Below, one piece after another: positions 1 to 64,000 of a DNA stretch of 64,000 bases. A model generated the notes under the pieces. The model was not told the DNA's origin, ran no database searches, and saw only the letters and a list, made by a program, of their open reading frames with translations. Every line of letters begins with the position of its first letter. The first letter of the stretch is position 1. Origin of the DNA: a virus; the IMG/VR virus record IMGVR_UViG_3300025137_000027, positions 1 to 64,000 of that record. One strand, written 5' to 3'. The position numbers and the translations under genes are program-made.

Positions 1-98
1 AGCCTAATTTTGTTTTAGCTTCAACCGAGTACACTCACGCCGAGATTAGGGCTTTGATTTTAGATTTTGAACAGGGCTGGGTGGAGGACACCATATAA
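1..98 (+). CDS. C-terminal end of a gene cut by the window edge
   Basis: An open frame enters from the left edge (first full codon at position 3) and ends at TAA 96-98. It leaves 31 residues ending in a Trp- and acid-rich tail (GWVEDTI). The fragment is too short to assign a family. Its direction matches the lysis/connector genes that follow, so it is probably the last part of another late gene. Confidence 0.5.
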   Translation, partial: PNFVLASTEYTHAEIRALILDFEQGWVEDTI

Positions 99-132
99 TC
101 TGAAGAAGACATCATTGTTTAGAAACTAGAAA

Positions 133-639
133 ATGAAAAAGCCAAAACATATGAAGTTAGAACTGTACCGTATGAGTACCGGCAAGGACAGTACACTAGG
201 AACTTTGTTTCTTAGTAAAGGCAAAGACAAAAGAAAGTATCTTTGCTTTACATTAGAGGATGAGCATCGTGACGAGAAGGTGATGGCAGAAACGCGCATC
301 CCGGCTGGCGTATACGATATTAAGCTCAGAGACTTCGGTGGTTACCACCAGAAGTATAGCAAACGTTTTAAAGACATTCACAAAGGAATGTTGTGGCTTC
401 AGGACGTACCAAACTTTAAGTATATACTAATCCACTGTGGCAACACGGAGGAGGATACAGCAGGATGCTTGCTTACCGGCTATGGGCCAAAGCGAGTAAA
501 GGATGGAGAATTTGAATTGTATAATAGCACCCAGGCGTATTTTGATGTGTACCCGCCTATAGCAAACCATCTTGCAGATGGAGGTACCGTAACTATTAAT
601 ATCTATGACTTCGATGAAATTCCAGAACGGATGGGGTAA
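133..639 (+). CDS. DUF5675 family protein (168 aa), lysis-module associated
   Basis: The protein matches the DUF5675 pattern: an early beta-strand section with TLEDE and IPAGVYDI, then the family signature near residues 100-115, where IHCGN is followed by a DTAGC motif. This His/Cys arrangement resembles L,D-transpeptidase-type active sites, so a peptidoglycan-related role is often suspected, but no activity is established to my knowledge. It precedes a holin by one small gene, which fits a lysis module. The ATG at 133 is used; a second ATG six codons later is a possible alternative start. There is no signal peptide. The family call is fairly secure, the function is not. Confidence 0.75.
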   Translation: MKKPKHMKLELYRMSTGKDSTLGTLFLSKGKDKRKYLCFTLEDEHRDEKVMAETRIPAGVYDIKLRDFGGYHQKYSKRFKDIHKGMLWLQDVPNFKYILIHCGNTEEDTAGCLLTGYGPKRVKDGEFELYNSTQAYFDVYPPIANHLADGGTVTINIYDFDEIPERMG

Positions 640-769
640 CCCAAATAAGCACGGAGATAAATTTATCTACAAGCTTCGAATCGGCACTATAACGGTGTTT
701 GACTTTATTGTTGACCTGAGTTCTAAAATGTACTCAGTTACTTTTTTCAACTTTACAATTAAGTTCTAA
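614..769 (+). CDS. Small conserved-looking phage protein (51 aa)
   Basis: A frame starts at ATG 614, inside the end of the DUF5675 gene, and stops at TAA 767-769. That stop overlaps the ATG of the holin gene (TAATG). The product begins MKFQNGWGNPNKHGDKF and ends in alternating hydrophobic and aromatic residues (SVTFFNFTIKF), probably beta strands. The start and stop overlaps with both neighbours are typical of translationally coupled phage genes and close what would otherwise be a 129-base gap. No family is recognised. A short hairpin at 716-737 lies inside the coding sequence. Confidence 0.65.
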   Translation: MKFQNGWGNPNKHGDKFIYKLRIGTITVFDFIVDLSSKMYSVTFFNFTIKF

Positions 770-1215
770 TGGACAAACTCCGCGACACTAAACTAGGGTC
801 GTGGCTAAAAGAAAAAGCGCCCAAGATTTTTGAAACAGTAGCCGACGCATTACCTGATGCCGGACTTCTGGGCGTAGTAAAGAACCTTGTAAATGCAGAC
901 AGTAGCCTTAGCCACGAGCAAAAACTAGAGTTCGAACGTCTTGAACAACAAGAGCGTATTGCATTAGAAGAGAACGTTACAAAACGTTGGACAGCTGATG
1001 TAGGATCTAAGAGTTGGCTTTCGAGGAATGTACGTCCCTTGATTGTAATGTCTTTGACTTTTATGTTTTTGGTTTTCATCTTGCTTGATACACTCTCTCC
1101 TGTTGAAGTGCGAGACGCTTGGATTAAGATGTATGAAACTATTCTAATGACTACTATTGGCGGCTACTTTGTAGTGCGTTCTGTAGATAAAAACCAGCTG
1201 CCATGGCAACGTTAA
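769..1215 (+). CDS. Holin, 3-TM gene-transfer-release type (148 aa)
   Basis: The N-terminal half is soluble and helical with an acidic coiled-coil stretch (residues about 45-70). The family signature WLSRNVRPLIV follows near residues 83-93, then a strong transmembrane segment (about 89-105) and a second hydrophobic segment (about 118-136). This is the architecture of the 'Holin of 3TMs, for gene-transfer release' family (PF11351 type). It would form inner-membrane lesions that release or activate a muralytic enzyme at the end of infection. The ATG overlaps the preceding stop, and the end overlaps the next gene by 13 bases, so it is co-translated with connector genes. Confidence 0.75.
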   Translation: MDKLRDTKLGSWLKEKAPKIFETVADALPDAGLLGVVKNLVNADSSLSHEQKLEFERLEQQERIALEENVTKRWTADVGSKSWLSRNVRPLIVMSLTFMFLVFILLDTLSPVEVRDAWIKMYETILMTTIGGYFVVRSVDKNQLPWQR

Positions 1216-1853
1216 ATGAAATTGTATACAACATTGCGCTGCAGGTAGAAAAAGCGGATGACGCGGTACTGCTGGAGCGGTTAAAGTTTCATGTGGCATA
1301 CTACCGTGCGCAGTTTATCCGCCAAGACCAAAAACGTAATCATAGCTTGCCAAGCCAGTTTTTACAAAAGCTTGACTGCTTAGAAATGGAAGCGGCAAGT
1401 GCTATGGAGTGCTGCTCTACTGAAGATATCGGCTGCACAGTTTGGAGAACTAAGAAGACTATTCCTAGACCTGTAAGGATATATGACGGCAGTGAGTTTG
1501 CGTACGTTGGCACAGTGGACGCTAAAGAGCCTTACCAGCGCACTACTGGGGTACAAGCGGAATACGCTAAACACAATAAGTGGACTGCAGACGGAGCAAG
1601 GTATATCTATGCGAATGATCGCATTTATGTACTGAATGCTCGTCCGTCTAAGATTTTATTAAAAGGTATTTTTGAACAGCCTCAAGAGTTAGCGGCGTAC
1701 TTGTGCTGCGATGGCGACGCAATATTTTCAGAAGATAAACAGTATCCTATTTCTATGGACATGGTGCAGCGTGTTACGCAAAGCATTCTTTCTACTGAAA
1801 TGCAATTAGAAAACCGGCAGAATGACAGCGACGAAGTACAGCTCAGCGAGTAG
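1203..1853 (+). CDS. Connector/ring-type structural protein, putative (216 aa)
   Basis: This is a soluble protein with a helical N-terminus (MATLNEIVYNIALQV, residues 1-15) and a central section with KKTIPRPVRIYDGSEFAYVG near 80-100, a pattern seen in small virion proteins coded before the connector genes of crAss-like and related Bacteroidota phages. It overlaps the holin upstream and the next gene by 32 bases. I infer a head-tail connector ring or adaptor role from position and resemblance; no diagnostic catalytic motif is present. It could also be a tail-fibre assembly protein. Confidence 0.5.
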   Translation: MATLNEIVYNIALQVEKADDAVLLERLKFHVAYYRAQFIRQDQKRNHSLPSQFLQKLDCLEMEAASAMECCSTEDIGCTVWRTKKTIPRPVRIYDGSEFAYVGTVDAKEPYQRTTGVQAEYAKHNKWTADGARYIYANDRIYVLNARPSKILLKGIFEQPQELAAYLCCDGDAIFSEDKQYPISMDMVQRVTQSILSTEMQLENRQNDSDEVQLSE

Positions 1854-2280
1854 GTATAGTACTAAAGATTCCTACAGATGGTTTAAGAAACAGAATCCTA
1901 GTACAACAATTACTTATTCGTTGTATAAGCATATTATTACAGCGTTTAATAAACGTGTAAGTGATCGGCTACTAGAGGGGCAGGTATTTAATATGGGTCA
2001 AAGACTTGGCTCTTTAAGAATTAAAAAGATACCGCGTACCTTTAACAAGCCTACAATAGATTGGGGAGAGACCAATCGCCTAAAGAAACAGGGGATAAAG
2101 AAGCTTGTTTATTACACCGATGATTTTTATTATAGGTGGAACTGGGACAAGCATAGGTGTTTGGTTAAGAACAAGAGTGTGTACACGTTTGCTCCTACTG
2201 CAGGGCAAAGCGGTAATCGACGTAAGCTCGTACAGAAGTTAAAAACTGATGAATTCGCACACTTGAACTACAAAACATGA
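1822..2280 (+). CDS. Conserved crAss-like virion-block protein (152 aa)
   Basis: This basic protein contains the stretch MGQRLGSLRIKKIPRTF (around residue 58), then KPTIDWGETNRLKK, a YYTDDFYYRWNWDKHRC section and a C-terminal GNRRKLVQKLKTDEFA motif. I recognise this as a strongly conserved small protein found between connector genes of crAss-like phages. Its biochemical role is unknown to me; position points to the virion connector or its assembly. The stop overlaps the ATG of the next gene (ATGA), indicating coupled translation. Confidence 0.6.
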   Translation: MTATKYSSASRYSTKDSYRWFKKQNPSTTITYSLYKHIITAFNKRVSDRLLEGQVFNMGQRLGSLRIKKIPRTFNKPTIDWGETNRLKKQGIKKLVYYTDDFYYRWNWDKHRCLVKNKSVYTFAPTAGQSGNRRKLVQKLKTDEFAHLNYKT

Positions 2281-3077
2281 TCTACAAAACAGTCTCATCT
2301 AAAGCTGTAATTGCGAAAGTCTTTCGTGATTTAAAGCCTACTACAGATACATGGGTCAATGACTCTGTGGAGTGGATGGGTGAGGCTCTCGAGTTTATCG
2401 GGTATTTTACTGGGTTAGAGAAAAAAGCAATGGAGCTTACTATTTCTAATCACCGTGCTTTACTCCCGTGCGAGCTTGTCGACATTGTTCAGGTAGAATA
2501 CAATGGGAGCCATTTGCACTACGGAACAGATACGACTGGGTATGATCTACCTAATGCTCCTCGTACTACTAACACACAGCCTTATAATGCGTCTGAGATT
2601 ACCACAGGAGCAGTGTTCCAAACTGTAGCAAATGAGCATCCTACAGGCAACAGTACGTACAAGCAGCAGAAAACCATAAAAGCTTCTTCTTACGGAGGAG
2701 GAGACTACTATGTTATTAATCCGGATTACATTCAAACTTCTTTTGAAGAGGGCACTATAAAAGTTCATTACACTGCTTATCCGATTTGCGATGACGGTTA
2801 CCCTAAAATTCCGGACAACATTTATTATAAGCAGGCACTCGAATGGTACATTCTAAGACAGATGATTATGGGGGGTTACACTCATCCGTTTCTGAATTGG
2901 CAGATAGCCGATCAAAAGTGGGGGCATTACTGTGTGGCTGCACAGAACGATGCAGCATACCCGAGCATCGACAAGATGGAGAGCTTCAAAAACATGTGGG
3001 TACGAATGGTTCCCAACATGAATGCACACTCCGATTTCTTTATTGGGAATAACACACAAGAGAGACTGCAGCGATGA
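2277..3077 (+). CDS. Head-tail connector / ring protein, putative (266 aa)
   Basis: The protein opens with helices containing WVNDSVEWMGEALEFIGYFTGLEKKAMEL, followed by a beta-rich section with LPCELVDIVQVEYNG, a low-complexity insert around residues 85-130, and a closing helical part with YYKQALEWYILRQM. This layout is that of the small ring/adaptor proteins of crAss-like virions, which resemble podoviral head-completion proteins. It starts four bases inside its predecessor and ends overlapping the large muzzle-type gene, so the three connector genes form one translational unit. The ring assignment is by resemblance and order, not by structure. Confidence 0.55.
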   Translation: MIYKTVSSKAVIAKVFRDLKPTTDTWVNDSVEWMGEALEFIGYFTGLEKKAMELTISNHRALLPCELVDIVQVEYNGSHLHYGTDTTGYDLPNAPRTTNTQPYNASEITTGAVFQTVANEHPTGNSTYKQQKTIKASSYGGGDYYVINPDYIQTSFEEGTIKVHYTAYPICDDGYPKIPDNIYYKQALEWYILRQMIMGGYTHPFLNWQIADQKWGHYCVAAQNDAAYPSIDKMESFKNMWVRMVPNMNAHSDFFIGNNTQERLQR

Positions 3078-6000
3078 AACCTATCAAAGGCATGAACTTA
3101 GACGTATCTCCGGATGCGCAACCGCCTAATACGTATCGTCACGCGCGTAACTGGGTGTATGACAAAACGTTCGACGGTTTAATGCAAGAACCAGGGCACA
3201 CTGCACTAGCTACCCATCAGAGTAGACACGCTGTTGGGCAACACGCTTATGAAAATGGAGATATTGTTTTCCTAACTGTAGCGTCAAATGCTGCAACAGG
3301 GGGTGAGGAAGTGGTGCTTTATACTGCCGCCACGAATACTTTTAGTGTAGTTTACAATGACTCGGCTTTAGTGTTCAACCGTGCTAGAATCTATGACTTT
3401 GCTTCTTTTCGCAATACGGATAACGAACGTATTCTAATTATTTCAGACGGAATAGATAAACCTCTATCTATAAATATAGATGTTGCAGCAGCTCAGCAGC
3501 CGCCGCACGGGTTGCAATACTTATTTGCAACGAGAGAGCAGGCCAACTTAAAGTTAGATGTAAGAACTTCAGGCTCTCTTGGAGAAGGTTCTTATTTTTT
3601 GGCTATTAGGTATGTTATGAAGGACAAAACCAAGCTCTCTTTTGGCCCAATACATGGACCTTTTACAGTAACGGACTCTGCTGGGTTTATTGTAGAGCTT
3701 ACAAATCTTGATACAAACTACGAAGGATACGAAATTGCCGTTTTAGCATTTGTAAACAACAGCCCGAGTACTTTCATAGGTGCATCAGGGTTAATTACAG
3801 GGGCTACTCTAAACTCTTACATTGAAGGAACTCCTATCGAAGCATTAGTTTTAGAAGACGTAATAGTAGGCGCGACTACTTACCAGACTGCAGGTTCTTT
3901 AGAAGTTCATGAAAACCGCCTTTACTTAGGAAATGTTAGTACGCCTTCAGATCCTGTAGATTTACAGCAGATTGCTAATAAAATTCAACCTATATGGGTT
4001 TTAAGTAGAGGTGTTACTGCGCAACCATCGGAGGAACCCGAGACGTCACGGTTTCAACCAGACGAGGTGTATGCTTTTTATGTATCTTATATTCGAGAGG
4101 ATGGGTCTCAAACTAGAGCTTACCATATCCCAGGACGAGCGGCTAGCTCGACTATTGCGGTTCCTATAACTGCCACAGCTTCTGCTACAGTAAGTACAGG
4201 AACTACGCGTACAATTAACCCAAAAGCAACTCTTAAAGCTATCTTAGAATCTACGTCTACTAATGGAGTAGACAACCATGAGAACGCCCTAGAGTATTTA
4301 AAAAATGACCGTCAGATTTTTGTCAGCGGTGATGCTGAATTTGACACTGTAAAATACTTTCATACGCGCGGTACGGCTAAAGCTTTTACCAATCAAACAG
4401 CTTTTCACTTTGGGGAGTGCGGGTATTGGGAAAACGACAACGAAACATACCCAACGGGGTTTCCTGTAGGCACTACGTATACTTGGAATGCTAGTGGGTT
4501 AAGCGCTGCATCTGTAGATTCTGCTGTAGTTTTAGCGGGGGAAAAAGTCCGACATCATCGTGTACCTTCTTTAGGCTGGATGTTTGAAAACGTAAGTGAC
4601 TTTGATTTTCAAGCAGACAAGGATCACGCATTTCAAATGCGGTTTGAGTACTTGGAGTTGCCGACTGGAATAAAAGGAGCCGTACTATATCATGCAAAAC
4701 GCACTAATTCTAACAATTTAGTTTTAGCCCATACTCCAATCCATTTTGGGGCCGCAAATCACTATTCGGTATGGGGCGAGGGAGGGACTGAGTATAGAGA
4801 CTACTCTACTGTATCTCCGGTAAACGCTCCCTTGCGTAACAATCTTCTTTCTCTTGCAGGTACTTCTCCAGGCGCTCCTATATCTTCTGCTGTTTCAAAC
4901 GCTCTCCGGGATGCTGCAGGAGATCCGAAAAAAGCGGATGGAAGTGCTTTTTCTACAAACGACTACTTTGATGTTGACGACGCCAGTCAGGCTAGCTTAA
5001 GCGTGTGGGATTCGGAGTTTTCTGATCGCGTTAAAGTGCACTACAACAAAGGGGCTGCAATGCCTCACGATTTGCTAGGAGCAAAGCCTGCTTTGCCTCA
5101 AAAAGTATACACGCGTCTTGAGTATGTTTTAATGGCAATGGAAGAGTACCCAGACGACATAAGTGGTCATCCTTCTATTACTGATGGCAATCACCATACT
5201 ATGCAGATTGCGGATACTAACGATGCATATTATTACGCAGATACAACTCTTCCAGGAACCCCGTTACCTAACTCTGCGAATAGATCAGGAGTTTTTAATT
5301 TTGTAGCGCACAACACTCAGATAAATAGACCTTTTCCTCAATCTGAAATTTTACCTACTCGGAATATTCGGTACGTTCCCGCAGGTGTAGTAGATGATGA
5401 AGTAAAGTTTGATAACCGGTTTGGAGCTGAATGTCTTTACTGGGATTACGCATTGCAATCCACTGGTTACGGGAACTATTCAGTTGCTGGTCACCACAAT
5501 ATGGGCGCTCGCATGTGGTATAGCATTTTAAATAATACCAATACTTTTAGCGATGACGGGACAGGGGATACGGATAATGCTAGCTTTACAAATAGTTTAC
5601 CTTCAGGTGGCACAAATACCCAAACTAACAACGCCGGGTATTTTGTAAATACCCAATTTTCGGCTAACGATGTTCTTGCAGTGCAGCGGTTGCCTTTTGT
5701 AAATGTTACAGCTATGCGCTTTGACTGTTATTTTGGGATTGAAGCTCAAGACTTAGTAGCCTGCACTCAAGTAATTACACTCGCTAATACTACCGTAGCG
5801 CCAAATATCAATAGTCAGGCTAGCTCTTTAAGAAGGGTGGCTGAAACTCAGGTTCACGGAGATATTAAGTTTTCGGAACGAAGGTATAGAGTTACGTCTT
5901 CTTCAGGTTGGAATGTAGGGTTTGCTGCTAGCGTAGAAGATCAACTGCAGATTACCACTTTTGCAGCGCCTGATATATCTGCCCAAGCTTTGACTACAGT

Positions 6001-7573
6001 TCCAACGGCTGGCACCATTAATAATTCAAGAGGGTCTGTTCGAATGGTTCACAAAGTCCCAACGTATGGGCCTGTCGAGAGTAAGATTCATCTTGCTGAA
6101 ACCGTGCAAGGTTTAGAATCTGAGTTTGAGGCGTGCTATAGACAAGTAAGTCCTCAAGAAACAAATGATGTTTCTTTTATTTCTAGCTTGTTAAAATTGA
6201 ATGACTGGATTCAGCCTCTGATACATGTAACCACATCTGAGTACCCCACATCTTTTGCGTATCGCATTGCTCGTAGTTCAAAGCAAGATCTTGGTACCTC
6301 CGTTTTGGCGTATAGATCTTTCCCAGCTTTAGACTATTTAGAACAACCTCGAACGCGTGGGGTTATTACAAACTTGCAGAGTTACTCAGATAAACTTTTG
6401 ATTCATCACGAGCAAAGTCTTTTTGTGACGGTAGGTAAAGAATCTGTTGCGACTTCTTCTGGGCAACTTGTTATAGGTACGGGAGATATCTTTCGCGTTA
6501 CTCCTTCGGAAATAGCTCCTAGTGAGTTTGGGTTTGGGGGGACGCAACATAAACAATCAGCTGTACTTACTCCCAGAGGTTATTTTTATGTAGACGCTCT
6601 TCAGGGTAAAGCTTTTTTGTACAATGGCAAACTAGAAGAGATTAGCAATCGCGGTATGCGGGACTACCTTAAGGACGCGCTTAAACTCAATACTACGTGG
6701 TTTCCAGGCGGTAATGCTCAAAGTTACTACCCTGGAGTATTAGCAGAGTATGACTCTGAGTTTAACAGGGTTATGTTAATGATTCGGAATAATACTTGGG
6801 TAGGGTCATATGGCGTAGGAAATACTACTCTTCCTTTTGATTTGAAAGATTATTACGCTAATACCTTCTTTAAAGATCAGACAGAGATACTGTCGTATAG
6901 CTTTAATAACAGTGCTTGGGTAGCTTTTCACGACTTACGTATGAATGCGTTTGTTGCTTCTGGAACAAATTTTTATAGTTGGAATACGGGACCAGTTGCA
7001 TCTCCGCCTCCGGCTGGAACATACTTAAACTTATTTAAGTTAAACGATTTTACAAATGCTTCTATTACGTACCATCACGATAGTGTCACAACAACTGTAG
7101 ATCCTTATATCGATATTGCATTCCCTGCAAAAGAGTCTGTTCAATGGCAATCTTTTTCGTGGCACACAAAGGCTATAGAGCATGTGCCAAATGATGCTAA
7201 TGCAGGGCATATAGATTTAACTAAAACGTTTGTAAAAGCTGCAGTTTATAATGACTACCAGTGTAGCGGAAATCAGACTTTTATTAAACCAGGAGACATT
7301 GATATTCAAACCTACCAGCGAGTGACTCTACGTCATAATGGTACTCAGTATCAGTTTAATGGGTTTAGAGATTTAGTGAATAATCGTTCTCTCAGGTTTA
7401 TTGACGATGCGCAAGAGTTTGTTACTGCTAATATTAATGCGGCTACTGTTTGGCACGATCAAAGACGTTTTAATAGCACTCATGCTATTCTTCGTTTAAT
7501 TGCTCCGACTACTACTACTAATCTGTTATATTTACATGATGTAGATGCTAAAGTGCGTAAGAGTTATAGATAA
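3074..7573 (+). CDS. Tail stabilisation / muzzle-type virion protein (1,499 aa)
   Basis: The N-terminus has the signature GMNLDVSPDAQPPNTYRHARNWV (first 30 residues), typical of the large 'tail stabilisation' or muzzle protein of crAss-like phages, in which a Q-P-x-N-T-Y-R-x-A-x-N pattern recurs. The remainder is long, beta-rich and Ser/Thr/Asn-rich without membrane segments, consistent with a propeller or beta-sandwich distal tail component. Residues about 1100-1230 contain a compact region with LLIHHEQSLFVTVGKES and GYFYVDALQGKAFLYNG that reads like beta-propeller blades. The gene overlaps the ring protein by four bases. Host-surface contact is likely but not shown. Confidence 0.6.
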   Translation: MKPIKGMNLDVSPDAQPPNTYRHARNWVYDKTFDGLMQEPGHTALATHQSRHAVGQHAYENGDIVFLTVASNAATGGEEVVLYTAATNTFSVVYNDSALVFNRARIYDFASFRNTDNERILIISDGIDKPLSINIDVAAAQQPPHGLQYLFATREQANLKLDVRTSGSLGEGSYFLAIRYVMKDKTKLSFGPIHGPFTVTDSAGFIVELTNLDTNYEGYEIAVLAFVNNSPSTFIGASGLITGATLNSYIEGTPIEALVLEDVIVGATTYQTAGSLEVHENRLYLGNVSTPSDPVDLQQIANKIQPIWVLSRGVTAQPSEEPETSRFQPDEVYAFYVSYIREDGSQTRAYHIPGRAASSTIAVPITATASATVSTGTTRTINPKATLKAILESTSTNGVDNHENALEYLKNDRQIFVSGDAEFDTVKYFHTRGTAKAFTNQTAFHFGECGYWENDNETYPTGFPVGTTYTWNASGLSAASVDSAVVLAGEKVRHHRVPSLGWMFENVSDFDFQADKDHAFQMRFEYLELPTGIKGAVLYHAKRTNSNNLVLAHTPIHFGAANHYSVWGEGGTEYRDYSTVSPVNAPLRNNLLSLAGTSPGAPISSAVSNALRDAAGDPKKADGSAFSTNDYFDVDDASQASLSVWDSEFSDRVKVHYNKGAAMPHDLLGAKPALPQKVYTRLEYVLMAMEEYPDDISGHPSITDGNHHTMQIADTNDAYYYADTTLPGTPLPNSANRSGVFNFVAHNTQINRPFPQSEILPTRNIRYVPAGVVDDEVKFDNRFGAECLYWDYALQSTGYGNYSVAGHHNMGARMWYSILNNTNTFSDDGTGDTDNASFTNSLPSGGTNTQTNNAGYFVNTQFSANDVLAVQRLPFVNVTAMRFDCYFGIEAQDLVACTQVITLANTTVAPNINSQASSLRRVAETQVHGDIKFSERRYRVTSSSGWNVGFAASVEDQLQITTFAAPDISAQALTTVPTAGTINNSRGSVRMVHKVPTYGPVESKIHLAETVQGLESEFEACYRQVSPQETNDVSFISSLLKLNDWIQPLIHVTTSEYPTSFAYRIARSSKQDLGTSVLAYRSFPALDYLEQPRTRGVITNLQSYSDKLLIHHEQSLFVTVGKESVATSSGQLVIGTGDIFRVTPSEIAPSEFGFGGTQHKQSAVLTPRGYFYVDALQGKAFLYNGKLEEISNRGMRDYLKDALKLNTTWFPGGNAQSYYPGVLAEYDSEFNRVMLMIRNNTWVGSYGVGNTTLPFDLKDYYANTFFKDQTEILSYSFNNSAWVAFHDLRMNAFVASGTNFYSWNTGPVASPPPAGTYLNLFKLNDFTNASITYHHDSVTTTVDPYIDIAFPAKESVQWQSFSWHTKAIEHVPNDANAGHIDLTKTFVKAAVYNDYQCSGNQTFIKPGDIDIQTYQRVTLRHNGTQYQFNGFRDLVNNRSLRFIDDAQEFVTANINAATVWHDQRRFNSTHAILRLIAPTTTTNLLYLHDVDAKVRKSYR

Positions 7574-7632
7574 CTCGAGAGTAGCAATCAAGTGTATAGA
7601 ATATAAGTACGCGCTCTCACAACATAACTGCT

Positions 7633-7839
7633 ATGAAATACGGTAAGAAAAAGCCTGTTAAAAAGGCTGCTAAAAAGGTGCCTGTCATGACTTATGGTGG
7701 GGCTATGTCAGCTGCTACTCGTCAAATTAAATTGACTAAAGGAGGTAAAACTCCTACGGCTTTAATTAACGCACTTAAAGCTGCGGGACACCTCAAGATG
7801 TTTGGAGGTAAGACTGCGACTTCTAAAAAGAAAAAGTAA
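7633..7839 (+). CDS. Small lysine-rich protein (68 aa) with a YGG motif
   Basis: The protein is highly basic at both ends (KKKPVKKAAKK at the start, KKKK at the end), with a central VMTYGGAMSAATRQIKLTKGG section. Charge suggests nucleic-acid binding or DNA neutralisation in the capsid. The VPVMTYGG stretch resembles VPQMNYGG in the internal virion protein coded at 12395, so the two may share a binding or packaging signal. The frame stays open for 36 codons beyond the TAA stop (see 7840-7962). No family is assigned. Confidence 0.7.
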   Translation: MKYGKKKPVKKAAKKVPVMTYGGAMSAATRQIKLTKGGKTPTALINALKAAGHLKMFGGKTATSKKKK

Positions 7840-7962
7840 GAGGATTTAAACGTCCTTAAAAGATTAACGAATAGATTCGAAAAGGAAACCCTTGGGGGTC
7901 AGCCTACACGTCTGCCTGCAGTAAAACGTCAGAAAACGTACTACTACTAAACGTAAACGGTG
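7840..7962 (+). other. Intergenic region with AAACGT repeats and an open in-frame extension
   Basis: This 123-base spacer separates the lysine-rich gene from the secreted T9SS protein. AAACGT occurs four times (7848-7853, 7924-7929, 7934-7939, 7949-7954); the second and third are exactly 10 bases apart, about one helical turn. The reading frame of the upstream gene, if its TAA stop were read through, continues to TAA 7948-7950 and would add 36 mostly basic residues. No ATG lies in that extension. Either a promoter/operator region or a recoded tail would explain the spacer; neither is proven. Confidence 0.4.
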
Positions 7963-10098
7963 ATGAAAGGCTTTTTATTCTTTTTTGGTTCTCTATTGCC
8001 TGCAGTACTGCTTGGACAGAGCTGGGTACTTGTGTCATTGCAAACAGATCTGTACGCGCCTGAAACAAGCTGGGTTATTGTACAGGGGGAGGAGGTAGTA
8101 GAGGAGTCTTCTCTGTATCTTACAGAGTCGTACAATGAAAAGATTGTTTACCTGCAGCCCGGCAATTACGACTTTATTATTTACGATAGTTTTGGCGACG
8201 GTATTTGCTGTGCGTTTGGGGAAGGTTACTTCTCTTTATCTAATTCTTGCGGGTTAGATATTTCGGTATATGATTTTGCATCATCCGCACTGACTGTTCC
8301 TTTTGAAGTTCTGCCCTGCCCACCTCCGATTTTTGGATGCAGTGATCCTCAGGGAGTTAACTACAACCCTTGGGCAAACGTTTCTCAGCCTTGTGTTTAT
8401 CCCCCACAACCTTGCGCGGAAGGAGAAACTACTGTTATTGTTACTGTTACTCCTGATACGTATGCGGGGGAGATTAGTTGGGGGCTTCAGTCTAATGGGG
8501 TAGAGATACTATCGGGCAGTGGGTATACTTCTGTAGGAGTCCCGGTTACATACGATGCATGTATTGCTGTTGCAGACACGCTTGTTTTAGAAGTGCTAGA
8601 CACTTTTGGCGATGGGATGTGCGGAAGCTGCTACGGGGGAGTGGACGGCAATATTTCTATTACAACCTTATGCCAAGACACCCTATTTTATGTAGGCGAT
8701 ACAACGCAATACTCTGCTATTTCTAGTGAGTTAATTATAGTAGAAGAGTGCGTGTTAGATCTGCTTGAAGGATGTACAGATTATAACTTTACTGAGTATG
8801 ACCCGCTTGCTCTTATTGACGACGGTTCTTGTACTACAGAGGTTATTCTAGGTTGCACTATACCAGGCTCTTTAAACTTCAACCCAGAAGCTAATACTTT
8901 AGAAACTAACCCTATATGTATGAGCCTGCTTACTCTAACCGATGGGGCGGGCGATGGCTGGTTTGGAAGTTGGTTAGGCGTTATCCAAGGGGATGAGATT
9001 TTTGGTCCATTTCAAATGGGGCCTAATGATGGCATAGAAGAATTTTTCTATCTCCCGCTCTACTCCGGCGAACCCATTCAAGTTTACTTCTTTACTGGGG
9101 GCAACGCTGAAACCACTGCTGCTCAATGTGGTTTTCTTCTTACCAGTCCTCAAGGCATCTTCTTGGAGGCGGGCAGTAACCCTTGGAACGACGCTATTAA
9201 GAAGTTTCCCTATTCCTATACAGGTGTTCCCTTCTGCAATGACTTGTGTATCGAATCGGTAATCGGGTGTATGGACTCCCAAGCCTGTGATTATAACTCG
9301 CAGTCTAACGTACAAGGGGACTGTACTTTTCCTATTGAGTTCTACAACTGTTCGAACGAGTGCATCTTTGATACTGACAATGATGGTATTTGCGATGAGT
9401 TGGAGGTTGTAGGGTGTATGGATGCTACTGCCTTTAATTACAACGAACTTGCTAGTGACCCAGGAGAATGTGACCCATTTGTCTTTGGGTGTATCGACCC
9501 CACCCAATATAATTACGACCCTGCAGCGAATACGGATAACGGTAGCTGCATTCCCTTTGTGTACGGCTGTACTGATGTACTCGCTATCAACTTTGAGGAG
9601 GACGCGAATACTGACAACGGAGGGTGCGTTGAAGCTGTCATGGGTTGTATGGATCTTGATGCTTATAACTTCGAGGTTTCCGCTAATATAGCGAATAATG
9701 GTATATGCTTGTATGATGCCGGCTGCATTACAGGACCTGGGCAACCTTACTGGGCAAACGACTCTTGCTACTCTTGGGTTATTGAAGTCGATCCTTTTTG
9801 CTGTGAGTCAGAGTGGGACGGGGCATGCCAAGAACTTCACGCTTACTGCGAGTTAGGCTGGCCTACAGATGTTACAGAGATAAATCACACTATTCGAGTG
9901 TATCCTAATCCTGTACAAGACCTGTTAAACATTAGCTGTCCGAATCTGCAATATGCAAAGGCGTATAATAGCCTTGGTCAATTAATTTATGAAGGGGCAG
10001 AGTCTGCAATTAGTACCGAGCACTGGAAACCTGGCGTATATCATGTAACAGTCTACGCTTACTTGCGGTCTTACCAAATTAAAATTGTAAAGTCATGA
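7963..10098 (+). CDS. Secreted T9SS type A cargo protein, Cys-rich repeats (711 aa)
   Basis: Residues 1-20 form a signal peptide (MKGFLFFFGSLLPAVLLG, cleaved before Gln, as is common in Bacteroidota). Two domains with a Y-x-F-x-I-x-DSFGDG-x-C core follow (about residues 20-110 and 145-245). Then come eight imperfect 'GC-D-x-x-A-x-N-Y' repeats with closing Cys residues (about 125, 270, 296, 434, 484, 506, 528, 552) and a Cys-rich DPFCC...WD..C segment (about 590-630). The last about 68 residues, starting IRVYPNPVQDLLNI, are a Por-secretion/T9SS type A sorting domain. The host T9SS would export and surface-anchor it. A GTG lies one codon upstream; the ATG at 7963 gives the better signal peptide. 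It overlaps the beta-barrel gene by four bases. Confidence 0.85.
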   Translation: MKGFLFFFGSLLPAVLLGQSWVLVSLQTDLYAPETSWVIVQGEEVVEESSLYLTESYNEKIVYLQPGNYDFIIYDSFGDGICCAFGEGYFSLSNSCGLDISVYDFASSALTVPFEVLPCPPPIFGCSDPQGVNYNPWANVSQPCVYPPQPCAEGETTVIVTVTPDTYAGEISWGLQSNGVEILSGSGYTSVGVPVTYDACIAVADTLVLEVLDTFGDGMCGSCYGGVDGNISITTLCQDTLFYVGDTTQYSAISSELIIVEECVLDLLEGCTDYNFTEYDPLALIDDGSCTTEVILGCTIPGSLNFNPEANTLETNPICMSLLTLTDGAGDGWFGSWLGVIQGDEIFGPFQMGPNDGIEEFFYLPLYSGEPIQVYFFTGGNAETTAAQCGFLLTSPQGIFLEAGSNPWNDAIKKFPYSYTGVPFCNDLCIESVIGCMDSQACDYNSQSNVQGDCTFPIEFYNCSNECIFDTDNDGICDELEVVGCMDATAFNYNELASDPGECDPFVFGCIDPTQYNYDPAANTDNGSCIPFVYGCTDVLAINFEEDANTDNGGCVEAVMGCMDLDAYNFEVSANIANNGICLYDAGCITGPGQPYWANDSCYSWVIEVDPFCCESEWDGACQELHAYCELGWPTDVTEINHTIRVYPNPVQDLLNISCPNLQYAKAYNSLGQLIYEGAESAISTEHWKPGVYHVTVYAYLRSYQIKIVKS

Positions 10099-11135
10099 GA
10101 CTAGCAGTCCTTTTGTTTTTTACCGCTTTACCATTTGTAGGACAGGCGCAGGTATTTAAGAATTTTTTTAAATACTCTACGTTATACGCAGCTGCTAATG
10201 GCAATAATTCTTTAGCTACAACAGAAGCGTATTCTATAGATGGTAATACTGTTCAGTATGACTTAATCCAAACGCCCTTTGACTACAGCTTAACACTAGG
10301 CATTCGTAAGATTGCTAGGTTTGGTTATGAGAATAGAGCAAATGCATTTTACGATGGAACTGAAAAAACTTATGGAGATGATGCTACTATAGGTAAAAGG
10401 CAAGGCTTTGAGTTTTTATCTGAGATTGATTATCGCAGGCAACAAGGTCGGGTGCTAGTAAACCAACATCACTTTTTACGGTATGTATCAAAACGTTGGC
10501 TGGCTAAAGTTGAATACTTAGAAGATGGGTTTGCAGATGTGAAGTACGCGGAGGGGTCACAGCGTTTGCGTATTAATAGTAAAGGCAAGCTTTCTTTTAA
10601 CGCAGGCATTGCGCAGCGCATTTCAGAGGCGTACGGCTACGATCCCATCGCGGAGTGGGTAGAGGCTAACAACTCTGTTCATTACACCACCTTAGCGCTC
10701 CAAGAGGGTTATAGCGTGGATTTTAATACACAAGACTTCCTTAATCCAAATGGCGAAAGGGTAGCAAGTAGCATAGATGTTTGGAGAGAGGTTGTGATTC
10801 CTACGGTTCTTAGCGACTATGCTGAAAAACAACGTCTACTTCTTGGGGACCAGTGGTGTCATAGTCTAGTGCTAGGTTACGACTACTACTACAATAGCAA
10901 AGATTTATGGTTGCACACCTGGGGTAACTTCTACCCTTACCATCTAGATCTAAACAACGAGTACTCTTACAATACTCTTATCGGAGCTAACGACTGGTTA
11001 GACTTGTCAGTAGGCGTGGTTAGCGGGTGGCGAATTACTAAAAGTTTAGGTATTTTTTTAGAGGGGACTTACAACCGGTATTGGAACCGTTCGTGGCATA
11101 ATTTTTCTGCTGGGGTAAACTATGTAATTTATTAA
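10095..11135 (+). CDS. Outer-membrane beta-barrel protein, putative (346 aa)
   Basis: A clear signal peptide (MRLAVLLFFTALPFVGQAQ) is followed by alternating-pattern strands rich in Tyr, Trp and Phe, such as LVLGYDYYYNSKDLWLHTW and KSLGIFLEGTYNRYWNRSW. The chain ends in ...VNYVIY, the aromatic C-terminal residue recognised by the BAM machinery. There are no hydrophobic helices after the signal peptide. These features indicate an outer-membrane barrel placed in the host envelope. It is translationally coupled (ATGA overlap) to the T9SS cargo gene, suggesting they act together, for example in surface display or superinfection exclusion. It lacks the YMFN/NPAYAG-type sequence of PorP/SprF, so I do not call it a T9SS component. 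Confidence 0.7.
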   Translation: MRLAVLLFFTALPFVGQAQVFKNFFKYSTLYAAANGNNSLATTEAYSIDGNTVQYDLIQTPFDYSLTLGIRKIARFGYENRANAFYDGTEKTYGDDATIGKRQGFEFLSEIDYRRQQGRVLVNQHHFLRYVSKRWLAKVEYLEDGFADVKYAEGSQRLRINSKGKLSFNAGIAQRISEAYGYDPIAEWVEANNSVHYTTLALQEGYSVDFNTQDFLNPNGERVASSIDVWREVVIPTVLSDYAEKQRLLLGDQWCHSLVLGYDYYYNSKDLWLHTWGNFYPYHLDLNNEYSYNTLIGANDWLDLSVGVVSGWRITKSLGIFLEGTYNRYWNRSWHNFSAGVNYVIY

Positions 11136-11425
11136 TGATGGGAAAGGAATTAAATGAAGACACGAGCTTTCAGGTAAGTATTAAAACATTGCTTACTATT
11201 GGGGCGGGGATGGTGGTGATAATTAGTGGTTGGTTTGTTTTACAAGCTGATATTGAGGAAGCTAAGAAGTTGCCGGAACCTGCTGAGCCTGAGATTACAC
11301 GCATGGAATTTGATATGAAAGACAAGCTTGTGCGTCAAACTATTATGACAACCCAAGAGGATGTTTCTGAAATAAAAGATGACATGAAACGGATAGAAGA
11401 AAAAATTGATAACTTAAGAAAATGA
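11135..11425 (+). CDS. Membrane-anchored coiled-coil protein (96 aa)
   Basis: One transmembrane helix spans about residues 17-40 (TLLTIGAGMVVIISGWFVL). It is followed by a proline/acid-rich linker and a heptad-patterned helix (about residues 60-96, ending VSEIKDDMKRIEEKIDNLR). An N-terminal anchor plus a periplasmic coiled coil is compatible with an inner-membrane spanin subunit or a membrane scaffold, but no partner lipoprotein is adjacent. Start ATG overlaps the stop of the beta-barrel gene (TAATG; a second ATG follows at once). Confidence 0.65.
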   Translation: MMGKELNEDTSFQVSIKTLLTIGAGMVVIISGWFVLQADIEEAKKLPEPAEPEITRMEFDMKDKLVRQTIMTTQEDVSEIKDDMKRIEEKIDNLRK

Positions 11426-11429
11426 ACTA

Positions 11430-11795
11430 ATGAAAATTATTACCGCAATATTTGCTACTTTTGTTGTGGGTGCATTGATATTTGCTACACCTGATGTAGC
11501 GAATACAGAAAATCTATATGAGGGTCTTTGCGTTGTAGAATTTAACGCAGGCTTTAACTCACAGAACAGTGTTCCTTGGATAGAGGAACTCACAGATTGT
11601 ACGGGCCGGCGAGTAGACATCGCTTCTTCCCCAGCAGAACAAGCAGATCACAGCATCGTAGTAGTGCCTACAATCATTATTTTTAATGAGGGGCAAGAAG
11701 TAAAACGGTACCAAGCTAACATCATGATGGAGTTAGAGGTACAGAAAGAAACTATTCAAGAGGATATTGATGAAATCATAATGAGCGACTTCTAA
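11430..11795 (+). CDS. Thioredoxin-fold-like protein lacking CxxC (121 aa)
   Basis: An N-terminal hydrophobic segment (residues 1-20) suggests export or membrane anchoring. The next part has the thioredoxin order: strand VVEFNAGF, helix with PWIEELTDC, strand RRVDIASS, then VVPTIIIFNEGQEVKRY, where the cis-proline region VPT and following strand match thioredoxins. The redox-active CxxC is absent; the only cysteines are C34 and C57 by my count. A non-redox scaffold or chaperone role is therefore more likely. The gene lies four bases after its predecessor and its stop overlaps the next ATG. Confidence 0.55.
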   Translation: MKIITAIFATFVVGALIFATPDVANTENLYEGLCVVEFNAGFNSQNSVPWIEELTDCTGRRVDIASSPAEQADHSIVVVPTIIIFNEGQEVKRYQANIMMELEVQKETIQEDIDEIIMSDF

Positions 11796-11962
11796 TGGCT
11801 ACTAAAAAGAAAAAGGGTTTATACGCAAACATCCATGCAAAACGAAAACGCATCAAAGCCGGATCGGGTGAAAAGATGCGCTCAGCTGGAGCAAAGGGTG
11901 CGCCTACTAAAAAAGCGTTTAAGCGATCTGCAAAAACTGCAAAACGACGTAAAAAGCGTTAG
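11795..11962 (+). CDS. Small Lys/Arg-rich protein, 'GLYANIHAKRKRIKAGSGE' type (55 aa)
   Basis: The frame starts at ATG 11795, overlapping the preceding TAA (TAATG), and ends at TAG 11960-11962. It encodes MATKKKKGLYANIHAKRKR followed by a GSGEKMR and GAPTKKAFKRSAKTAKRR tail. This short basic sequence type, with conserved NIHAKRKRI, SGE-x-MR and KGAPT blocks, is widespread in marine phages. It probably binds nucleic acid or packs with DNA; no experiment is known to me. Confidence 0.75.
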   Translation: MATKKKKGLYANIHAKRKRIKAGSGEKMRSAGAKGAPTKKAFKRSAKTAKRRKKR

Positions 11963-11964
11963 TG

Positions 11965-12267
11965 ATGGCAGCAACACGCAAGGCAACTTCTATTCGCAAA
12001 ACCACAAAGGGGAAAGGGGCAAACTACCGCTCGACCAAAAAGGGTGCGGGGATGACTGCAAAAGGTGTACGTGCATACCGAAAAGCAAACCCAGGGAGTA
12101 AGCTAAAGACAGCTGTTACTGGTAAGGTTAAAAAGGGAAGCAAGGCAGCTAAGCGGCGTAAGTCGTATTGTGCCCGTTCTTTAGGGCAGCTAAAGCGTTC
12201 TAGTTCTAAGACTAAAAATGATCCTAATTCACGCATACGCCAAGCACGTAGGCGTTGGAAATGCTAA
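11965..12267 (+). CDS. DUF6321-like basic protein (100 aa)
   Basis: The sequence GKGANYRSTKKGAGMTAKGV, then KANPGSKLKTAVTGKV, a KGSKAAKRRKSYCARS block and a C-terminal RIRQARRRWKC is a recognisable conserved pattern of small basic proteins found in many aquatic phages and large viruses (I believe DUF6321). The function is unknown; the composition suggests DNA binding or condensation. A GTG lies one codon upstream (11962); ATG 11965 is preferred. It follows another basic small protein at a two-base spacing, forming a pair. Confidence 0.75.
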   Translation: MAATRKATSIRKTTKGKGANYRSTKKGAGMTAKGVRAYRKANPGSKLKTAVTGKVKKGSKAAKRRKSYCARSLGQLKRSSSKTKNDPNSRIRQARRRWKC

Positions 12268-12269
12268 TT

Positions 12270-12398
12270 ATGGAAGACGAATTTGACATCTCTTTTCTCG
12301 ACTCAGAGAAACTTAAAAAATCTCAAGAAAAACTTGAGAGCGGAGAAATTACATGCAACCTGGACGACCCAGAAGATTGCGAAAGCTGTAGCGGATGA
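12270..12398 (+). CDS. Small acidic Cys-containing protein (42 aa)
   Basis: ATG 12270 begins two bases after the preceding stop, and the TGA (12396-12398) overlaps the ATG of the next gene (ATGA). The product starts MEDEFDISFLDSEKLKKSQ, is acidic, and ends with three cysteines in DPEDCESCSG plus one in ITCNL. Four cysteines could bind a metal. It may be a charge partner or assembly factor for the neighbouring basic or internal virion proteins; this is speculation from composition and coupling. Confidence 0.6.
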   Translation: MEDEFDISFLDSEKLKKSQEKLESGEITCNLDDPEDCESCSG

Positions 12399-13981
12399 GC
12401 AAGAAATTTAACGGAGAACGGTGCGAGCGTCGAAACTTAACTGATTTAGTTCTGGGTACGGGACCAACTGGTATGAAGCGCCCTGTTACTAAAAAGAAAC
12501 AACCTGCTAAGTCGACTGTTCCTCAAATGAACTACGGAGGGCCTTTCATAGCTTCTGATTACTATGCTAATTTAGCTAACGCTAATCCAGAAATGGTTGA
12601 GAATGGTGCAATGCAAGCTCCTGAAGGATTCGAGTTTCCTACTGAGGGTGGCGCTACTATGACTCCTGGGCAATTCCCAGAATTTATGAAGCAGTATCTT
12701 GCAAAACAGGGCAACATGAGTCTAGCAAGTTCTGCAGGTCAATCTGCAGGACAGTTTATTACCCAAAATTCGGATACTGTTGGTGACCCTATGGCTAATT
12801 TTGGCGTAGGAGAAGGGCTAGGGGCAGCTGTAAGCGGAGCAGCTAACCCTTTCGCTATGTCTTTTGGACCTGCAGGCATGGTAGTTGGTGCTGGGGTAGG
12901 TTTACTTAAGGCTAGGCAAGAGAGTAACATGGAAAAAAATCGTTTCATAGCAGAAGAAGAAAGACTTTCTGGTATGCGAACGGCTGCAAATGTGGCTAAT
13001 GCACAAGACTTTAGTCGTCAGGCTTTAAGTACTTACGATCAAGACGGTGCAGGAGGAGGGTACTACTCTAAGTATGGAGGACCAGTAGATCGTTTTTACA
13101 TGGGAGGAGCTACTAAGCGACAGTATCCCCATGGCGGAGGAACTCATCCTCCTGTTATTCCTGGGATGGAGCAATATGCCCAATACAATAACTTAAATCC
13201 TGATCTTGCTGCTGCTGTTGCAAACCGGCCTGAGACTTCTGATAGGTTAACAAATTATACTAATGCGGAACAGCGCAGGTATAACAATATAGGAAATCAA
13301 ACACGTATAAATTCTGCTGTTGAAAATGCGAGGAATAATGCAAATACTTTTGCTACTAACACTTATAATTTTCATAAGGAGCAACCTTTGGATGCGCTAG
13401 GCATGGATTTAGCTATTGCTGGTCAGCTCCCTATAGTAGGCGAGGCGGCGGACTTATTAAATGCTGGAATTAGTGGAGCGCGAGGCTTTTACAATACTGC
13501 AGTAGGAGATACCGCAAAAGCTAAAGAACAGTATGCATTAGCGACACTTAGCGGGTTAAGTGCAATCCCTATTGCAGGAAATGTAACTGGAGCAGCTCGC
13601 ATAGGTAAAGGACTGTACAAGGCTTCTCATGGTGCTCACAAGCTAGAGAGAGGGGTCATTGGCGCAAAAGGAGTAAAAGCCGGGACTTACGAGTCTTATG
13701 CTATGGGCGGCCCTATCGATTATGAAACTGAAAAAGAAGAAGTTATATTAGCTTCGCCTTACGACCGACCCGTAGCGCCGGGACAAGGAAGCTATAACCA
13801 GCTGTCTGAAAATCTTTTTAAAGGTAATGGCCCTAGTCACGCGCAAGGAGGTATTCCTACACGAGGTGCTACACAACCATTTGTAGACGCTGGAGGGCAA
13901 CCTGTTGATAGCCCATATGTATTTAGCGATTCTAAAGATATGAAATTTGATCCGAATGACATTTTATCTATGATCACATGA
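12395..13981 (+). CDS. Internal virion / cargo-type protein, putative (528 aa)
   Basis: The N-terminus is basic and then carries VPQMNYGGPF. A glycine/alanine-rich hydrophobic stretch (about residues 145-175) and a second one (about 345-410) could be membrane-active. The motif YGGP/MGG recurs (about 228-240 and 437-440). The C-terminal region has GNGPSHAQGGIPTRG and SPYVFSDS, a pattern seen near the C-terminus of putative ejected or cargo proteins of crAss-like phages. It is coupled by ATGA overlaps to genes on both sides, in a run that ends with the virion RNA polymerase. Internal virion location is inferred. Confidence 0.5.
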   Translation: MSKKFNGERCERRNLTDLVLGTGPTGMKRPVTKKKQPAKSTVPQMNYGGPFIASDYYANLANANPEMVENGAMQAPEGFEFPTEGGATMTPGQFPEFMKQYLAKQGNMSLASSAGQSAGQFITQNSDTVGDPMANFGVGEGLGAAVSGAANPFAMSFGPAGMVVGAGVGLLKARQESNMEKNRFIAEEERLSGMRTAANVANAQDFSRQALSTYDQDGAGGGYYSKYGGPVDRFYMGGATKRQYPHGGGTHPPVIPGMEQYAQYNNLNPDLAAAVANRPETSDRLTNYTNAEQRRYNNIGNQTRINSAVENARNNANTFATNTYNFHKEQPLDALGMDLAIAGQLPIVGEAADLLNAGISGARGFYNTAVGDTAKAKEQYALATLSGLSAIPIAGNVTGAARIGKGLYKASHGAHKLERGVIGAKGVKAGTYESYAMGGPIDYETEKEEVILASPYDRPVAPGQGSYNQLSENLFKGNGPSHAQGGIPTRGATQPFVDAGGQPVDSPYVFSDSKDMKFDPNDILSMIT

Positions 13982-16900
13982 GTAAGAAGAAGATGACCCC
14001 TGCTCAAGTAGCAGAAAAAATAGCGCGGTTTATAGCTAAACAAGAAGAAACGTTAAAGACTTACCCTGTAGGTCCTTTAGGCAACACGGCAAAGCGTAAT
14101 TTGGAAAAGGGTAAGAAAGCGTTAGCTGCTTTGCAAGGTAAGAACGAAGAGATGCGTATGGCTATGCAGCCTCAAGGTCAGGCTGCTATGCCTTCCCAGC
14201 AAATGGCATTAGGGGGGGATTTAGTAAGCGCACTTCCGGCTGCTAGTGGAGCAGGGACTGCTTCTAGTATAACACCCGCACAGCAGTCTATGATTGATAG
14301 CCTGTCTTCTCAGTATGGCATGAGTCCTGCTATTGCTGCTGCTGTAGCTTCTGTAACCCAAAAAGAAAGCGGGGGGTCAGGAACTAAAGCAGAAAATAAT
14401 TACAGCAACACTTCTAATGCTGCTATTAGAGGAGTAAACACCCGTTTTGCAAGGAAGTTTAAGGACATGCCAGACGCAGAGCTTACTAAGCTTAAAGCGA
14501 ATCCAGAGGCGTTCTTTAATTATGTATACGATGATGCTACCGGTAACTCTGCTGAGGGTGACGGCTACAAGTATAGAGGGCGAGGGCTTGTACAAGTTAC
14601 TGGCAAGGCTAATTACAAACGCGTAAGCCAGGCAGTATACGGGGATGATCGCTTAGTAGACAATCCGGACTTGCTTTTAGACGATGCTACTGCCGGAGCA
14701 GCTGCTGCTTATTTTGCTGCGGAAAGCGGTAAAGGGGTAAAAGGATATGTGGACTTTGATTTGAGCACGCCTAATCCCTCTCCCGAACAGATACAACAAG
14801 TATTAAATGGGTCGTACGCTGTAGTTGCATCTGGAGGAACTTTGTCAAAGACAGAAGCTCAAGACTCTGCAAAGATGGCAAAGCGGTACGAACAGTTTAA
14901 TAAGAGTATGGCTACAATGCAGGCGTTTGCCGGAGTAAATGTTCCAAACTCCCAGGGTTCTAACGAAGCTTCTGCACAAAATACTAATGGTTCAAATGCT
15001 GTTGCACCCCAAACGCAGAGAGTTCAAGAACCTCAAGTTTCTATTCCTGAAGAATTAGATGATAATAAACTATTTGAGTTAGCTGCTTCTGATAAACGCA
15101 CGTTGGATTTTATGCAACGTAATAATGTTACTACAAGTGACTTAAATAAAGCTTTAGCAGGAGAGTACGTAGACATCCCTAACCGAGCTGCATTTGATGG
15201 CTTAGTTAGAAAAGTTGCTAGTGATTACACTACTTCTCGAAACTCTGCAATAGCTCAAACCCAAGCGTCTCGTACAAAAGATAAAACAGGCGACTCTATT
15301 GGGTGGAGCGAATCTTTAGGCATTTCTAGAGAGCGTTATAAAGAGTTAGCTTCAGAAGCAGAAGACGAGTTCCCCGATCAGGCTTTAGCTTATATACCTG
15401 GTCCCGAGGGTACTGAGGGTAGCTTTCGAGTTGATATAACTAGTCCTATGGGTTCGGCAAGGGTAGTTACGGATAGGCCAGAATTTACTGGTATGCAGGC
15501 AAAAATTAACTATGATAATTTTAAAGCCGGCGGGGAGGATTTCTTAGAACGTGGGATAGAAATGACGGATGCGGTAAAGGCAGGGCGAGACGAGTTCGCA
15601 GATACTTTTATGAAACCTGCTCTAGCTATGGGTTTAGGAGCTGCGGCTTTAGCCCCAGGAGCTATAGGATTAGGCGGTCTTAGTATGGGTCAAACTGGGT
15701 TAGCTGCTCAAGCCGTCGGTCGGCAATTTTTATCTGGTCAGGTTTTTAATCCTGCTATTGCTGGTGGAGGCATTAATTATGCGGGGGCTTTGGGGTCTGC
15801 AGCAGTTGCAGCACAGATGACGTCTGGAGTTATGCGTACTGCTGGAGACTTTGGGTTAACTGATCGGCAAAATGCTTTTGAAGTTGCAATGGACCCTGAC
15901 TTAAGTGCTCTTCAAAAAGCGCAGTATTTTACTGAAATAGGTTTAGAGTTATCCCCGGCACTTTTCGAAAGTCCGACAGCTATAAGAAATATATTTCGAG
16001 GTAAGCCGTCAGATTTTCCAGGTAGCCGTTCTCAATTTTTAATGGCGCGTAGAGCAGGACTTAATAAAGCAGATGATGCTTCGGCTTTAGTTGATGAAAC
16101 GCAGGATGCTTTTAGAGCTGTTCAAACTAATCGGGGGTCTTTTAAAAACACTGCAGCTTCGGCAGAGCAAAAAGCTCTAGCTGCTGAAACTAAAGCAACA
16201 AACTCTCCTACGAAAGCGAATAAAACAGCAGCTACTAAAGCTCGGGCGAAAGCAGAGACTGCAAAAGCAAATGATGCGCAGGCTTTGCGTAACCAGCAAT
16301 CTGCAGGGGCGTTTAGAAACAACGCTGTAGGTCGGGCAGGGGTAGCAGATGATGAGCTGAACTTATTTAATAAACGTTACAACGCTGCTCGAGAGCCTTA
16401 CAGTTTTGGTTCTACTGGAGTATTAAGTAATACAGGTAAGTTAATACCTGCGGCAGTTTCTGCGGCTCCTATGTTAGCTAACCTTGCTACTAACCCGGCT
16501 CAGAACACTCCAGAAAATGTACGAGCTGTATCTCCCACTATAGTAGATCCTCAAATACAGGCGAATCAAATTGAACAACCTGTAAGCGACCCTAATCAGG
16601 TTCCGACTAGAGATGGTTCTGGGACAACACCTGGTGGAGGGACTAGAGAAGGCGTCGCACCGTTGCCTGTTCGAGGAGTAGAAGAGGTAGCTTCTGTATT
16701 GCCTACAAAGGAAATACAAACTGCTTCTCCTGAAATGATGCAGGTAAATATGCCTAAGATGAACGCGTTACAAGCAGTACCTGCTATGGCATCTCTGGGT
16801 AGCGCGGCAATCCAACGTCGGGCACTTAATGCTATGCAAGGACCTCAGCGTCCTATTGAAACTGATATACCGCAGTTTGCTTATGAAAGTAATATTCAAA

Positions 16901-17313
16901 GTACGCTCGACGATATCCGCAATGCTACTAACACGGCAGCCCGAGGTACAAACTTACCGCAACAAGCGGCTGCTGCAAACCAACAAGCTTTAATGGCAAA
17001 CCGGTTTAGAGCAGAAGGGCGTGCACGGGCTATCGACAATCAAGCAAAGCAACAAGCTAAAGCGCGTTATGATACGATGGCTTACCAAGGAAGAGCAGTT
17101 CAAAACGATTTACGTAGCAAATACCAAGATGATATGGTAGGGTTTAATAATCAGAAGGCTATGCTTGATGCTCAAATCAAACAACAACCTCTGAACGTAC
17201 TAGCTTCTAGCACTCAAGACTACCTAAAAAACATTTATGCGCCTAACTTAGCAGCAATGTTTGAATCGCAAGGCCGGCAGTACGGCACAAACTACACTGA
17301 AGAAAATACATAA
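13978..17313 (+). CDS. Virion protein with GH19 lysozyme/chitinase domain (1,111 aa)
   Basis: Residues about 100-310 form a glycoside hydrolase family 19 type domain: SSQYGMSPAIAAAVASVTQKESGG, then the diagnostic GDGYKYRGRGLVQVTGKANY (about 195-214). The QKESGG glutamate is a plausible catalytic acid. The rest is long, Ala/Gln-rich and helical, with a hydrophobic Gly/Ala stretch at about 545-610 and many Asn/Gln repeats. A muralytic domain in a large virion protein fits local peptidoglycan opening during DNA entry. It lies directly between other putative ejected proteins and overlaps them by 1-4 bases. The GH19 call is secure; virion location is inferred. Confidence 0.7.
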   Translation: MSKKKMTPAQVAEKIARFIAKQEETLKTYPVGPLGNTAKRNLEKGKKALAALQGKNEEMRMAMQPQGQAAMPSQQMALGGDLVSALPAASGAGTASSITPAQQSMIDSLSSQYGMSPAIAAAVASVTQKESGGSGTKAENNYSNTSNAAIRGVNTRFARKFKDMPDAELTKLKANPEAFFNYVYDDATGNSAEGDGYKYRGRGLVQVTGKANYKRVSQAVYGDDRLVDNPDLLLDDATAGAAAAYFAAESGKGVKGYVDFDLSTPNPSPEQIQQVLNGSYAVVASGGTLSKTEAQDSAKMAKRYEQFNKSMATMQAFAGVNVPNSQGSNEASAQNTNGSNAVAPQTQRVQEPQVSIPEELDDNKLFELAASDKRTLDFMQRNNVTTSDLNKALAGEYVDIPNRAAFDGLVRKVASDYTTSRNSAIAQTQASRTKDKTGDSIGWSESLGISRERYKELASEAEDEFPDQALAYIPGPEGTEGSFRVDITSPMGSARVVTDRPEFTGMQAKINYDNFKAGGEDFLERGIEMTDAVKAGRDEFADTFMKPALAMGLGAAALAPGAIGLGGLSMGQTGLAAQAVGRQFLSGQVFNPAIAGGGINYAGALGSAAVAAQMTSGVMRTAGDFGLTDRQNAFEVAMDPDLSALQKAQYFTEIGLELSPALFESPTAIRNIFRGKPSDFPGSRSQFLMARRAGLNKADDASALVDETQDAFRAVQTNRGSFKNTAASAEQKALAAETKATNSPTKANKTAATKARAKAETAKANDAQALRNQQSAGAFRNNAVGRAGVADDELNLFNKRYNAAREPYSFGSTGVLSNTGKLIPAAVSAAPMLANLATNPAQNTPENVRAVSPTIVDPQIQANQIEQPVSDPNQVPTRDGSGTTPGGGTREGVAPLPVRGVEEVASVLPTKEIQTASPEMMQVNMPKMNALQAVPAMASLGSAAIQRRALNAMQGPQRPIETDIPQFAYESNIQSTLDDIRNATNTAARGTNLPQQAAAANQQALMANRFRAEGRARAIDNQAKQQAKARYDTMAYQGRAVQNDLRSKYQDDMVGFNNQKAMLDAQIKQQPLNVLASSTQDYLKNIYAPNLAAMFESQGRQYGTNYTEENT

Positions 17314-18842
17314 TGGCTGTAAATCTCCCCAAGTCTATGGAGTTTGTAGAGTACAAACCTTCGATGGTAGGTATTCCCACGCAATCTGTAGCACGATACT
17401 ATGACCGCTTAGACAGAGACGCTCTTCGTACTGAAGCTGCGGCTAATTCTGTTCAAGACACTTTAGCTGCAGAAATTGCATTAGCTGCTGAAGGCGACAA
17501 ACCCTACTTAAACGATTTATGGGGTAAAGTCGATGGGATTATGGAACAGGCTTCGAGCGAAAAGAATCTGCCAGGTTATGCTAAGCAGATTCGCAAGCTA
17601 GTAGGGGACATTAGTGGTTCTCCAGAGTATGCTAATGTTAAGCTAAACTCTCAGTTAGTTAAATCGTATACTGATAACTATACCAATTTGGCTACGTTGT
17701 ACGGACCAGAGAACATTGTTTCTAGCGGCGACAATCCGCGTAATTTTTCTAGCTCTAACGCAGAGGGCGGGATGCAAAAATTCCAAGGATTTGCAACAAA
17801 ACGTCCCGACTACTTAAAAGGCATGGACGACGTTTATATGAAAAATGTAGACATTGTACAGTCTGTAGGTGCTATGGAAGAGTTTGTAGATAGCGGAATG
17901 GCTCTTTCAGATTACTTGCAAACTCCTGAAGGACGAGTCCATATAAATGAAATTTCGCAGCAACTTACAGGGGTGTCTTATGACCGCCTTCCTGCAGCTC
18001 AAAATCAAGCAGGAGAGTACGTTGTTGGAGAAGAGGGCGTAGCAGTCATGAATCGAATGAATGACCTTCTTAAAGATGCAGGAGTTCGGTATGTTAAGAC
18101 TGCCACAGCTAAAACTGCAGCTGACGATCCTCGATTTAAAAACTTAAAAAATAAAGGAATTGTCAGTAGCGGTATTGCTAACGATACACTTACAGATGGC
18201 ACTGCTGCTCCAGATAGCACTATAGGTGTCTTTGACGATCGGGTAAATAATACATTATTAGACGATCAGCTTAATGCCTTCGTCGCATATGACCGCACGC
18301 TTAATCTGTTCCCCGCTGCAAGTGGGGGTAAAGAGAACTTTGAGCGCGGGGAGAACATCCAGTCAAATCAGATTTTAGGATCACGATTGACAAGTGGCAT
18401 TGGTCCTAAGGGTTATCCGCTTGTGCAAGTAGAATATAGTAATCGAGTTGCGGGCAAGGAAGGGGAGCAAGGTATTGGGTATTACGAGCTGAATAATCCA
18501 GATGATTTAGGGCTTCTCCAACAAAGTATGGAGGGAACATTGTTACAGCTTCGTAGTGGGGCTACAACTCCTGCAACCCGTTTCAGCATGACTCCAGCTA
18601 TTGCTAATATATTTGCTCCTAAATTAAATTCGTGGGCAGGGGGAGACGGAAAAGAATCGCTTACTGTGCAAAGTCCTCGAGGTACAGCATTAGAAATTAA
18701 AAAAGTATCGAATGGGTTTGCGTTATATGACAGCGAGGGGTCTCCTTATATGAATAATGGGAGTCATTATATTTTAGATAATGAGAATGGGGTTAAGGAT
18801 TTGCGTAACGCAATTGGAGATTTATTTATTAATAATTATTAA
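17313..18842 (+). CDS. Putative internal virion protein (509 aa)
   Basis: This is a soluble, mostly helical protein with no signal peptide or membrane segment. Its N-terminus (MAVNLPKSMEFVEYKPSMVG) reads like a structural-protein start, and the middle contains long helices and LTGVSYDRLP. I recognise no family. Its start overlaps the stop of the GH19 protein and it sits 11 bases before the giant RNA polymerase gene, so it probably belongs to the set of proteins packaged in, or needed to load, the capsid. Confidence 0.5.
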   Translation: MAVNLPKSMEFVEYKPSMVGIPTQSVARYYDRLDRDALRTEAAANSVQDTLAAEIALAAEGDKPYLNDLWGKVDGIMEQASSEKNLPGYAKQIRKLVGDISGSPEYANVKLNSQLVKSYTDNYTNLATLYGPENIVSSGDNPRNFSSSNAEGGMQKFQGFATKRPDYLKGMDDVYMKNVDIVQSVGAMEEFVDSGMALSDYLQTPEGRVHINEISQQLTGVSYDRLPAAQNQAGEYVVGEEGVAVMNRMNDLLKDAGVRYVKTATAKTAADDPRFKNLKNKGIVSSGIANDTLTDGTAAPDSTIGVFDDRVNNTLLDDQLNAFVAYDRTLNLFPAASGGKENFERGENIQSNQILGSRLTSGIGPKGYPLVQVEYSNRVAGKEGEQGIGYYELNNPDDLGLLQQSMEGTLLQLRSGATTPATRFSMTPAIANIFAPKLNSWAGGDGKESLTVQSPRGTALEIKKVSNGFALYDSEGSPYMNNGSHYILDNENGVKDLRNAIGDLFINNY

Positions 18843-18853
18843 TACTACATATT

Positions 18854-21800
18854 ATGGCGGAGGAAAATCAAGAGCCGGTCAACCTGGGCGATCTAGGTAC
18901 GGCATCATCCTCAGACATTCGCAAAGCTTTAGAAGGACAGCCTAGTCCTGTAGAAGCGAAGGATGCTGTTGACTCGGAAACACCAACTGAAACCCCTGAT
19001 GCACCACCTGCATCTCCGGGTCAGGACATTACAGGGTTTCTTACAAACAGCAGTAACAATATTGTCCAGAAGGAGAACGGCAGCTTTAAGTTTATAAATC
19101 CTTACGATAATAACTTAGATGTTGACTTAGATCAGTTTGAAACTCAGCGACGTCGAGTATCGGAAGGTAGCGCGTTGTCAGGCATTTTAAACGGGGTAGA
19201 AGGGCTTGAAGAAAGCTTTACTTACACTAGCTTAGAAGACACTGCAAAACGCAGTCAGGAGGCTCAAGGCGTCATCAATAAGATGAAGAATGGGATGACT
19301 CAGCTTGTAGCAGATACAGGTATAAATGTTGCTCAAGGTTTTGGCGCATTGCTTTACGGAGTTCCTAGTGCTATAGCGAATGGCGACATCACAAAACTGT
19401 ATGATAATTCTTTAGCTAATAACTTAGATAAAGGCACAGAGTTTTTAGACGAGTTCTATAAGATAAAACGAGGGGGTGACCAGAGTAAGGGTCAGAAGGT
19501 AGCTAACTTTTTATTTGATGACTTAGCGGGCGGTGCAAGTTTTGTAATGGGTGCTATTGCTACAGAAATGGCATTTAGTGCTCTTACTGCTGCAACTTTT
19601 GGAGGAGCTGCTCCTGCGCAAGCTGCAGTTACTGCAGGTCTTGTGGCTCGAGGTACGCGGTTAGCTCAAAAAACTTTACAAGGAGGGAAGGCTTTAATAT
19701 CAGGTAGCCTAGTAGACGATGCTTTACGGGCTAGTAGATCTTTAGGAGCTGCAGCTACTAGAGAAGGTGCGGCTTCTGCTTTGCAAGCTGCGGCTCAAAC
19801 TGCGCGTACTCCGATGGCGCTTCAAGCAGCAGCACGTGTAGGACGTCAGCTTATTACAGGCGCTTCAATGGAGTCTGGTATGGAAGCAAGACACATGCTC
19901 AATGCTTCAGTTGAGAACCAAAAACAACAGTATGAAGAACTAAACGGTAAAGGTTCTTTTTCTGAGGAGATGGCAGGAGACTTTCGAGAGGAAATTAGCG
20001 GGTATGCAGACGGTGTTTTCGGGGCTAATATGGCTTTGGTAGGAGCGTCTAACATGTTGATGTTTCCAAAACTGTTTGGGGTAGGGTTACGCAAAGGAAT
20101 GTCTACTTCAAAGTTTATTGATACAAGTAAACTTTCTCAGAAAGCACGGGCGCGATTGGCTAAAAATCTAGGAGTAGTAGAAGGCAAGCTTCCGCGTCTT
20201 GTAGATGCTGCAAGAGGGAACACTCTAGGGCGTATAGCGGGTCGCACTGGGACTGTAGGACGTGTAACTGCTGCCAATACTAAGAATGCTTTGTATGAAG
20301 GTTTTATCGAGGAAGGTGGGCAAGGAGCTATCAGTCGTTCGACAGAGGATTACATATCGAAACGCTATGACCCAAAAGGCGTAAAGGATACTGTACGGTT
20401 TGCAGACAGCTTTTTAGAGGGACTTAAAGGCAGCTACACGACCAAAGACGGCTTTAAGGAAATTGGCATTGGTATGCTTCTAGCATTTACAGGTGTCCCT
20501 ATGTATGCCCGTAATCAAAGTACTACTCCGTCTTCTAATAGTGAAACGGCTGGAAAGCCTGAGAAGAAGTGGAAGTGGCAAATGATGGGAGGGTATGCAG
20601 ATCAACGGAAAGCACTCATAGCGCGGGATAAAAAAATGGACGCTATTATGAACCTGTCTGAGAAGCACGGGGATGTAGGCGGCATACTGCGGGCAGAGAT
20701 AGCAAATATGAATAGACAAAATGTTTTGCAAAAAGAGCAAGACGCGTCTATTCAAGAGGGCCGATTCAAAGAAGCCAAAGATGCGGAAGCTGAAATGATT
20801 TTTTCTCATGCCGCAACTAAAGTCGTTACTGGTCGGTATGAGCAATCTATTGCTGAAGCTCAGCAGATTATGGACGAGATGTCAGACGAGGAGTTGCGGG
20901 AACAGCTAGGCCCTTCTGCAAAAAACATGACAGAAGAAGACTTGCGTGCCCACCGCAATAAAGCCATGGAAACTTACCGGTCTAGAATGGATCGGGCTAG
21001 GCAGGCGTATGATAGGGCAGGTACAGTGTACAGAGGAGAAGATGCAGACATCCATACGGGAGTCGCTCATATGCTTTATATGACTAAGGAGAAGGATGCA
21101 CGTGAGAAGAGTATTGCGGGAGAGATTGCAGATGCAATTGAAAATATGAATGAAGGTGATGTTCTTGATCTTGTCCGTATGCAGGCAGATTTAAACATGA
21201 CTGAGAGCACGACTAATTCATTTTTAGACCTTATTAATAAATATCAAAATATTGATAAACAGCTTAATACAAAGCTGGAACGTAAGATTATAAAAAACAT
21301 TGACCCGGAAAAAGCTGACCAACGTCAAAAAGATATTGCTAGCGCTCAACAAGCTCGGGAAATACTGGCGGAACAAATGGAAACTATGCTGGAGACTATG
21401 GCTACAGCACAGAATGTCGAACGAGGTAAGTACGACTTTGACCTTAGCACATTCGATCGTTTAGGAGACTTACATAGAGCGATTAGACGTCAACAAGGGG
21501 TCGAGTTTCAAGAGGCGGATCTAAAGGCTTTGTTTGAGGACATGTATGCCGTAGCACAGGACCGTCTAAATTTAATTGGTAACTATAACGACTTTATTAA
21601 ACCTGGAGGTGTTGAGCGTTTTGAATCTAAGATGATTGGTTCTATAGAGCGTTTAGCAAAGATGTCTCCTGAGCAGCGTCAAGAAGCTCGTCAACAAGCG
21701 GCAGCCGAAGAAGATGCTGATGCTGATTCTGCGGTAGCAGAAGAGATAGTAAAGGCGGAAGAGGCAGCTACAAAACAGGCTTCTTCACCCCAAAATCCAG

Positions 21801-24800
21801 GTTCTAATCCCCCTCAAGCTCAAGATGGAGGAGGAGAGTTTAGCGTAAATCAAGCTCCACAACAGGTTGTTACTGAGCCGGGCATTGGGTTTCCTGAGCC
21901 AGCAGGGTATACTGGGGATGTGCCGACTGCTCCCGCTAATGTGGAACTTCGCGAGACACTGCCAGGAGAAAACCCTACACGTAATACGGTAGTCTCTGAC
22001 GTGACAACAGTACAATTTCAATTTACAAATGCGAATAATAGTACAGAGGAAAATAAAGGTAGTACGATTAATGACAAGTACTTAGCCGGACTAAAGAAGG
22101 TTATTGCAGGGCTACCTATAGGCACTGTAATAGAAGCTAGAGAAGGAGAATCTAATGGGAGAATTGCACTACGAGCAGATAAAACTCTTTTAGCAGACAT
22201 TAAAATTCAAGAGTTTTCTCAAGAGGTGCAAGCGGAGTTAAGGCTGGGAAAGACAGTCGCACTAGTAACAACATCAGAAGTTAGTCGAGGCTTTGTGGGA
22301 GGCGAAACACTTTGGGAAAACAATAATGGAGTAAGGGTTAGCGCGAATCAGAAAAACGACTTTCCAACAGAGGACTTAGTTAGAGAGGTATTACCGAATG
22401 GTGTAGAAGATATCAAAGGCATGAATTTAGTGCCTTCTAATTCTAACAATTTACTGCCTATAGCAGGGGTAGAATCTATGGGGATTCCTGGTGAAATGGT
22501 TACGGATCCAAAGTTTGCAGGTAATTTATTGGTTTCTACTGTAGATGCTTTAACTAAAGAAGAAGCGTATCACTTTGTGGAACTCTCGCCAATGACATAC
22601 GAAAGTTCTACCCAATTGGTAGACTTAGTAGATGCATTTAATCAATTTGTTCTTAGCCCAAACTCTATGAGTCCTAGTCAAAACGATCTTCTTAGAAAGT
22701 TCGCAGAGGCTTCACAAATAGATTTGCAACAACCCGCAGACGAAGTTTCTAAGGCTGTTGCGTTAAAACTTCGACGGATTATACAGGGCGCAGAGTTCTT
22801 AAGTGAGCAAACAAAGAAACTAAAAAATAACCCTAGGATTAAAAGGCCGTTACTTGCTGTGGAGCCTTTGGGTTCAGGGAGGGACGGAATTACTTTGGTG
22901 GCTTTACTGCAAGGAGATACGTATTATTCCCATGACAAAGAGGGGAATCGACAAGGCCCCGGTGCGGAAGCTATTGCAAGTTTTATAACCAAGCGTCCTG
23001 CAAACGTTACTCAAGAAGGCACTACAGTGTACCCAGATGGTAAAGGGAATTTTGATGTTTTTTCTACTTTGGAAATGGTCCAGAAGCAAGGAAAATTTGT
23101 GTATCGTGCGCCTTTTGTAGTAGACGGCAAAATTTATAACCGGCAATTTGCAAAGGTAGAGCTAAGCATGAACCCTTTGGTTCCTGTTCCTACTAAATTT
23201 AAAAGATTAGAAGAGACACCCGAACCTGCTGGCAATACATCTTCTGAGGTTGTAATTGAAAAAAATACGCAGTTTGATCCAGGCAACTATGATCCGAATA
23301 AGTTTGGTCTTGACGCAGACTACTTGCCATCTAGTTCCCAAGAGAGTACCGACCCAATGGAACGCGCAGGGGCTTTGTATGAAGTTCCAGGACTGACTTC
23401 TCGTCAGTTGCGTGACGGGATTAACTTCAGTACAGGAATGATGGCACGAGCGTTTTCTACTCACATTCGAACGAAAGACCGCAGTGTACCTATTTCAAGT
23501 GATTACCTGCGACGTTATGTGAAAGCCAACTTAGAAAATAATCTTGCATACTATAAGTCTCTTAAACAAGAGGGCTTTACTGTGAAAGTAGTTGAAGCAC
23601 ATGAAGCCTATCTCAGCTCTGAAAACTTCAATCCTTTAATGGATTTGGCTATGGTTGAGCTGCTGCAACAAGCAAAAGACACAGTCGTAGGTCAGGGCGA
23701 TTTGAATAAGGCGCTCGAAAACATCCGGGATAGAGCGGCAAATTCTGAAATGTTAGATGATGCAGAGCAAGCTGAACGGGATGCAAATCCTATGGCTGCG
23801 TTTGATGAAAACTTTGCTTTTGGAGTAAACCCTAAAAGCACTTTGCGGTTAGAGTCTAAGCTTTTGCTTATGGGCTTAGTCGATGAGCGTGGTACAACCG
23901 GGAAGTCTTTTGGTCTAGCTGGACGTAAATTTTTGAACAACACAGATCTTTTAGATAAGCTATCTGCTGTGCTTGCAGGTGTTGCGCCTAGCTATATTAA
24001 AGTTAAAGAACGCTTAAAAAAATACACTAAGACTTATCCTCAGTTTCAGTCTGTTCTAGATATAATGACGGATACTTATGCAATTAATAGCATACCTCCG
24101 GGTTTAAAAGCAACCTCTACTGCTAAAGAGTACGCTGAAATTCAAAACCGTGCTTTGTCTGTCCAAGACATGATTCGCAACCAGTTTGTAGTCTTTGCAA
24201 ACAAAGAGGTTACAACTTATGACTCGGTTAAAATTGTAGACGTTACTGCTACACAAGCAAGGGACATCCAAATTTGGAACAGCAACTCCCGTAATATGCG
24301 GGAGCATGCAGGAAACGATATTCGTTCAGCTTTGATTGAACAAGAGTTCTTTGATCTTGATGGTGCGATTAATAAGCCGAAGTTTAAAAACCTTTACGAT
24401 CAAATCGTAGGAATTTCTGAGTTGCCAGAATCAGACCAAGCTGCTAAATTTTCTTTAATTCTTGAAGATGAATTAAATATTTCAGTAACGCCTGATGCTT
24501 TAACAAGTAAAAACTTGACGGACAATGAAAAGGGTGATAGAATATTTCTTGGGGTAGAAGATGCATTAAGGAAAGGAGAAGCGGGAACTGCTGGGATTGT
24601 GGGGCGTTTTAAAACAGCCTTAAAAGATTTAAGCACGTCAGATTTAACTTTAGAAGAAGCATTAAGCTCTGGGTCACAAGCGGGTCGAGCGGTAAAAGAC
24701 TTTTTTGTAGGGTTAGCGGATTACCGTGAAAACTTTATTCAAAAAAGTAGTAAAGACGGGGACAATAAAACTCGGTATCAATACAGTGCGCCTAAACTGG

Positions 24801-27800
24801 TGCATCAGATGCTAAGAGAAATCAAGACAGCAGCTGTAGAAAATCCAGCTTCGGTTCTTTTAGGAAAGCGTTTTGCACAACTTAGCGCAGAAAACCGTCG
24901 CTTGATTGAGTTGACTTACTTAAGTGGCATTAAAAAGGGAAATAAAGGAAAGGAACGAAACTTTCACGGCATGCAAGTGGGTGACAATGTTTTAGCCCAA
25001 CTTGCTTTTTACGGCAATCGAAACACATATAAACAGCGGGATGCAAACGGGGAGGCTATAATAATATCAAAATTTTTGATGCCTACCCTAGCTGATAAAC
25101 AAACAATGCCGATTTTGCAAGCCCCTGCTTTAAGTGCTAAGCAGGCTGGTGTTGTTTTAAACGAAGAGGTATCTGAAAAGTCTTGGAAGACTCTAACGTT
25201 TAAAGACGTAGTGCCTAACGTAGCTGGTGCTTATGAAACAATTCTTAAAGACAGCGTTGATCTTGAGATAGATCGTATTATGCGTATCCAAGCGGGAAAT
25301 ACAGAGGGCATGACTGCAGCTCAACGAGTAGCAGTAGGATTTGTAATGGTTCCTTCCTTAAACGGAGTAGCTGAAACCTTTATGGAAGGTAAAATCAAAC
25401 GCGCGGACTTCCGAGCAGAAATTCATAGCAAAGCAGTAAGGGTATTTGAAGAAGCGATGAACGAAGATATGCAGCACATGCTTCGTGAGACAGAGGGTAC
25501 TATCTGGAATCCTACAGATAAAGAGGGGGTTGAAACTATAGGTGAGCTATTTCACTTTAACGGGTCTAAAAAGAAAAGTCCTGTTAAGGTTCATGTTGCT
25601 CCAACAGCTAATCTTCAAAAAGGAGGCAGGCACATAGTAGCATTTGTAGCGTTTTTAGCTAAGTATGCTATGGATAGCATGAACGTTCGGACAAGTGTTA
25701 TTATGGACACTATGGGAGATCCTGGGGCATTTGTAAAAACAGATAAAGAGACTGGTAAAATTAAACCTGCAAAAACTGCTACTAATTTAGGAAAGCGGTT
25801 TGCATCTCTTATTGCCCCTGGCGCGGCAATACCCTATGTCACATACAATAATCGAAAAGGTATTCCTGTAGATAGCCAAAAGGTAAACTTTCTGGTTATC
25901 CCTGCTCGCGTAGTATCTAAAGCCGGGCATTATGAATACTTGAAAAAGATAGGACAGTCTGCAGATGAATTGTCTATGCAGGAAAATTACGATAGCGCAG
26001 ATGCTGCAGAGTATACAACTGTGGAAGAGCATCTGGGTATACTCTATGCGAAAGGTGAAATAACTCGTCTGGAAATGGACGATGTTTTAAGTAAAATAGC
26101 AAACAACATAAAGCTAACCAATGAGCTAGATTGGTTTCAACCCATGAAGCCGGTAACTACTGCGCGTGTGGGGGATCATATGCTTTATGTTAAGAGTGCA
26201 GCCTTCCCGTTAGTGCCTCAACTTACTCAAGGGACAGAGCTAGACAAGCTACGGGTATTTATGGAGACTAATAATGTCCAACGTGCTGCTTACGACAGTG
26301 CTGTAAAGTTGGGCAACGAGTGGTCGGATGTTAATGACACGTTAGCTACTGAAGCCCAAAAAATGATTCCGGTTCACGTAGGAGACACGGTTGAAATTAA
26401 TGTAGACGAGTTAAAAAAGCGTGTTATAACTGGCGTCGATCGTAAGTACATGCGGATACAACAGGAAGTCCCGAGCAGTACTACAAATGAGAAGGTTCAC
26501 GGATCGCAGGTAGCTAAATTGCTTCTAGTTGATATAATCAGTTCTAAATTTATTTTAAATGGAGAATCGGTAAAAGGGGCTAAGATGTATCAGGCTTACT
26601 TGAAGGCTCGTAGGGAAGAGCAAAACGCTCGTTTAGAAGTATTTGCTGCTCGATACGGGATGGAGTACGATAGCGACACGGGTATATCGCACACTCCAGA
26701 GTCAAGGAAGAAGTTTGCCGAGCGTATAACTGAAGAAGGTGTTGACCGTTCCTATGATGCTAACGAATTAGCGCATCTTTACTTTGACCAGGAAACAGTA
26801 CGTTTCTTGACACCTTTAGAGGCAGGCCCAAGTTCAGAACGCATTGAAAACCTCGTCAAAAGTATAATTTTTAAGGAAGTATACGAGCCGAGTATAGAGG
26901 GCTTTAGTGGACCTATACGACCGGAGGTAGGCATTAAGTCTATTGACGAGGATTTAGTTAATAGCGGAGACATTATGTGGGTTATGAAAGGAGGCGTGCG
27001 TCTCTTTGATGGCAATAAACTGAAGGTTGCTCAGGAAGGGCAGATGGATCAGATTATCATGCCTTGGAAATACAAAGCCAGTCTTGAAAAATATATGGAT
27101 GATGATGGCAATATCAATGCTGATGACTTACCTCCAGAGTTGCTCAAGGCTTTTGCCTATCGTATTCCAAATCAACGAAAGAGTTCTTCTGCTGCATTCG
27201 AAATTGTAGGGTTCTTGCCCAAGAGTTACGGAGATACCTTAATTGTTAATGAAGAGCTGGTAGGACGTATTGGACAAGACTACGACATCGATAAGATGTT
27301 TGGGTTCTTGTATTCAATTGAACAAACAGAGGATGGTTCTATAGAGGTTATTAGGAGCGAAGAGAAAGCTAGTGCGCAACGACGGGTTGCGGCTGCACGC
27401 AACGAACAAGTTGATATCTATCTCGCCTCTATGGACCCTCAGGACAATGCGGTTGAAAAGGCTATACACGCTCCTGTAACAGACGGCTATGCGGTAGCGT
27501 TAGCAGATCAGATGGATGGACTACTGCATGATGATGCAGTTTTGGGGCTACCTATGAGCCAGTCCTATAACTCTCGTAAAGCAGATGCAGCTCGAAGTGC
27601 GAAAAGTTCTATTGGAGTATTTGCAAAACAGCATGTTCTTCACGCGCAACTTCAACAGTCTCTTGAAACAAGAGGTTACGGAGGTATTAGTTTTCGAGAG
27701 GGAGAGTTTATTACAATTCTTTCAAGCCCAAATGCGAAGAAACCTACAGAGAATATAGCTTTAGGGAACATAGGAATTCATGACGCAGACTTTAAACTTG

Positions 27801-30800
27801 AGTATAAAAATCCTCCAGCAGCAGGCAACCGTAGCGATCAGTTTAGCCGATTGTTAAATCATTCTGTAGATAACGAAAACAACGGGTTGTTAAGCAAGCT
27901 AGGAATTACACAAGATACTTGGCCTGTATGGACTGGCTTAACGCATATGGGGTACAACCAAGAGACTATAGCTTTTCTTGTAGCTATGCCTGCAGTTCAA
28001 CAGTACTTAGCTTTAAAGAAAAAGACGGGACGTTTAGCTAGTACAGGAAGTACTATAAAAATTAGTACGCTGATAGCACAGGAAATAACAAAGCTGCAGG
28101 GAGATTCTAAAAATCCTATAGATATTAAGACTTTACCAGAGTTAGATAAGGAGTCTATGCTGGATATTATTAAAGGCGCGTCTGAGAAAAGTGAGAGAGA
28201 AATTTCTCAAATGAATCTGAGAGCTTTACTAGCTGTTGAGAAGCTAGAGGTTATGGGTAGAGATCTGAGTCGTGTACAAAACTTTATGGGCTTAGACACT
28301 AACCGACCAAAAACATTAATTGGATTGCAGGTGGCTTTGTCTAAAATGAAAAACCCTCAAAGTGACAAAGAAGGGACTACATTCTCTGTACTAGACGCTG
28401 TATCAGCCGCAGACATGACAGTTTCAGGGCAGATTTCGAATCTAGTTAAAAGGACTGCAACAGGCTTGTTGAATATTCAAAATAACCTGCTGCCGCAAAA
28501 TATTATTTCGTCTTTAGTAACTGATTTTGAAAAAGCAGGTCTAACTCAATCTGTAGAAGAATCTATTGGTGACTTGATAAAAGGTGTCAAGAGTTACAAT
28601 TACTCTTTGTTTACAGCTAAACTAGCGGGTAGGAGTGCAGAAGAAGTAAGAGCAGAAGCTCACAATCTTGAGACGGGCGGTATTGCAACTCTTTTAATTG
28701 AGGCACGTCAGAATCCTGAAATAGCTAATAATTCTTTTATTAAGCAGTTGATTGCTGTAAAGGCACCAGGTTCATACCCACACCTAGAGTTTCCAGGAGA
28801 CCGAGAGCTAGAGGGAAGTTCTACAGAACTACATCGAGGCTTTTTAAGTTTACTACGTAGTGCTGATCCTGAAGTAAAGAAGTTTGGGGAGTACTTGGTT
28901 GTATATGCTTTGGCTACTAGTGGAGGTAAACTCAAAGCAAGAGGCTATTTAAAGTATGTTCCGGCAGAATACTTACAATCTAAAGGGCTAGGAGATATTG
29001 TCAATATTCCTAATATTGCTGAAAGCGTGTCTACTGATAAAGTCATAACTGAGGTAATTCGTCATAATGATACTTTAGCTCCTTACTACAACAGTAAGGC
29101 AGACGCGGGCATATTTACCTCTAACGAAGTATTACACCTAGACGTTGAAGCAGCATCCTTTAGAGGGCACGTTCGTGTTAAGAATGCTTTATATGCTCCT
29201 TCTGATACTATGGGGCGCATGGTTAGACATAAAGGAAAAGACGTTGAAGCTATTCCTTTGATACTGGTGAGTAAATTAGGCGATTATTTGACAGATGAGT
29301 ACACGTCAGATTTTCAGCCAGCTAATAAGAAACCTATAGTTAAGAGTCTAAAAGGTAATACTACAGCTCCAGCACCTGATGCGCCTCCCCAAGGAACTAT
29401 GGATCAAAGCTATGAACCAACCCGTAACGTAGCGGAAGAGTACGACCCAAATTTTAATCCGGTTGTTCCCATGAATATGGGTTTGTCGGGTAAGGTTAAT
29501 GATGAGATAGTCCGGTCTGAGAATCCAAACAAAATGCCAATGGGCATTAAGGAGTTCTTAAAAGTTTCTGAGTTACGTAATAACCCTTTTATACAAGAGT
29601 TAGCGCAGACTCAAGAATCGTTACAACCTGAAGATAGAGTTACGGTAGTTGTTAGTGAGGACTTGCCAGGAAAGGGTATGTATAATGCTGGTACTAATAC
29701 TGTTACTATTCGTCAGGATATGGTAAACGATATTCGTACTGTAACTCATGAGTTGGTCCACGCATTTACAAGCCTATCTATTAAGGTAGCGCAAGGCAAG
29801 GCAAAAATATCTGACCCTAACAAAAAGGCTAAGATGGTAGCTGCAGTGAACGAGCTGCAAAAACTTCTGAATATTGCACGTACTCCAGAGTCCTTGCAAA
29901 AGATGGGATTAACTTTTGCGGGTCAACAACAATCTGCAAGAGGCTACAGGGCTTTTAAGAATCAGAGAGATGGAAAGGCCTTGACTGCAGAAGAGCAGCT
30001 TGATTTGGATTTCTTCAAAGAAAACTTAGATAAGTACTATGCTTTTGTAAGTCTAGAAGAGTTCGTAGCGGAGTCTTTTTCTAATAAAAAGTTTGCTGAG
30101 AGGATTGCAAAGCTTTCTTTGAATAGAAATGAAACCTTTATCGATAGGTTTATGCAGGCTGTAAATAAAGCGTTAATCGCTTTAGGCATAAACTTTGGTA
30201 AGGACACTAAGTTCTTAAAGGAGATTTACACGCTGAGTATGGGAATCGTGGACATCCAAACAGGAGGTCAGATTGGGTTGATTCCCGGGCAAGAGATAGC
30301 GTCTAGTGATTTGATTGACGCAGTTACGGCTGTGGATGTAGGGGGACAAAACCTACAAGGACTAGATCAGATGAAGGACTACAAGGAGAAGCGTATCCGA
30401 CAGTTTGAGGAACTTAAGAGTCGGTATAACACTAATAGGGAGTTTGTACGGAGGGTGGAAGCTAGGCTGGTACAAGAGCGTAAGGATTTGAAGGTGCTTA
30501 CTGATGATAGTGTAGAGATAACGCCTGACTACTTCCTGGCTGTTGGTCAAAGAGAACTTGATTTTGCTCGTAGGACTATCGAGAACGTTGACTCTACCGA
30601 CCCGCAGATTACCATGGCTCTGAGTGCTCTAGAGAATATTTATAGTGTGGTCGAGTTCTACGATAAGAGTAGAGAGATTTTGAAAGATCCTGCGCTGTTA
30701 GATGTTGCTACTGCGCTACGTAGGGAAGCATCGGAATTGAAAGATAATTATTTGGATAAGGCTCGGGACATAACACGTCGTGGTGCTAGACAAGAATTAG

Positions 30801-33586
30801 AGACTCTAGGCGTTAACGTAGATGCTAATAGCTTTGAGACTTTACAGCAGGTTGGGTGGATGAAGTCTTTCTTTATGGATGCGTCTCGTCAGGGCACGGT
30901 AGAACTTTCTTTCTTAGATAAGATTGTAAGAGATGCTAGCCAATTGCAGCGGGTACAGTTTAATGCTCGTGCTAAGCGGTATATGGAAAATAGTAAGAAG
31001 TTTAAAAAGACCTCTTACTTTAACGAACACGGCTGGAATGGCATGGTTGAACTAGATGCGCAAGGGAATCCTACAGCTAATATGCTTACCATGCTTAGCG
31101 GTTCTTATGAATCGGAGTACAACCTTAAGCGTGCTACGTTAAACAATTCAAAAGCTTTCTATGATTGGAAGCGAAGTGTTACGGGACGTATTGATATCTC
31201 TGCTATGTTTGATATCTCTGGTACAGAGGTAAAGCGTAAAAACAATCCTAAGTACGTAGAGTATCTGAATAAAACGTATGGCGCAGCTGGTGCAGCAGAA
31301 TTTTTGCAGCAGCAAGAAACGATGGCGCAGGAGTATGTAGACGCGCGTACCAGTGAATTTGATACGCTGGAGCTTACCCTAGGGGAAAACGCAACAGATG
31401 CAAAAGCTTTATGGGAGGCTAAGAATAATCCTATCCAAGCTTACAAACGTGCTGAGGGTAAAGGGGGTCGTTTTATTAAAGGCGCAACAAGTAGATTCTT
31501 GTTAGACATTCCTTTACGCACTGTAAAGGGTAAGGCTACGAATTACTATGATGCTAGGTTTGATCAGCTTCAGTCTGAGCCTGATGCATTGGCTTTCTAT
31601 AATGACTACCGCCAGCAGATAAAAGAGATGATGGCAATGTTGCCAGCACATAAGATGACACGTGAAGCGCACCTTGTACGTAATGGACTTTTTATTCCAG
31701 CAATTGCGAAATCATTGACGAACGATTTATTTAAAGCAGAAGGGCTGGCAACCAGGATGAAGCAGCTGCCTGATAATATTCGTAGCGCGTTTACAATTGA
31801 CCCTGAGTACAATATTAATAAACTTATTGACCCAGTAACTGGACGTCCTCGTCAAGAGCTTCCTACTTATTTCTTGGGACAGGTAGATCCTGAAACTCAG
31901 GACTACGATATGGATAGGACCTTCCTTGCTTTTACTATGATGGCTACCACTTACGATAGTAAGAATGCTATTGAAGATAAAGTTCGGATGACGAAAAGTG
32001 TTATGAGCAATGCGCGTGTAGGACGCGTAAAGAAAGGATTAGCAGAAAGTGTTTTAAATAAATTAGGGGCAGAGTCTCCTGTAGGGTATGCTGATGAGGC
32101 AGCTAGAGCAACTACTATGAGAGTAGTAAATACTGTAGTAGATACTTTCTACGGTTACCAAAGTAATCAGGATATTACTTTTGAAGCAAATGAAAATTTG
32201 TTCACTAAAAAGCAAAAGGAAAAACTAGACGAGTTGAAAGACCAAAAGCTTGCTGCAAAAACGCAAGAAGAAAAAGACTTAATTCAAAGTCAAATAGAAG
32301 AAGCTACTCCTCAAGTAAGTGTGTATAAAGGAATTCGAGGGGTACAACAGTTTATCCAAGCCAAAGGCATGGCATGGAACGTTCCAGCAGCTATTGTGAA
32401 TATGGCGTTTGGAGCCATAAGTGTCTTCAAGCACGCTAGTGGTCAGCGTGACTTTACTGAAGCAGACACCCGTAAAGCTACAGGTATTATGCTAAGTAGT
32501 TCATTGAATAATATGACCTTAAATACAGGCTTAACGCAGAATAAGGAAGCGTTGAAGACTCAAAATGCTATGATAAGCTTTGATTCACTGAAGGACTTTA
32601 CAGAGATGCGGCACGACCAACGCAAGTTTAAAACTCAATCTGGTGAAACTAGCATAAACCAGGCAGAATCTCAGGGCTTTAACAAGCTACGTATGTACGA
32701 AATTCAACGTAGCTCAGAGTATTTTGTGTATGGGCAGGTCATGATTTCTGTATTGCTACATGAAAAAGTCGAGGGTAAGTCTTTGTGGGAGCACATGGGT
32801 GGAGATGGGATTATTGATATTGATGGTTATCGTCCGGGCGAAGAGAAACACTTGGCTTTGATGAATAAGATGGACCAGATCAATAAACGCATACACGGTA
32901 ACTACGACCCTTCGAGTCCTATCGCAGTGAAGAAGACAATGATTGGGCCTCTTCTTATGCAGTTCCGTAGTTGGTTGCCTGAATCCGTAGCAGCTAGATT
33001 CGAAAAAGAAAAGTTTGATCCGTATTTGCAACGAGATGTAAAGGGCACGTATCAAACGATGTTCTTTAGTAGTGCTATTCGTAAGCACCTAACTGCAATG
33101 CTTCCAATGTTGGTGCCGAGCTGGGCACGTACGAAAGGTATGAATGAGATGAGTGCAGAGATCTCAGCAGTGGACCAAGAAAACATTAGAAAGTTCGCGG
33201 CTAGCTTGCGTCAGTACTTACAAATAATGATTCTTATTTCTGTCTTACGTGCCTTGAAAGATGATGAAGACGATAAAGAAGCGTTAATGATTCTGAATGC
33301 AAGTCTGAATGTAGTGGACAGAGCTGAAAATGACTTAGCTTTGTTCGGTCGTCCTGGGGCATTCTTAGATATGACTCAAGGTGATTTCTTAGCTGCAATT
33401 GGCGCAGCTAGTGAAGTTGAGAAACTTGGAGAAGCTGTAGTTAAAACAGCGCAAGGAGACGGAATAATTGAAACCGGTGTTTACGCTGGTAAGTCACGAA
33501 TGTGGCATCACTTCCAGAAATTAGTACCACACTTAGGAGCAGTACAGCGGATAGCTAACAACTTAGATCGCGAACTAGGCTCTTGA
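18854..33586 (+). CDS. Giant virion RNA polymerase / metallopeptidase polyprotein (4,910 aa)
   Basis: Order: disordered acidic N-terminus (1-60); hydrophobic helices at about 225-265 and 530-550; coiled coils (about 590-960); Ala/Glu/Gln linker; a beta-rich section (about 1050-1500). A polymerase region centres on IVGFLPKSYGDTLIV and the metal-binding D-Y-D-I-D at residues 2809-2813. This is the D-x-D-x-D signature and context of the YonO/crAss-like double-psi beta-barrel RNA polymerases injected with phage DNA. A zinc-peptidase-like domain follows, with HELVH at 3632-3636 and a downstream EEFVAE (3735-3740) as possible third ligand. The C-terminal thousand residues are helical, of the large-polyvalent-protein type. 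crAss-like phages usually split these regions among several giant proteins; here one unbroken frame holds all. Whether it is cleaved is unknown. Confidence 0.8.
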   Translation: MAEENQEPVNLGDLGTASSSDIRKALEGQPSPVEAKDAVDSETPTETPDAPPASPGQDITGFLTNSSNNIVQKENGSFKFINPYDNNLDVDLDQFETQRRRVSEGSALSGILNGVEGLEESFTYTSLEDTAKRSQEAQGVINKMKNGMTQLVADTGINVAQGFGALLYGVPSAIANGDITKLYDNSLANNLDKGTEFLDEFYKIKRGGDQSKGQKVANFLFDDLAGGASFVMGAIATEMAFSALTAATFGGAAPAQAAVTAGLVARGTRLAQKTLQGGKALISGSLVDDALRASRSLGAAATREGAASALQAAAQTARTPMALQAAARVGRQLITGASMESGMEARHMLNASVENQKQQYEELNGKGSFSEEMAGDFREEISGYADGVFGANMALVGASNMLMFPKLFGVGLRKGMSTSKFIDTSKLSQKARARLAKNLGVVEGKLPRLVDAARGNTLGRIAGRTGTVGRVTAANTKNALYEGFIEEGGQGAISRSTEDYISKRYDPKGVKDTVRFADSFLEGLKGSYTTKDGFKEIGIGMLLAFTGVPMYARNQSTTPSSNSETAGKPEKKWKWQMMGGYADQRKALIARDKKMDAIMNLSEKHGDVGGILRAEIANMNRQNVLQKEQDASIQEGRFKEAKDAEAEMIFSHAATKVVTGRYEQSIAEAQQIMDEMSDEELREQLGPSAKNMTEEDLRAHRNKAMETYRSRMDRARQAYDRAGTVYRGEDADIHTGVAHMLYMTKEKDAREKSIAGEIADAIENMNEGDVLDLVRMQADLNMTESTTNSFLDLINKYQNIDKQLNTKLERKIIKNIDPEKADQRQKDIASAQQAREILAEQMETMLETMATAQNVERGKYDFDLSTFDRLGDLHRAIRRQQGVEFQEADLKALFEDMYAVAQDRLNLIGNYNDFIKPGGVERFESKMIGSIERLAKMSPEQRQEARQQAAAEEDADADSAVAEEIVKAEEAATKQASSPQNPGSNPPQAQDGGGEFSVNQAPQQVVTEPGIGFPEPAGYTGDVPTAPANVELRETLPGENPTRNTVVSDVTTVQFQFTNANNSTEENKGSTINDKYLAGLKKVIAGLPIGTVIEAREGESNGRIALRADKTLLADIKIQEFSQEVQAELRLGKTVALVTTSEVSRGFVGGETLWENNNGVRVSANQKNDFPTEDLVREVLPNGVEDIKGMNLVPSNSNNLLPIAGVESMGIPGEMVTDPKFAGNLLVSTVDALTKEEAYHFVELSPMTYESSTQLVDLVDAFNQFVLSPNSMSPSQNDLLRKFAEASQIDLQQPADEVSKAVALKLRRIIQGAEFLSEQTKKLKNNPRIKRPLLAVEPLGSGRDGITLVALLQGDTYYSHDKEGNRQGPGAEAIASFITKRPANVTQEGTTVYPDGKGNFDVFSTLEMVQKQGKFVYRAPFVVDGKIYNRQFAKVELSMNPLVPVPTKFKRLEETPEPAGNTSSEVVIEKNTQFDPGNYDPNKFGLDADYLPSSSQESTDPMERAGALYEVPGLTSRQLRDGINFSTGMMARAFSTHIRTKDRSVPISSDYLRRYVKANLENNLAYYKSLKQEGFTVKVVEAHEAYLSSENFNPLMDLAMVELLQQAKDTVVGQGDLNKALENIRDRAANSEMLDDAEQAERDANPMAAFDENFAFGVNPKSTLRLESKLLLMGLVDERGTTGKSFGLAGRKFLNNTDLLDKLSAVLAGVAPSYIKVKERLKKYTKTYPQFQSVLDIMTDTYAINSIPPGLKATSTAKEYAEIQNRALSVQDMIRNQFVVFANKEVTTYDSVKIVDVTATQARDIQIWNSNSRNMREHAGNDIRSALIEQEFFDLDGAINKPKFKNLYDQIVGISELPESDQAAKFSLILEDELNISVTPDALTSKNLTDNEKGDRIFLGVEDALRKGEAGTAGIVGRFKTALKDLSTSDLTLEEALSSGSQAGRAVKDFFVGLADYRENFIQKSSKDGDNKTRYQYSAPKLVHQMLREIKTAAVENPASVLLGKRFAQLSAENRRLIELTYLSGIKKGNKGKERNFHGMQVGDNVLAQLAFYGNRNTYKQRDANGEAIIISKFLMPTLADKQTMPILQAPALSAKQAGVVLNEEVSEKSWKTLTFKDVVPNVAGAYETILKDSVDLEIDRIMRIQAGNTEGMTAAQRVAVGFVMVPSLNGVAETFMEGKIKRADFRAEIHSKAVRVFEEAMNEDMQHMLRETEGTIWNPTDKEGVETIGELFHFNGSKKKSPVKVHVAPTANLQKGGRHIVAFVAFLAKYAMDSMNVRTSVIMDTMGDPGAFVKTDKETGKIKPAKTATNLGKRFASLIAPGAAIPYVTYNNRKGIPVDSQKVNFLVIPARVVSKAGHYEYLKKIGQSADELSMQENYDSADAAEYTTVEEHLGILYAKGEITRLEMDDVLSKIANNIKLTNELDWFQPMKPVTTARVGDHMLYVKSAAFPLVPQLTQGTELDKLRVFMETNNVQRAAYDSAVKLGNEWSDVNDTLATEAQKMIPVHVGDTVEINVDELKKRVITGVDRKYMRIQQEVPSSTTNEKVHGSQVAKLLLVDIISSKFILNGESVKGAKMYQAYLKARREEQNARLEVFAARYGMEYDSDTGISHTPESRKKFAERITEEGVDRSYDANELAHLYFDQETVRFLTPLEAGPSSERIENLVKSIIFKEVYEPSIEGFSGPIRPEVGIKSIDEDLVNSGDIMWVMKGGVRLFDGNKLKVAQEGQMDQIIMPWKYKASLEKYMDDDGNINADDLPPELLKAFAYRIPNQRKSSSAAFEIVGFLPKSYGDTLIVNEELVGRIGQDYDIDKMFGFLYSIEQTEDGSIEVIRSEEKASAQRRVAAARNEQVDIYLASMDPQDNAVEKAIHAPVTDGYAVALADQMDGLLHDDAVLGLPMSQSYNSRKADAARSAKSSIGVFAKQHVLHAQLQQSLETRGYGGISFREGEFITILSSPNAKKPTENIALGNIGIHDADFKLEYKNPPAAGNRSDQFSRLLNHSVDNENNGLLSKLGITQDTWPVWTGLTHMGYNQETIAFLVAMPAVQQYLALKKKTGRLASTGSTIKISTLIAQEITKLQGDSKNPIDIKTLPELDKESMLDIIKGASEKSEREISQMNLRALLAVEKLEVMGRDLSRVQNFMGLDTNRPKTLIGLQVALSKMKNPQSDKEGTTFSVLDAVSAADMTVSGQISNLVKRTATGLLNIQNNLLPQNIISSLVTDFEKAGLTQSVEESIGDLIKGVKSYNYSLFTAKLAGRSAEEVRAEAHNLETGGIATLLIEARQNPEIANNSFIKQLIAVKAPGSYPHLEFPGDRELEGSSTELHRGFLSLLRSADPEVKKFGEYLVVYALATSGGKLKARGYLKYVPAEYLQSKGLGDIVNIPNIAESVSTDKVITEVIRHNDTLAPYYNSKADAGIFTSNEVLHLDVEAASFRGHVRVKNALYAPSDTMGRMVRHKGKDVEAIPLILVSKLGDYLTDEYTSDFQPANKKPIVKSLKGNTTAPAPDAPPQGTMDQSYEPTRNVAEEYDPNFNPVVPMNMGLSGKVNDEIVRSENPNKMPMGIKEFLKVSELRNNPFIQELAQTQESLQPEDRVTVVVSEDLPGKGMYNAGTNTVTIRQDMVNDIRTVTHELVHAFTSLSIKVAQGKAKISDPNKKAKMVAAVNELQKLLNIARTPESLQKMGLTFAGQQQSARGYRAFKNQRDGKALTAEEQLDLDFFKENLDKYYAFVSLEEFVAESFSNKKFAERIAKLSLNRNETFIDRFMQAVNKALIALGINFGKDTKFLKEIYTLSMGIVDIQTGGQIGLIPGQEIASSDLIDAVTAVDVGGQNLQGLDQMKDYKEKRIRQFEELKSRYNTNREFVRRVEARLVQERKDLKVLTDDSVEITPDYFLAVGQRELDFARRTIENVDSTDPQITMALSALENIYSVVEFYDKSREILKDPALLDVATALRREASELKDNYLDKARDITRRGARQELETLGVNVDANSFETLQQVGWMKSFFMDASRQGTVELSFLDKIVRDASQLQRVQFNARAKRYMENSKKFKKTSYFNEHGWNGMVELDAQGNPTANMLTMLSGSYESEYNLKRATLNNSKAFYDWKRSVTGRIDISAMFDISGTEVKRKNNPKYVEYLNKTYGAAGAAEFLQQQETMAQEYVDARTSEFDTLELTLGENATDAKALWEAKNNPIQAYKRAEGKGGRFIKGATSRFLLDIPLRTVKGKATNYYDARFDQLQSEPDALAFYNDYRQQIKEMMAMLPAHKMTREAHLVRNGLFIPAIAKSLTNDLFKAEGLATRMKQLPDNIRSAFTIDPEYNINKLIDPVTGRPRQELPTYFLGQVDPETQDYDMDRTFLAFTMMATTYDSKNAIEDKVRMTKSVMSNARVGRVKKGLAESVLNKLGAESPVGYADEAARATTMRVVNTVVDTFYGYQSNQDITFEANENLFTKKQKEKLDELKDQKLAAKTQEEKDLIQSQIEEATPQVSVYKGIRGVQQFIQAKGMAWNVPAAIVNMAFGAISVFKHASGQRDFTEADTRKATGIMLSSSLNNMTLNTGLTQNKEALKTQNAMISFDSLKDFTEMRHDQRKFKTQSGETSINQAESQGFNKLRMYEIQRSSEYFVYGQVMISVLLHEKVEGKSLWEHMGGDGIIDIDGYRPGEEKHLALMNKMDQINKRIHGNYDPSSPIAVKKTMIGPLLMQFRSWLPESVAARFEKEKFDPYLQRDVKGTYQTMFFSSAIRKHLTAMLPMLVPSWARTKGMNEMSAEISAVDQENIRKFAASLRQYLQIMILISVLRALKDDEDDKEALMILNASLNVVDRAENDLALFGRPGAFLDMTQGDFLAAIGAASEVEKLGEAVVKTAQGDGIIETGVYAGKSRMWHHFQKLVPHLGAVQRIANNLDRELGS

Positions 33587-33589
33587 CAC

Positions 33590-34858
33590 ATGAAAAATAA
33601 AATAATCTTTAAAACGCTTAGCCTACTTTGGTTAGGCGTTTTTCTTGGCTATAATAATTATAGTCAATCTGTCCCCTTTATAGAAGGAATAAACTTATTA
33701 TTTCCTGGGTGCACTGATCCTATGGCGCTCAACTACAATGAGGAAGCTACTGAAGATGATGGCACCTGCGTCTATTCTATAGGCCCAGATCCAGTCATAC
33801 TTAATATAACTGTTACAGATGAAAGCTGCCAAGAGTACGAGACAGGAGTCCTGTCTTCTTACGTATACGAGGCTACTATAGTAAATATAGGAAACGAAGC
33901 AGTTACAAACTTTTGCCTTAGCGACTTCTTAGGTACCACGTTTAACTGTTTTAACGGGGTCTCTAATCTTGCTGTTTGGATTCAACCCGGGGATACTATA
34001 ACTGTGACGGGTAACATCAATAGTATAGGCACATGGGTAGAAGGACAAGGAAACTATATGACTGTAACGAGTGTTCCTGGGGAGGTTATTACAGGTAATA
34101 ATAACTTTGTTTTTTATATGCCTGAGGGAGTGGATTGCGTAGAGCCTGCTGATCCTGAATACTGCGATACTCTACTGGTCTACGTGACTGAAATAGACAC
34201 GCTTATTGAGTATGTAGAACTTCCGGCTGATACAGTGACTGTGCTGCAGCTAGACACGTTGTATATTCCTTGGGAGTATTATTTCTACGATACGGTATAC
34301 GTAGATGTTTTTGACACTATTTACGTGACAATGCTAGATACTGTAATTATTACAGAAATAGATTTACAGTATGTATATGAAACAGATACTATTCTTGTAC
34401 TACAAGTAGACACAGTTCTTGTGTCTCAAATAGATACTCTCTTTCAGGAGGTAGTAATCTATGAATATATCTACCAGACGGATACAGTACTCCAAGTAGT
34501 ATACGATGAGGTTTTAATAGACTGCGGGACCGGTCTACCTTGTATAGGAGGTTTCTCAGGCATGACGTGTGAATCTGTATTCATACCAAATGCGTTTTCT
34601 CCAAACAACGATGGCATTAATGATACTTTCTATGTAGTATCTGAATCTTATGACTGCTGGTTAGAATGGCAGTTAATCGTATACAATAGGTGGGGTACTG
34701 CAATTTGGAGCAGCGATGATCCGCAAGCCCAGTGGTATGGACAAGCAGAAAATCAAATGCATTACGTTTCAGATGGCGTGTATGTCTGGACTCTGCGGGC
34801 AAAGGGAGCCACAGGTAACGCGTTAGATCTATCAGGGTCAGTTACGGTCTTCCGTTGA
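33590..34858 (+). CDS. Secreted T9SS type B (gliding-motility C-terminal domain) protein (422 aa)
   Basis: A signal peptide (residues 1-26, MKNKIIFKTLSLLWLGVFLG) is followed by one GCTDPMALNYN repeat closing with DDGTC, a CARDB-like beta-sandwich (about 68-190), and a stalk (about 195-310) of repeating 'DT-hydrophobic' units such as DTVYVDVFDTIYVTMLDTV. The last about 92 residues start SVFIPNAFSPNNDGINDTF and contain YNRWG and GVYVWTLRAKG. This is the CHU_C/type B T9SS sorting domain of surface adhesins. The gene starts three bases after the giant polymerase gene, so it is likely co-transcribed with virion genes. Its 3' end overlaps the opposing GroES gene by 21 bases. Confidence 0.85.
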   Translation: MKNKIIFKTLSLLWLGVFLGYNNYSQSVPFIEGINLLFPGCTDPMALNYNEEATEDDGTCVYSIGPDPVILNITVTDESCQEYETGVLSSYVYEATIVNIGNEAVTNFCLSDFLGTTFNCFNGVSNLAVWIQPGDTITVTGNINSIGTWVEGQGNYMTVTSVPGEVITGNNNFVFYMPEGVDCVEPADPEYCDTLLVYVTEIDTLIEYVELPADTVTVLQLDTLYIPWEYYFYDTVYVDVFDTIYVTMLDTVIITEIDLQYVYETDTILVLQVDTVLVSQIDTLFQEVVIYEYIYQTDTVLQVVYDEVLIDCGTGLPCIGGFSGMTCESVFIPNAFSPNNDGINDTFYVVSESYDCWLEWQLIVYNRWGTAIWSSDDPQAQWYGQAENQMHYVSDGVYVWTLRAKGATGNALDLSGSVTVFR

Positions 34859-35125
34859 CGCATTGGTTACACGTCCGCAAATCATGTGCTCTGAGATTAG
34901 CACGTGGTCTTCTCCGTCGATAGGAATAATTAGACCTTTAGATTCAGGATGTACCATAACAGTATCGCCAACTTTAACATTGCGGCAATCAGGTCCGACT
35001 GCTAGAACGGGCAATACATAAGAAGGTCTAACAGTAGTCTGTTCCGTAAGGATAATACCAGACTTAGTCTTCTCGTGCTTTTCGTGAGGCAGAATCACGT
35101 AGTTGTGTGTGGGTATAAAATTCAT
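34838..35125 (-). CDS. groES: GroES-like co-chaperonin (95 aa)
   Basis: The chain follows the GroES/Cpn10 plan: N-terminal strand MNFIPTHNYVILPHE, mobile-loop region with KTKSGIILTE (about 18-28), VLAVGPD, KVGDTVMVHPESKG and a final LISEHMICGRV strand. It would cap the host GroEL to fold phage proteins, as T4 gp31 does for its capsid protein; the major capsid or giant virion proteins are plausible clients. It is the last gene of the leftward block, 11 bases after a small basic gene. Length matches bacterial GroES. The stop codon lies within the end of the opposing T9SS gene. Confidence 0.85.
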   Translation of the reverse strand: MNFIPTHNYVILPHEKHEKTKSGIILTEQTTVRPSYVLPVLAVGPDCRNVKVGDTVMVHPESKGLIIPIDGEDHVLISEHMICGRVTNASTEDRN

Positions 35126-35136
35126 TGCTGATAAAT

Positions 35137-35271
35137 TTAGCGTCCTTGCCCTCTGTAAGATTTCTTATAGAGCTTGGAGTTATTACTTTTAGATGTCTTT
35201 GTTTTAGCGTGTACACCTGGACGCTTTACACTTTGCTTAGTTGCAAATGTGCTAGTCATATTCTTTGCCAT
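35137..35271 (-). CDS. Small basic protein, 'KRPGVHAKTKTSK' type (44 aa)
   Basis: The frame starts with ATG at 35271-35269 and ends with TAA at 35139-35137. It reads MAKNMTSTFATKQSVKRPG, then VHAKTKTSKSNNSK and a C-terminal YKKSYRGQGR. This K/S/R-rich pattern with RPGVHAKTK and SYRGQGR is one I recognise from other Bacteroidota phage genomes, so it is a conserved gene despite its size. A nucleic-acid-binding role is suggested by charge only. It is encoded just upstream of groES and after a strong hairpin. Confidence 0.75.
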   Translation of the reverse strand: MAKNMTSTFATKQSVKRPGVHAKTKTSKSNNSKLYKKSYRGQGR

Positions 35272-35285
35272 ACCGTAAAGGTAGT

Positions 35286-35315
35286 AACTGAGGCGGGACT
35301 CTCACCCGCACTCAG
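35286..35315 (-). terminator. Strong hairpin between uracil-DNA glycosylase and the 44-aa gene
   Basis: On the minus strand, ACTGAG + GCGGG pair with CCCGC + CTCAGT around a 7-base loop (TGAGAGT), giving 11 base pairs with one bulged T. It follows the glycosylase stop by about 8 bases. No U-run follows, so it may be a partial terminator, an RNA processing or stability element, or a translational barrier, not a full Rho-independent terminator. The upper part mimics a tRNA T-arm, but no complete tRNA can be drawn. Confidence 0.5.
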
Positions 35316-35323
35316 TCTACTGT

Positions 35324-36010
35324 CTACCAGTTTATTGGTTCAGCACCGTGTTGTACTAAAAAGTTATTGGCTTTCTGAAAATGCCCTGATCCAAAGTACC
35401 CTGCTTTACCCCCTGCGTACACTTCTGCAGCAGGGTGTGGGGCTTTAAGTACTAGTTGATGCGGCATAGTAAAGAACTTCTCATACTCTTGTGCTGCTTT
35501 ACCCCATAGCATAATAACAAGGGGAGCTTGGGACTCGCGAAAGTTCAGCGCGTTCAAGGAAGCAGCAATAAACTTCTCCCATCCCCATCCGTGGTGTGAC
35601 TTTGGTGAGCCAGCATCCACTGTAAGGATTGTATTAAGAAGAAGAACCCCTTGCTCAGCCCAATGGCTAAGGTTGCCGTTCTCTTTACTCAGTCTTCCAA
35701 TGCTGCCTTTAATCTCCTTTTGGATGTTACGTAAAGACGGGTTGATTTTAGGACTATCGCCTACGTCAAATGCTAAGCCTGTAGCTACCCCATCATGATA
35801 AGGGTCTTGTCCTAGTATAAGTACACGGGCATCGAGCAGTGAGGTGTCTCTATATGCTCTGAAGATATTCTTTCGTGCAGGATAGGTAGTACCAAATGTA
35901 TAGCAGACTCCCAATTTTTCTTGGAGAGCCTGCATATACTTTGAATCGAACTCAGCATCTAAATGCTTTGCCCACTCCTTACCTACAACGTGTTCATACG
36001 TTGTAACCAT
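35324..36010 (-). CDS. ung: Uracil-DNA glycosylase, family 1 (228 aa)
   Basis: Motif GQDPYH (residues 67-72) supplies the catalytic Asp and lines the uracil pocket; the C-terminal HPAAEVYAGGKAGYFGSGHF (from about 194) holds the catalytic His and the DNA-intercalation loop region. Further family landmarks are LLLNTILTVDAG and VIMLWGKAAQ. Length is standard for UDG. It removes uracil from DNA, starting base-excision repair, and crAss-like phages commonly encode one. The first 17 bases overlap the nuclease gene upstream, so it belongs to the same operon. Confidence 0.92.
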   Translation of the reverse strand: MVTTYEHVVGKEWAKHLDAEFDSKYMQALQEKLGVCYTFGTTYPARKNIFRAYRDTSLLDARVLILGQDPYHDGVATGLAFDVGDSPKINPSLRNIQKEIKGSIGRLSKENGNLSHWAEQGVLLLNTILTVDAGSPKSHHGWGWEKFIAASLNALNFRESQAPLVIMLWGKAAQEYEKFFTMPHQLVLKAPHPAAEVYAGGKAGYFGSGHFQKANNFLVQHGAEPINW

Positions 36011-37007
36011 CAGGTAATTTTAAGGTTTGAATCATGCCTAACTGAGTCTCCATAGAGTTACCCCAGTTGTTTCGAGCAAGGTGAAAAGCAATTCGGTCAA
36101 GGTGTGCTTCGTACTCTAGGATGCCTTGAGACAAATAACTTTCGTCAATTTTAAATACTTCGCTTGGGAACTCTTTATTAGTTTGAACCGCTACGATGTA
36201 ACACTCGTCTACTTCATAGCCGTCATATGCTGTCTCAAGACACATACGGTAGTATGCGAGTTGACGGTGGTAGTGGTACATATTTATCGTCTCTTCAAAC
36301 TTGCCTAAAGGTTTGGCAGTAGTCTTTAAGTCGACAAGCGTTATGCGTTTGTTCTTGTGATCAAAGAGTACTCGGTCAATCTTACCCTTAATAGGAATAT
36401 CGACTAACTGATCATTCTCTACAGGCCACTGTAAGTCAAACGTAATTTCTATTTCAGCCATAGCTTCATCGAATTTGCCATAGCCGTCTTTACAGATCAA
36501 CTCATTAGCTGCTTCGTGCATCTTAATAGACTCGATACATCCTTGTACGGTGTGGTAGGTAACAGGGTCGACAATCATTTTGCCAGCACTTGTACAGATA
36601 CACTTCCAGTAATCGTTGCCGTCTTTTAAGATGCGGTTGATTTTAGTCTGAAGCCCATTGCTTTTGTAGTAGTCCTCAGGTATGACGGACTCCCAAGTAT
36701 CGTTCTTAATAGAATCTAACTCGGTAATAGGGACATCGTTAGCTTCGACATTCTTGTATAGCCTATTGTAAAGCCGGTCAATAACGTCTTGTGTTTTAGG
36801 ACCTGGCACATTCTCAGATACAATATCTAGTTTACCTGGTTCTAGCAGCTCTTCATGAATGAGAGTTCCAATCTCAAAAGATTTGGAAGACTTCTGTTCT
36901 AGTTGTCCGTCAAGAAATTTCCGAAAGAGACGGGGATTACCCCCGCTCTCCGGATCAATGTAGTTCAGCGAGCTATTGCTTACTGCTTTAATATCAAAGT
37001 AACTCAT
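35994..37007 (-). CDS. PD-(D/E)XK nuclease, RecB/Cas4-exonuclease-like (337 aa)
   Basis: The N-terminus has the SNSSL and GTLIHEELLEP segments typical of phage PD-(D/E)XK exonucleases (GTLIHE near residues 47-52, its His and Glu being metal/active-site candidates). The nuclease core is GKIDRVLFDHKNKRITLVDLKTT (about 208-230), giving the D...DxK triad, followed by the helix YHYHRQLAYYRM with the usual Gln-x3-Tyr motif. It probably resects DNA ends for recombination along with the Sak4-like ATPase and the SSB-like protein coded upstream. Four-base overlap with the upstream fusion enzyme. Confidence 0.8.
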   Translation of the reverse strand: MSYFDIKAVSNSSLNYIDPESGGNPRLFRKFLDGQLEQKSSKSFEIGTLIHEELLEPGKLDIVSENVPGPKTQDVIDRLYNRLYKNVEANDVPITELDSIKNDTWESVIPEDYYKSNGLQTKINRILKDGNDYWKCICTSAGKMIVDPVTYHTVQGCIESIKMHEAANELICKDGYGKFDEAMAEIEITFDLQWPVENDQLVDIPIKGKIDRVLFDHKNKRITLVDLKTTAKPLGKFEETINMYHYHRQLAYYRMCLETAYDGYEVDECYIVAVQTNKEFPSEVFKIDESYLSQGILEYEAHLDRIAFHLARNNWGNSMETQLGMIQTLKLPDGYNV

Positions 37008-38068
37008 GTAAATAAAGTAAGTTGGGCATTACTGATTTCTTTATACTCCTCGTCAGAAAGATACTGCTCAGTAGTAATGTTGAACCACATCTCTTCTTCT
37101 TTGTCCCAGATAAAATCGTATCCATCCCCTGATTGGTAATACCCCTCGTCTTCCTCAGTATAGTCGTCAAAAATCGAGGAGCTATAAACAGTTGGACTAG
37201 TAGGCTGTCGGTAATCTGCGTAGTCTTTGAGTAAAGGCAAATCTGCATTAGGAACAGTGTCGTTAAAGTACAGCCAGGATGTAACGACCATTCCATTGTC
37301 TAATGAAATCTTTATCTCTTTACGTTGGTACCATTCCGGATGATTCTCTAGCTGGTCCATCTGGTTTAGAGTAGCGTCGTCTACTGCATATACTTCGACC
37401 CTAAGATTGTGACCGTCTTCTCTGTGCCCTGAGGCTACATACGGAATGCCTTGTGCTACCATTGCATACTGCTCGATAGTTTGACCTGCTCCAAGAAGAC
37501 GAGCACTGCTAAGTAAACGGTGGTTGCCGAAGCCTTTACGGAGAGTACCGTATACTGCTACAAGATGTGGGCAATCTAAGACATTGGGCTTACTGTAGTA
37601 TACCCCATCGTTTATGTGCCAGTTACCTATACGATTTACATATACCTTACCTGATTTGCTCATACGAGTGTATGCAAACCTGCTATCCGTTAAAGACAAT
37701 ATGTCTTTCCATGATTGCCAAGGCGTTTTACGAAGTGTGTCTGCCACAAAACGTGTATCAGATATGTCTTTATCCCAGGTGTGCGGTACCTGCACGGTGC
37801 CGTTATGGAATAGCCAGTTATGTTCGTTGACTTTAACTGGATGAGCATTGTCTATATCAGTTGTGCCTACTGTAGTAAGGCGGGCGTGAAAGATATAAGG
37901 ACGCTCAGACTGTAGCCAGTCCTGAGCTTCCGCAATGTTCATTGTCTTTAAGACTTTGCCATCATCCAAAGTTTGGATACCAAAACCATGGGGGTTGTAT
38001 GCCAGCGCTTGGGCGGCAATAGAGGGATCAAGCTTCCCGGTTTGCTTCTTGACTATAATCACACACAT
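37004..38068 (-). CDS. Class II glutamine amidotransferase fused to gamma-glutamylcyclotransferase (354 aa)
   Basis: Residues 1-165 resemble an Ntn-type class II glutaminase: Cys2 as nucleophile after Met removal, ARLTTVG (about 62-68), NAHPV and FHNGTV (oxyanion-hole Asn-Gly). Residues about 167-275 are a GGCT/AIG2-like cyclotransferase: VAVYGTLRKGFGNH, then DQLENHPEWYQRKEI with the likely catalytic Glu. The last about 80 residues are acidic and unassigned. The fusion overlaps the amidoligase gene by 41 bases. Comparative-genomics work on ATP-grasp/glutamine-synthetase-like amidoligases described this same trio as a predicted system for making or removing amide-linked tags. Substrate unknown. 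Confidence 0.8.
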   Translation of the reverse strand: MCVIIVKKQTGKLDPSIAAQALAYNPHGFGIQTLDDGKVLKTMNIAEAQDWLQSERPYIFHARLTTVGTTDIDNAHPVKVNEHNWLFHNGTVQVPHTWDKDISDTRFVADTLRKTPWQSWKDILSLTDSRFAYTRMSKSGKVYVNRIGNWHINDGVYYSKPNVLDCPHLVAVYGTLRKGFGNHRLLSSARLLGAGQTIEQYAMVAQGIPYVASGHREDGHNLRVEVYAVDDATLNQMDQLENHPEWYQRKEIKISLDNGMVVTSWLYFNDTVPNADLPLLKDYADYRQPTSPTVYSSSIFDDYTEEDEGYYQSGDGYDFIWDKEEEMWFNITTEQYLSDEEYKEISNAQLTLFT

Positions 38069-38978
38069 CTAAAGTGAGTTGTTTTAAATTTGACTTAACC
38101 GTAGGATTTGGTTGGACGATGAGTCTGTTCCTTACTCCGGTTGGAATTAGAGTGCGCACCTTGCTATAGGATTTCCACTCGATTGATTCTACTGCAAAGG
38201 CTTTGCTGTATGCAGCTGCTAATAGGACTTTCTCGCCATACTTCTTTTCATACAAGCCGTAGATATGACTTCCTAACTCGCTGTTGATGTCAAGTAAGTC
38301 TTTATAGATTGTATCCCAGGACAGGTCTTCGTACTTCTCTGTGGTAAACAGAATACGAAGTAAAGTTACCCGCCACTCTAGCTGTTTGAGAGATTTAATA
38401 GCACTGAAAAGCCGTATCTCCATGCGATCCGAGCTACCAAGATTGATAGCATTGTATCTTTCGTTGTAGTCGTTCTTGGTGTAGAACTTAGAGTAGCCTC
38501 TTCTCTTCGCCCGCTTAGGGTAGAGAGCGTAGAGTAACGGGATAATCTGTGCAGCTTTCTTAGCATACCAATCAGCATCAGCGTTATGCTTTGAAACAGT
38601 GATGTGTCCACCACATGCGTAGCTGGTTTTAGAATGGATGAGGTAGTTTAATACAGGTTCACTTAAGTGTGTCTTGTATATGTCATTACAAAGATTGTAG
38701 ATAGGGCTGATAAGCTCGAATCCATAATTTCCTAGTGACCCGTCTCTTTCTGCACGCCAGGAGTTAGGAAGATACTCTTCTCTTTGACCTTGGTATAGTT
38801 GACAGATGTGTCTGCCAGGCTCGTCTTCTTTCTCTGCTTCGATACCGAATCGGTACATAGCACGAGGAGTCGTATCCCAGATAGCAGCTACAGAATGGTA
38901 TCCATATAAGTCACCGTATGTATAGGGAGCATCTTCGCATAGTGCTTCGTACATGTCTTCTCTTACTTCGGTTGGCAT
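38028..38978 (-). CDS. Amidoligase (carboxylate-amine ligase, glutamine-synthetase-like fold) (316 aa)
   Basis: Motifs in family order: FGIEAEKE (residues 44-51), WRAERDGSLGNYGFELISP (74-92), CGGHITVSK (122-130), and RYNAINLGSSDRMEIRLF (174-191). These supply the acidic and His residues that bind Mg-ATP in the putative amidoligase family (PF12224 type). The enzyme would join a carboxylate to an amine with ATP hydrolysis. The overlapping downstream gene offers a glutaminase (ammonia or glutamate source) and a gamma-glutamyl-cleaving domain, so a gamma-glutamyl or similar conjugate is the natural guess. All key motifs look intact. Confidence 0.8.
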   Translation of the reverse strand: MPTEVREDMYEALCEDAPYTYGDLYGYHSVAAIWDTTPRAMYRFGIEAEKEDEPGRHICQLYQGQREEYLPNSWRAERDGSLGNYGFELISPIYNLCNDIYKTHLSEPVLNYLIHSKTSYACGGHITVSKHNADADWYAKKAAQIIPLLYALYPKRAKRRGYSKFYTKNDYNERYNAINLGSSDRMEIRLFSAIKSLKQLEWRVTLLRILFTTEKYEDLSWDTIYKDLLDINSELGSHIYGLYEKKYGEKVLLAAAYSKAFAVESIEWKSYSKVRTLIPTGVRNRLIVQPNPTVKSNLKQLTLDVCDYSQEANREA

Positions 38979-39178
38979 GGCTCATCCATATTGTCAAACT
39001 CATTAACTAAACTGAATATTTGCATGATGAATAGATCAGCATCGACATTCCCGTTTCGGTAAAGTTTAACTGCGTGTGATACATTCTTCATACATGTTTG
39101 TGCGTATTCTAATTCCGGCGCACCAGCCGTCATACCACTCGAAATTTCTTCGTGGTAATGCTCTTTTAATTTACCCAT
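38963..39178 (-). CDS. Small acidic helical protein (71 aa), unknown
   Basis: Soluble and predicted mostly helical (ELEYAQTCMKNVSHAVKLY, LFIMQIFSLVNEFDNM). It overlaps the amidoligase start by 16 bases and its own start lies within the end of the 50-residue gene upstream, so all three are coupled. No family is recognised; position suggests an accessory factor for the amidoligase or simply an operon passenger. Confidence 0.6.
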   Translation of the reverse strand: MGKLKEHYHEEISSGMTAGAPELEYAQTCMKNVSHAVKLYRNGNVDADLFIMQIFSLVNEFDNMDEPCQPK

Positions 39179-39323
39179 TTTCTTTTAATTTAAATGCTTC
39201 TTCCATAGCTCTCTCAAACCTTTTATAGTTTTTGAACCCTATTCTCTTTGTTAAAGATGTTACATTGATATTTTCATCTGCTAACTTTAACATTAGTCCG
39301 TCAATTATTTCTTCTTTACTCAT
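39171..39323 (-). CDS. Small helix-turn-helix-like protein (50 aa)
   Basis: ATG at 39323-39321 to TAA at 39173-39171. The product MSKEEIIDGLMLKLADENI continues with NVTSLTKRIGFKNYKRFERAM, which has the spacing of a helix-turn-helix (VTSLTKRIGFKNYKRFERA). It may be a small DNA-binding regulator. It is preceded by a 13-base leader identical in sequence and position to that of the lipoprotein gene at 53012-53164, and its end overlaps the next gene by eight bases. Confidence 0.65.
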   Translation of the reverse strand: MSKEEIIDGLMLKLADENINVTSLTKRIGFKNYKRFERAMEEAFKLKENG

Positions 39324-39324
39324 C

Positions 39325-39780
39325 TTATATAGAATAAAGGTGTGAAGGGTCTGGGATATCCAGACTCATATTCTCAGCAGCCCACTGTCGTATGTTGTCT
39401 ATGTAAAGCTTAAACTCTTTAGTAGACATATCCTTAGTGGACTTCTTGGTCAGTGCGATAACGCGTCCTGTTTCAGGATGGTACAACTCTTGCTTAGCGA
39501 AGAGTTCTTTCATCACTTCATGAACGATATCGCGTGTTAGATTGCCGGTTCTACCAGTGACTAAGTCGCCTGCTTGGTATCCGGATGATACAAGTTCTTC
39601 TCGAATCATGTATAGTAGCGTACCCCAGTAATATCTATTCTGAGGATTGCTGCGTAGTCGTACACTGTTGACTGTTACTTCAACGTCGTGTCCTTCGAGC
39701 TTACGTAGCTCGTTGTGAAATTGAAGATCTTCATACGGTATTAGTACACCGTCTTTAATCTTCCCGGTAATATGTATCAT
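39325..39780 (-). CDS. NinB-like recombination protein (151 aa)
   Basis: The sequence carries the NinB/Orf hallmark RSNPQNRYYWG (about residues 43-53), preceded by the small beta domain GKIKDGVLIPYEDLQFHNELRKLEGHDVEVTV. The closing segment has KEFKLYIDNIRQWAAENMSLDIPDP. Lambda Orf, the family's studied member, binds single-stranded DNA and SSB and aids RecF-type recombination. The neighbour is a RusA-like resolvase, so both would act on recombination intermediates. The start overlaps the resolvase stop by four bases. Confidence 0.8.
   Translation of the reverse strand: MIHITGKIKDGVLIPYEDLQFHNELRKLEGHDVEVTVNSVRLRSNPQNRYYWGTLLYMIREELVSSGYQAGDLVTGRTGNLTRDIVHEVMKELFAKQELYHPETGRVIALTKKSTKDMSTKEFKLYIDNIRQWAAENMSLDIPDPSHLYSI
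39328..39340 (-). promoter_or_regulatory. Shared 13-base leader element, copy 1
   Basis: Minus-strand sequence CCTTTATTCTATA lies four bases before the ATG at 39323. The identical 13-mer lies at exactly the same distance before the ATG at 53164. Identical spacing to start codons in two unlinked places implies a transcription-start or translation-initiation function. It is not a Shine-Dalgarno sequence. Confidence 0.5.
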
Positions 39781-40367
39781 ACATAGAAAAGCGTGTGCTC
39801 TCTTGTGTCTGTTGTAATGGTAAATACTAGCTTACGTTCTTCCGTAGTTTCTACTGGAAAGAACTCCATGCTAGCAGCCTTACTGACGTACTTGATATTG
39901 TCATCAGGTATCAGTTTTTCATTTACGATAAGATCTTGGAACACCTTTAGGTAAATCCATTTGTTATCTAAATCCCAGTCGGCTTTACCAGCTACATCAT
40001 ACATGGCACAACTGATTTGAATTGGGAACTTGTCTCTTGGAATCTTCCGAACCTTCCTAAGGTAAGGGCGGAAGGCATCCTTAATAGCGTTAACTACCTT
40101 GACTCGCATGACTGGTCTTGTATTACCAGCATAGAAGTCTTGGCCGTTAATCTTCTTCATACGCGGGGTGTTTACACTCTTCGCGTTACGAATAATAGGT
40201 TGTCCATCGTTAGTACAAAGCCTACCCTTTCGGTCATACCCGAAAGTAGGGTCTTGGAACTTCTTTGGAATCTTGTCTTTACTAGTGTAGTAGGTCGCTC
40301 GTCTTCGGTTGCTCATCTTTACGTGGGTGATGAACTCCGGAATCTCTATCGTTACGATATGTGCCAT
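39777..40367 (-). CDS. RusA-like Holliday junction resolvase (196 aa)
   Basis: The C-terminal half carries the RusA catalytic arrangement: DWDLDNKWIYLKVFQDLIVNEKLIPDDNIKYV, with Asp residues in DLDN and DDN that coordinate Mg2+. The N-terminal about 80 residues form a basic extension with tandem beta strands. It would cleave branched DNA made during replication/recombination before packaging. It follows primase with an 86-base overlap and precedes NinB, the same pairing as in lambdoid phages. Confidence 0.75.
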   Translation of the reverse strand: MAHIVTIEIPEFITHVKMSNRRRATYYTSKDKIPKKFQDPTFGYDRKGRLCTNDGQPIIRNAKSVNTPRMKKINGQDFYAGNTRPVMRVKVVNAIKDAFRPYLRKVRKIPRDKFPIQISCAMYDVAGKADWDLDNKWIYLKVFQDLIVNEKLIPDDNIKYVSKAASMEFFPVETTEERKLVFTITTDTREHTLFYV

Positions 40368-41331
40368 CCCATAAAGATATGAGTTTCTCTACCTTGCTTC
40401 GACCATAAGCCTGCACTAAGTCGCTAATGTCCTTAGCTCCATAGTTAATCGACCCGAATCTACCGTCGGTTAGAAACATAGGTCTGATGCCATACTTCTT
40501 ACGCATGTAGTTAGCCATCGTTACACCAGCTCGGTCAAAATCATATAGACTTACGACAGTATGTGCTTCAGAAAGTAACCCAGTAATCCAAACTTCATCT
40601 GGGTACACGGTCTCAGACTGAGGAGCTACAGCAGTGATGCCAAACTCATGTAAGACCATCACGTCTTTCATACTTTTAGTAATGACTACTAGACCTGTAG
40701 TATCTCGCAGCACTTGGTAACCTTGTACCAAGCTACAGTTGCACATGAATCGGTTAGTCTTCCGTTTAGGGAAATAGATTTTGTATTGATCGTCACCAAA
40801 ATCATATGCATAAGCAGGGTCACCTTTCCTATAGGAGTAGATGCAATTGCCGTTTAACCATGCTGCTTCAAGTGGAGGTACATGGAAGTGCAGTAGAGTA
40901 GATTTACTTATACCGAACTGTGTCCAGAACTCTCTGTCCTCTTCGTTGAAAGGACGTCTCTTGATTTGTATTACAGTCTCGCGTCGCTGAAAAGTGACGA
41001 GGTGCGGGTAGTCTTTACGCTCTACCCGCACTCCATCAATCAAATTAAAGTCATTTGCTATAATCTCTAGTGCCTCGTGAAAGGAGCAGTTGTAGATATG
41101 CATTACAATCTTGAAACAACCGCCGCTTAGAAATCCAGCAAAGTCTTTGAATATCAGCGAGCCTTCTTTATTGTAGAAAAATCCACAGGTCGGATTCTTA
41201 TCCTCACGTAGAGGGCTAAGAAACCTAGCCTTAAGCTTAATGGGCACTTTAAGGTAGTGCTGCATTATCTGCTCTTGGCTTAGTTCCCCAAGGATATAGT
41301 CTGCGCTTAAGTCAGGCTTAAGCTGATACAT
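40282..41331 (-). CDS. DnaG-type primase with TOPRIM domain (349 aa)
   Basis: The N-terminus (FLSPLREDKNPTCGFFYNKEG, then FKDFAGFLSGGCFKIVMHIYN) corresponds to the template-binding domain of phage primases but lacks an obvious Cys4 zinc knuckle. TOPRIM motifs follow: VVITKSMKDVMVLHEFG (the strand with acidic/Lys residues, about 215-230) and VVSLYDFDRAGVTMANYM (D-x-D, about 260-278). It makes RNA primers at the replication fork with the DnaB-like helicase. The gene's 3' part overlaps the resolvase by 86 bases, an unusually long overlap, and its start abuts the SSB-like gene. Confidence 0.85.
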   Translation of the reverse strand: MYQLKPDLSADYILGELSQEQIMQHYLKVPIKLKARFLSPLREDKNPTCGFFYNKEGSLIFKDFAGFLSGGCFKIVMHIYNCSFHEALEIIANDFNLIDGVRVERKDYPHLVTFQRRETVIQIKRRPFNEEDREFWTQFGISKSTLLHFHVPPLEAAWLNGNCIYSYRKGDPAYAYDFGDDQYKIYFPKRKTNRFMCNCSLVQGYQVLRDTTGLVVITKSMKDVMVLHEFGITAVAPQSETVYPDEVWITGLLSEAHTVVSLYDFDRAGVTMANYMRKKYGIRPMFLTDGRFGSINYGAKDISDLVQAYGRSKVEKLISLWDGTYRNDRDSGVHHPRKDEQPKTSDLLH

Positions 41332-41957
41332 TACCAGGGAGCAGTATCCTCCGTTGTCGCAGTAGACTTCTCACTGCTAGACCATGCTTCTCCAGAACTA
41401 TCAGGAGCAGCAGCTTCCACGATATCCCACTTAGGGTCAATCACAAGACGGTTAGGCTCAGTCATCGCTTGGATAAATGGCTTGAACGCTCTGTTAGGGA
41501 AGGTTGTAAACTGACTGTTCTTCTTGTAGACAATCTTTACACGGCAAGGCACGTCGACATAAGTCTGACCAAGCATCTTGATCACGCCGTCTGCAAACTC
41601 TTTGAAGTTGGCAGCACGGAATACACACTTGTCCTTAGGGATAAAGCATGAAAGAACGTGCTTGATACGCTCGCCTTGAGCGTCAAACTGCTGCTTAACA
41701 AATGCTTCAGCATCAGCAGTAGACTTGCCCCAACCTTTAGCAAGCTCTTGGAGTCGTGCCGGGTCAATAGGAAATTCTATATGTGTAAAGCTAGAGCCAG
41801 CGCTATCGCTGAATAGAAACTTAAGTACATCGTCTCCACTGCCATCGGCTTTAAGAGGTTCGTACAACACGTCTTTAAGGTTTACGTTTTCAGTAATACC
41901 TGCCGCGATACGAGAGCCTCCACTAGAAGCGCCCGTTTGTTCATCAAATCCGTACAT
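41331..41957 (-). CDS. Single-stranded DNA-binding-like protein with acidic tail (208 aa)
   Basis: The middle has beta-strand segments compatible with an OB fold (HVLSCFIPKDKCVFRAAN, CRVKIVYKKNSQFTTFPNRAFKPFI), and the C-terminus is Ser/Asp/Glu-rich ending TAPW, like the protein-interaction tails of SSBs. It lies between the primase and a Sak4-like recombination ATPase, a position commonly occupied by SSB in this phage group. The assignment rests on context and tail composition; there is no decisive motif. Confidence 0.55.
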   Translation of the reverse strand: MYGFDEQTGASSGGSRIAAGITENVNLKDVLYEPLKADGSGDDVLKFLFSDSAGSSFTHIEFPIDPARLQELAKGWGKSTADAEAFVKQQFDAQGERIKHVLSCFIPKDKCVFRAANFKEFADGVIKMLGQTYVDVPCRVKIVYKKNSQFTTFPNRAFKPFIQAMTEPNRLVIDPKWDIVEAAAPDSSGEAWSSSEKSTATTEDTAPW

Positions 41958-42643
41958 TATTTTATTGTATCAGGGTAAATTTTATTCCAATTTAATTCTA
42001 AGAACTGACCTGCTAAGGTAGGAATGCGGCACCCAGCGTCAGTATTAATTCCGGTTCGGAAATCAACCATTAGTTTATCTTCTTCACGGACTATGCGTCC
42101 TACCCCATCCATAATAGAACAGAGGTGAGTCTTGAGTTTACCTGTAAGGTTAATCTTCTGTACTTCTACACCCTCGTCATCGTGCCCATCTTTCTGGTGC
42201 CCGACAATAATGATGTGCTTTGAAGCACGTGCAAACTGCTCGACTATTGCAATAACTTGACTGCGCATTAGTGACCAGCCCTTACCGTGAGGGATGTCGC
42301 CAATGTGCTTTACATTGTTAGAGTTGCATATAGCCTCGCCTACCCACTGCTCGATATGATCAATGGTATCTAAGACAATAAAGTCATGCTTGCTAGGATT
42401 CTCTAGCAAATAGTCAAGAGTTTCTCTTAGCATGGGCAGTCCATCTACAACGATGCTTGTTGCACCATCGCAGTAGGATGTGCCGCCTACTAACTCTTCT
42501 CCATAGTTGCCCTTGACTTCGGTGTCGATAATCAGGTGCGAGGGTAATTGTGCTACTGCACTTGTTTTACCCACCTTCGGTTTTCCATACAAGAACAACC
42601 GGTGTGGCGATAATGCTGCCACCGTTACTTTAGGTTTAATCAT
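41957..42643 (-). CDS. Sak4-like RecA-fold recombination ATPase (228 aa)
   Basis: Walker A is GKPKVGKTS (residues 20-28), followed by LIIDTEVKG. Walker B is FIVLDTIDHIEQWV (about 92-105), and a downstream IIIVGHQKDGHDDEG strand/loop matches the sensor region of phage AAA_24/Sak4 proteins. Sak4 proteins are short RecA-core annealing/recombination factors that act with an SSB; that gene is immediately downstream. Overlaps the small upstream gene by eight bases. Confidence 0.8.
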   Translation of the reverse strand: MIKPKVTVAALSPHRLFLYGKPKVGKTSAVAQLPSHLIIDTEVKGNYGEELVGGTSYCDGATSIVVDGLPMLRETLDYLLENPSKHDFIVLDTIDHIEQWVGEAICNSNNVKHIGDIPHGKGWSLMRSQVIAIVEQFARASKHIIIVGHQKDGHDDEGVEVQKINLTGKLKTHLCSIMDGVGRIVREEDKLMVDFRTGINTDAGCRIPTLAGQFLELNWNKIYPDTIK

Positions 42644-42986
42644 CTAGTATTCCGTCTTCTATTTCATGATATATAGCGCCGAGTAATGTTCGAGCGCGAT
42701 CTCTAAGATACGTAATAAGCTCCTTATCTTCTACTATTATGTCAGCAGAACTAGCAGTGTATTCCTCTGCAGGAGAAGCAGTTACGTAGTTTTTGCCAAT
42801 GAATTTATAGATTCTATACTTACCTAAAAGTACGAATTGAGTAGGAGGAGCATACGTGCTTTTACCCAAGCTGTCATTGTCATACTTTGAGATAAGTATG
42901 CTACCTACATCAAAGCTTTTAGAGACCGTAGGGGTTGTCTCTACGTGCTGCCGTATCTCCACTGTCCCAGTCTTCAAAGATTCCAT
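42636..42986 (-). CDS. Unknown small protein in replication operon (116 aa)
   Basis: No recognised family. The sequence alternates short strands (VGSILISKYD, FVLLGKYRIYKFI) and an acidic helical tail (LITYLRDRARTLLGAIYHEIED). It starts 68 bases inside the helicase gene; no better ATG is available downstream. Tight packing between helicase and Sak4 suggests an accessory replication factor, without further support. Confidence 0.55.
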   Translation of the reverse strand: MESLKTGTVEIRQHVETTPTVSKSFDVGSILISKYDNDSLGKSTYAPPTQFVLLGKYRIYKFIGKNYVTASPAEEYTASSADIIVEDKELITYLRDRARTLLGAIYHEIEDGILDD

Positions 42987-43899
42987 GTCTTAAATTATTT
43001 TTAAGTAGCGTAATGCCTGCCTGACCGTGTCGGTTCTTAAGGCAATGCAATGCTACTAGATTTCTAGTCGGTAAGTTTTTCCTACCGTACGCTTCTAGCC
43101 CTAGTAACGAAGGCTGATGGATTACCATGACAATATCAGCAGCGTGGTACAGCTGCTTACTGCCGTGGATGTCAGTCTTCAAGGGGTAGTGTAGATTGGG
43201 AGAATCAGGATCGCGTCTCTTCTCACCTTCTATCTTGTCATTGAGTTGAGAGAGTAAGAGAACCATAGCGCCAAAGCGTTTACGGATTTCGATACTAATC
43301 TTACCTAGTTCAGCGAGTGTTTGAATCTCGTTCTCTCCAGGCATAGGATTTACAAGCAGAGTGTGGTCAAGGCATATAACATAATGACAATCGCCATGTT
43401 GTTTAATGAACTCTTGCACAGTACGAGCAATCTGTACCCTGTTACCAGGTGTTTCTATAAAATAAATAGAAGGCTCGTCAATCTGTTTGAGCTTATCCTC
43501 AATCATCACCCGCTCAGTATCATTAAGAGCAGTCGTAGCGTGAAGCATCCTATCTAGGGGTACTTCAGCTAATGATGAAAGTCTACGCATCAGTTCCATT
43601 TCTGCAGACATCTCGAAAGAAAAGTGCAGAATCTTTACTGGCTTGTCAAACTTATTGTAAGCAGTTGAAGTAAAGTCACGGAGTAAGTTGTTTAAAAACA
43701 TACTCTTACCATGACCTGACGCACCCGCTACTACATATACCATCCCAAACTGCATGCCACCCAGCAGCATCTTGTTGACTTTCTCCCAGCGTGTTTTCAT
43801 CACAGGGATTTTGCCATCCATATAGTTGTGAATCGTAGTCTGAGTAGATTCTACGACTGATGCCATTGGGCGTACTAGAAGTTCAGAGAATTCGGTCAT
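42919..43899 (-). CDS. DnaB-like replicative helicase (326 aa)
   Basis: RecA-type core: AGASGHGKS (Walker A, about 58-66), HFSFEMSAEMELMRRLSSL (the DnaB motif after strand 2), HYVICLDHTLLVNP (Walker B), and VLLLSQLNDKIE then DIHGSKQLYHAADIVMVIH (motifs H3/H4, about 240-270). It lacks the DnaB N-terminal domain, so it is a core-only helicase like many phage forms. It would unwind DNA 5'-3' at the fork with the primase. It overlaps the wHTH-like gene upstream by 17 bases. Confidence 0.88.
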   Translation of the reverse strand: MTEFSELLVRPMASVVESTQTTIHNYMDGKIPVMKTRWEKVNKMLLGGMQFGMVYVVAGASGHGKSMFLNNLLRDFTSTAYNKFDKPVKILHFSFEMSAEMELMRRLSSLAEVPLDRMLHATTALNDTERVMIEDKLKQIDEPSIYFIETPGNRVQIARTVQEFIKQHGDCHYVICLDHTLLVNPMPGENEIQTLAELGKISIEIRKRFGAMVLLLSQLNDKIEGEKRRDPDSPNLHYPLKTDIHGSKQLYHAADIVMVIHQPSLLGLEAYGRKNLPTRNLVALHCLKNRHGQAGITLLKNNLRHGIFEDWDSGDTAARRDNPYGL

Positions 43900-44440
43900 G
43901 CGGTAAGTCTTCTGTAGGGGTTTCTTTCATCATCTCCCAAAGGTCGACGAAAGTTTCTGCTTGTAACCACTTGTCTATACGTGTGCTAATCAACTTCCTG
44001 TCTTTGGCAAACTGCAAAGCTGCCATTACTTTCTTGTGATCGTGCACGCTACCAACGTGTTTATGGTACCACTTTACCATTTCCTCCTTGTTGACAGCTT
44101 TAAGAGTAATCTTTTTGCCATCGATAGTACTGTAAGGAGGATAGCTCTTCCAAAACTCATCGCCATCTGTGGTTGAGACAGAATAAAAGGCTTTGCTAAA
44201 CTCTTCCGTTACTTCATAGTACTCTGCGTACTTTGAATTTGCAGAAGGGTTTGTATCAACTACTAAGCCTTTGGTTACGAGGTCGTCTAGATACTCTTTA
44301 GGAAATATCTGTCCTTCCTCTCCAATTTTGTAAAGCAGATCGTGTCGTCTTTCATATATGATTTGACAAAACAATACTTGAATAGGGCTGATGTTTAGCT
44401 TAAGCAATACATCTACGTATTTGTCAAGCGGGTACACCAT
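43883..44440 (-). CDS. Helical protein upstream of helicase, possible loader (185 aa)
   Basis: The N-terminal part (about 10-75) reads like a winged-helix: NISPIQVLFCQIIYERRHDLLYKI, FPKEYLDDLVTKGLV, then YYEVTEEFSKAFY. The C-terminal part has WYHKHVGSVHDHKKVMAALQFAKDRKL and a Trp-rich end. A winged-helix protein directly before a DnaB-type helicase recalls helicase loaders or replisome organisers. This is inference; no ATPase motif is present. Confidence 0.5.
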   Translation of the reverse strand: MVYPLDKYVDVLLKLNISPIQVLFCQIIYERRHDLLYKIGEEGQIFPKEYLDDLVTKGLVVDTNPSANSKYAEYYEVTEEFSKAFYSVSTTDGDEFWKSYPPYSTIDGKKITLKAVNKEEMVKWYHKHVGSVHDHKKVMAALQFAKDRKLISTRIDKWLQAETFVDLWEMMKETPTEDLPHDRIL

Positions 44441-44702
44441 TGCTCTTTAAGATTGTTTGTTCAACACATCGGGCATCCGTTAACTCTTGGGATATCTGAG
44501 TAAGGGAAGCTTCTAAATTATACTCTTCACTCAGAGATAGTTGGAACTGCCATGGTTGGTCAGCCCACTCCCTCTTACCAGACTTAACCAGTAATAGGAT
44601 TTCTGAGTAAAGAGTCGTTGCACTTTGTGAGTAGTTCCTCGATAGAGTGTACCCATTCGATATTCGCGGACTTACTTTGCCGCTTCTTAAGCCATTTTTC
44701 AT
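44424..44702 (-). CDS. Unknown small protein, start uncertain (up to 92 aa)
   Basis: The frame is open from ATG 44702, but its first 119 bases overlap the end of the SF2 helicase gene in another frame. No in-frame ATG, GTG or TTG exists after that overlap, so either the long overlap is real or a rare start is used. The non-overlapping part (VKSGKREWADQPWQFQLSLS onward) is acidic and helical and its end overlaps the next gene by 17 bases. Function is unknown. Confidence 0.45.
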   Translation of the reverse strand: MKNGLRSGKVSPRISNGYTLSRNYSQSATTLYSEILLLVKSGKREWADQPWQFQLSLSEEYNLEASLTQISQELTDARCVEQTILKSNGVPA

Positions 44703-45822
44703 CCTGTGTATCTTTCAGATATAGGTTAATAATAACTCCGGTCTTATTCTCCTGAAACCTAATGGCTCGACCTGTACGTTGTAGGTCTTGCCTGGGTGTC
44801 GAAGTCCCGGAACAAACTATTGCCAACTCTATGCCTTCTACATCAAATCCCTCGTCCAATGCGCGTGCTGTATGAATCACACGGATATCGGTACGTCTGT
44901 CTGCAAAAGAATCTAGTACGTTTTGACGGGCGTACTTAGACATTTTTGAATGGTACGCAGCGCCCCATGGCTGCGTCTCTTTGTTCATTTGTATAGCGAA
45001 GTCAACACTCTCGCTAAAAGTGATAGTAGGTACGTCAAAGATCTCAATGAGTTTCTTTGCTGCAGTCTGCTTAGTAGCACTCTTGTAGATGAGCTGCTTT
45101 CGCTTTTGCATTGCTCGGTTAAACGCACGGGCCTGATTCAGTACCTGTTGTTCGTCCCATCCTGCCAAGTTTCTAGTGAATACTGACAGGTATTGTCGGT
45201 CTTGCATACAGCGCATAGCTGCATGGAACCGGTTGTTAAAGATAGCAAATGCTTTGTAATAAGCATCCGTAACTACCCCATACTCTTCAGCCTCTTTCTC
45301 GCCCATGCGTAGACCAAGGTTAAAGACTTGAAACTGTGATACATAGTTGTTACGCACAGCTTCCCGAAGAGAGATAGTATCTATGACTGGAGCTGCACTA
45401 GATATGATATGAAACCTAGGGTCTTCATGATCTAGTGTAGCAGTCAAGCCAAGGATATACCGATAGTCGGTACAGCCAAAGATACCTCTAAATACATCAG
45501 ACATGTAGTTATGTATCTCGTCAAGTATCAACAAGTCACACTCAGTTTGTATTTTAACTGCACTGTTTATGACTCTAACAGTTGTGTTAGTGATACCCAT
45601 TGCTTCAATCTGCTTTTGCCATTGGTCTCGCAGATTCTGAGTGGGTACAATAACAAGTGCAGTTCCTGTAGGTAACCGCATGTTAAGGTCTTGAATGATA
45701 AGCAGAGCAACGTAAGTCTTACCGAAGCCTGTTACAGCCTCGAGAGTACCACGTCGCCCTGCTTTAGTCCATTTGTCTATGACCTGCTGCTGTCGTTTGA
45801 GTCGCCGCTGGTCAATCTTCAT
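44584..45822 (-). CDS. Superfamily 2 helicase, UvsW/RAD25-like (412 aa)
   Basis: Conserved SF2 motifs in order: Walker A AVTGFGKT (about 29-36), motif Ia IVPTQNLRDQW, motif II LILDEIHN (about 97-104), motif III GLTATLD (about 124-130), motif IV-V regions IRVIHTARALDEGFD and motif VI QRTGRAIRF (about 358-366). It likely remodels branched DNA or displaces proteins at forks, as T4 UvsW does. It is overlapped at its 3' end by the small gene and at its start by an 11-base overlap. Confidence 0.85.
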   Translation of the reverse strand: MKIDQRRLKRQQQVIDKWTKAGRRGTLEAVTGFGKTYVALLIIQDLNMRLPTGTALVIVPTQNLRDQWQKQIEAMGITNTTVRVINSAVKIQTECDLLILDEIHNYMSDVFRGIFGCTDYRYILGLTATLDHEDPRFHIISSAAPVIDTISLREAVRNNYVSQFQVFNLGLRMGEKEAEEYGVVTDAYYKAFAIFNNRFHAAMRCMQDRQYLSVFTRNLAGWDEQQVLNQARAFNRAMQKRKQLIYKSATKQTAAKKLIEIFDVPTITFSESVDFAIQMNKETQPWGAAYHSKMSKYARQNVLDSFADRRTDIRVIHTARALDEGFDVEGIELAIVCSGTSTPRQDLQRTGRAIRFQENKTGVIINLYLKDTQDEKWLKKRQSKSANIEWVHSIEELLTKCNDSLLRNPITG

Positions 45823-46291
45823 AAGCCATAGAGGTATTCATTCGCTCTTCACTTACATAATCCCATGACTCGCCCCACATTTTACCGTGTGGCAGCTCGA
45901 TAAAAGCATGAGCATAGCCGCCATCATTGACTTCGCACACAGAGAAACGCTCATAAATAAACTGACCTAGTGTGTAGTCGTTCCCTTCCTCGATGCTAAC
46001 TGTGTATTCGCGCTCTGTGTTGTTTCCATTAAAGTCTATTCCCGTGCGTTTCTGAGTATAGTAATACCTAGAAGGGTCTCTTTCTCCAATCAGATACGAT
46101 GGAGGAGCGCACCCATTTACTTTGCAGAACTTTATACCTTCAGGAGTTAAGAAGTGTATTTCTTCTATACCTCCGCTATCTCCGCACCCTTGCCAATGAA
46201 TATGTACGCCGGGGAAATCACGAGGGCTGACGGAGTGCGTCTTGTATAAGTCCTCCAATGTGTCGAGGATCTTTCTTGGAATCCGTTCCAT
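45812..46291 (-). CDS. Unknown protein (159 aa)
   Basis: Soluble, acidic, with short motifs IHWQGCGDSGGIEEIHF and FIYERFSVCEVNDGGYAHAFIELPHGKMWGE. I recall similar W-x-GCGDSG-x-IE sequences in hypothetical proteins of other phages, but no function. The start lies 74 bases inside the preceding gene; its end overlaps the SF2 helicase start. Confidence 0.6.
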   Translation of the reverse strand: MERIPRKILDTLEDLYKTHSVSPRDFPGVHIHWQGCGDSGGIEEIHFLTPEGIKFCKVNGCAPPSYLIGERDPSRYYYTQKRTGIDFNGNNTEREYTVSIEEGNDYTLGQFIYERFSVCEVNDGGYAHAFIELPHGKMWGESWDYVSEERMNTSMAYED

Positions 46292-46628
46292 GGTCTTCTA
46301 ATTTTAATTTACGACCGGTCATCCAGAACTCTTTTGGGAGATCCTTTAACCAGTCTTGTACTGATGGGACAAAGCCCAAGTCTTCTACGATATGCGTCTC
46401 GGCAATGGTCCTAACAGGTACCTCTATGCCGTCGCTATTCATTATTGTTTTCCCGAATTTCTCTTCGCAAGCAAATACGCCAAAGCTATGATGACGCAAA
46501 GCACGATGTCGATGGTCACTAAAAGCAATCTTAGAGCCATCAATCCACTCATGTATAGCCATATAGTCTTCTGGAATACCACGAAAGCGACGAGTAGTAC
46601 TAACAGCGTGATGATAAGCATGTGCCAT
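46218..46628 (-). CDS. DUF6915-like protein (136 aa)
   Basis: The chain starts MAHAYHHAVSTTRRFRG and contains FSDHRHRALRHHSFGVFACEEKFG, followed by VRTIAETHIVEDLGFVPSVQDWLKDLP. This His-rich pattern (AYHHA...SDHRHRALRHHSFG) is a conserved phage/bacterial domain I associate with DUF6915. The dense histidines could bind a metal. Role unknown; located in the replication operon. Confidence 0.6.
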   Translation of the reverse strand: MAHAYHHAVSTTRRFRGIPEDYMAIHEWIDGSKIAFSDHRHRALRHHSFGVFACEEKFGKTIMNSDGIEVPVRTIAETHIVEDLGFVPSVQDWLKDLPKEFWMTGRKLKLEDHGTDSKKDPRHIGGLIQDALRQPS

Positions 46629-46867
46629 TATAAATCAATTATTATTTCTCTTACATCTATATCTCGTTCTTTAGCAGACTTGAGAAGGTCTTTAAAACTA
46701 GACCGAAAGAGAAGGGTTTGTTGGCTGTCAATGTCTTCAAGAACATAGGCAGATAACTCTCGGTACAAACGATACTTACCCGTACGAGGGGCTTGGAAGA
46801 TATCCTTGCATATAGCTTGAATATCTTCCAAAACCTCTATGTACAGGCGTTGTTGCCGAATGTCCAT
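46628..46867 (-). CDS. Small helical protein (79 aa), unknown
   Basis: Predicted all-helical and charged: RQQRLYIEVLEDIQAICKDIF and SSFKDLLKSAKERDIDVREI. Its ATG overlaps the stop of the DUF932 gene (TAATG) and its stop abuts the next gene, so it is coupled. No family is recognised. Confidence 0.6.
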   Translation of the reverse strand: MDIRQQRLYIEVLEDIQAICKDIFQAPRTGKYRLYRELSAYVLEDIDSQQTLLFRSSFKDLLKSAKERDIDVREIIIDL

Positions 46868-47628
46868 TAGTTTAATGCTGCTTCACTGAAAAACTCGGTG
46901 ATTTTAGCATGTGTTTTAACAGTCTCGTGAGCTGAAGAACGTTTAGCTGCTTCAGTACAGTTATTGTACAGCTTCCAAACGGTGTCATTCATAAGTTTGC
47001 CCTCTTCTGTTTGCTCGAAAGCCCACAACTCAGAGTCATAGATCTCTTTCTTTAGGTCGCTAAGCATACGTGGTGAAAGAACACCGTCGAAGTACATGCG
47101 TCCAGCTAATTGAGCGGCACGTTCTGGGCTAATTATTACATTCTCTGCCTTAGTCCTGAAGTCTACCAACTTTGTAAAGTTCCTATGCATCTGGTCTACT
47201 TGGGTATCTACAGAAGTATAAATGTCATCCCAGATATTGCTATGATGGCGTCGTGTAAACGTGTTTTCATCTCCAATAAACATACCGTTAGAGCATGCCA
47301 TAACTACAGCTCCTGATGCAAAGGATACCTTGCGCATCTTGTTGTAGCTATTCATAAAAGCAAATACTCGGTTCATCCCGGGTGTTTCAGGACTATTGAT
47401 ATGAAGCTTACAAAGCATTACTTGTCCTTTTAAAGAGGACTCAAATTCTTCATTGACAATGGTCAAGCCGTGCTGACGTATTCTTTCAGTCACCGTGTTA
47501 TACAGCTCCTCGTTTGCTACGGGACCGTACGTTCTTGTCGCCATCGGTACGGCTTGTTGAAATAGCCCTCTTTTGTTTTGCTGTGCTCGGAGTTGACGCA
47601 CTTGCGATTGTTCTGTTACTAGGTTCAT
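46867..47628 (-). CDS. DUF932 family phage/plasmid-like protein (253 aa)
   Basis: The middle carries the DUF932 pattern: GLTIVNEEFESSLKGQVMLCKLHINS, FAFMNSYNKMRKVSFASGAVVMACSNGMFIGDE and a helical second half. DUF932 proteins are widespread on plasmids and phages without a settled function. The ATG 47628 start gives a 131-base overlap with the gene upstream; an internal ATG 28 codons later (MATRTYG) is a reasonable alternative start. Confidence 0.7.
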   Translation of the reverse strand: MNLVTEQSQVRQLRAQQNKRGLFQQAVPMATRTYGPVANEELYNTVTERIRQHGLTIVNEEFESSLKGQVMLCKLHINSPETPGMNRVFAFMNSYNKMRKVSFASGAVVMACSNGMFIGDENTFTRRHHSNIWDDIYTSVDTQVDQMHRNFTKLVDFRTKAENVIISPERAAQLAGRMYFDGVLSPRMLSDLKKEIYDSELWAFEQTEEGKLMNDTVWKLYNNCTEAAKRSSAHETVKTHAKITEFFSEAALN

Positions 47629-47830
47629 TCTTAAGGATATTAAGGGTTTCTGTTACTCTTCTAATTTCGGCTAAAAGCATATCGTGCTTCTCGCTACTAA
47701 TATCTGGATCATGTAAGGAAAATGTAATTAGACGATCTAAATAGTCTAACCAATATAACCTTCTATGATGCAAAGGGAGATGCTCGTATCGTGCGAACGA
47801 GGTATCATCGTATACTTTCATTTGCTCCAT
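47498..47830 (-). CDS. Unknown protein between polymerase and DUF932 genes (110 aa)
   Basis: The first half is helical and charged (YWLDYLDRLITFSLHDPDI, KHDMLLAEIRRVTETLNIL); the last about 40 residues are Ser/Thr/Lys/Arg-rich and overlap the DUF932 gene. Either this tail or the DUF932 N-terminus may be non-coding in practice. The start overlaps the polymerase stop by 13 bases. Confidence 0.5.
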   Translation of the reverse strand: MEQMKVYDDTSFARYEHLPLHHRRLYWLDYLDRLITFSLHDPDISSEKHDMLLAEIRRVTETLNILKNEPSNRTIASASTPSTAKQKRAISTSRTDGDKNVRSRSKRGAV

Positions 47831-49698
47831 TTATCTGTAATCTCGACCTCTGCTTTGAGTAGGTCGTTTCCCATGATGTGTTCTGCGGCTTCTTCCATAA
47901 GTTCTTTAAGTTTAGCAGCCCACTCCTCGGCATAATCGCGCGGACATGTCGTATCGATCTGATCGTGTACGGTCATGACGAGTTCTACGGGTATATTATT
48001 GTTCTTGATATAGTCATAGCATAGCACCAGAGCGTGTTTGGTCATGTCAGCAGCAGTACCCTGAATAGGTGTATTCTTACTGACACGCTCGATGCGTCCT
48101 TTAGTAGCCATGTCCATACCTCGCGGCATCCAGTCATCAAACCATCGGGTACGTCCCCATGGTGCAAATGTCTTGATGAATCCTTGCTTGACACCAGCTC
48201 TAGACATACCCTCCAAGAAGTCTTTAATCTTGGGGAATGCTTTGAAGTAGTTCTCAATCAAGGTAGAAGCCTCAGACATGGAAATCTCCATAGTCTCTGA
48301 TAGCTTCTTAGGCCCCATACCGTAGGCGAGTCCAAAGTTGATACTCTTAACTGCGGTACGTAGCTTCTTATGTTCGGGACAGCTGCACTTCTCAAAGCCC
48401 TGTTCAAATACACACGAGTCTTCAGCGGCATCCTTCCATCGTTCCCCGAACACAAGTGCTGCGCAGACGCTATGCAAATCGTGTCCATTGCGGAGGGCGT
48501 GATTGAAGACCGGGTCTTTAGATCCGTGAGCTATGATACAAAGCTCTTGTGAAGAGTAGTCAGCTGATACAAATACATGGTCGGGCTTAGTGATGAAACA
48601 ATTACGATAGCTGTTATCAGCAGGTATCTGTTGCATGTTAGGCTCTTTGCAAGACACACGGCCCGTCCGTTTAATCTGAACGAAACGCGGGTGAATCTTA
48701 CCGTCATCATATACATGAGCCATGAACGCTTCACCAAAGGAAGAAACCTTCTTACTCATCTCTCGATACTTACGTAGTAGCTTACCGAGATCATGCATAG
48801 AAGCAATCTTAAATGTATCACGTTCTGACGTACCCATGATACTATTATCTATGCATTGGAATACACGTAGAGTCTGCATAGGGCTATCCCAATTGAGACG
48901 AGTGCCCATAACCTCAGAGTCAGCAAGAAACATATCAAGCTGAGAGGCAGGGGTACGCACAGATTGGAACGTGTCGTCTGTGTCGATGATAGTGTTAAGG
49001 TCTGATATGCATTGGACTGATTGTTGAGCGAGTGCATCAACCATATTCATCCAAGGCTTTTTGTCAAGAGTGAGGCCGTTGTATTCTATGGTGAGGAAAG
49101 CAAGGCATGCTTGACACTCGAGACGAGCGATATGCATGAGCTTGTTTTTCTTGAGTGCTGAAATCTGAGCGAGCATTACAGGTTTGAGGTACTTGACATC
49201 ATCGGCAGCATAACGTAGCTGTCGTTCAGTAAGTTTAAGACCTGCGCTGAATGTGGTACGAACGGATTTATCTAAGCGAACCTGACAATACCGTTGCACT
49301 ACAGAGTCTAGACCAGCACGTAGGTTAGTACCACTGACGAGTATCTGCTCACATAGCATAGTGTCGTAGATAGGTACATCAATCTGATAGCCATGGTACA
49401 TTAGAAACTTGAGGTCAAACTTGATGTTATGACCAACCATCATCTCGCATGTATTGAGTGTCTCAAACATACTAGTGAGGTCTTCTTTGTTATAGATGAA
49501 GACCCATTGGTCATTGGTATCATGAGCGATTTGTATCGAGAGGATACGGTCGCCCATAAAGTTGAACCCTGTTGTTTCTATGTCTACGAATAGGTATACA
49601 TGGTCCCTGAGAGCTGCTAGTGCAGCATCCCAGGGCATGTATTCATATCCGTCTGTGCATTCTGATTCCTGTGGGCTAGTGGTGACGAGGTATATCAT
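47818..49698 (-). CDS. DNA polymerase, family A, with 3'-5' exonuclease (626 aa)
   Basis: Exonuclease motifs: FVDIETTG (D39, E41), GHNIKFDLKFL (Exo II) and YAADDVKYL (Exo III). Polymerase motifs: A, DYSSQELCIIAH (about 381); B, KSINFGLAYGMG (about 451); C, VHDQID (about 574), with Gln in place of the usual Glu after HD, as in some phage enzymes. No 5'-nuclease domain. This is the replicative polymerase. I use ATG 49698 because an upstream start would overlap the ParB-like gene by 119 bases and precede the exonuclease domain with unrelated sequence. Confidence 0.92.
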   Translation of the reverse strand: MIYLVTTSPQESECTDGYEYMPWDAALAALRDHVYLFVDIETTGFNFMGDRILSIQIAHDTNDQWVFIYNKEDLTSMFETLNTCEMMVGHNIKFDLKFLMYHGYQIDVPIYDTMLCEQILVSGTNLRAGLDSVVQRYCQVRLDKSVRTTFSAGLKLTERQLRYAADDVKYLKPVMLAQISALKKNKLMHIARLECQACLAFLTIEYNGLTLDKKPWMNMVDALAQQSVQCISDLNTIIDTDDTFQSVRTPASQLDMFLADSEVMGTRLNWDSPMQTLRVFQCIDNSIMGTSERDTFKIASMHDLGKLLRKYREMSKKVSSFGEAFMAHVYDDGKIHPRFVQIKRTGRVSCKEPNMQQIPADNSYRNCFITKPDHVFVSADYSSQELCIIAHGSKDPVFNHALRNGHDLHSVCAALVFGERWKDAAEDSCVFEQGFEKCSCPEHKKLRTAVKSINFGLAYGMGPKKLSETMEISMSEASTLIENYFKAFPKIKDFLEGMSRAGVKQGFIKTFAPWGRTRWFDDWMPRGMDMATKGRIERVSKNTPIQGTAADMTKHALVLCYDYIKNNNIPVELVMTVHDQIDTTCPRDYAEEWAAKLKELMEEAAEHIMGNDLLKAEVEITDKWSK

Positions 49699-50416
49699 TG
49701 ACGTTGAGCTTAGAGCTACGCAAGCCTTTGTTATACCAGTATAGCATATGACGTGCCCAATTACCGGTACCTGATTGCTGTAGTATAGACTCAAAGTTAC
49801 GTTCTAATGCGTAGAATAATCTCTCCGCATCGAAGTTATGGTCACGCTGAAGCCACATAATACCTATTAGTACAGACTTCTGGCAAAACATATCTCGGAT
49901 TTTAGATAATGCATGGATCTTATCTAAGATGTACTTTTTCTCATCGGTCAGTTCGAATTTAAACTCTCCGTTCCTGATGACTACTGTATGAGTACTAGCT
50001 GCCGAATTCTTATGAAGGAAGCTTGCAAGAGCCGATAACTTAAGAGGCTTATAAGCTTCTGCGTATGCCTGTAAATTGGCATAATTTTCATTACCACTTT
50101 CAGCATAGTAATGAATCCAGTCTTGAATTCTCCATTGCCGTTGATTAGCATTTATCTCAGGCACGATATGAAATGGTATATCACGCTTGATGTACTTAAC
50201 CTGTACTGGTGTATCAGCAGTCTGGTTGATTGCTCGGATTGCTTCAAGTCTATGCTGACCGTCGGCTACCGTCATATCTTTATTGACAATGATAGGCATG
50301 AGCTGCCCATGCTCTTTGAGGGATTCGACAAGCAGTTTAACAAAACTTTGAATTACTAGTCGGTTACGTGGATCAAATTGGAACTGGTCCAAGTTGGTAG
50401 TCGTTTGAATTTTCAT
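49676..50416 (-). CDS. ParB/sulfiredoxin-fold domain protein (246 aa)
   Basis: The N-terminal domain shows the ParB-like order: a helix, then GQLMPIIVNKDMTVADGQHRLEAI (about residues 36-60) where DGQHR is the hallmark nucleotide-binding GxxRxxA-type box, then VQVKYIKRDIPFHIVPEINANQRQW. The C-terminal half is helical. In phages such proteins may be CTPase-like regulators, nucleases or partition factors; no centromere-like repeats are visible nearby. Overlaps the polymerase start by 23 bases. Confidence 0.75.
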   Translation of the reverse strand: MKIQTTTNLDQFQFDPRNRLVIQSFVKLLVESLKEHGQLMPIIVNKDMTVADGQHRLEAIRAINQTADTPVQVKYIKRDIPFHIVPEINANQRQWRIQDWIHYYAESGNENYANLQAYAEAYKPLKLSALASFLHKNSAASTHTVVIRNGEFKFELTDEKKYILDKIHALSKIRDMFCQKSVLIGIMWLQRDHNFDAERLFYALERNFESILQQSGTGNWARHMLYWYNKGLRSSKLNVNDIPRHH

Positions 50417-50418
50417 GT

Positions 50419-50739
50419 TTAAGAAGTTAAGGAAATAGTCTCGTTGTCTTGATGCAGCTTGAGCTTACCGAGGTCAGCTTGTATCTGCATATCTACTAAC
50501 TCTCCTAAGCTGCAAGCCTCACGGGTAGCAAGTTCTTTGTGAAGAGTTTTTGTCACGATACCTAAAGTGTCGCCTACCTCAAGCATCTTATTGAGCTTGT
50601 GGTTGTGCTTGGCTTTACGCATTAACATGTCGTGAAGAGCGGTCATGAGTTCCACGGCATTCATACTAGATATGTCGTGTTGCTTGCCGTCACGTGTTTG
50701 GTATACGGCATTCGGTGTTTCTGTAGGTACTAGGGTCAT
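50419..50739 (-). CDS. Unknown helical protein (106 aa)
   Basis: A short N-terminal strand region (YQTRDGKQHDISSMNAVELMTALHDML) is followed by long charged helices to the end. No family is recognised. It is the first gene after a Rho-independent terminator-like hairpin and lies two bases before the ParB-like gene, thus heading the polymerase operon section. Confidence 0.55.
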   Translation of the reverse strand: MTLVPTETPNAVYQTRDGKQHDISSMNAVELMTALHDMLMRKAKHNHKLNKMLEVGDTLGIVTKTLHKELATREACSLGELVDMQIQADLGKLKLHQDNETISLTS

Positions 50740-50751
50740 GATGAAAAGGGG

Positions 50752-50784
50752 TTAAAAAGGAGAGAAGCACATGGCTTCCCTCCT
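50752..50784 (-). terminator. Rho-independent terminator after the first leftward gene
   Basis: On the minus strand AGGAGGGAAGC pairs with GCTTCTCTCCT (11 bp, one G-U) around a 5-base loop, followed by TTTTTAA. It lies just after the stop of the 50791-51300 gene, so that gene is likely expressed as a short separate transcript with partial read-through into the replication operon. Confidence 0.8.
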
Positions 50785-50790
50785 GTAAGA

Positions 50791-51300
50791 TTAATGGTTC
50801 GCTACTATCCCGCGTGCAGTAGATACTACTTCGTTAGCACCAGGGTTAGAGTAAGTCATATCTCCGTTCATAGGTACACGTGTAGCATCGGCTACTAGTG
50901 TGCGTCCGCTTCGGTCAAAGGCAGCTTTGATTGCCATATTGAACTCAGCCGAATTTGGATTACCTTGCACAAAGCAAGTAGCATTGTTGCGAACTTCTCC
51001 GTTGATTTCATACGGAATAACTTCACGACGTACGATCTGACCTTCTACTACCATGCCAGGAGCGGCATTCCATAGATAGTCAGAGACAGCAGACGAGTCG
51101 TCTTCGTCATAGAGATAGGGTACCTTGTAGCCAATGGTACGCACTGTCTTGCCTGGAGACAAGACTTGATGGATTTCTCCTGTTGATGGATTGGTCCAAC
51201 TTCCTTCTGTGGCAGTAGTGCCGAGTGTGACGCGTTTGTATTCGCGTCCGTTCTTGTCGCTACAAACTTCAGTAGCAACTACTTCAATCATGTTACTCAT
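50791..51300 (-). CDS. Unknown protein, first gene of leftward block (169 aa)
   Basis: Predicted beta-rich: MIEVVATEVCSDKNGREYKRVTLG, VRTIGYKVPYLYDED, GMVVEGQIVRREVIPYEING. This could be an OB-fold (SSB-like) protein, but the pattern is not decisive. It is isolated by its own leader and terminator, which suggests high early expression, as expected of an abundant DNA-binding or host-takeover protein. Codons and style match its neighbours. Confidence 0.6.
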   Translation of the reverse strand: MSNMIEVVATEVCSDKNGREYKRVTLGTTATEGSWTNPSTGEIHQVLSPGKTVRTIGYKVPYLYDEDDSSAVSDYLWNAAPGMVVEGQIVRREVIPYEINGEVRNNATCFVQGNPNSAEFNMAIKAAFDRSGRTLVADATRVPMNGDMTYSNPGANEVVSTARGIVANH

Positions 51301-51309
51301 GTTGATAGG

Positions 51310-51322
51310 TATTAAGGGTAAA
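51310..51322 (-). promoter_or_regulatory. ACCCTTAATA-type leader element
   Basis: Minus-strand TTTACCCTTAATA lies 9-21 bases before the ATG at 51300. A closely similar AACCCTTAATA precedes the major capsid gene (61897-61907), and AACC(C)TT-type variants precede several small minus-strand genes. Recurrence before starts suggests a transcription or translation signal. Confidence 0.4.
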
Positions 51323-51332
51323 TAAAATTAAA

Positions 51333-51348
51333 TATATCGAAATCTGAT
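51333..51348 (+). promoter_or_regulatory. TAWATCGAWATCTGAT element, copy 1
   Basis: TATATCGAAATCTGAT ends directly before the ATG of the basic protein gene. A 14/16 match (TAAATCGATATCTGAT) overlaps the portal start at 58527-58542. Position and identity suggest a rightward start signal; the element could be a phage-specific promoter or a leader for translation. Confidence 0.4.
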
Positions 51349-51657
51349 ATGGCACGTAACTCATTAGCTGGTAAGGGCCGCACTTATAAGAAGCGTGGCA
51401 TGACTGCGAGGAGTATCGCAAAGAAGCGTAAGTATGATGCTGAGTATCAGAAGAAACGATCCGCTGTTAAGAAGCGTGTCCAAGCTAATAGAGCTAATAG
51501 ACGCGCTGGTACTTATGGTAATGGTGACGGTAAGGACGCCAGCCATAAGAAAGGAGGCAAGATTGTAATGGAGAAAGCCTCCAAGAATCGAGCACGTAAT
51601 GGTATGAAGAAAGGTCGTAAGCCTTCATCACGCCGTCGCAATACAAAAAAGAAATAA
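51349..51657 (+). CDS. Conserved small basic phage protein (102 aa)
   Basis: Lys/Arg-rich throughout, with the recognisable core YDAEYQKKRSAVKKRVQANRA then NRRAGTYGNGDGKDASHK and a later SKNRARNGMKKGRK. This pattern (Y-x-x-EYQ...RR...GDGKD-x-SH...NRAR) recurs in many marine phage genomes. Probable DNA-associated or virion protein; no experiment is known to me. It is the only rightward gene between two leftward blocks. An A-AAA-AAG heptamer precedes its stop and could direct a -1 shift (see 51645-51806). Confidence 0.8.
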   Translation: MARNSLAGKGRTYKKRGMTARSIAKKRKYDAEYQKKRSAVKKRVQANRANRRAGTYGNGDGKDASHKKGGKIVMEKASKNRARNGMKKGRKPSSRRRNTKKK

Positions 51658-51806
51658 CCTACCGAGCGTTCCAACATCCCCTGCCTGCAAGCAAAGAGGA
51701 GCGTAATAAGCCTTTCAAACGGTTATTCCCTGATGTAAATGTCTTACAAGTGTCGGGGACTTGCTGCTATGTAACAGTCCGAAGACAAGACAAAGCTGAG
51801 GGGTAG
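51645..51806 (+). other. Possible -1 ribosomal frameshift extension of the basic protein
   Basis: The in-frame slippery heptamer A-AAA-AAG spans 51645-51651, two codons before the TAA stop. Shifting -1 after AAG continues from GAA at 51651 through 51 open codons to TAG 51804-51806. The extension (EITYRAFQHPLPASKEER..., then RLFPDVNVLQVSGTCCYV) is protein-like and has no ATG of its own. A clear downstream pseudoknot is not evident, so this remains a candidate. Confidence 0.4.
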
Positions 51807-51828
51807 TCATATTGGGGGAGAAAAGCAA

Positions 51829-51864
51829 GAGGGCCAGCATCTCTGCTAGCCCTCCGTCCTTTTA
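51829..51864 (+). terminator. Rho-independent terminator after the basic protein gene
   Basis: GAGGGCCAGC (51829-51838) pairs with GCTAGCCCTC (51845-51854) with one mismatch around ATCTCT, followed by CGTCCTTTTA. It ends the short rightward transcript about 20 bases after the possible frameshift-extension stop, which is where a terminator would be expected if the extension is translated. Confidence 0.7.
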
Positions 51865-51869
51865 CTAAT

Positions 51870-51961
51870 CCACCCTGTGGAACTACATTGGGTCAAGCTG
51901 TAGTAGGCTCGTAGACATAAACTACTTCTATAGGATAGGAACATGTAGTTACCCACCCTGT
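51870..51961. repeat. Direct and inverted repeats in an empty intergenic region
   Basis: CCACCCTGT occurs at 51870-51878 and 51953-51961. Between them, GGAACTACAT (51879-51888) can pair with ATGTAGTT-A-CC (51943-51953), enclosing about 54 bases with further short stems. No reading frame with a start fills 51807-52056. This could be a structured RNA, a replication-related element or a regulatory site. Confidence 0.4.
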
Positions 51962-52056
51962 CTGCTGTGTGGTGCTATAATTAACCCTTAATACTGGCAC
52001 GAGCCAAATATACAAGAGTTGCATATAACTACCAAACAACATATAGAAACTTTATA

Positions 52057-52305
52057 TTAGCTGTGCATATTGGTGACAGCAGTGTCCCAATTCATACCTC
52101 TTTTAAATATCTCAACTGGTTCAGTTAAGGTGTAAGAGCGTTCATCCATGCGATTGGCATTGGCATAAGACTTAGCTTCTGCTTCAGCTGCCCAGGGTGT
52201 ATGGCTATAGAATGGTAGTCGTGAACCCTTATCTGTTTCGATAAGAACACACTTCCAAGTAGCCTTGCTAGACCACTTGCCGGATGTTTTAGCATTGGCT
52301 CCCAT
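52057..52305 (-). CDS. Unknown small protein (82 aa)
   Basis: Compact mixed alpha/beta sequence: TWKCVLIETDKGSRLPFYSHTPWAAEAEAKSYANANR, then TYTL-like strand and PVEIFKRG. No family is recognised. Its ATG abuts the stop of the preceding gene, so the two are coupled. It lies in the small-gene region typical of early host-takeover functions. Confidence 0.6.
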   Translation of the reverse strand: MGANAKTSGKWSSKATWKCVLIETDKGSRLPFYSHTPWAAEAEAKSYANANRMDERSYTLTEPVEIFKRGMNWDTAVTNMHS

Positions 52306-52574
52306 TACTTCCCCATCTTTTGTTCGTACAGACGATCAGCTGCATCCTCAAAAGCTTCTGCTTTATTCGTGATGACAAGATCAGAGTCTTCAAGATGGGT
52401 ACTGATACCCTCTCTGACACCACCTAAAGGTTCTAGCTTGTGCCTGATAAGAGCAACTGTATCAAGTTCGAGTGTCTCTTTATCTGGACACTCGCAGTCA
52501 TCGTATGTCACGCATACGGTTATGTATACCTCACCACTAAATTGAGGTAAGGTGTAATCTTCGTTAGGATTCAT
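52305..52574 (-). CDS. Unknown acidic protein (89 aa)
   Basis: Begins MNPNEDYTLPQFSG and contains VYITVCVTYDDCECPDKETLELDTVALIRHKL. A beta-strand pair followed by acidic helices is predicted. Its leader on the minus strand carries AGTAACCTTAAATTAAGTAAC before the ATG, closely resembling the leader of the 53183-53497 gene. Preceded by a terminator hairpin, so it likely has its own promoter. Confidence 0.6.
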   Translation of the reverse strand: MNPNEDYTLPQFSGEVYITVCVTYDDCECPDKETLELDTVALIRHKLEPLGGVREGISTHLEDSDLVITNKAEAFEDAADRLYEQKMGK

Positions 52575-52602
52575 GTTACTTAATTTAAGGTTACTAATTT
52601 AA

Positions 52603-52632
52603 GATAAAGGGACTGGCTTTTACACCAGCCCC
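52603..52632 (-). terminator. Terminator-like hairpin after the 52644 gene
   Basis: On the minus strand GGGGCTGG pairs with CCAGTCCC (8 bp with one G-U) around an 8-base loop, followed by TTTATC. It lies 12 bases after the stop of the membrane-protein gene and before the leader of the next gene. Confidence 0.65.
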
Positions 52633-52643
52633 TTCATCACCCC

Positions 52644-53015
52644 TTATTCATGGTAAGCCTTACCTAGAATAGTGCGGTAATAATGACGCTCGGATTCAAC
52701 TCGAGTACTTCTCCTGACATAGGAAAGAATACTGGAAGAAATAAGAGCGCCATATAAAGAGAACTTAATCATAAACCATAGTATAGAGCTATCAGTTTGG
52801 ATGTCTAGATACATAGAGAGTAACATACATCCAAAGGTTAGCCCATATGCTACGCGTTCGCTGATTTCTGCATCATCTAATAACTTGCAGAGCTTGAGTA
52901 CTTGTACTCTGTGGTCGTCTGCCTGTTTGGGAGTCATGCCATCGAGTGGGTCAGGCAGCTGACTCCAGTTTAGTTTATTCAATGGGATGCTACGCTTATT
53001 GATTGACTTACTCAT
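52644..53015 (-). CDS. Two-TM inner-membrane protein (123 aa)
   Basis: The ATG at 53015 overlaps the stop of the lipoprotein gene (ATGA), which fixes this start over an upstream TTG. Two hydrophobic segments (about residues 60-77, VAYGLTFGCMLLSMYLDI, and 82-105, LWFMIKFSLYGALISSSILS) indicate a membrane hairpin with both ends cytoplasmic. Coupled translation with an outer- or inner-membrane lipoprotein suggests that they form an envelope complex, possibly for superinfection exclusion. Function is not recognised. Confidence 0.6.
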   Translation of the reverse strand: MSKSINKRSIPLNKLNWSQLPDPLDGMTPKQADDHRVQVLKLCKLLDDAEISERVAYGLTFGCMLLSMYLDIQTDSSILWFMIKFSLYGALISSSILSYVRRSTRVESERHYYRTILGKAYHE

Positions 53016-53164
53016 GGTGCAGGTGTTTGATATGCAGGACAAGAATTGTAGGATCGGGAACTACCACTAACATGAGAGGTAGAAGAACAAGAGGTTAAGA
53101 ATGCCACAGTAAAGAGTACTGCAAGACATATCCAAAGAAGTCTAGTTTTATGAAGGGTATTCAT
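53012..53164 (-). CDS. Small phage lipoprotein (50 aa)
   Basis: ATG at 53164-53162, TGA at 53014-53012. The product MNTLHKTRLLWICLAVLFTV continues AFLTSCSSTS: a signal peptide with lipobox LTSC (C26). The mature part is about 25 residues, Ser/Tyr/Pro-rich. A peptide this short on a lipid anchor resembles receptor-blocking or spanin-type phage lipoproteins. It is preceded by the 13-base leader shared with the 39323 gene and by the stop of the 53183 gene. Confidence 0.7.
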   Translation of the reverse strand: MNTLHKTRLLWICLAVLFTVAFLTSCSSTSHVSGSSRSYNSCPAYQTPAP

Positions 53165-53168
53165 GGCT

Positions 53169-53181
53169 TATAGAATAAAGG
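53169..53181 (-). promoter_or_regulatory. Shared 13-base leader element, copy 2
   Basis: CCTTTATTCTATA (minus strand) lies four bases before the ATG at 53164, identical in sequence and spacing to the element at 39328-39340. The bases just upstream (TTTTAACC) extend it to the AACCCTT-type leader. Confidence 0.5.
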
Positions 53182-53182
53182 G

Positions 53183-53497
53183 TTAAAAGATAGGACAGTC
53201 TGCAACAGATATAGGCTGTGAATTAGGCTGAGGTTTCCATGCCTTGTAGTCATTGATGAGCTTATAGACACATGCTTTATGAATTACATAAGCATCCATG
53301 TTCTCGATAGTATCGCACCTGGTCATGCCTTCTTTAATATCTGAAAGCATCTTGATGCGCGTTACAAGTCGTTGGCGTTCTACTTGTGAGCTAGTAAGGT
53401 TAGCTGAGAAGTCAGCTTCTCTCATGAACGTTTCACGTTCTTCGAGCTGCACACTGTAGTCATTGATAAGGTCTTGGGTGTAATTAGGAGTCCACAT
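53183..53497 (-). CDS. Unknown helical protein (104 aa)
   Basis: Charged helical sequence: LINDYSVQLEERETFMREADFS and QRLVTRIKMLSDIKEGMTRCDTI. It resembles a small coiled-coil protein; no family is recognised. Its leader (minus strand TTAGTAACCTTTTAAACCTAG then TAACATG) closely matches that of the 52305-52574 gene. Confidence 0.55.
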   Translation of the reverse strand: MWTPNYTQDLINDYSVQLEERETFMREADFSANLTSSQVERQRLVTRIKMLSDIKEGMTRCDTIENMDAYVIHKACVYKLINDYKAWKPQPNSQPISVADCPIF

Positions 53498-53566
53498 GTT
53501 ACTAGGTTTAAAAGGTTACTAAGAATCGGATTTGTCTCTACCACGTATAGAGAGAGACATAAATAC

Positions 53567-53848
53567 TTACCACTCTGTAGTAGAGCAGTAAGCACTAAAC
53601 AATGGTAGTATAGGTGAAGGTGTCTCATCTAGATAGAAGGTGTCTCTAACTGCTGAGCATTCGTTCTCTACAACTATCCAGTTAACAGTACATGAGTAGT
53701 AGAAGCCATAGATCTTCCCACATACACATTCGTCTGTTACGTTAGTAAGAGGTATGGTAGGTTCAATGACTTCTTTAGTGCATGCAGTTAAGGATGCTGT
53801 TAGGATGATAAGGATACAAATAAGACTATGATGAATGGAGTTATTCAT
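53567..53848 (-). CDS. Cys-containing phage lipoprotein (93 aa)
   Basis: A signal peptide with lipobox LTAC (residues 20-23; C23 lipidated) is followed by a mature domain with five further cysteines (CVCGKIYGFYYSC..., then NECSAV and YCSTTEW). Exported, probably disulfide-bonded, membrane-anchored. With the 50-residue lipoprotein nearby, it is the second envelope lipoprotein in this small-gene region. T5 Llp-style receptor blocking is a possible analogy, not a homology claim. Confidence 0.7.
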   Translation of the reverse strand: MNNSIHHSLICILIILTASLTACTKEVIEPTIPLTNVTDECVCGKIYGFYYSCTVNWIVVENECSAVRDTFYLDETPSPILPLFSAYCSTTEW

Positions 53849-54002
53849 AGTGCAAGGATTAGAAGGTTATAGCGATAAAGACTATAGTCTGTAGTACAGA
53901 TGATGTAGCAAGGCCTAAACAAAGGGTAAATAGCTATGCACACGTCCTGGTAGGCACATGCACATAGCTGTAAGTGTCGTCGTTCTGATGATAGTGTACA
54001 CT
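53849..54002. other. Gene-free spacer with an inverted repeat
   Basis: No credible reading frame was found on either strand. AGCTATG (about 53931-53937) and CATAGCT (about 53962-53968) can pair around a 24-base interior that includes GCACA/GGCACATGC repeats. The spacer separates the leader of the lipoprotein gene from a UUCG hairpin. It probably holds the minus-strand promoter for the lipoprotein gene. Confidence 0.4.
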
Positions 54003-54019
54003 AAAGGCACCGAAGTGCC
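54003..54019 (-). terminator. UUCG-loop hairpin after the 54027 gene
   Basis: On the minus strand GGCAC-TTCG-GTGCC forms a very stable UUCG tetraloop hairpin followed by TTTAG, eight bases after the gene stop. The short U-run makes it a weak terminator or an RNA 3'-end stabiliser. Confidence 0.55.
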
Positions 54020-54026
54020 CCGTACG

Positions 54027-54344
54027 TTAGTCACGTACTATACCATACCACTGCTTACCTTCTTCAGTAAGCCATGGTTCGTTGGTCTCTCGGTCTGTGT
54101 AAGGCACGAGCTTCACACCTTCGAGGGCCACAGCTTCCTTGCTGCAGAACTCTGGGTACGAACCACCGCCTTCACGGCACTCAACCCAAGTGCTTGTTAC
54201 TTGCTCGGTTAGCCCGAAGTGGGCAGCCCTAAGAGCATCTACAAACACCAGGTGTGTGCCGTTCAACGTAGTATCATCGAACGACTGAAGAACCAAGTTA
54301 CCAGTTTCGGTACGGTTCATAGGGAATAAGGTTAGCTTATCCAT
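54027..54344 (-). CDS. Unknown protein, outermost leftward gene (105 aa)
   Basis: The product starts MDKLTLFPMNRTETGNLVLQ, has a strand/helix mix with DTTLNGTHLVFVDALRAAHFGL and ends with a Trp-containing segment (EPWLTEEGKQWYGIV). No family is recognised. It is transcribed away from the capsid block and starts 147 bases from the first rightward gene, across a shared divergent control region. Confidence 0.6.
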   Translation of the reverse strand: MDKLTLFPMNRTETGNLVLQSFDDTTLNGTHLVFVDALRAAHFGLTEQVTSTWVECREGGGSYPEFCSKEAVALEGVKLVPYTDRETNEPWLTEEGKQWYGIVRD

Positions 54345-54479
54345 GAGTTTGGGGTTTATGTTTGTGTAGAGCAGGATTACTCTGGCACGGAGCCGAAGGG
54401 TAGTTGTATTGGGGGGTGTTAAGTTGGACCGAGCGGGAGGGGAGTAGTAATGGGGGTGGTGCTCATAAGCATATTTCCG

Positions 54480-54487
54480 TAACTTTG
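54480..54487 (+). promoter_or_regulatory. Bacteroidota -7 promoter box TAACTTTG
   Basis: TAACTTTG matches the TAnnTTTG consensus of Bacteroidota primary-sigma promoters. It ends five bases before the ATG at 54492, so the transcript would start at or next to the start codon (leaderless). No good -33 TTTG box is seen at the usual distance. The region 54345-54491 otherwise holds G-rich sequence only. Confidence 0.55.
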
Positions 54488-54491
54488 AGAT

Positions 54492-54674
54492 ATGTCAGAA
54501 TTTTATCCGGTAAATATTCAGCTGGTAGAACCCTACATTTTTACTTTCTATGAGCAGGGTGGGGGTGACTTAGTAGTCATTACAACGACCGGGGGTTTGT
54601 ATATTACTAGTGACTTAGTGGGGGAGGGTACTGACACAGTCGCATTGGACTTACTCGAACAGAACATTAATTAA
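54492..54674 (+). CDS. Small protein (60 aa), first gene of rightward block
   Basis: Beta-rich short product: NIQLVEPYIFTFYEQGGGDLV then TTTGGLYITSD and an acidic end. No family is recognised. It follows a near-leaderless host-type promoter, so it is a candidate early gene. Six bases separate it from the next gene. Confidence 0.6.
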   Translation: MSEFYPVNIQLVEPYIFTFYEQGGGDLVVITTTGGLYITSDLVGEGTDTVALDLLEQNIN

Positions 54675-54680
54675 ATTATT

Positions 54681-54959
54681 ATGGAAGGCAAGTACTACAC
54701 AGATAGTAAGACACGTAAGGTTATTGATTCCTTACTTAAGATGAATGCTGCTATACAAGCGAACATTGGCACTAATAGCGCAGTGGATATTAAGTCGCCG
54801 GGGGCTGCAGAACAGTTATGGCATCAGTGGTTAGTTGAGATTAAACAGCTTGATCCGTTGTTTTATAAGTCTATTTCTACCGCAGAGGAGAAAGAGATGG
54901 TGGCTAAGAAAATCTATAGTAAGCGTAGGTTTAGGGAACAGCAAGCTGGTTCTGTATAA
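54681..54959 (+). CDS. Unknown helical protein (92 aa)
   Basis: Helical, mixed-charge sequence: TRKVIDSLLKMNAAIQANIG, AEQLWHQWLVEIKQLDPLF and a basic C-terminus (KKIYSKRRFREQQ). Could be a small DNA-binding or assembly factor; no family recognised. Co-directional with the capsid block. Confidence 0.6.
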   Translation: MEGKYYTDSKTRKVIDSLLKMNAAIQANIGTNSAVDIKSPGAAEQLWHQWLVEIKQLDPLFYKSISTAEEKEMVAKKIYSKRRFREQQAGSV

Positions 54960-54989
54960 TTTTCTTATATTTCGGGCAAATATTATGTG

Positions 54990-55295
54990 ATGGAAATTGT
55001 CAAGCCCGGGATAGAGTATCGGCTGCACAACTTCAAGTCAGAAACAGAGTATCAAACAGTACGCTTCACCGAGAAGACACCTACTGGATTTGTACCAGGA
55101 ACGACTAATGAAGAAGTGGTGTCGATGTTTATTGATCGCCTGTATGCACTGCAGGCTAAAAACTTTTCTGTAGAAAATCAGTGTTGTATTATCTTACTTA
55201 AACAAGTTAGAGTGCTTCTAAAGAAGCGTTTAAATCGTAAGATCGACAGAGTAAACAAATACCAAGAGAATGCAGCTGGAGATCAAGACAAGTAA
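54990..55295 (+). CDS. Acb2/Tad1-type hairpin protein, putative anti-CBASS/anti-Thoeris sponge (101 aa)
   Basis: The order of conserved elements is an N-terminal strand region (IEYRLHNFKSETEYQTVRFTE), then GTTNEEVVSMFIDRLYALQ, and a second helix SVENQCCIILLKQVRVLLKKR with NRKIDRVN after it. This 'TTNEEV-x-M-x-IDRL...EN-x-x-x-I...L-x-x-R' pattern matches the small proteins from Bacteroidota phages grouped with Acb2/Tad1, which sequester cyclic-nucleotide messengers of CBASS and Thoeris defence. ATG 54990 is chosen over the GTG one codon earlier. It overlaps the winged-helix gene by 26 bases. Ligand binding is untested; key residues cannot be verified by eye. Confidence 0.55.
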   Translation: MEIVKPGIEYRLHNFKSETEYQTVRFTEKTPTGFVPGTTNEEVVSMFIDRLYALQAKNFSVENQCCIILLKQVRVLLKKRLNRKIDRVNKYQENAAGDQDK

Positions 55296-55623
55296 AAAAA
55301 GTTTTATTCGCCACTACTTAGAACTTTTAAATGGTATCTTGAAGCTGACTCCCCGTGAGCTAGATTCACTGCTACTCTTTTTAGAATTCGACCCAGAAGT
55401 AGCGTGTAGCATGCAGGCAAGAAAGTTTGTTGCAGAGGCAATGAACTTTAAAAGCGTTAGTGTATTAAACAACTACGTAAAGAGCCTTAAGGACAAGAAA
55501 GTCATTCACAAGGATGACCACGGGGTGTATCGGTATAATGACATTGTTAAACCGCATGGAAACCTTGAATCACTTACCTTCAAATTCGTCGTCACCGAAA
55601 CCTCTATTTCGCCTAGAATATGA
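55270..55623 (+). CDS. Winged-helix DNA-binding protein (117 aa)
   Basis: Residues about 25-95 read as a winged helix: LKLTPRELDSLLLFLEF, RKFVAEAMNFKSVSVLNNYVKSLKDKKVIHKDD, then GVYRYND as the wing strand. The helix-turn-helix (FVAEAMNFKSVSVLNNYVKSL) resembles MarR/replication-initiator type domains. Probably a transcription regulator or replication protein of the rightward block. Start overlaps the preceding gene. Confidence 0.65.
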   Translation: MQLEIKTSKKSFIRHYLELLNGILKLTPRELDSLLLFLEFDPEVACSMQARKFVAEAMNFKSVSVLNNYVKSLKDKKVIHKDDHGVYRYNDIVKPHGNLESLTFKFVVTETSISPRI

Positions 55624-55624
55624 G

Positions 55625-55765
55625 ATGGATTCGCTTGACGTATTGTTTGCGTTTGAACTGTCTATGGCTACAGAGCTTGAAGACCAGCAGGTGTTGTACG
55701 ATACGGCAGTATCTGTTGGGCTGCACACCTACGTTTTAACTTACATAATCTATGCCGCGACCTAA
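55625..55765 (+). CDS. Small hydrophobic/acidic protein (46 aa)
   Basis: ATG 55625 follows the TGA of the winged-helix gene by one base, and the frame ends at 55765, overlapping the IHF-like gene by 14 bases. The product starts MDSLDVLFAFELSMATELED and ends with HTYVLTYIIYAAT, a possible single membrane helix or amphipathic segment. No family is recognised; tight packing supports it being real. Confidence 0.5.
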   Translation: MDSLDVLFAFELSMATELEDQQVLYDTAVSVGLHTYVLTYIIYAAT

Positions 55766-55985
55766 TAAACTGATGGAAGAACTTATCCTGGAGATACTTC
55801 AGGAAGACGGGGGGACTTATGAGGAGGTGTCGGAAGTAGTTATGAGTCAGTTTACTTTTTTGCGCAAGCACATGGAGCACGGAGCATTTAGTACAGTGCG
55901 CTTACCCTACCTGGGCAAGTTTTATGTTAAACCCGGTCGGCTATACAGATTAAACAATGCGATTATTCAGGGAAGAAAGTTTTAA
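55752..55985 (+). CDS. IHF/HU-like DNA-bending protein (77 aa)
   Basis: The central segment GAFSTVRLPYLGKFYVKPGRLYRLNN matches the beta-arm base and core of HU/IHF-family proteins, with a preceding helix (YEEVSEVVMSQFTFLRKHMEHG). Short IHF-like proteins coded next to terminase are typical of crAss-like phages. Likely role: bending DNA during replication or packaging. Overlaps its neighbours on both sides. Confidence 0.6.
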   Translation: MPRPNKLMEELILEILQEDGGTYEEVSEVVMSQFTFLRKHMEHGAFSTVRLPYLGKFYVKPGRLYRLNNAIIQGRKF

Positions 55986-56520
55986 AGTAGTAGTAGATAC
56001 AGAGCTGAAGTTAATCCCAGAGTTTAAGGCTCTAATTACCCGGGACCGCAGTGCCGATAAAAAGCAAGCGGTTAAAGAGTTGAGTTTTATCTACTTTTTC
56101 CACGACCACAAATCGCCTTATTTTATCTACCCTGAAGATGAACGCCGCTTGCGTGTGTGTAAAGATTCTGGGCTAGGCGAGGCCTTTACTCCTGATGATA
56201 AAGTTAAAGCGGCTGTTAAAAAATACCTTGAGTTGTCTAAGACTCCGACTATTCAGTCTCTTACATCTATACGCGAGGGTCTGCTTACTAGTAGTAGGCT
56301 TATTGATACATTGCGCGAGCGTATTGAGTCTGCTCTTGCTGATCCTTTGTTGGAAGACATTGACCCTGTTGTGCGATCCGTTACCCGCATGCTCGAGATT
56401 TCTGAGAAGCTGCCAAAGGCGATTGAGAATATTACATCGCTAGAAGAGAAGGTAAAGAAAGAGGAGTCTAATGATGTGCGCATCAAGGGAGGAGGTAAAA
56501 AAGGAATGTTTGAAGACTAA
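55957..56520 (+). CDS. Conserved protein before TerL, candidate small-terminase role (187 aa)
   Basis: Helical protein with FFHDHKSPYFIYPEDERRLRVC at about 45-70, then a long helical/coiled-coil second half (SLTSIREGLLTSSRLIDTLRERIESALADPLL, SEKLPKAIENITSLEEKVKKEE). It overlaps the IHF-like gene by 29 bases and its TAA overlaps the terminase ATG. The F-x-H-D-x-K-S-PY-x-x-YP pattern is familiar from the gene just before TerL in related phages. A TerS or packaging-accessory role is inferred from position only. Confidence 0.55.
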   Translation: MRLFREESFKVVVDTELKLIPEFKALITRDRSADKKQAVKELSFIYFFHDHKSPYFIYPEDERRLRVCKDSGLGEAFTPDDKVKAAVKKYLELSKTPTIQSLTSIREGLLTSSRLIDTLRERIESALADPLLEDIDPVVRSVTRMLEISEKLPKAIENITSLEEKVKKEESNDVRIKGGGKKGMFED

Positions 56521-58529
56521 TGTTAGTTAATACAAGAGAATTTAGTAGGAGTGGGCAACACTTCTTAGAACACGGGTTCTACTGTGCTGACCCGCCAGGC
56601 AGTGCTGCGTACTTTGAGTACTGGGCTGAAGAACTGCGTCGGTGCAAGGTGGGCTATCAAGTGGGAGGGACGGCTATTACCGGGCATCACTACTTCTATC
56701 TAAACTACGTACAGATAAAACTGACCGATAAGGGAAATAAAAAGATAGTTTCTTTTCCAAACTTTTGGGACGGAGACTACGAGTACTTCTGGTTGCAGGA
56801 CATTGCACGTAATGGAACTACCGTTGAGAAATATCAAAAGCTAGGCCTATCTTCAGTTGTTGCTCCTGAGCACATGGATGGGAGTCGGCACATGATTGTA
56901 GGTAAAGCGCGTCGTAAGGGATTCTCGTACAAAAACGCTGCTTTAGTAACCAATACCTTTAACACCGAACGCAATAGCTATACTTTGCTTTGTGCCTTTG
57001 ACAAAAAATACCTTTACCCTAAAGGCATTATGGCAATGGTTACAGACAACATGAACTTTCTAAATGAACACACGGGATGGGCAAAGCGCAGGCAGGTAGT
57101 CGATAAACAGAATCACCGCAGGGGCAGCTACTTAGAGTACATGTCGGGACAACAGGTGGAGAAGGGCTACAAGTCTGAGGTAGAGGCGATTACATTTAAA
57201 GATAACCCAGACGCTGCTCGTGGTAAGGATGCTAGTATCGTTATCTTCGAGGAGTGCGGGGCATTTGATAATCTCAAAGCATCTTACCTCGCTACTAAAC
57301 CAACCGTAGAAGACGGCGGTGTTACAACAGGGCAGATGATTTTGTTTGGCACAGGCGGAGACATGGCAGGAGGCACGATTGATTTCGAGAGTATGTTCTA
57401 TAATCCAGAAGCCTACAATCTTTTACCTATTACAAACACTTGGGACGAAGGCACGGACCACTCTAACTGTGGGTTTTTCTTTCCTTCTTTCATTAACAAG
57501 ATTGGGCATATGGATTTCTCTGGCAACAGCGATGTAGCTGGGGCAAGACAGTCGGAAGAAGCAAAGAGAGAGCAAATTAAACGAGATGCTAAAGATGCGG
57601 GTGTACTAGATAAGCATATTACAGAGTACCCATTTACGCCTAAGGAAGCATTCTTGCAGCATACAAGTAATATTTTTCCTACCGCTACCCTTATGGAATG
57701 GAGAAACGAACTTATGCGCAGTGGCATGTTTAAATCTCTAGCAGTAGCGGGGCATTTAGTGCAAACCCAGTCTGGTATAAAACTTAAACCAGACGACCGG
57801 TTGCGCCCTGTATTAAAATTTCCTACACAACGCGGGGACGATACAACAGGATGCGTTGTAATGTACCAGTCTCCGTACAAAGAAAATGGTGAGGTTCCTG
57901 GAGATCTGTACATTATCGCGCATGACCCTTATGCGCAGGACGGTAAAGGGCAATCTTTGGGGGCTGCGTATGTCTTGAAACGTGTAAATCCTTACAGCCA
58001 ACCCGACGATATGATTGTTGCAAGTTATATAGGCAGACCAGATACGCAGGATGAATACAACAATACCCTATTTTTGCTGTCAAAGTATTATAATGCTCGT
58101 ATAGGATTTGAGAATGACCGAGGTGAAATTATTCCTTTTGCTAAACGTCACAAAATGATGCAGCAGCTTTTACCAGAGGTAGAAATCTTTGATAAAACGG
58201 ACAATGTGCGCATACGCAAGCTAGGCCGTAGTTACGGCATGAGCATGGGTAGTAAAGAACGTAAAGGGCAAGCAGAAATCTATCTAAGAGACTGGTTAAA
58301 AACTCCTCGGGGTCGCAACGAGTCTGGAGAGATAAAGCTTAATCTACACCAAATATACGATATTGCGTTGATAGATGAGTTAGTAAAGTACAATCGTCGT
58401 GGCAACTTTGACAGAGTTTCCGCGCTGATGGTAGGCATGTTTCATTTAAAGGACCTGCATTCTAGAGAAGTCCAGGTGGTAGAGCAGTCAAGTAATGACA
58501 CTTTTTTTGACCGAGACTTCTTTTCATAA
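56520..58529 (+). CDS. Terminase large subunit (669 aa)
   Basis: ATPase half: a deviant Walker A at IVGKARRKGFSYKNA (about residues 122-136), Walker B IVIFEECGAF (about 240-249) with the catalytic Glu pair. The nuclease half has DLYIIAHDPYAQDG (about 462-475) with a metal-binding Asp and IGFENDRGEIIPF (about 523-535). The N-terminal HHYFYLNYVQI segment matches crAss-like TerL. It packages DNA into the prohead through the portal, which is coded next. Full length; no intron or inteins seen. Confidence 0.88.
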   Translation: MLVNTREFSRSGQHFLEHGFYCADPPGSAAYFEYWAEELRRCKVGYQVGGTAITGHHYFYLNYVQIKLTDKGNKKIVSFPNFWDGDYEYFWLQDIARNGTTVEKYQKLGLSSVVAPEHMDGSRHMIVGKARRKGFSYKNAALVTNTFNTERNSYTLLCAFDKKYLYPKGIMAMVTDNMNFLNEHTGWAKRRQVVDKQNHRRGSYLEYMSGQQVEKGYKSEVEAITFKDNPDAARGKDASIVIFEECGAFDNLKASYLATKPTVEDGGVTTGQMILFGTGGDMAGGTIDFESMFYNPEAYNLLPITNTWDEGTDHSNCGFFFPSFINKIGHMDFSGNSDVAGARQSEEAKREQIKRDAKDAGVLDKHITEYPFTPKEAFLQHTSNIFPTATLMEWRNELMRSGMFKSLAVAGHLVQTQSGIKLKPDDRLRPVLKFPTQRGDDTTGCVVMYQSPYKENGEVPGDLYIIAHDPYAQDGKGQSLGAAYVLKRVNPYSQPDDMIVASYIGRPDTQDEYNNTLFLLSKYYNARIGFENDRGEIIPFAKRHKMMQQLLPEVEIFDKTDNVRIRKLGRSYGMSMGSKERKGQAEIYLRDWLKTPRGRNESGEIKLNLHQIYDIALIDELVKYNRRGNFDRVSALMVGMFHLKDLHSREVQVVEQSSNDTFFDRDFFS

Positions 58530-58542
58530 ATCGATATCTGAT
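58527..58542 (+). promoter_or_regulatory. TAWATCGAWATCTGAT element, copy 2
   Basis: TAAATCGATATCTGAT overlaps the terminase stop (TAA) and the first two bases of the portal ATG. It differs at two of 16 positions from the element before the basic protein gene at 51333-51348. Confidence 0.4.
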
Positions 58543-60739
58543 GACCCAGATCCCAAAACAAAAAATTGCTAGATCTCGCAAGTCCAAAGACTGGGCGCAG
58601 GACTGCATCCGTGCTTTTATCAATCGTTCGTCATTTAGCACGAGCACTAAGCACACGCTACAAACATACTATGAGGCCTATAATGGGAATCTTAGAGAGG
58701 CGGATTACAACTATGTAACGAACCCTTATAATAGCGAAGCATGGGCTAAGAAGAACTTCCCAGCTCGATTGCGTAACTACAATATTATCAAGCCTATCAT
58801 AGACTTGCTCTTAGGAGAAAAAGCCAAGCGCCCGTTAGCTTACCAAGTTGTTGTACGCAATAGCGATATCGAATCGCGGTTTGACAAGTTTCGGAAGACG
58901 CAGTTCCGTCAGTACCTAGACCAAGTCTTTGTTAACGAGGCAAACAAACAAGGCATTGCAACTGGACAAGAGTCTGCCGAACTGCCTGCTGCTGAGGAGT
59001 ACATGGACCAAGTCTTTTCTAACTATAGGGATTCCCGTGCTATTATGGGGCAGGAGGTGTTGAATTACCTATTCGATTGGCTCGGCATGGAGGATCAGAT
59101 TCAAAAAATGTTCTTTGACTGGTTAGTTGCGGGGGAGTGCTATTCGTACAAAGACGTTTGCATGAACGACGTGAGCTACGATGTGGTGTCTCCTTTAGAT
59201 ATTGACTTTGAGAAGGGGCCGGACGTAGAGTATATTGAAGACGCGGATTGGGTAGTACGACGCCAGGTCATGAGCGTTAACCAAGTAGTGGACCGTTTCT
59301 ACGATGTTTTGACCCCAAAACAAATTGATCGGCTTGAAGCTCCTCATGGTAAATACCGTGATTCTGCAGGCGGGGCACAAAGCATGTTTAATACCAAGTC
59401 GGATGAAGACGACTCGGATCGTATGATAGAGGTAATGCATGTCTGTTGGAAGTCTTTCTCACGTGTAGGCATTTTGAGCTACATAGATGAGTTAGGACAG
59501 CCGCAGGAAGAAGTAGTAGACGAAACTTACTCGGTGGAAGAGAATGAGGAGATTAAATACTACTGGGTAAATGAAGTTTGGGAAGGGTATCAAATTGATA
59601 AAGACCTTTTTGTATCTCACCAACCTCATCCTGTACAGCGAAATGAGATGAATAATCTTTCTGTATGCAAGCTGCCATATAACGGCAGGGTATACAGCAA
59701 TCGGCACAGCGATAACATAAGCGTTGTCAGCATGGGGCTGCCGTACCAAGTTCTTTACAATGTATTTCATTACCGCCTAGAGCTGTCTATTGCTAAGAAC
59801 AAAGACAAGATTATGCTTATGGAGATGAATACCATCCCTAAACGCCATGGTTGGGACGAAGAGAAGTTTATGTATTACGCGGATGCTATGGGCTACGCGT
59901 TTATTGACTCTACTGCAGAGGGCAAGAACAACGAACGTGTTACTTTTAATCAGTACCAAGTACTGGACATGTCTTTAGGTCAGTATATCGCGGCTCAGTT
60001 CCAACTACTGCAAGCTATTAAAGCTGAGTGGGAAGAAAACATTGGGGTCTCACGGCAACGCAAAGGGCAAGTAAAGACCTCTGATGGCGTAGGCACGACC
60101 GAACGCGCAGTATTTCAGTCTTCCGTTATCTCAGAAGAGATATTCAGACGATTCGAGTCTTTCTTAGAGCGCGAGTATGCAGGTTTAATTGACACAAGCA
60201 AGATTGCATGGCGAGAAGGCAAAAAGATGTCTTACGTAACCAGCGATTTGCGTACAGCCCTAGTGAGCGTAGACCCTCAAGAGTACCAAGAAGCTGAATA
60301 CGGAGTATTTGTCAAGAATAACAGCCGCGAGCAGGACAAGTTAAACCAGATTAAGTCTTTGGCTTTAGCCTTTGCTCAGAACGGGCAGCAGCCTTCTACT
60401 ATTGCGGAGATTATAGACAGCAACAACTTCAGTCAAATTAAAACTTTGATGGCAGAGGTTGATGAAAAGCAAAAAGAAATGCAAGAACAGGCTAGTCAAA
60501 TGCAGCAGCAACAACTTCAAGCTCAAGCAGAGGCACAGGCTCAGGAAAAGCAAGGAGACCAGATGTTTGAAGCGGATCAAAACGACAAAGACCGCATGGT
60601 TCAACTAGAGCTTAAGAAAATGGAAGTTGCCTCTAAGTTGACTACAGATGCAGACGGTAATGGGCGTAAAGACGAGATTGACAAGGCTCGGTTAGACGTC
60701 GAAAAAGAAAAAGTGGCGCTCCAACGTCAAAAAGGTTGA
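58541..60739 (+). CDS. Portal protein (732 aa)
   Basis: The N-terminal section (YYEAYNGNLREADYNYVTNPYN, then RNYNIIKPIIDLLLGEKAKRP) is the clip/wing entry typical of podoviral portals of the crAss-like group. The central part carries QLLQAIKAEWEENIGVSRQRKG and TTERAVFQSSVI (tunnel-helix area), and the last about 100 residues are Gln/Glu/Lys-rich coiled coil (barrel or tail). It forms the dodecameric DNA gate at one capsid vertex and docks TerL and connector proteins. It starts 11 bases after the terminase stop. Confidence 0.85.
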   Translation: MTQIPKQKIARSRKSKDWAQDCIRAFINRSSFSTSTKHTLQTYYEAYNGNLREADYNYVTNPYNSEAWAKKNFPARLRNYNIIKPIIDLLLGEKAKRPLAYQVVVRNSDIESRFDKFRKTQFRQYLDQVFVNEANKQGIATGQESAELPAAEEYMDQVFSNYRDSRAIMGQEVLNYLFDWLGMEDQIQKMFFDWLVAGECYSYKDVCMNDVSYDVVSPLDIDFEKGPDVEYIEDADWVVRRQVMSVNQVVDRFYDVLTPKQIDRLEAPHGKYRDSAGGAQSMFNTKSDEDDSDRMIEVMHVCWKSFSRVGILSYIDELGQPQEEVVDETYSVEENEEIKYYWVNEVWEGYQIDKDLFVSHQPHPVQRNEMNNLSVCKLPYNGRVYSNRHSDNISVVSMGLPYQVLYNVFHYRLELSIAKNKDKIMLMEMNTIPKRHGWDEEKFMYYADAMGYAFIDSTAEGKNNERVTFNQYQVLDMSLGQYIAAQFQLLQAIKAEWEENIGVSRQRKGQVKTSDGVGTTERAVFQSSVISEEIFRRFESFLEREYAGLIDTSKIAWREGKKMSYVTSDLRTALVSVDPQEYQEAEYGVFVKNNSREQDKLNQIKSLALAFAQNGQQPSTIAEIIDSNNFSQIKTLMAEVDEKQKEMQEQASQMQQQQLQAQAEAQAQEKQGDQMFEADQNDKDRMVQLELKKMEVASKLTTDADGNGRKDEIDKARLDVEKEKVALQRQKG

Positions 60740-60796
60740 TATTAATAAAAAGAATAGACGGCAAATATAATCCGTCATATAATTCGGTATATAAAA

Positions 60797-60804
60797 TACT
60801 TTTG
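60797..60804 (+). promoter_or_regulatory. Bacteroidota -7 promoter box TACTTTTG
   Basis: TACTTTTG fits TAnnTTTG and ends five bases before the ATG at 60810, giving another near-leaderless gene. Just upstream, GACGG (60757-60761) and CCGTC (60772-60776) form an inverted repeat that could be an operator. The 70-base gap 60740-60809 contains no gene. Confidence 0.5.
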
Positions 60805-60809
60805 TAGGA

Positions 60810-61898
60810 ATGAGTGAAGAAAAATCATTGGATTTAAGCCAAGTTAGCGTAGCCAACTTGCTTAACAATACGGGACAAACGGCAATTCCAACGCCCGAGC
60901 CAGAAGCAGTAGAAGAGCCAGAAGCAGTTGCTGAGACCCCCGAGGTTTCGGAAGAAGTGGAAGAGCAAGTAGAACAAGAAGAAGAAACGTCGGAAGACTC
61001 TGACGATTCTCCTGAAGTTCTTGCAGATACTGATACTGAAGCACCTGTAGAAGAAGATGTAAGTGTCATCGATGTTTTAAAGTCCAAAATGGGCTACGAA
61101 ATTGAAGGAGACTTTGCAGAAGACTACGACGGCGTTGCAAAGTTTGCAGATGCTGTAGCTCAAGAGATTGCTAAAGAGCAGCTTGACACGGTATTCTCGC
61201 AATTTCCTGACGTAGAAGAGTACTTGCAGTTTCGTTACAACGGTGGCGATCCTAAACAATACTTTCAGGCAACCTCTCCTGTAGTAGACTATAGTGCTGT
61301 AGAGATAAGCGATGAAAACGTCGGTATCCAACGAGCTGTAGTAGAAGAGTTTTTACAACGCTCTGGGTATACTAACGAAGAAGTTGCAGAAACAGTGCAG
61401 GACTACCTCGAGGCAGGCATTTTGCAGCGTCAGGCAACTAGAAGCTTAGGCAAGCTCCAACGGCTACAGGAGACTGAAGCTAAGGAAATTGTAGTAAAGC
61501 AAAAGCAGCAAGCGGAGCAGCGTCAAGAAGAAATGCAACAACAGTGGTCCTCTATTAAAGGCACCATTGATAAAGGCACAGTTAAAAACTTTGAAATCCC
61601 TACCTCTGATCGCAAGAAGTTTTATACTTGGATGAGCGAGGCGGTAGATAAACAAGGACGCACTCAGCGTCTAGTAGATAGAGAGCAAATGGACTTAGAA
61701 AGCCAAGTTGCTATGGAGTACTTGTTGTGGAAGAAGTTCGACCTCAACAAATTAGTAAGTAGTACTAAGAATACTAAAGCGGCACAGAACCTTAAGCAGA
61801 AACTGCAACAGAATAAACCCGCCTCACAGCGGATGAAGGGAGGTAAATCTTCTTTCAAAGCACCGAAGAAATTACCTTCATTGAAAGATCTTTTGTAA
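60810..61898 (+). CDS. Scaffold-like capsid assembly protein (362 aa)
   Basis: Residues 25-85 are strongly acidic and Pro/Glu/Val-rich, followed by helices and a long charged coiled coil (about 205-250, rich in Glu/Gln/Lys with KQKQQAEQRQEEMQQQW). The C-terminus is basic (KGGKSSFKAPKKLPSLKDLL), as expected of scaffold proteins that bind capsid protein via a basic helix-turn-helix. It sits between portal and major capsid genes, the usual scaffold position. It might include a protease function, but no Ser-His or Asp-His site is evident. Confidence 0.65.
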   Translation: MSEEKSLDLSQVSVANLLNNTGQTAIPTPEPEAVEEPEAVAETPEVSEEVEEQVEQEEETSEDSDDSPEVLADTDTEAPVEEDVSVIDVLKSKMGYEIEGDFAEDYDGVAKFADAVAQEIAKEQLDTVFSQFPDVEEYLQFRYNGGDPKQYFQATSPVVDYSAVEISDENVGIQRAVVEEFLQRSGYTNEEVAETVQDYLEAGILQRQATRSLGKLQRLQETEAKEIVVKQKQQAEQRQEEMQQQWSSIKGTIDKGTVKNFEIPTSDRKKFYTWMSEAVDKQGRTQRLVDREQMDLESQVAMEYLLWKKFDLNKLVSSTKNTKAAQNLKQKLQQNKPASQRMKGGKSSFKAPKKLPSLKDLL

Positions 61899-61907
61899 CC
61901 CTTAATA
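61897..61907 (+). promoter_or_regulatory. AACCCTTAATA leader element before the capsid gene
   Basis: AACCCTTAATA begins on the last bases of the scaffold stop codon and lies 13-23 bases before the capsid ATG. The same string appears on the minus strand before the gene at 51300 (51310-51322). In both cases it could serve as a late promoter or translation-initiation leader. Confidence 0.4.
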
Positions 61908-61920
61908 ATTAGTTTAAATC

Positions 61921-63348
61921 ATGTCTGCTGACAACATTAAAAAGCTTCGTTTATACGAAGACACGTTCAACAGTTCCTCGATGACTGATGAGAATAGCCT
62001 CGCAGCTGCTCTCATGACTCAACCCGACGTTCTGTCCCCTGTAATTACCCATCTTTCCGGCCAGGAAGACAAGCGATTCCCGCTTTCTTACTTGACTGAA
62101 GGCATGGGTGCAACTAAGTACATCAACGATATTGAGTACGATTACCCAGTGATGGGCCGTATGAATAAAGCCGTAGAGTGTACTGCCCAATCTGGTACTG
62201 GTATAAACCATACTCGTATTAAATTAACTTTTGCTGAGCGATGGTTCGTTCGTCAATACATTCTTGAGGCTCCAGATGGAACGCAAGTACGTGTAATGGA
62301 CGACCCCACTCCTGTAGCAGCAGGTTATGAGTATAGCGTTCAGCTCGTATCATCTGATGGTGCCGCCGTAACTAGTACTGCTTTTGCAAACAAGATGTTT
62401 GTTCAATTGTACGCTCCGGCTGCAATGAGCGGATCTCGTGGAAACGAAAGCCACTGGGTTGCCCCATCTAAAATGCGTAATCAAATCAGCTTGATTCGTA
62501 AGTCTTATGCGTACGAAGGCAACATGCCTGACCGCGTTGTAAACTTTGAATTCAATGTTGGTGGACGCTCTACTAACCTATGGTATGACTTTGAGGAGTA
62601 CCAGCACATGTTGCGTTGGAAAGAAGAGACTGAATATGCATTGTGGTACAGCCAGTACAACCGTGACGCTGCAGGACTTATCCATATGAAGGATGACAAT
62701 GGCAAGCCGATTTCTCTTGGTTCTGGTGTCTTTGAGCAGATTCCTAACGTGGATACCTACTCTGAGTTGACTACTGCTAAGATTAAGTCTGTTGTACGGG
62801 ATGCTTTGTATGGGGCAACTGACGCACAACAGATGAACATCGTATTGTTCACTGGTATTGGGGGAATGGAAGAGTTTGACAACGCTATGAAGTCTGAGAT
62901 TAGTGCCGGTTCTTATATCAAGAATACTGATCCTGCAAGCTTTATTGGCGGAAGCGGTAACAACCTTAAGCTAGGCGGTTACTTCACTTCTTACCAGCAC
63001 ATCGATGGGCACATCATCACTGTTCGCCACTTGCCTCTGTTTGACCACGGAGCACGTGCTTTGAATAGCGATCGTCACCCAGTGACTGGTCTTCCTTTGG
63101 AATCTTACCGCATGTGTTTCCTCGATATGAGCACATATGATGGTGAGCCAAACGTTCAGTACATTTCTCGTAAGGGACGTGAGCTAATGCGTTGGGCCGT
63201 TGCAGGTGCTTCTGTACCTCCTGGGTTCGGCGGAAACGCTCTCCGTGCTACTGACGTTGACGGTTCTTCTGTACACTTCATGAAGGAGTGTGGAATTGCA
63301 ATCCGTCGTGCTACAAATTGCTTACTCTTGGATTGCACCAAGTCGTAA
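61921..63348 (+). CDS. Major capsid protein, HK97-fold type (475 aa)
   Basis: Position after portal and scaffold-like genes and sequence elements such as GMGATKYINDIEYDYPVMGR, then FAERWFVRQYILEAPDGTQVRV and WYDFEEYQHMLRWKEETEYALWYSQYN match the crAss-like capsid protein. N-terminal about 45 residues (acidic, Ser/Asn-rich) may be an N-arm. Later DVRG-like loops (GGSGNNLKLGGYFTSYQHIDGHIITV, FLDMSTYDGEPNVQYISRKGREL) are typical. It is followed by a strong terminator. No Ig-type decoration domain is evident. Confidence 0.82.
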   Translation: MSADNIKKLRLYEDTFNSSSMTDENSLAAALMTQPDVLSPVITHLSGQEDKRFPLSYLTEGMGATKYINDIEYDYPVMGRMNKAVECTAQSGTGINHTRIKLTFAERWFVRQYILEAPDGTQVRVMDDPTPVAAGYEYSVQLVSSDGAAVTSTAFANKMFVQLYAPAAMSGSRGNESHWVAPSKMRNQISLIRKSYAYEGNMPDRVVNFEFNVGGRSTNLWYDFEEYQHMLRWKEETEYALWYSQYNRDAAGLIHMKDDNGKPISLGSGVFEQIPNVDTYSELTTAKIKSVVRDALYGATDAQQMNIVLFTGIGGMEEFDNAMKSEISAGSYIKNTDPASFIGGSGNNLKLGGYFTSYQHIDGHIITVRHLPLFDHGARALNSDRHPVTGLPLESYRMCFLDMSTYDGEPNVQYISRKGRELMRWAVAGASVPPGFGGNALRATDVDGSSVHFMKECGIAIRRATNCLLLDCTKS

Positions 63349-63368
63349 CTGGTATTTTGGTTAGGATT

Positions 63369-63401
63369 GGGGGAGGTAGTGTGCCTCCCCCTTTTCTTTT
63401 T
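63369..63401 (+). terminator. Strong Rho-independent terminator after the capsid gene
   Basis: GGGGGAGG (63369-63376) pairs perfectly with CCTCCCCC (63384-63391) around TAGTGTG, followed by TTTTCTTTTT. It lies 20 bases after the capsid stop and should cap a highly abundant capsid mRNA. Confidence 0.92.
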
Positions 63402-63430
63402 ATTAGAAACTCATTAGAAAAACAATAGAT

Positions 63431-64000
63431 ATGTCTTCACACCTCATCACCATTAACCGTCGACCTAACTCGACAAACCTCCCAAATGAAATTTATACAG
63501 AGTCCAAGCGTAAGATTGGATCAGTATTTACTAGCGGAGGAGATATTATTAGAGGCCTGACTTTTGCAGAGCAGAAGCAGTACCTCCCTGAAATTATAGG
63601 ACTTAGCCCCTCTGATCCCGAATTCAGTCGTAAATGCCGAGAATACTATTTGAACATGACTGTGTCTGTTCCTATGGCTGGGCTAGATCTTGAAGTTGGT
63701 TTAGACGAAGAAGGGCATCCTTTGAATGTACTTGATTACATTAAGTACAAGTTTGCTCTTGCACACCCCTTTGTTGTAACAGACGAGGAGCAGTTGACTG
63801 GCAGCAAGCGTATCCAGTATTTTATTAGCGATAACCGCAAGGAGCTTAAAGAAGCTAGTGCAAGTTTGGTTATTAGGAAAGATGCGTACAAGGAGTTTAT
63901 TAAGCTGTGCGATAATGAAGACCGTATGAATATGGTTCTTCACGTGTATTCTTATGATCCTGGGTCAATGACTAAGGATGAAAAAGAACTTCAATTAGAA
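63431..64000 (+). CDS. Post-capsid structural protein, truncated by window end
   Basis: ATG 63431 opens a frame that runs off the right edge with 190 codons visible. It begins MSSHLITINRRPNSTNLPNE and contains DPEFSRKCREYYLNMTVSVPMAGLDLEVGLDEEG and a helical stretch ITLCDNEDR-like near residue 158. This 'F-x-x-x-x-x-x-YY-x-x-M-x-V-x-V-P-x-x-GL-x-LE' pattern recalls the gene that follows the capsid protein in crAss-like phages, an auxiliary capsid or head protein. The right end is missing. Confidence 0.6.
   Translation, partial: MSSHLITINRRPNSTNLPNEIYTESKRKIGSVFTSGGDIIRGLTFAEQKQYLPEIIGLSPSDPEFSRKCREYYLNMTVSVPMAGLDLEVGLDEEGHPLNVLDYIKYKFALAHPFVVTDEEQLTGSKRIQYFISDNRKELKEASASLVIRKDAYKEFIKLCDNEDRMNMVLHVYSYDPGSMTKDEKELQLE

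Follow-up and report, generated by a model that had tools for sequence, protein, structure and literature searches.

At positions 7963-10098 of the DNA analysed here (the window, 64,000 nucleotides forming part of a 76,868-base IMG/VR record) lies the gene for a predicted T9SS cargo protein, the first of a four-gene module in the order cargo, outer-membrane barrel, 96-aa gene and thioredoxin-fold gene. The window is from a crAss-like phage, presumably of Bacteroidota: its MCP shares 34% identity with the counterpart in Bacteroides phage crAss002, in an alignment covering 99% of the length, its terminase matches phrog_6681 and its portal phrog_6547. The features that matter for the argument are these:

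133-639, plus strand: DUF5675 protein (PF18925, 89 bits), a module neighbour in some relatives
769-1215, plus strand: holin-like protein with a weak GTA_holin_3TM match below cut-off, a frequent module neighbour in relatives
3074-7573, plus strand: muzzle-type virion structural protein of 1499 aa, upstream of the module (phrog_15100)
7963-10098, plus strand: predicted T9SS type A cargo of 711 aa, with signal peptide, Cys-rich repeats, Cys core and C-terminal sorting domain
7963-8019, plus strand: cargo signal peptide, residues 1-19, assigned by eye
9706-9849, plus strand: conserved Cys core of the cargo, residues 582-629, CLYDAGC..GPG.PYW.ND.CY.WVI.VD.(YF)CC..WD..C
9898-10092, plus strand: type A T9SS sorting domain of the cargo, residues 646-710 (PF18962, TIGR04183, fold match)
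10095-11135, plus strand: phage-specific outer-membrane beta-barrel of 346 aa with a signal peptide (AlphaFold, structure matches)
11135-11425, plus strand: 96-aa protein whose single transmembrane segment is followed by a conserved coiled-coil-like tail
11430-11795, plus strand: secreted thioredoxin-fold protein of 121 aa, without CxxC and with one near-invariant Cys
13978-17313, plus strand: late protein of 1111 aa, downstream of the module, with an endolysin-like domain near its N-terminus
33590-34858, plus strand: second predicted T9SS cargo, type B (CHU_C / Bac_Flav_CTERM), 422 aa (PF13585, TIGR04131)

The preliminary description of this DNA was right about the cargo itself and about its place straight after the muzzle-type gene, with one small ORF between the two, but it overlooked the three linked genes (for the barrel, the 96-aa protein and the thioredoxin-like protein), the type B cargo, and how widely the module is distributed. 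Downstream, the 1111-aa late protein matches the phrog_181 endolysin across residues 32-361 (E 6.6e-25), and may be a virion-associated or a free lysin. The second cargo scores 60.7 bits with PF13585 (cut-off 27) and 34.3 bits with TIGR04131, under the cut-off of 35; it carries one GC repeat near its N-terminus, and the type B domain is above cut-off in three further related records. Its gene stands directly 3' of a single gene (18854-33586) for a virion protein of 4910 aa, which matches phrog_32390 and phrog_16227 and may have arisen by fusion of proteins encoded separately in other crAss-like phages. Further along, 37004-38068 encodes a gamma-glutamyl cyclotransferase-like domain (GGACT, 81 bits) together with a weak glutamine amidotransferase match.

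Architecture and conservation of the cargo

The cargo ORF runs from an ATG at 7963 to a stop at 10098, with an in-frame GTG at 7960. A signal peptide, eight GC repeats and a C-terminal sorting domain had been claimed for it at the outset, and the sequence agrees with all three. Judged by eye, the N-terminus (MKGFLFFFGSLLPAVLLGQ) looks like a Sec signal peptide, and a crude signal-peptide rule is satisfied by 109 of the 112 homologues whose start is in view. Eight repeat-type GC motifs fall at residues 125, 270, 297, 435, 484, 509, 535 and 561; a strict version of the pattern occurs six times, compared with an average of 0.1 across 2000 shuffled versions, none of which had more than two. The protein holds 40 cysteines in all.

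For the sorting domain, the preliminary description had made its reading depend on a profile match at the C-terminus. Both profiles score above cut-off, PF18962 with 27.7 bits (cut-off 27, residues 646-700) and TIGR04183 with 23.9 bits (cut-off 23, residues 646-710, at the extreme C-terminus), values that barely exceed the curated cut-offs and are marginal taken alone. They are strengthened by the scores of cargo homologues, which reach 47 bits, by PF18962, which exceeds its cut-off in 18 of the 50 related phage records, and by the fold of the CTD. The related records, together with the module in IMG/VR relatives, also answer in the affirmative the earlier question of whether related phages carry the cargo. 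The AlphaFold model has a mean pLDDT of 72, rising to about 85 over most of the CTD part, and its residues 645-710 match the CTDs of NucA, RemA, FspA and RgpB with a Foldseek probability of 1.00 (TMt 0.76 for 8glk_D, 0.72 for 8gl6_D, 0.74 for 8glj_D and 0.55 for 7pq4). Three of the matched solved CTDs are bound in the T9SS translocon.

Across the family, the Cys core is the most strongly conserved region of the cargo. Measured against the relative L002, the whole protein has a dN/dS of 0.063, with synonymous differences near saturation, which indicates that it is under purifying selection; the CTD evolves faster than the core (dN 0.25 vs 0.034). The 112 homologues range from 545 to 1374 aa and from 6 to 28 repeats. 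Their N-terminal modules and repeat number vary and their C-terminal core is kept, a pattern to be expected of a surface-binding protein. We rejected the idea that the cargo is a host orthologue, its core being matched weakly and in 5 of 198 genomes.

Predicted export of the cargo by the host T9SS is well supported, and it is the best-supported step of the reading developed below. This part of the preliminary description is backed by the sequence, by the fold, by conservation and by the way phage lineages have exchanged host-type C-terminal tags. Its further claim, that the protein is attached to the host surface, is of another kind: type A cargos typically end up attached to the cell surface, and from that behaviour we infer that the phage protein would do the same.

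That description had also known of no characterised phage protein using the T9SS, and here it needs correcting with earlier in silico work. Cryophage was reported, in silico, to encode T9SS cargos (a GH39, a PA14 protein and an endoglucanase) that were proposed to use the host T9SS (PMC7468147), and crAss-BACON cluster 2 phages were likewise reported in silico to encode T9SS cargos, which are BACON or unnamed proteins (PMC6949934). The present cargo resembles these in being a phage protein with a T9SS sorting domain; it differs in its linked module of barrel, 96-aa and thioredoxin-fold genes, of which the passages of those reports on T9SS cargos make no mention. The paper on Tenacibaculum phage Larrie mentions the T9SS solely for the host.

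Some relatives of the cargo keep the conserved core and have exchanged the type A domain for a tail roughly 50 residues long, VTDLLGRP.KIIKNKLLFYIYSDGSVERKLIK (for example L036:12541-15006, L063:14234-16627 and L040:12306-14549). In Pfam and NCBIfam scans of the tail-bearing cargos this short tail (VTDLLGRP...YIYSDGSVERKLIK) received no name. Every one of 52 genomes from one Flavobacteriales family has 3-49 copies of the same tail, and at the host loci inspected (L094-L105) it forms the extreme C-terminus of varied proteins, many of them with signal peptides. SprA is present in 44 of 52 genomes of this family, PorV in 25 of 26 and PorP/SprF in 26 of 26 of those sampled. The short tail is a candidate for an export tag that has so far escaped annotation, and the simplest reading would be that it is a tag of the host and that phages use their host's own. 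Matched tail types might then serve as a host marker for phages with the module.

Partner genes and their linkage to the cargo

In the window, the start of the barrel gene overlaps the cargo stop by 4 nt. The AlphaFold model of the barrel (pLDDT 72) has about 12-14 barrel strands, some short or uncertain, and its structural matches are outer-membrane barrels of several families (Tsx, NanC, KdgM, autotransporter domains and FadL), the best detailed match being Tsx (Z 15.0, rmsd 3.5 over 192 residues). Type B cargos are secreted and anchored by neighbouring PorP/SprF barrels (PMC9143113, PMC12618676), and the present locus resembles the SprB-SprF pair in having a cargo gene beside a gene for a predicted outer-membrane barrel, whose strand number may be close to the 14 of the shuttle barrels. 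It differs from PorP/SprF pairs in that the phage cargo is of type A and the phage barrel is not detectably related to theirs and is without the SprF cysteines. Pfam and NCBIfam gave no PorP/SprF or PorV match for the barrel, profile-profile comparison assigned these families probabilities of 6% and 2%, and no Cys at all is conserved across 80 barrel homologues, so that the Cys-x-Cys of the SprF C-terminal tail is missing. Homology to PorP/SprF or PorV was rejected by the profile comparison; the structural search listed barrels of other families only, an outcome compatible with either answer. By these sequence tests the barrel should not be named a member of either family; it may act in a shuttle-like way. 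A lipobox was not seen in the window's barrel, and a lipobox-like motif occurs in 23 of 137 homologues.

We also rejected the barrel as a host gene. It was found in 1 of 295 genomes of the class, on a presumed phage contig, and in six contigs of a genome collection, four of which carry the module or phage genes and two of which are short contig ends with a phage giant gene. These six (L088-L093) come from MAGs labelled Bacteroidota, archaeon (one Nitrosopelagicus) and Maricaulis (two), and hold the whole or part of the module; because their gene content is phage-like, they are probably phage DNA binned with the MAGs. The giant ORF that stands upstream of the barrel in some relatives was considered as a giant adhesin and rejected: it is nearly free of Cys, lacks both a signal peptide and a sorting domain, and looks like an internal virion protein.

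The 121-aa family has a thioredoxin fold by profile (best E 5.7e-9 in an hmmsearch of its alignment against PDB sequences). CxxC is found in 2 of 122 homologues, and the single Cys is kept in 79 of 80. A CxxC-less, single-Cys thioredoxin-fold protein shares a module with a Cys-rich cargo. The T9SS is known to employ disulfides between proteins (PMC12635249).

The linkage of the four genes was followed in IMG/VR by three separate scans, one for each of cargo, 96-aa protein and barrel, which yielded at least 571, 596 and 556 confirmed stretches, respectively. The best 80 of each scan were taken, so that the following counts cover the closest relatives, distant forms could be less tightly linked, and the three sets partly overlap in contigs. 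Within the best 80 of at least 571 cargo matches, which gave 76 new loci, those with full flank (5.5 kb or more to each side) contained the barrel in 41 of 41, the 96-aa gene in 40 of 41 and the thioredoxin-fold gene in 40 of 41; every barrel found in this set (71/71) was on the cargo strand, and the 4-nt overlap recurred in 30 of the 51 loci with the cargo first. Among the best 80 of at least 596 matches to the 96-aa protein, loci with enough flank carried the cargo (37/38), the barrel (37/38) and the thioredoxin-fold gene (38/38), and among the best 80 of at least 556 barrel matches the cargo, the 96-aa gene and the thioredoxin-fold gene were each present in 34 of 34. The four genes are near-obligately linked in the examined loci. 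Exceptions are L220, which has full flank and no recognised cargo, and the distant pair L070 and L071, in which the three partners are present and the cargo is absent from view; the record of L070 has a type B domain elsewhere. The very large viral contigs L151 (297,623 bases) and L157 (231,285 bases) carry the cargo and barrel as well, and in L151 the 96-aa and thioredoxin-fold genes were not recognised near them.

A crAss-like capsid protein was found in 4 of the 29 records tested, many of the others being fragments, and a T4-type Gp23 capsid protein (E ~1e-75) in two large records of 165,609 and 122,293 bases. Since the module is present in both crAss-like and T4-like phages, it has moved between unrelated phage types or was acquired more than once. 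Among 50,697 deposited phage records, the barrel, the 96-aa protein and the thioredoxin-fold protein had zero matches; of the cargo, the GC repeat alone was matched, by four records of Synechococcus phages and one of a single-cell marine virus. With at least 550 finds in IMG/VR for each of cargo, 96-aa protein and barrel, and the partners absent from the deposited phages, this appears to be a common phage function that has gone unstudied. In the open-access literature that we searched, no description of the four-gene module came to light. Together, the data suggest that the module is a widespread, unstudied way in which phages remodel the infected cell's surface.

Possible roles in infection

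We propose that the cargo is a late surface protein of the T9SS which, with three envelope partners, serves in receptor shielding or exclusion, a proposal that we advance tentatively and that, taken whole, falls a little short of probable. The cargo would be made with the late genes and cross the inner membrane by Sec; SprA and PorV would carry it through the outer membrane by way of its type A CTD, and it would end on the surface of the infected cell or be released. There it would act with the outer-membrane barrel, which may be its dedicated outer-membrane partner or anchor, with the 96-aa protein as an inner-membrane, periplasmic coiled-coil component, and with the thioredoxin-fold protein in the periplasm. 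Once displayed, it would shield or occupy surface receptors, sparing the cell a second infection and keeping progeny from being lost on debris. The proposal draws on the sorting domain and its fold, the near-obligate linkage, the occurrence in unrelated phages and the purifying selection; T9SS-dependent export, surface location, timing and the joint action of the four proteins are steps that we infer.

By analogy, receptor shielding or superinfection exclusion would be the most likely end effect, favoured by the precedent of phage T5 Llp, which blocks its receptor FhuA from the envelope (PMC9586334), and by the shape of the cargo, which is long, variable and, as predicted, displayed. The likeness lies in a phage protein placed in the host envelope and in the receptor-blocking model; in contrast, Llp acts on FhuA as a small lipoprotein in the periplasm, and here a large T9SS cargo with three partners would be at work. 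Superinfection-exclusion proteins are usually early products, and the position of the cargo gene among late genes speaks against shielding, as does a neighbourhood of lysis genes that suits lysis equally or better. A role of the barrel as a known shuttle is countered by the lack of any PorV or PorP/SprF relation detectable by sequence profile. The computed results do not separate shielding from lysis, nor do they favour shielding over other surface roles, and our confidence is accordingly modest.

A role in lysis, the chief competing reading, which we judge rather unlikely, would have the 96-aa protein as an inner-membrane, spanin-like component, the barrel as its outer-membrane counterpart and the cargo weakening or opening the surface layer for virion escape. 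The four proteins are indeed predicted in the inner membrane, periplasm, outer membrane and surface, and the 96-aa protein could be arranged as i-spanins are, N-in and with the coiled coil out. Genes recognised as holin, endolysin or DUF5675 occurred in 58 of 89 dereplicated loci, the nearest being one gene off in 25 and one to two in 36; the mean distance was 3.2 genes vs 5.5 for random blocks, with 0 of 5000 resamplings as low, a closeness that is overstated in that the lysis families were picked from the same loci. In T4-like phages an amidase endolysin and a holin directly follow the module, whereas in the window itself the holin-like gene lies about 6.7 kb away. The module has in common with holin-endolysin-spanin cassettes this neighbourhood and a one-TM coiled-coil protein; unlike them, it has no clear o-spanin lipoprotein and includes an exported surface protein. 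Moreover, in none of the four proteins did we detect a domain with a catalytic or disrupting activity, and we know of no lysis pathway that requires a long, repeat-variable, Cys-rich exported protein.

Returning to surface display by the host T9SS, the four genes may represent a hitherto unrecognised kind of phage system, a transferable module that spans the whole Bacteroidota envelope, in which display through the host T9SS would be obligate in the lytic cycle, the tag would be swapped per host clade, and the single-Cys thioredoxin-fold protein would perhaps be disulfide-bonded to the cargo or to the T9SS/gliding track. We regard this extended form as possible, leaning towards doubtful. The T9SS is confined to Bacteroidota and relatives. 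If phages need it to finish infection, the state of the T9SS would affect phage sensitivity, and common uncultured phages would gain a testable step late in infection.

The GC repeats, the Cys-rich modules and, in one relative, a MAM domain are adhesion-like, and the second cargo of the window has the type B sorting domain of the gliding adhesin SprB. The cargo could accordingly be an adhesin or coat that alters how infected cells or debris interact, through aggregation, dispersal or protection, without blocking a receptor. This we find improbable: a lytic infection leaves little time to benefit, and near-obligate linkage to three envelope proteins suggests a more specific task than adhesion.

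Given its position between the muzzle-type gene and other virion genes, and its repeat-rich, variable N-terminus, the cargo might also be a virion appendage or fibre whose CTD is a leftover or a virion fold. Such a role is highly improbable, as the signal peptide and the many cysteines suggest an oxidising location outside the cytoplasm, nearly all relatives retain the sorting domain or have a different host tag instead, and the module stands beside lysis genes in T4-like phages. That the genes are host-derived chance passengers with no role in infection, as weak matches of the cargo core in host secreted proteins might suggest, is scarcely tenable in view of the purifying selection, the near-obligate four-gene linkage, the hundreds of IMG/VR copies (each scan giving the minimum counts above) and the near-absence of the barrel from genomes of the class.
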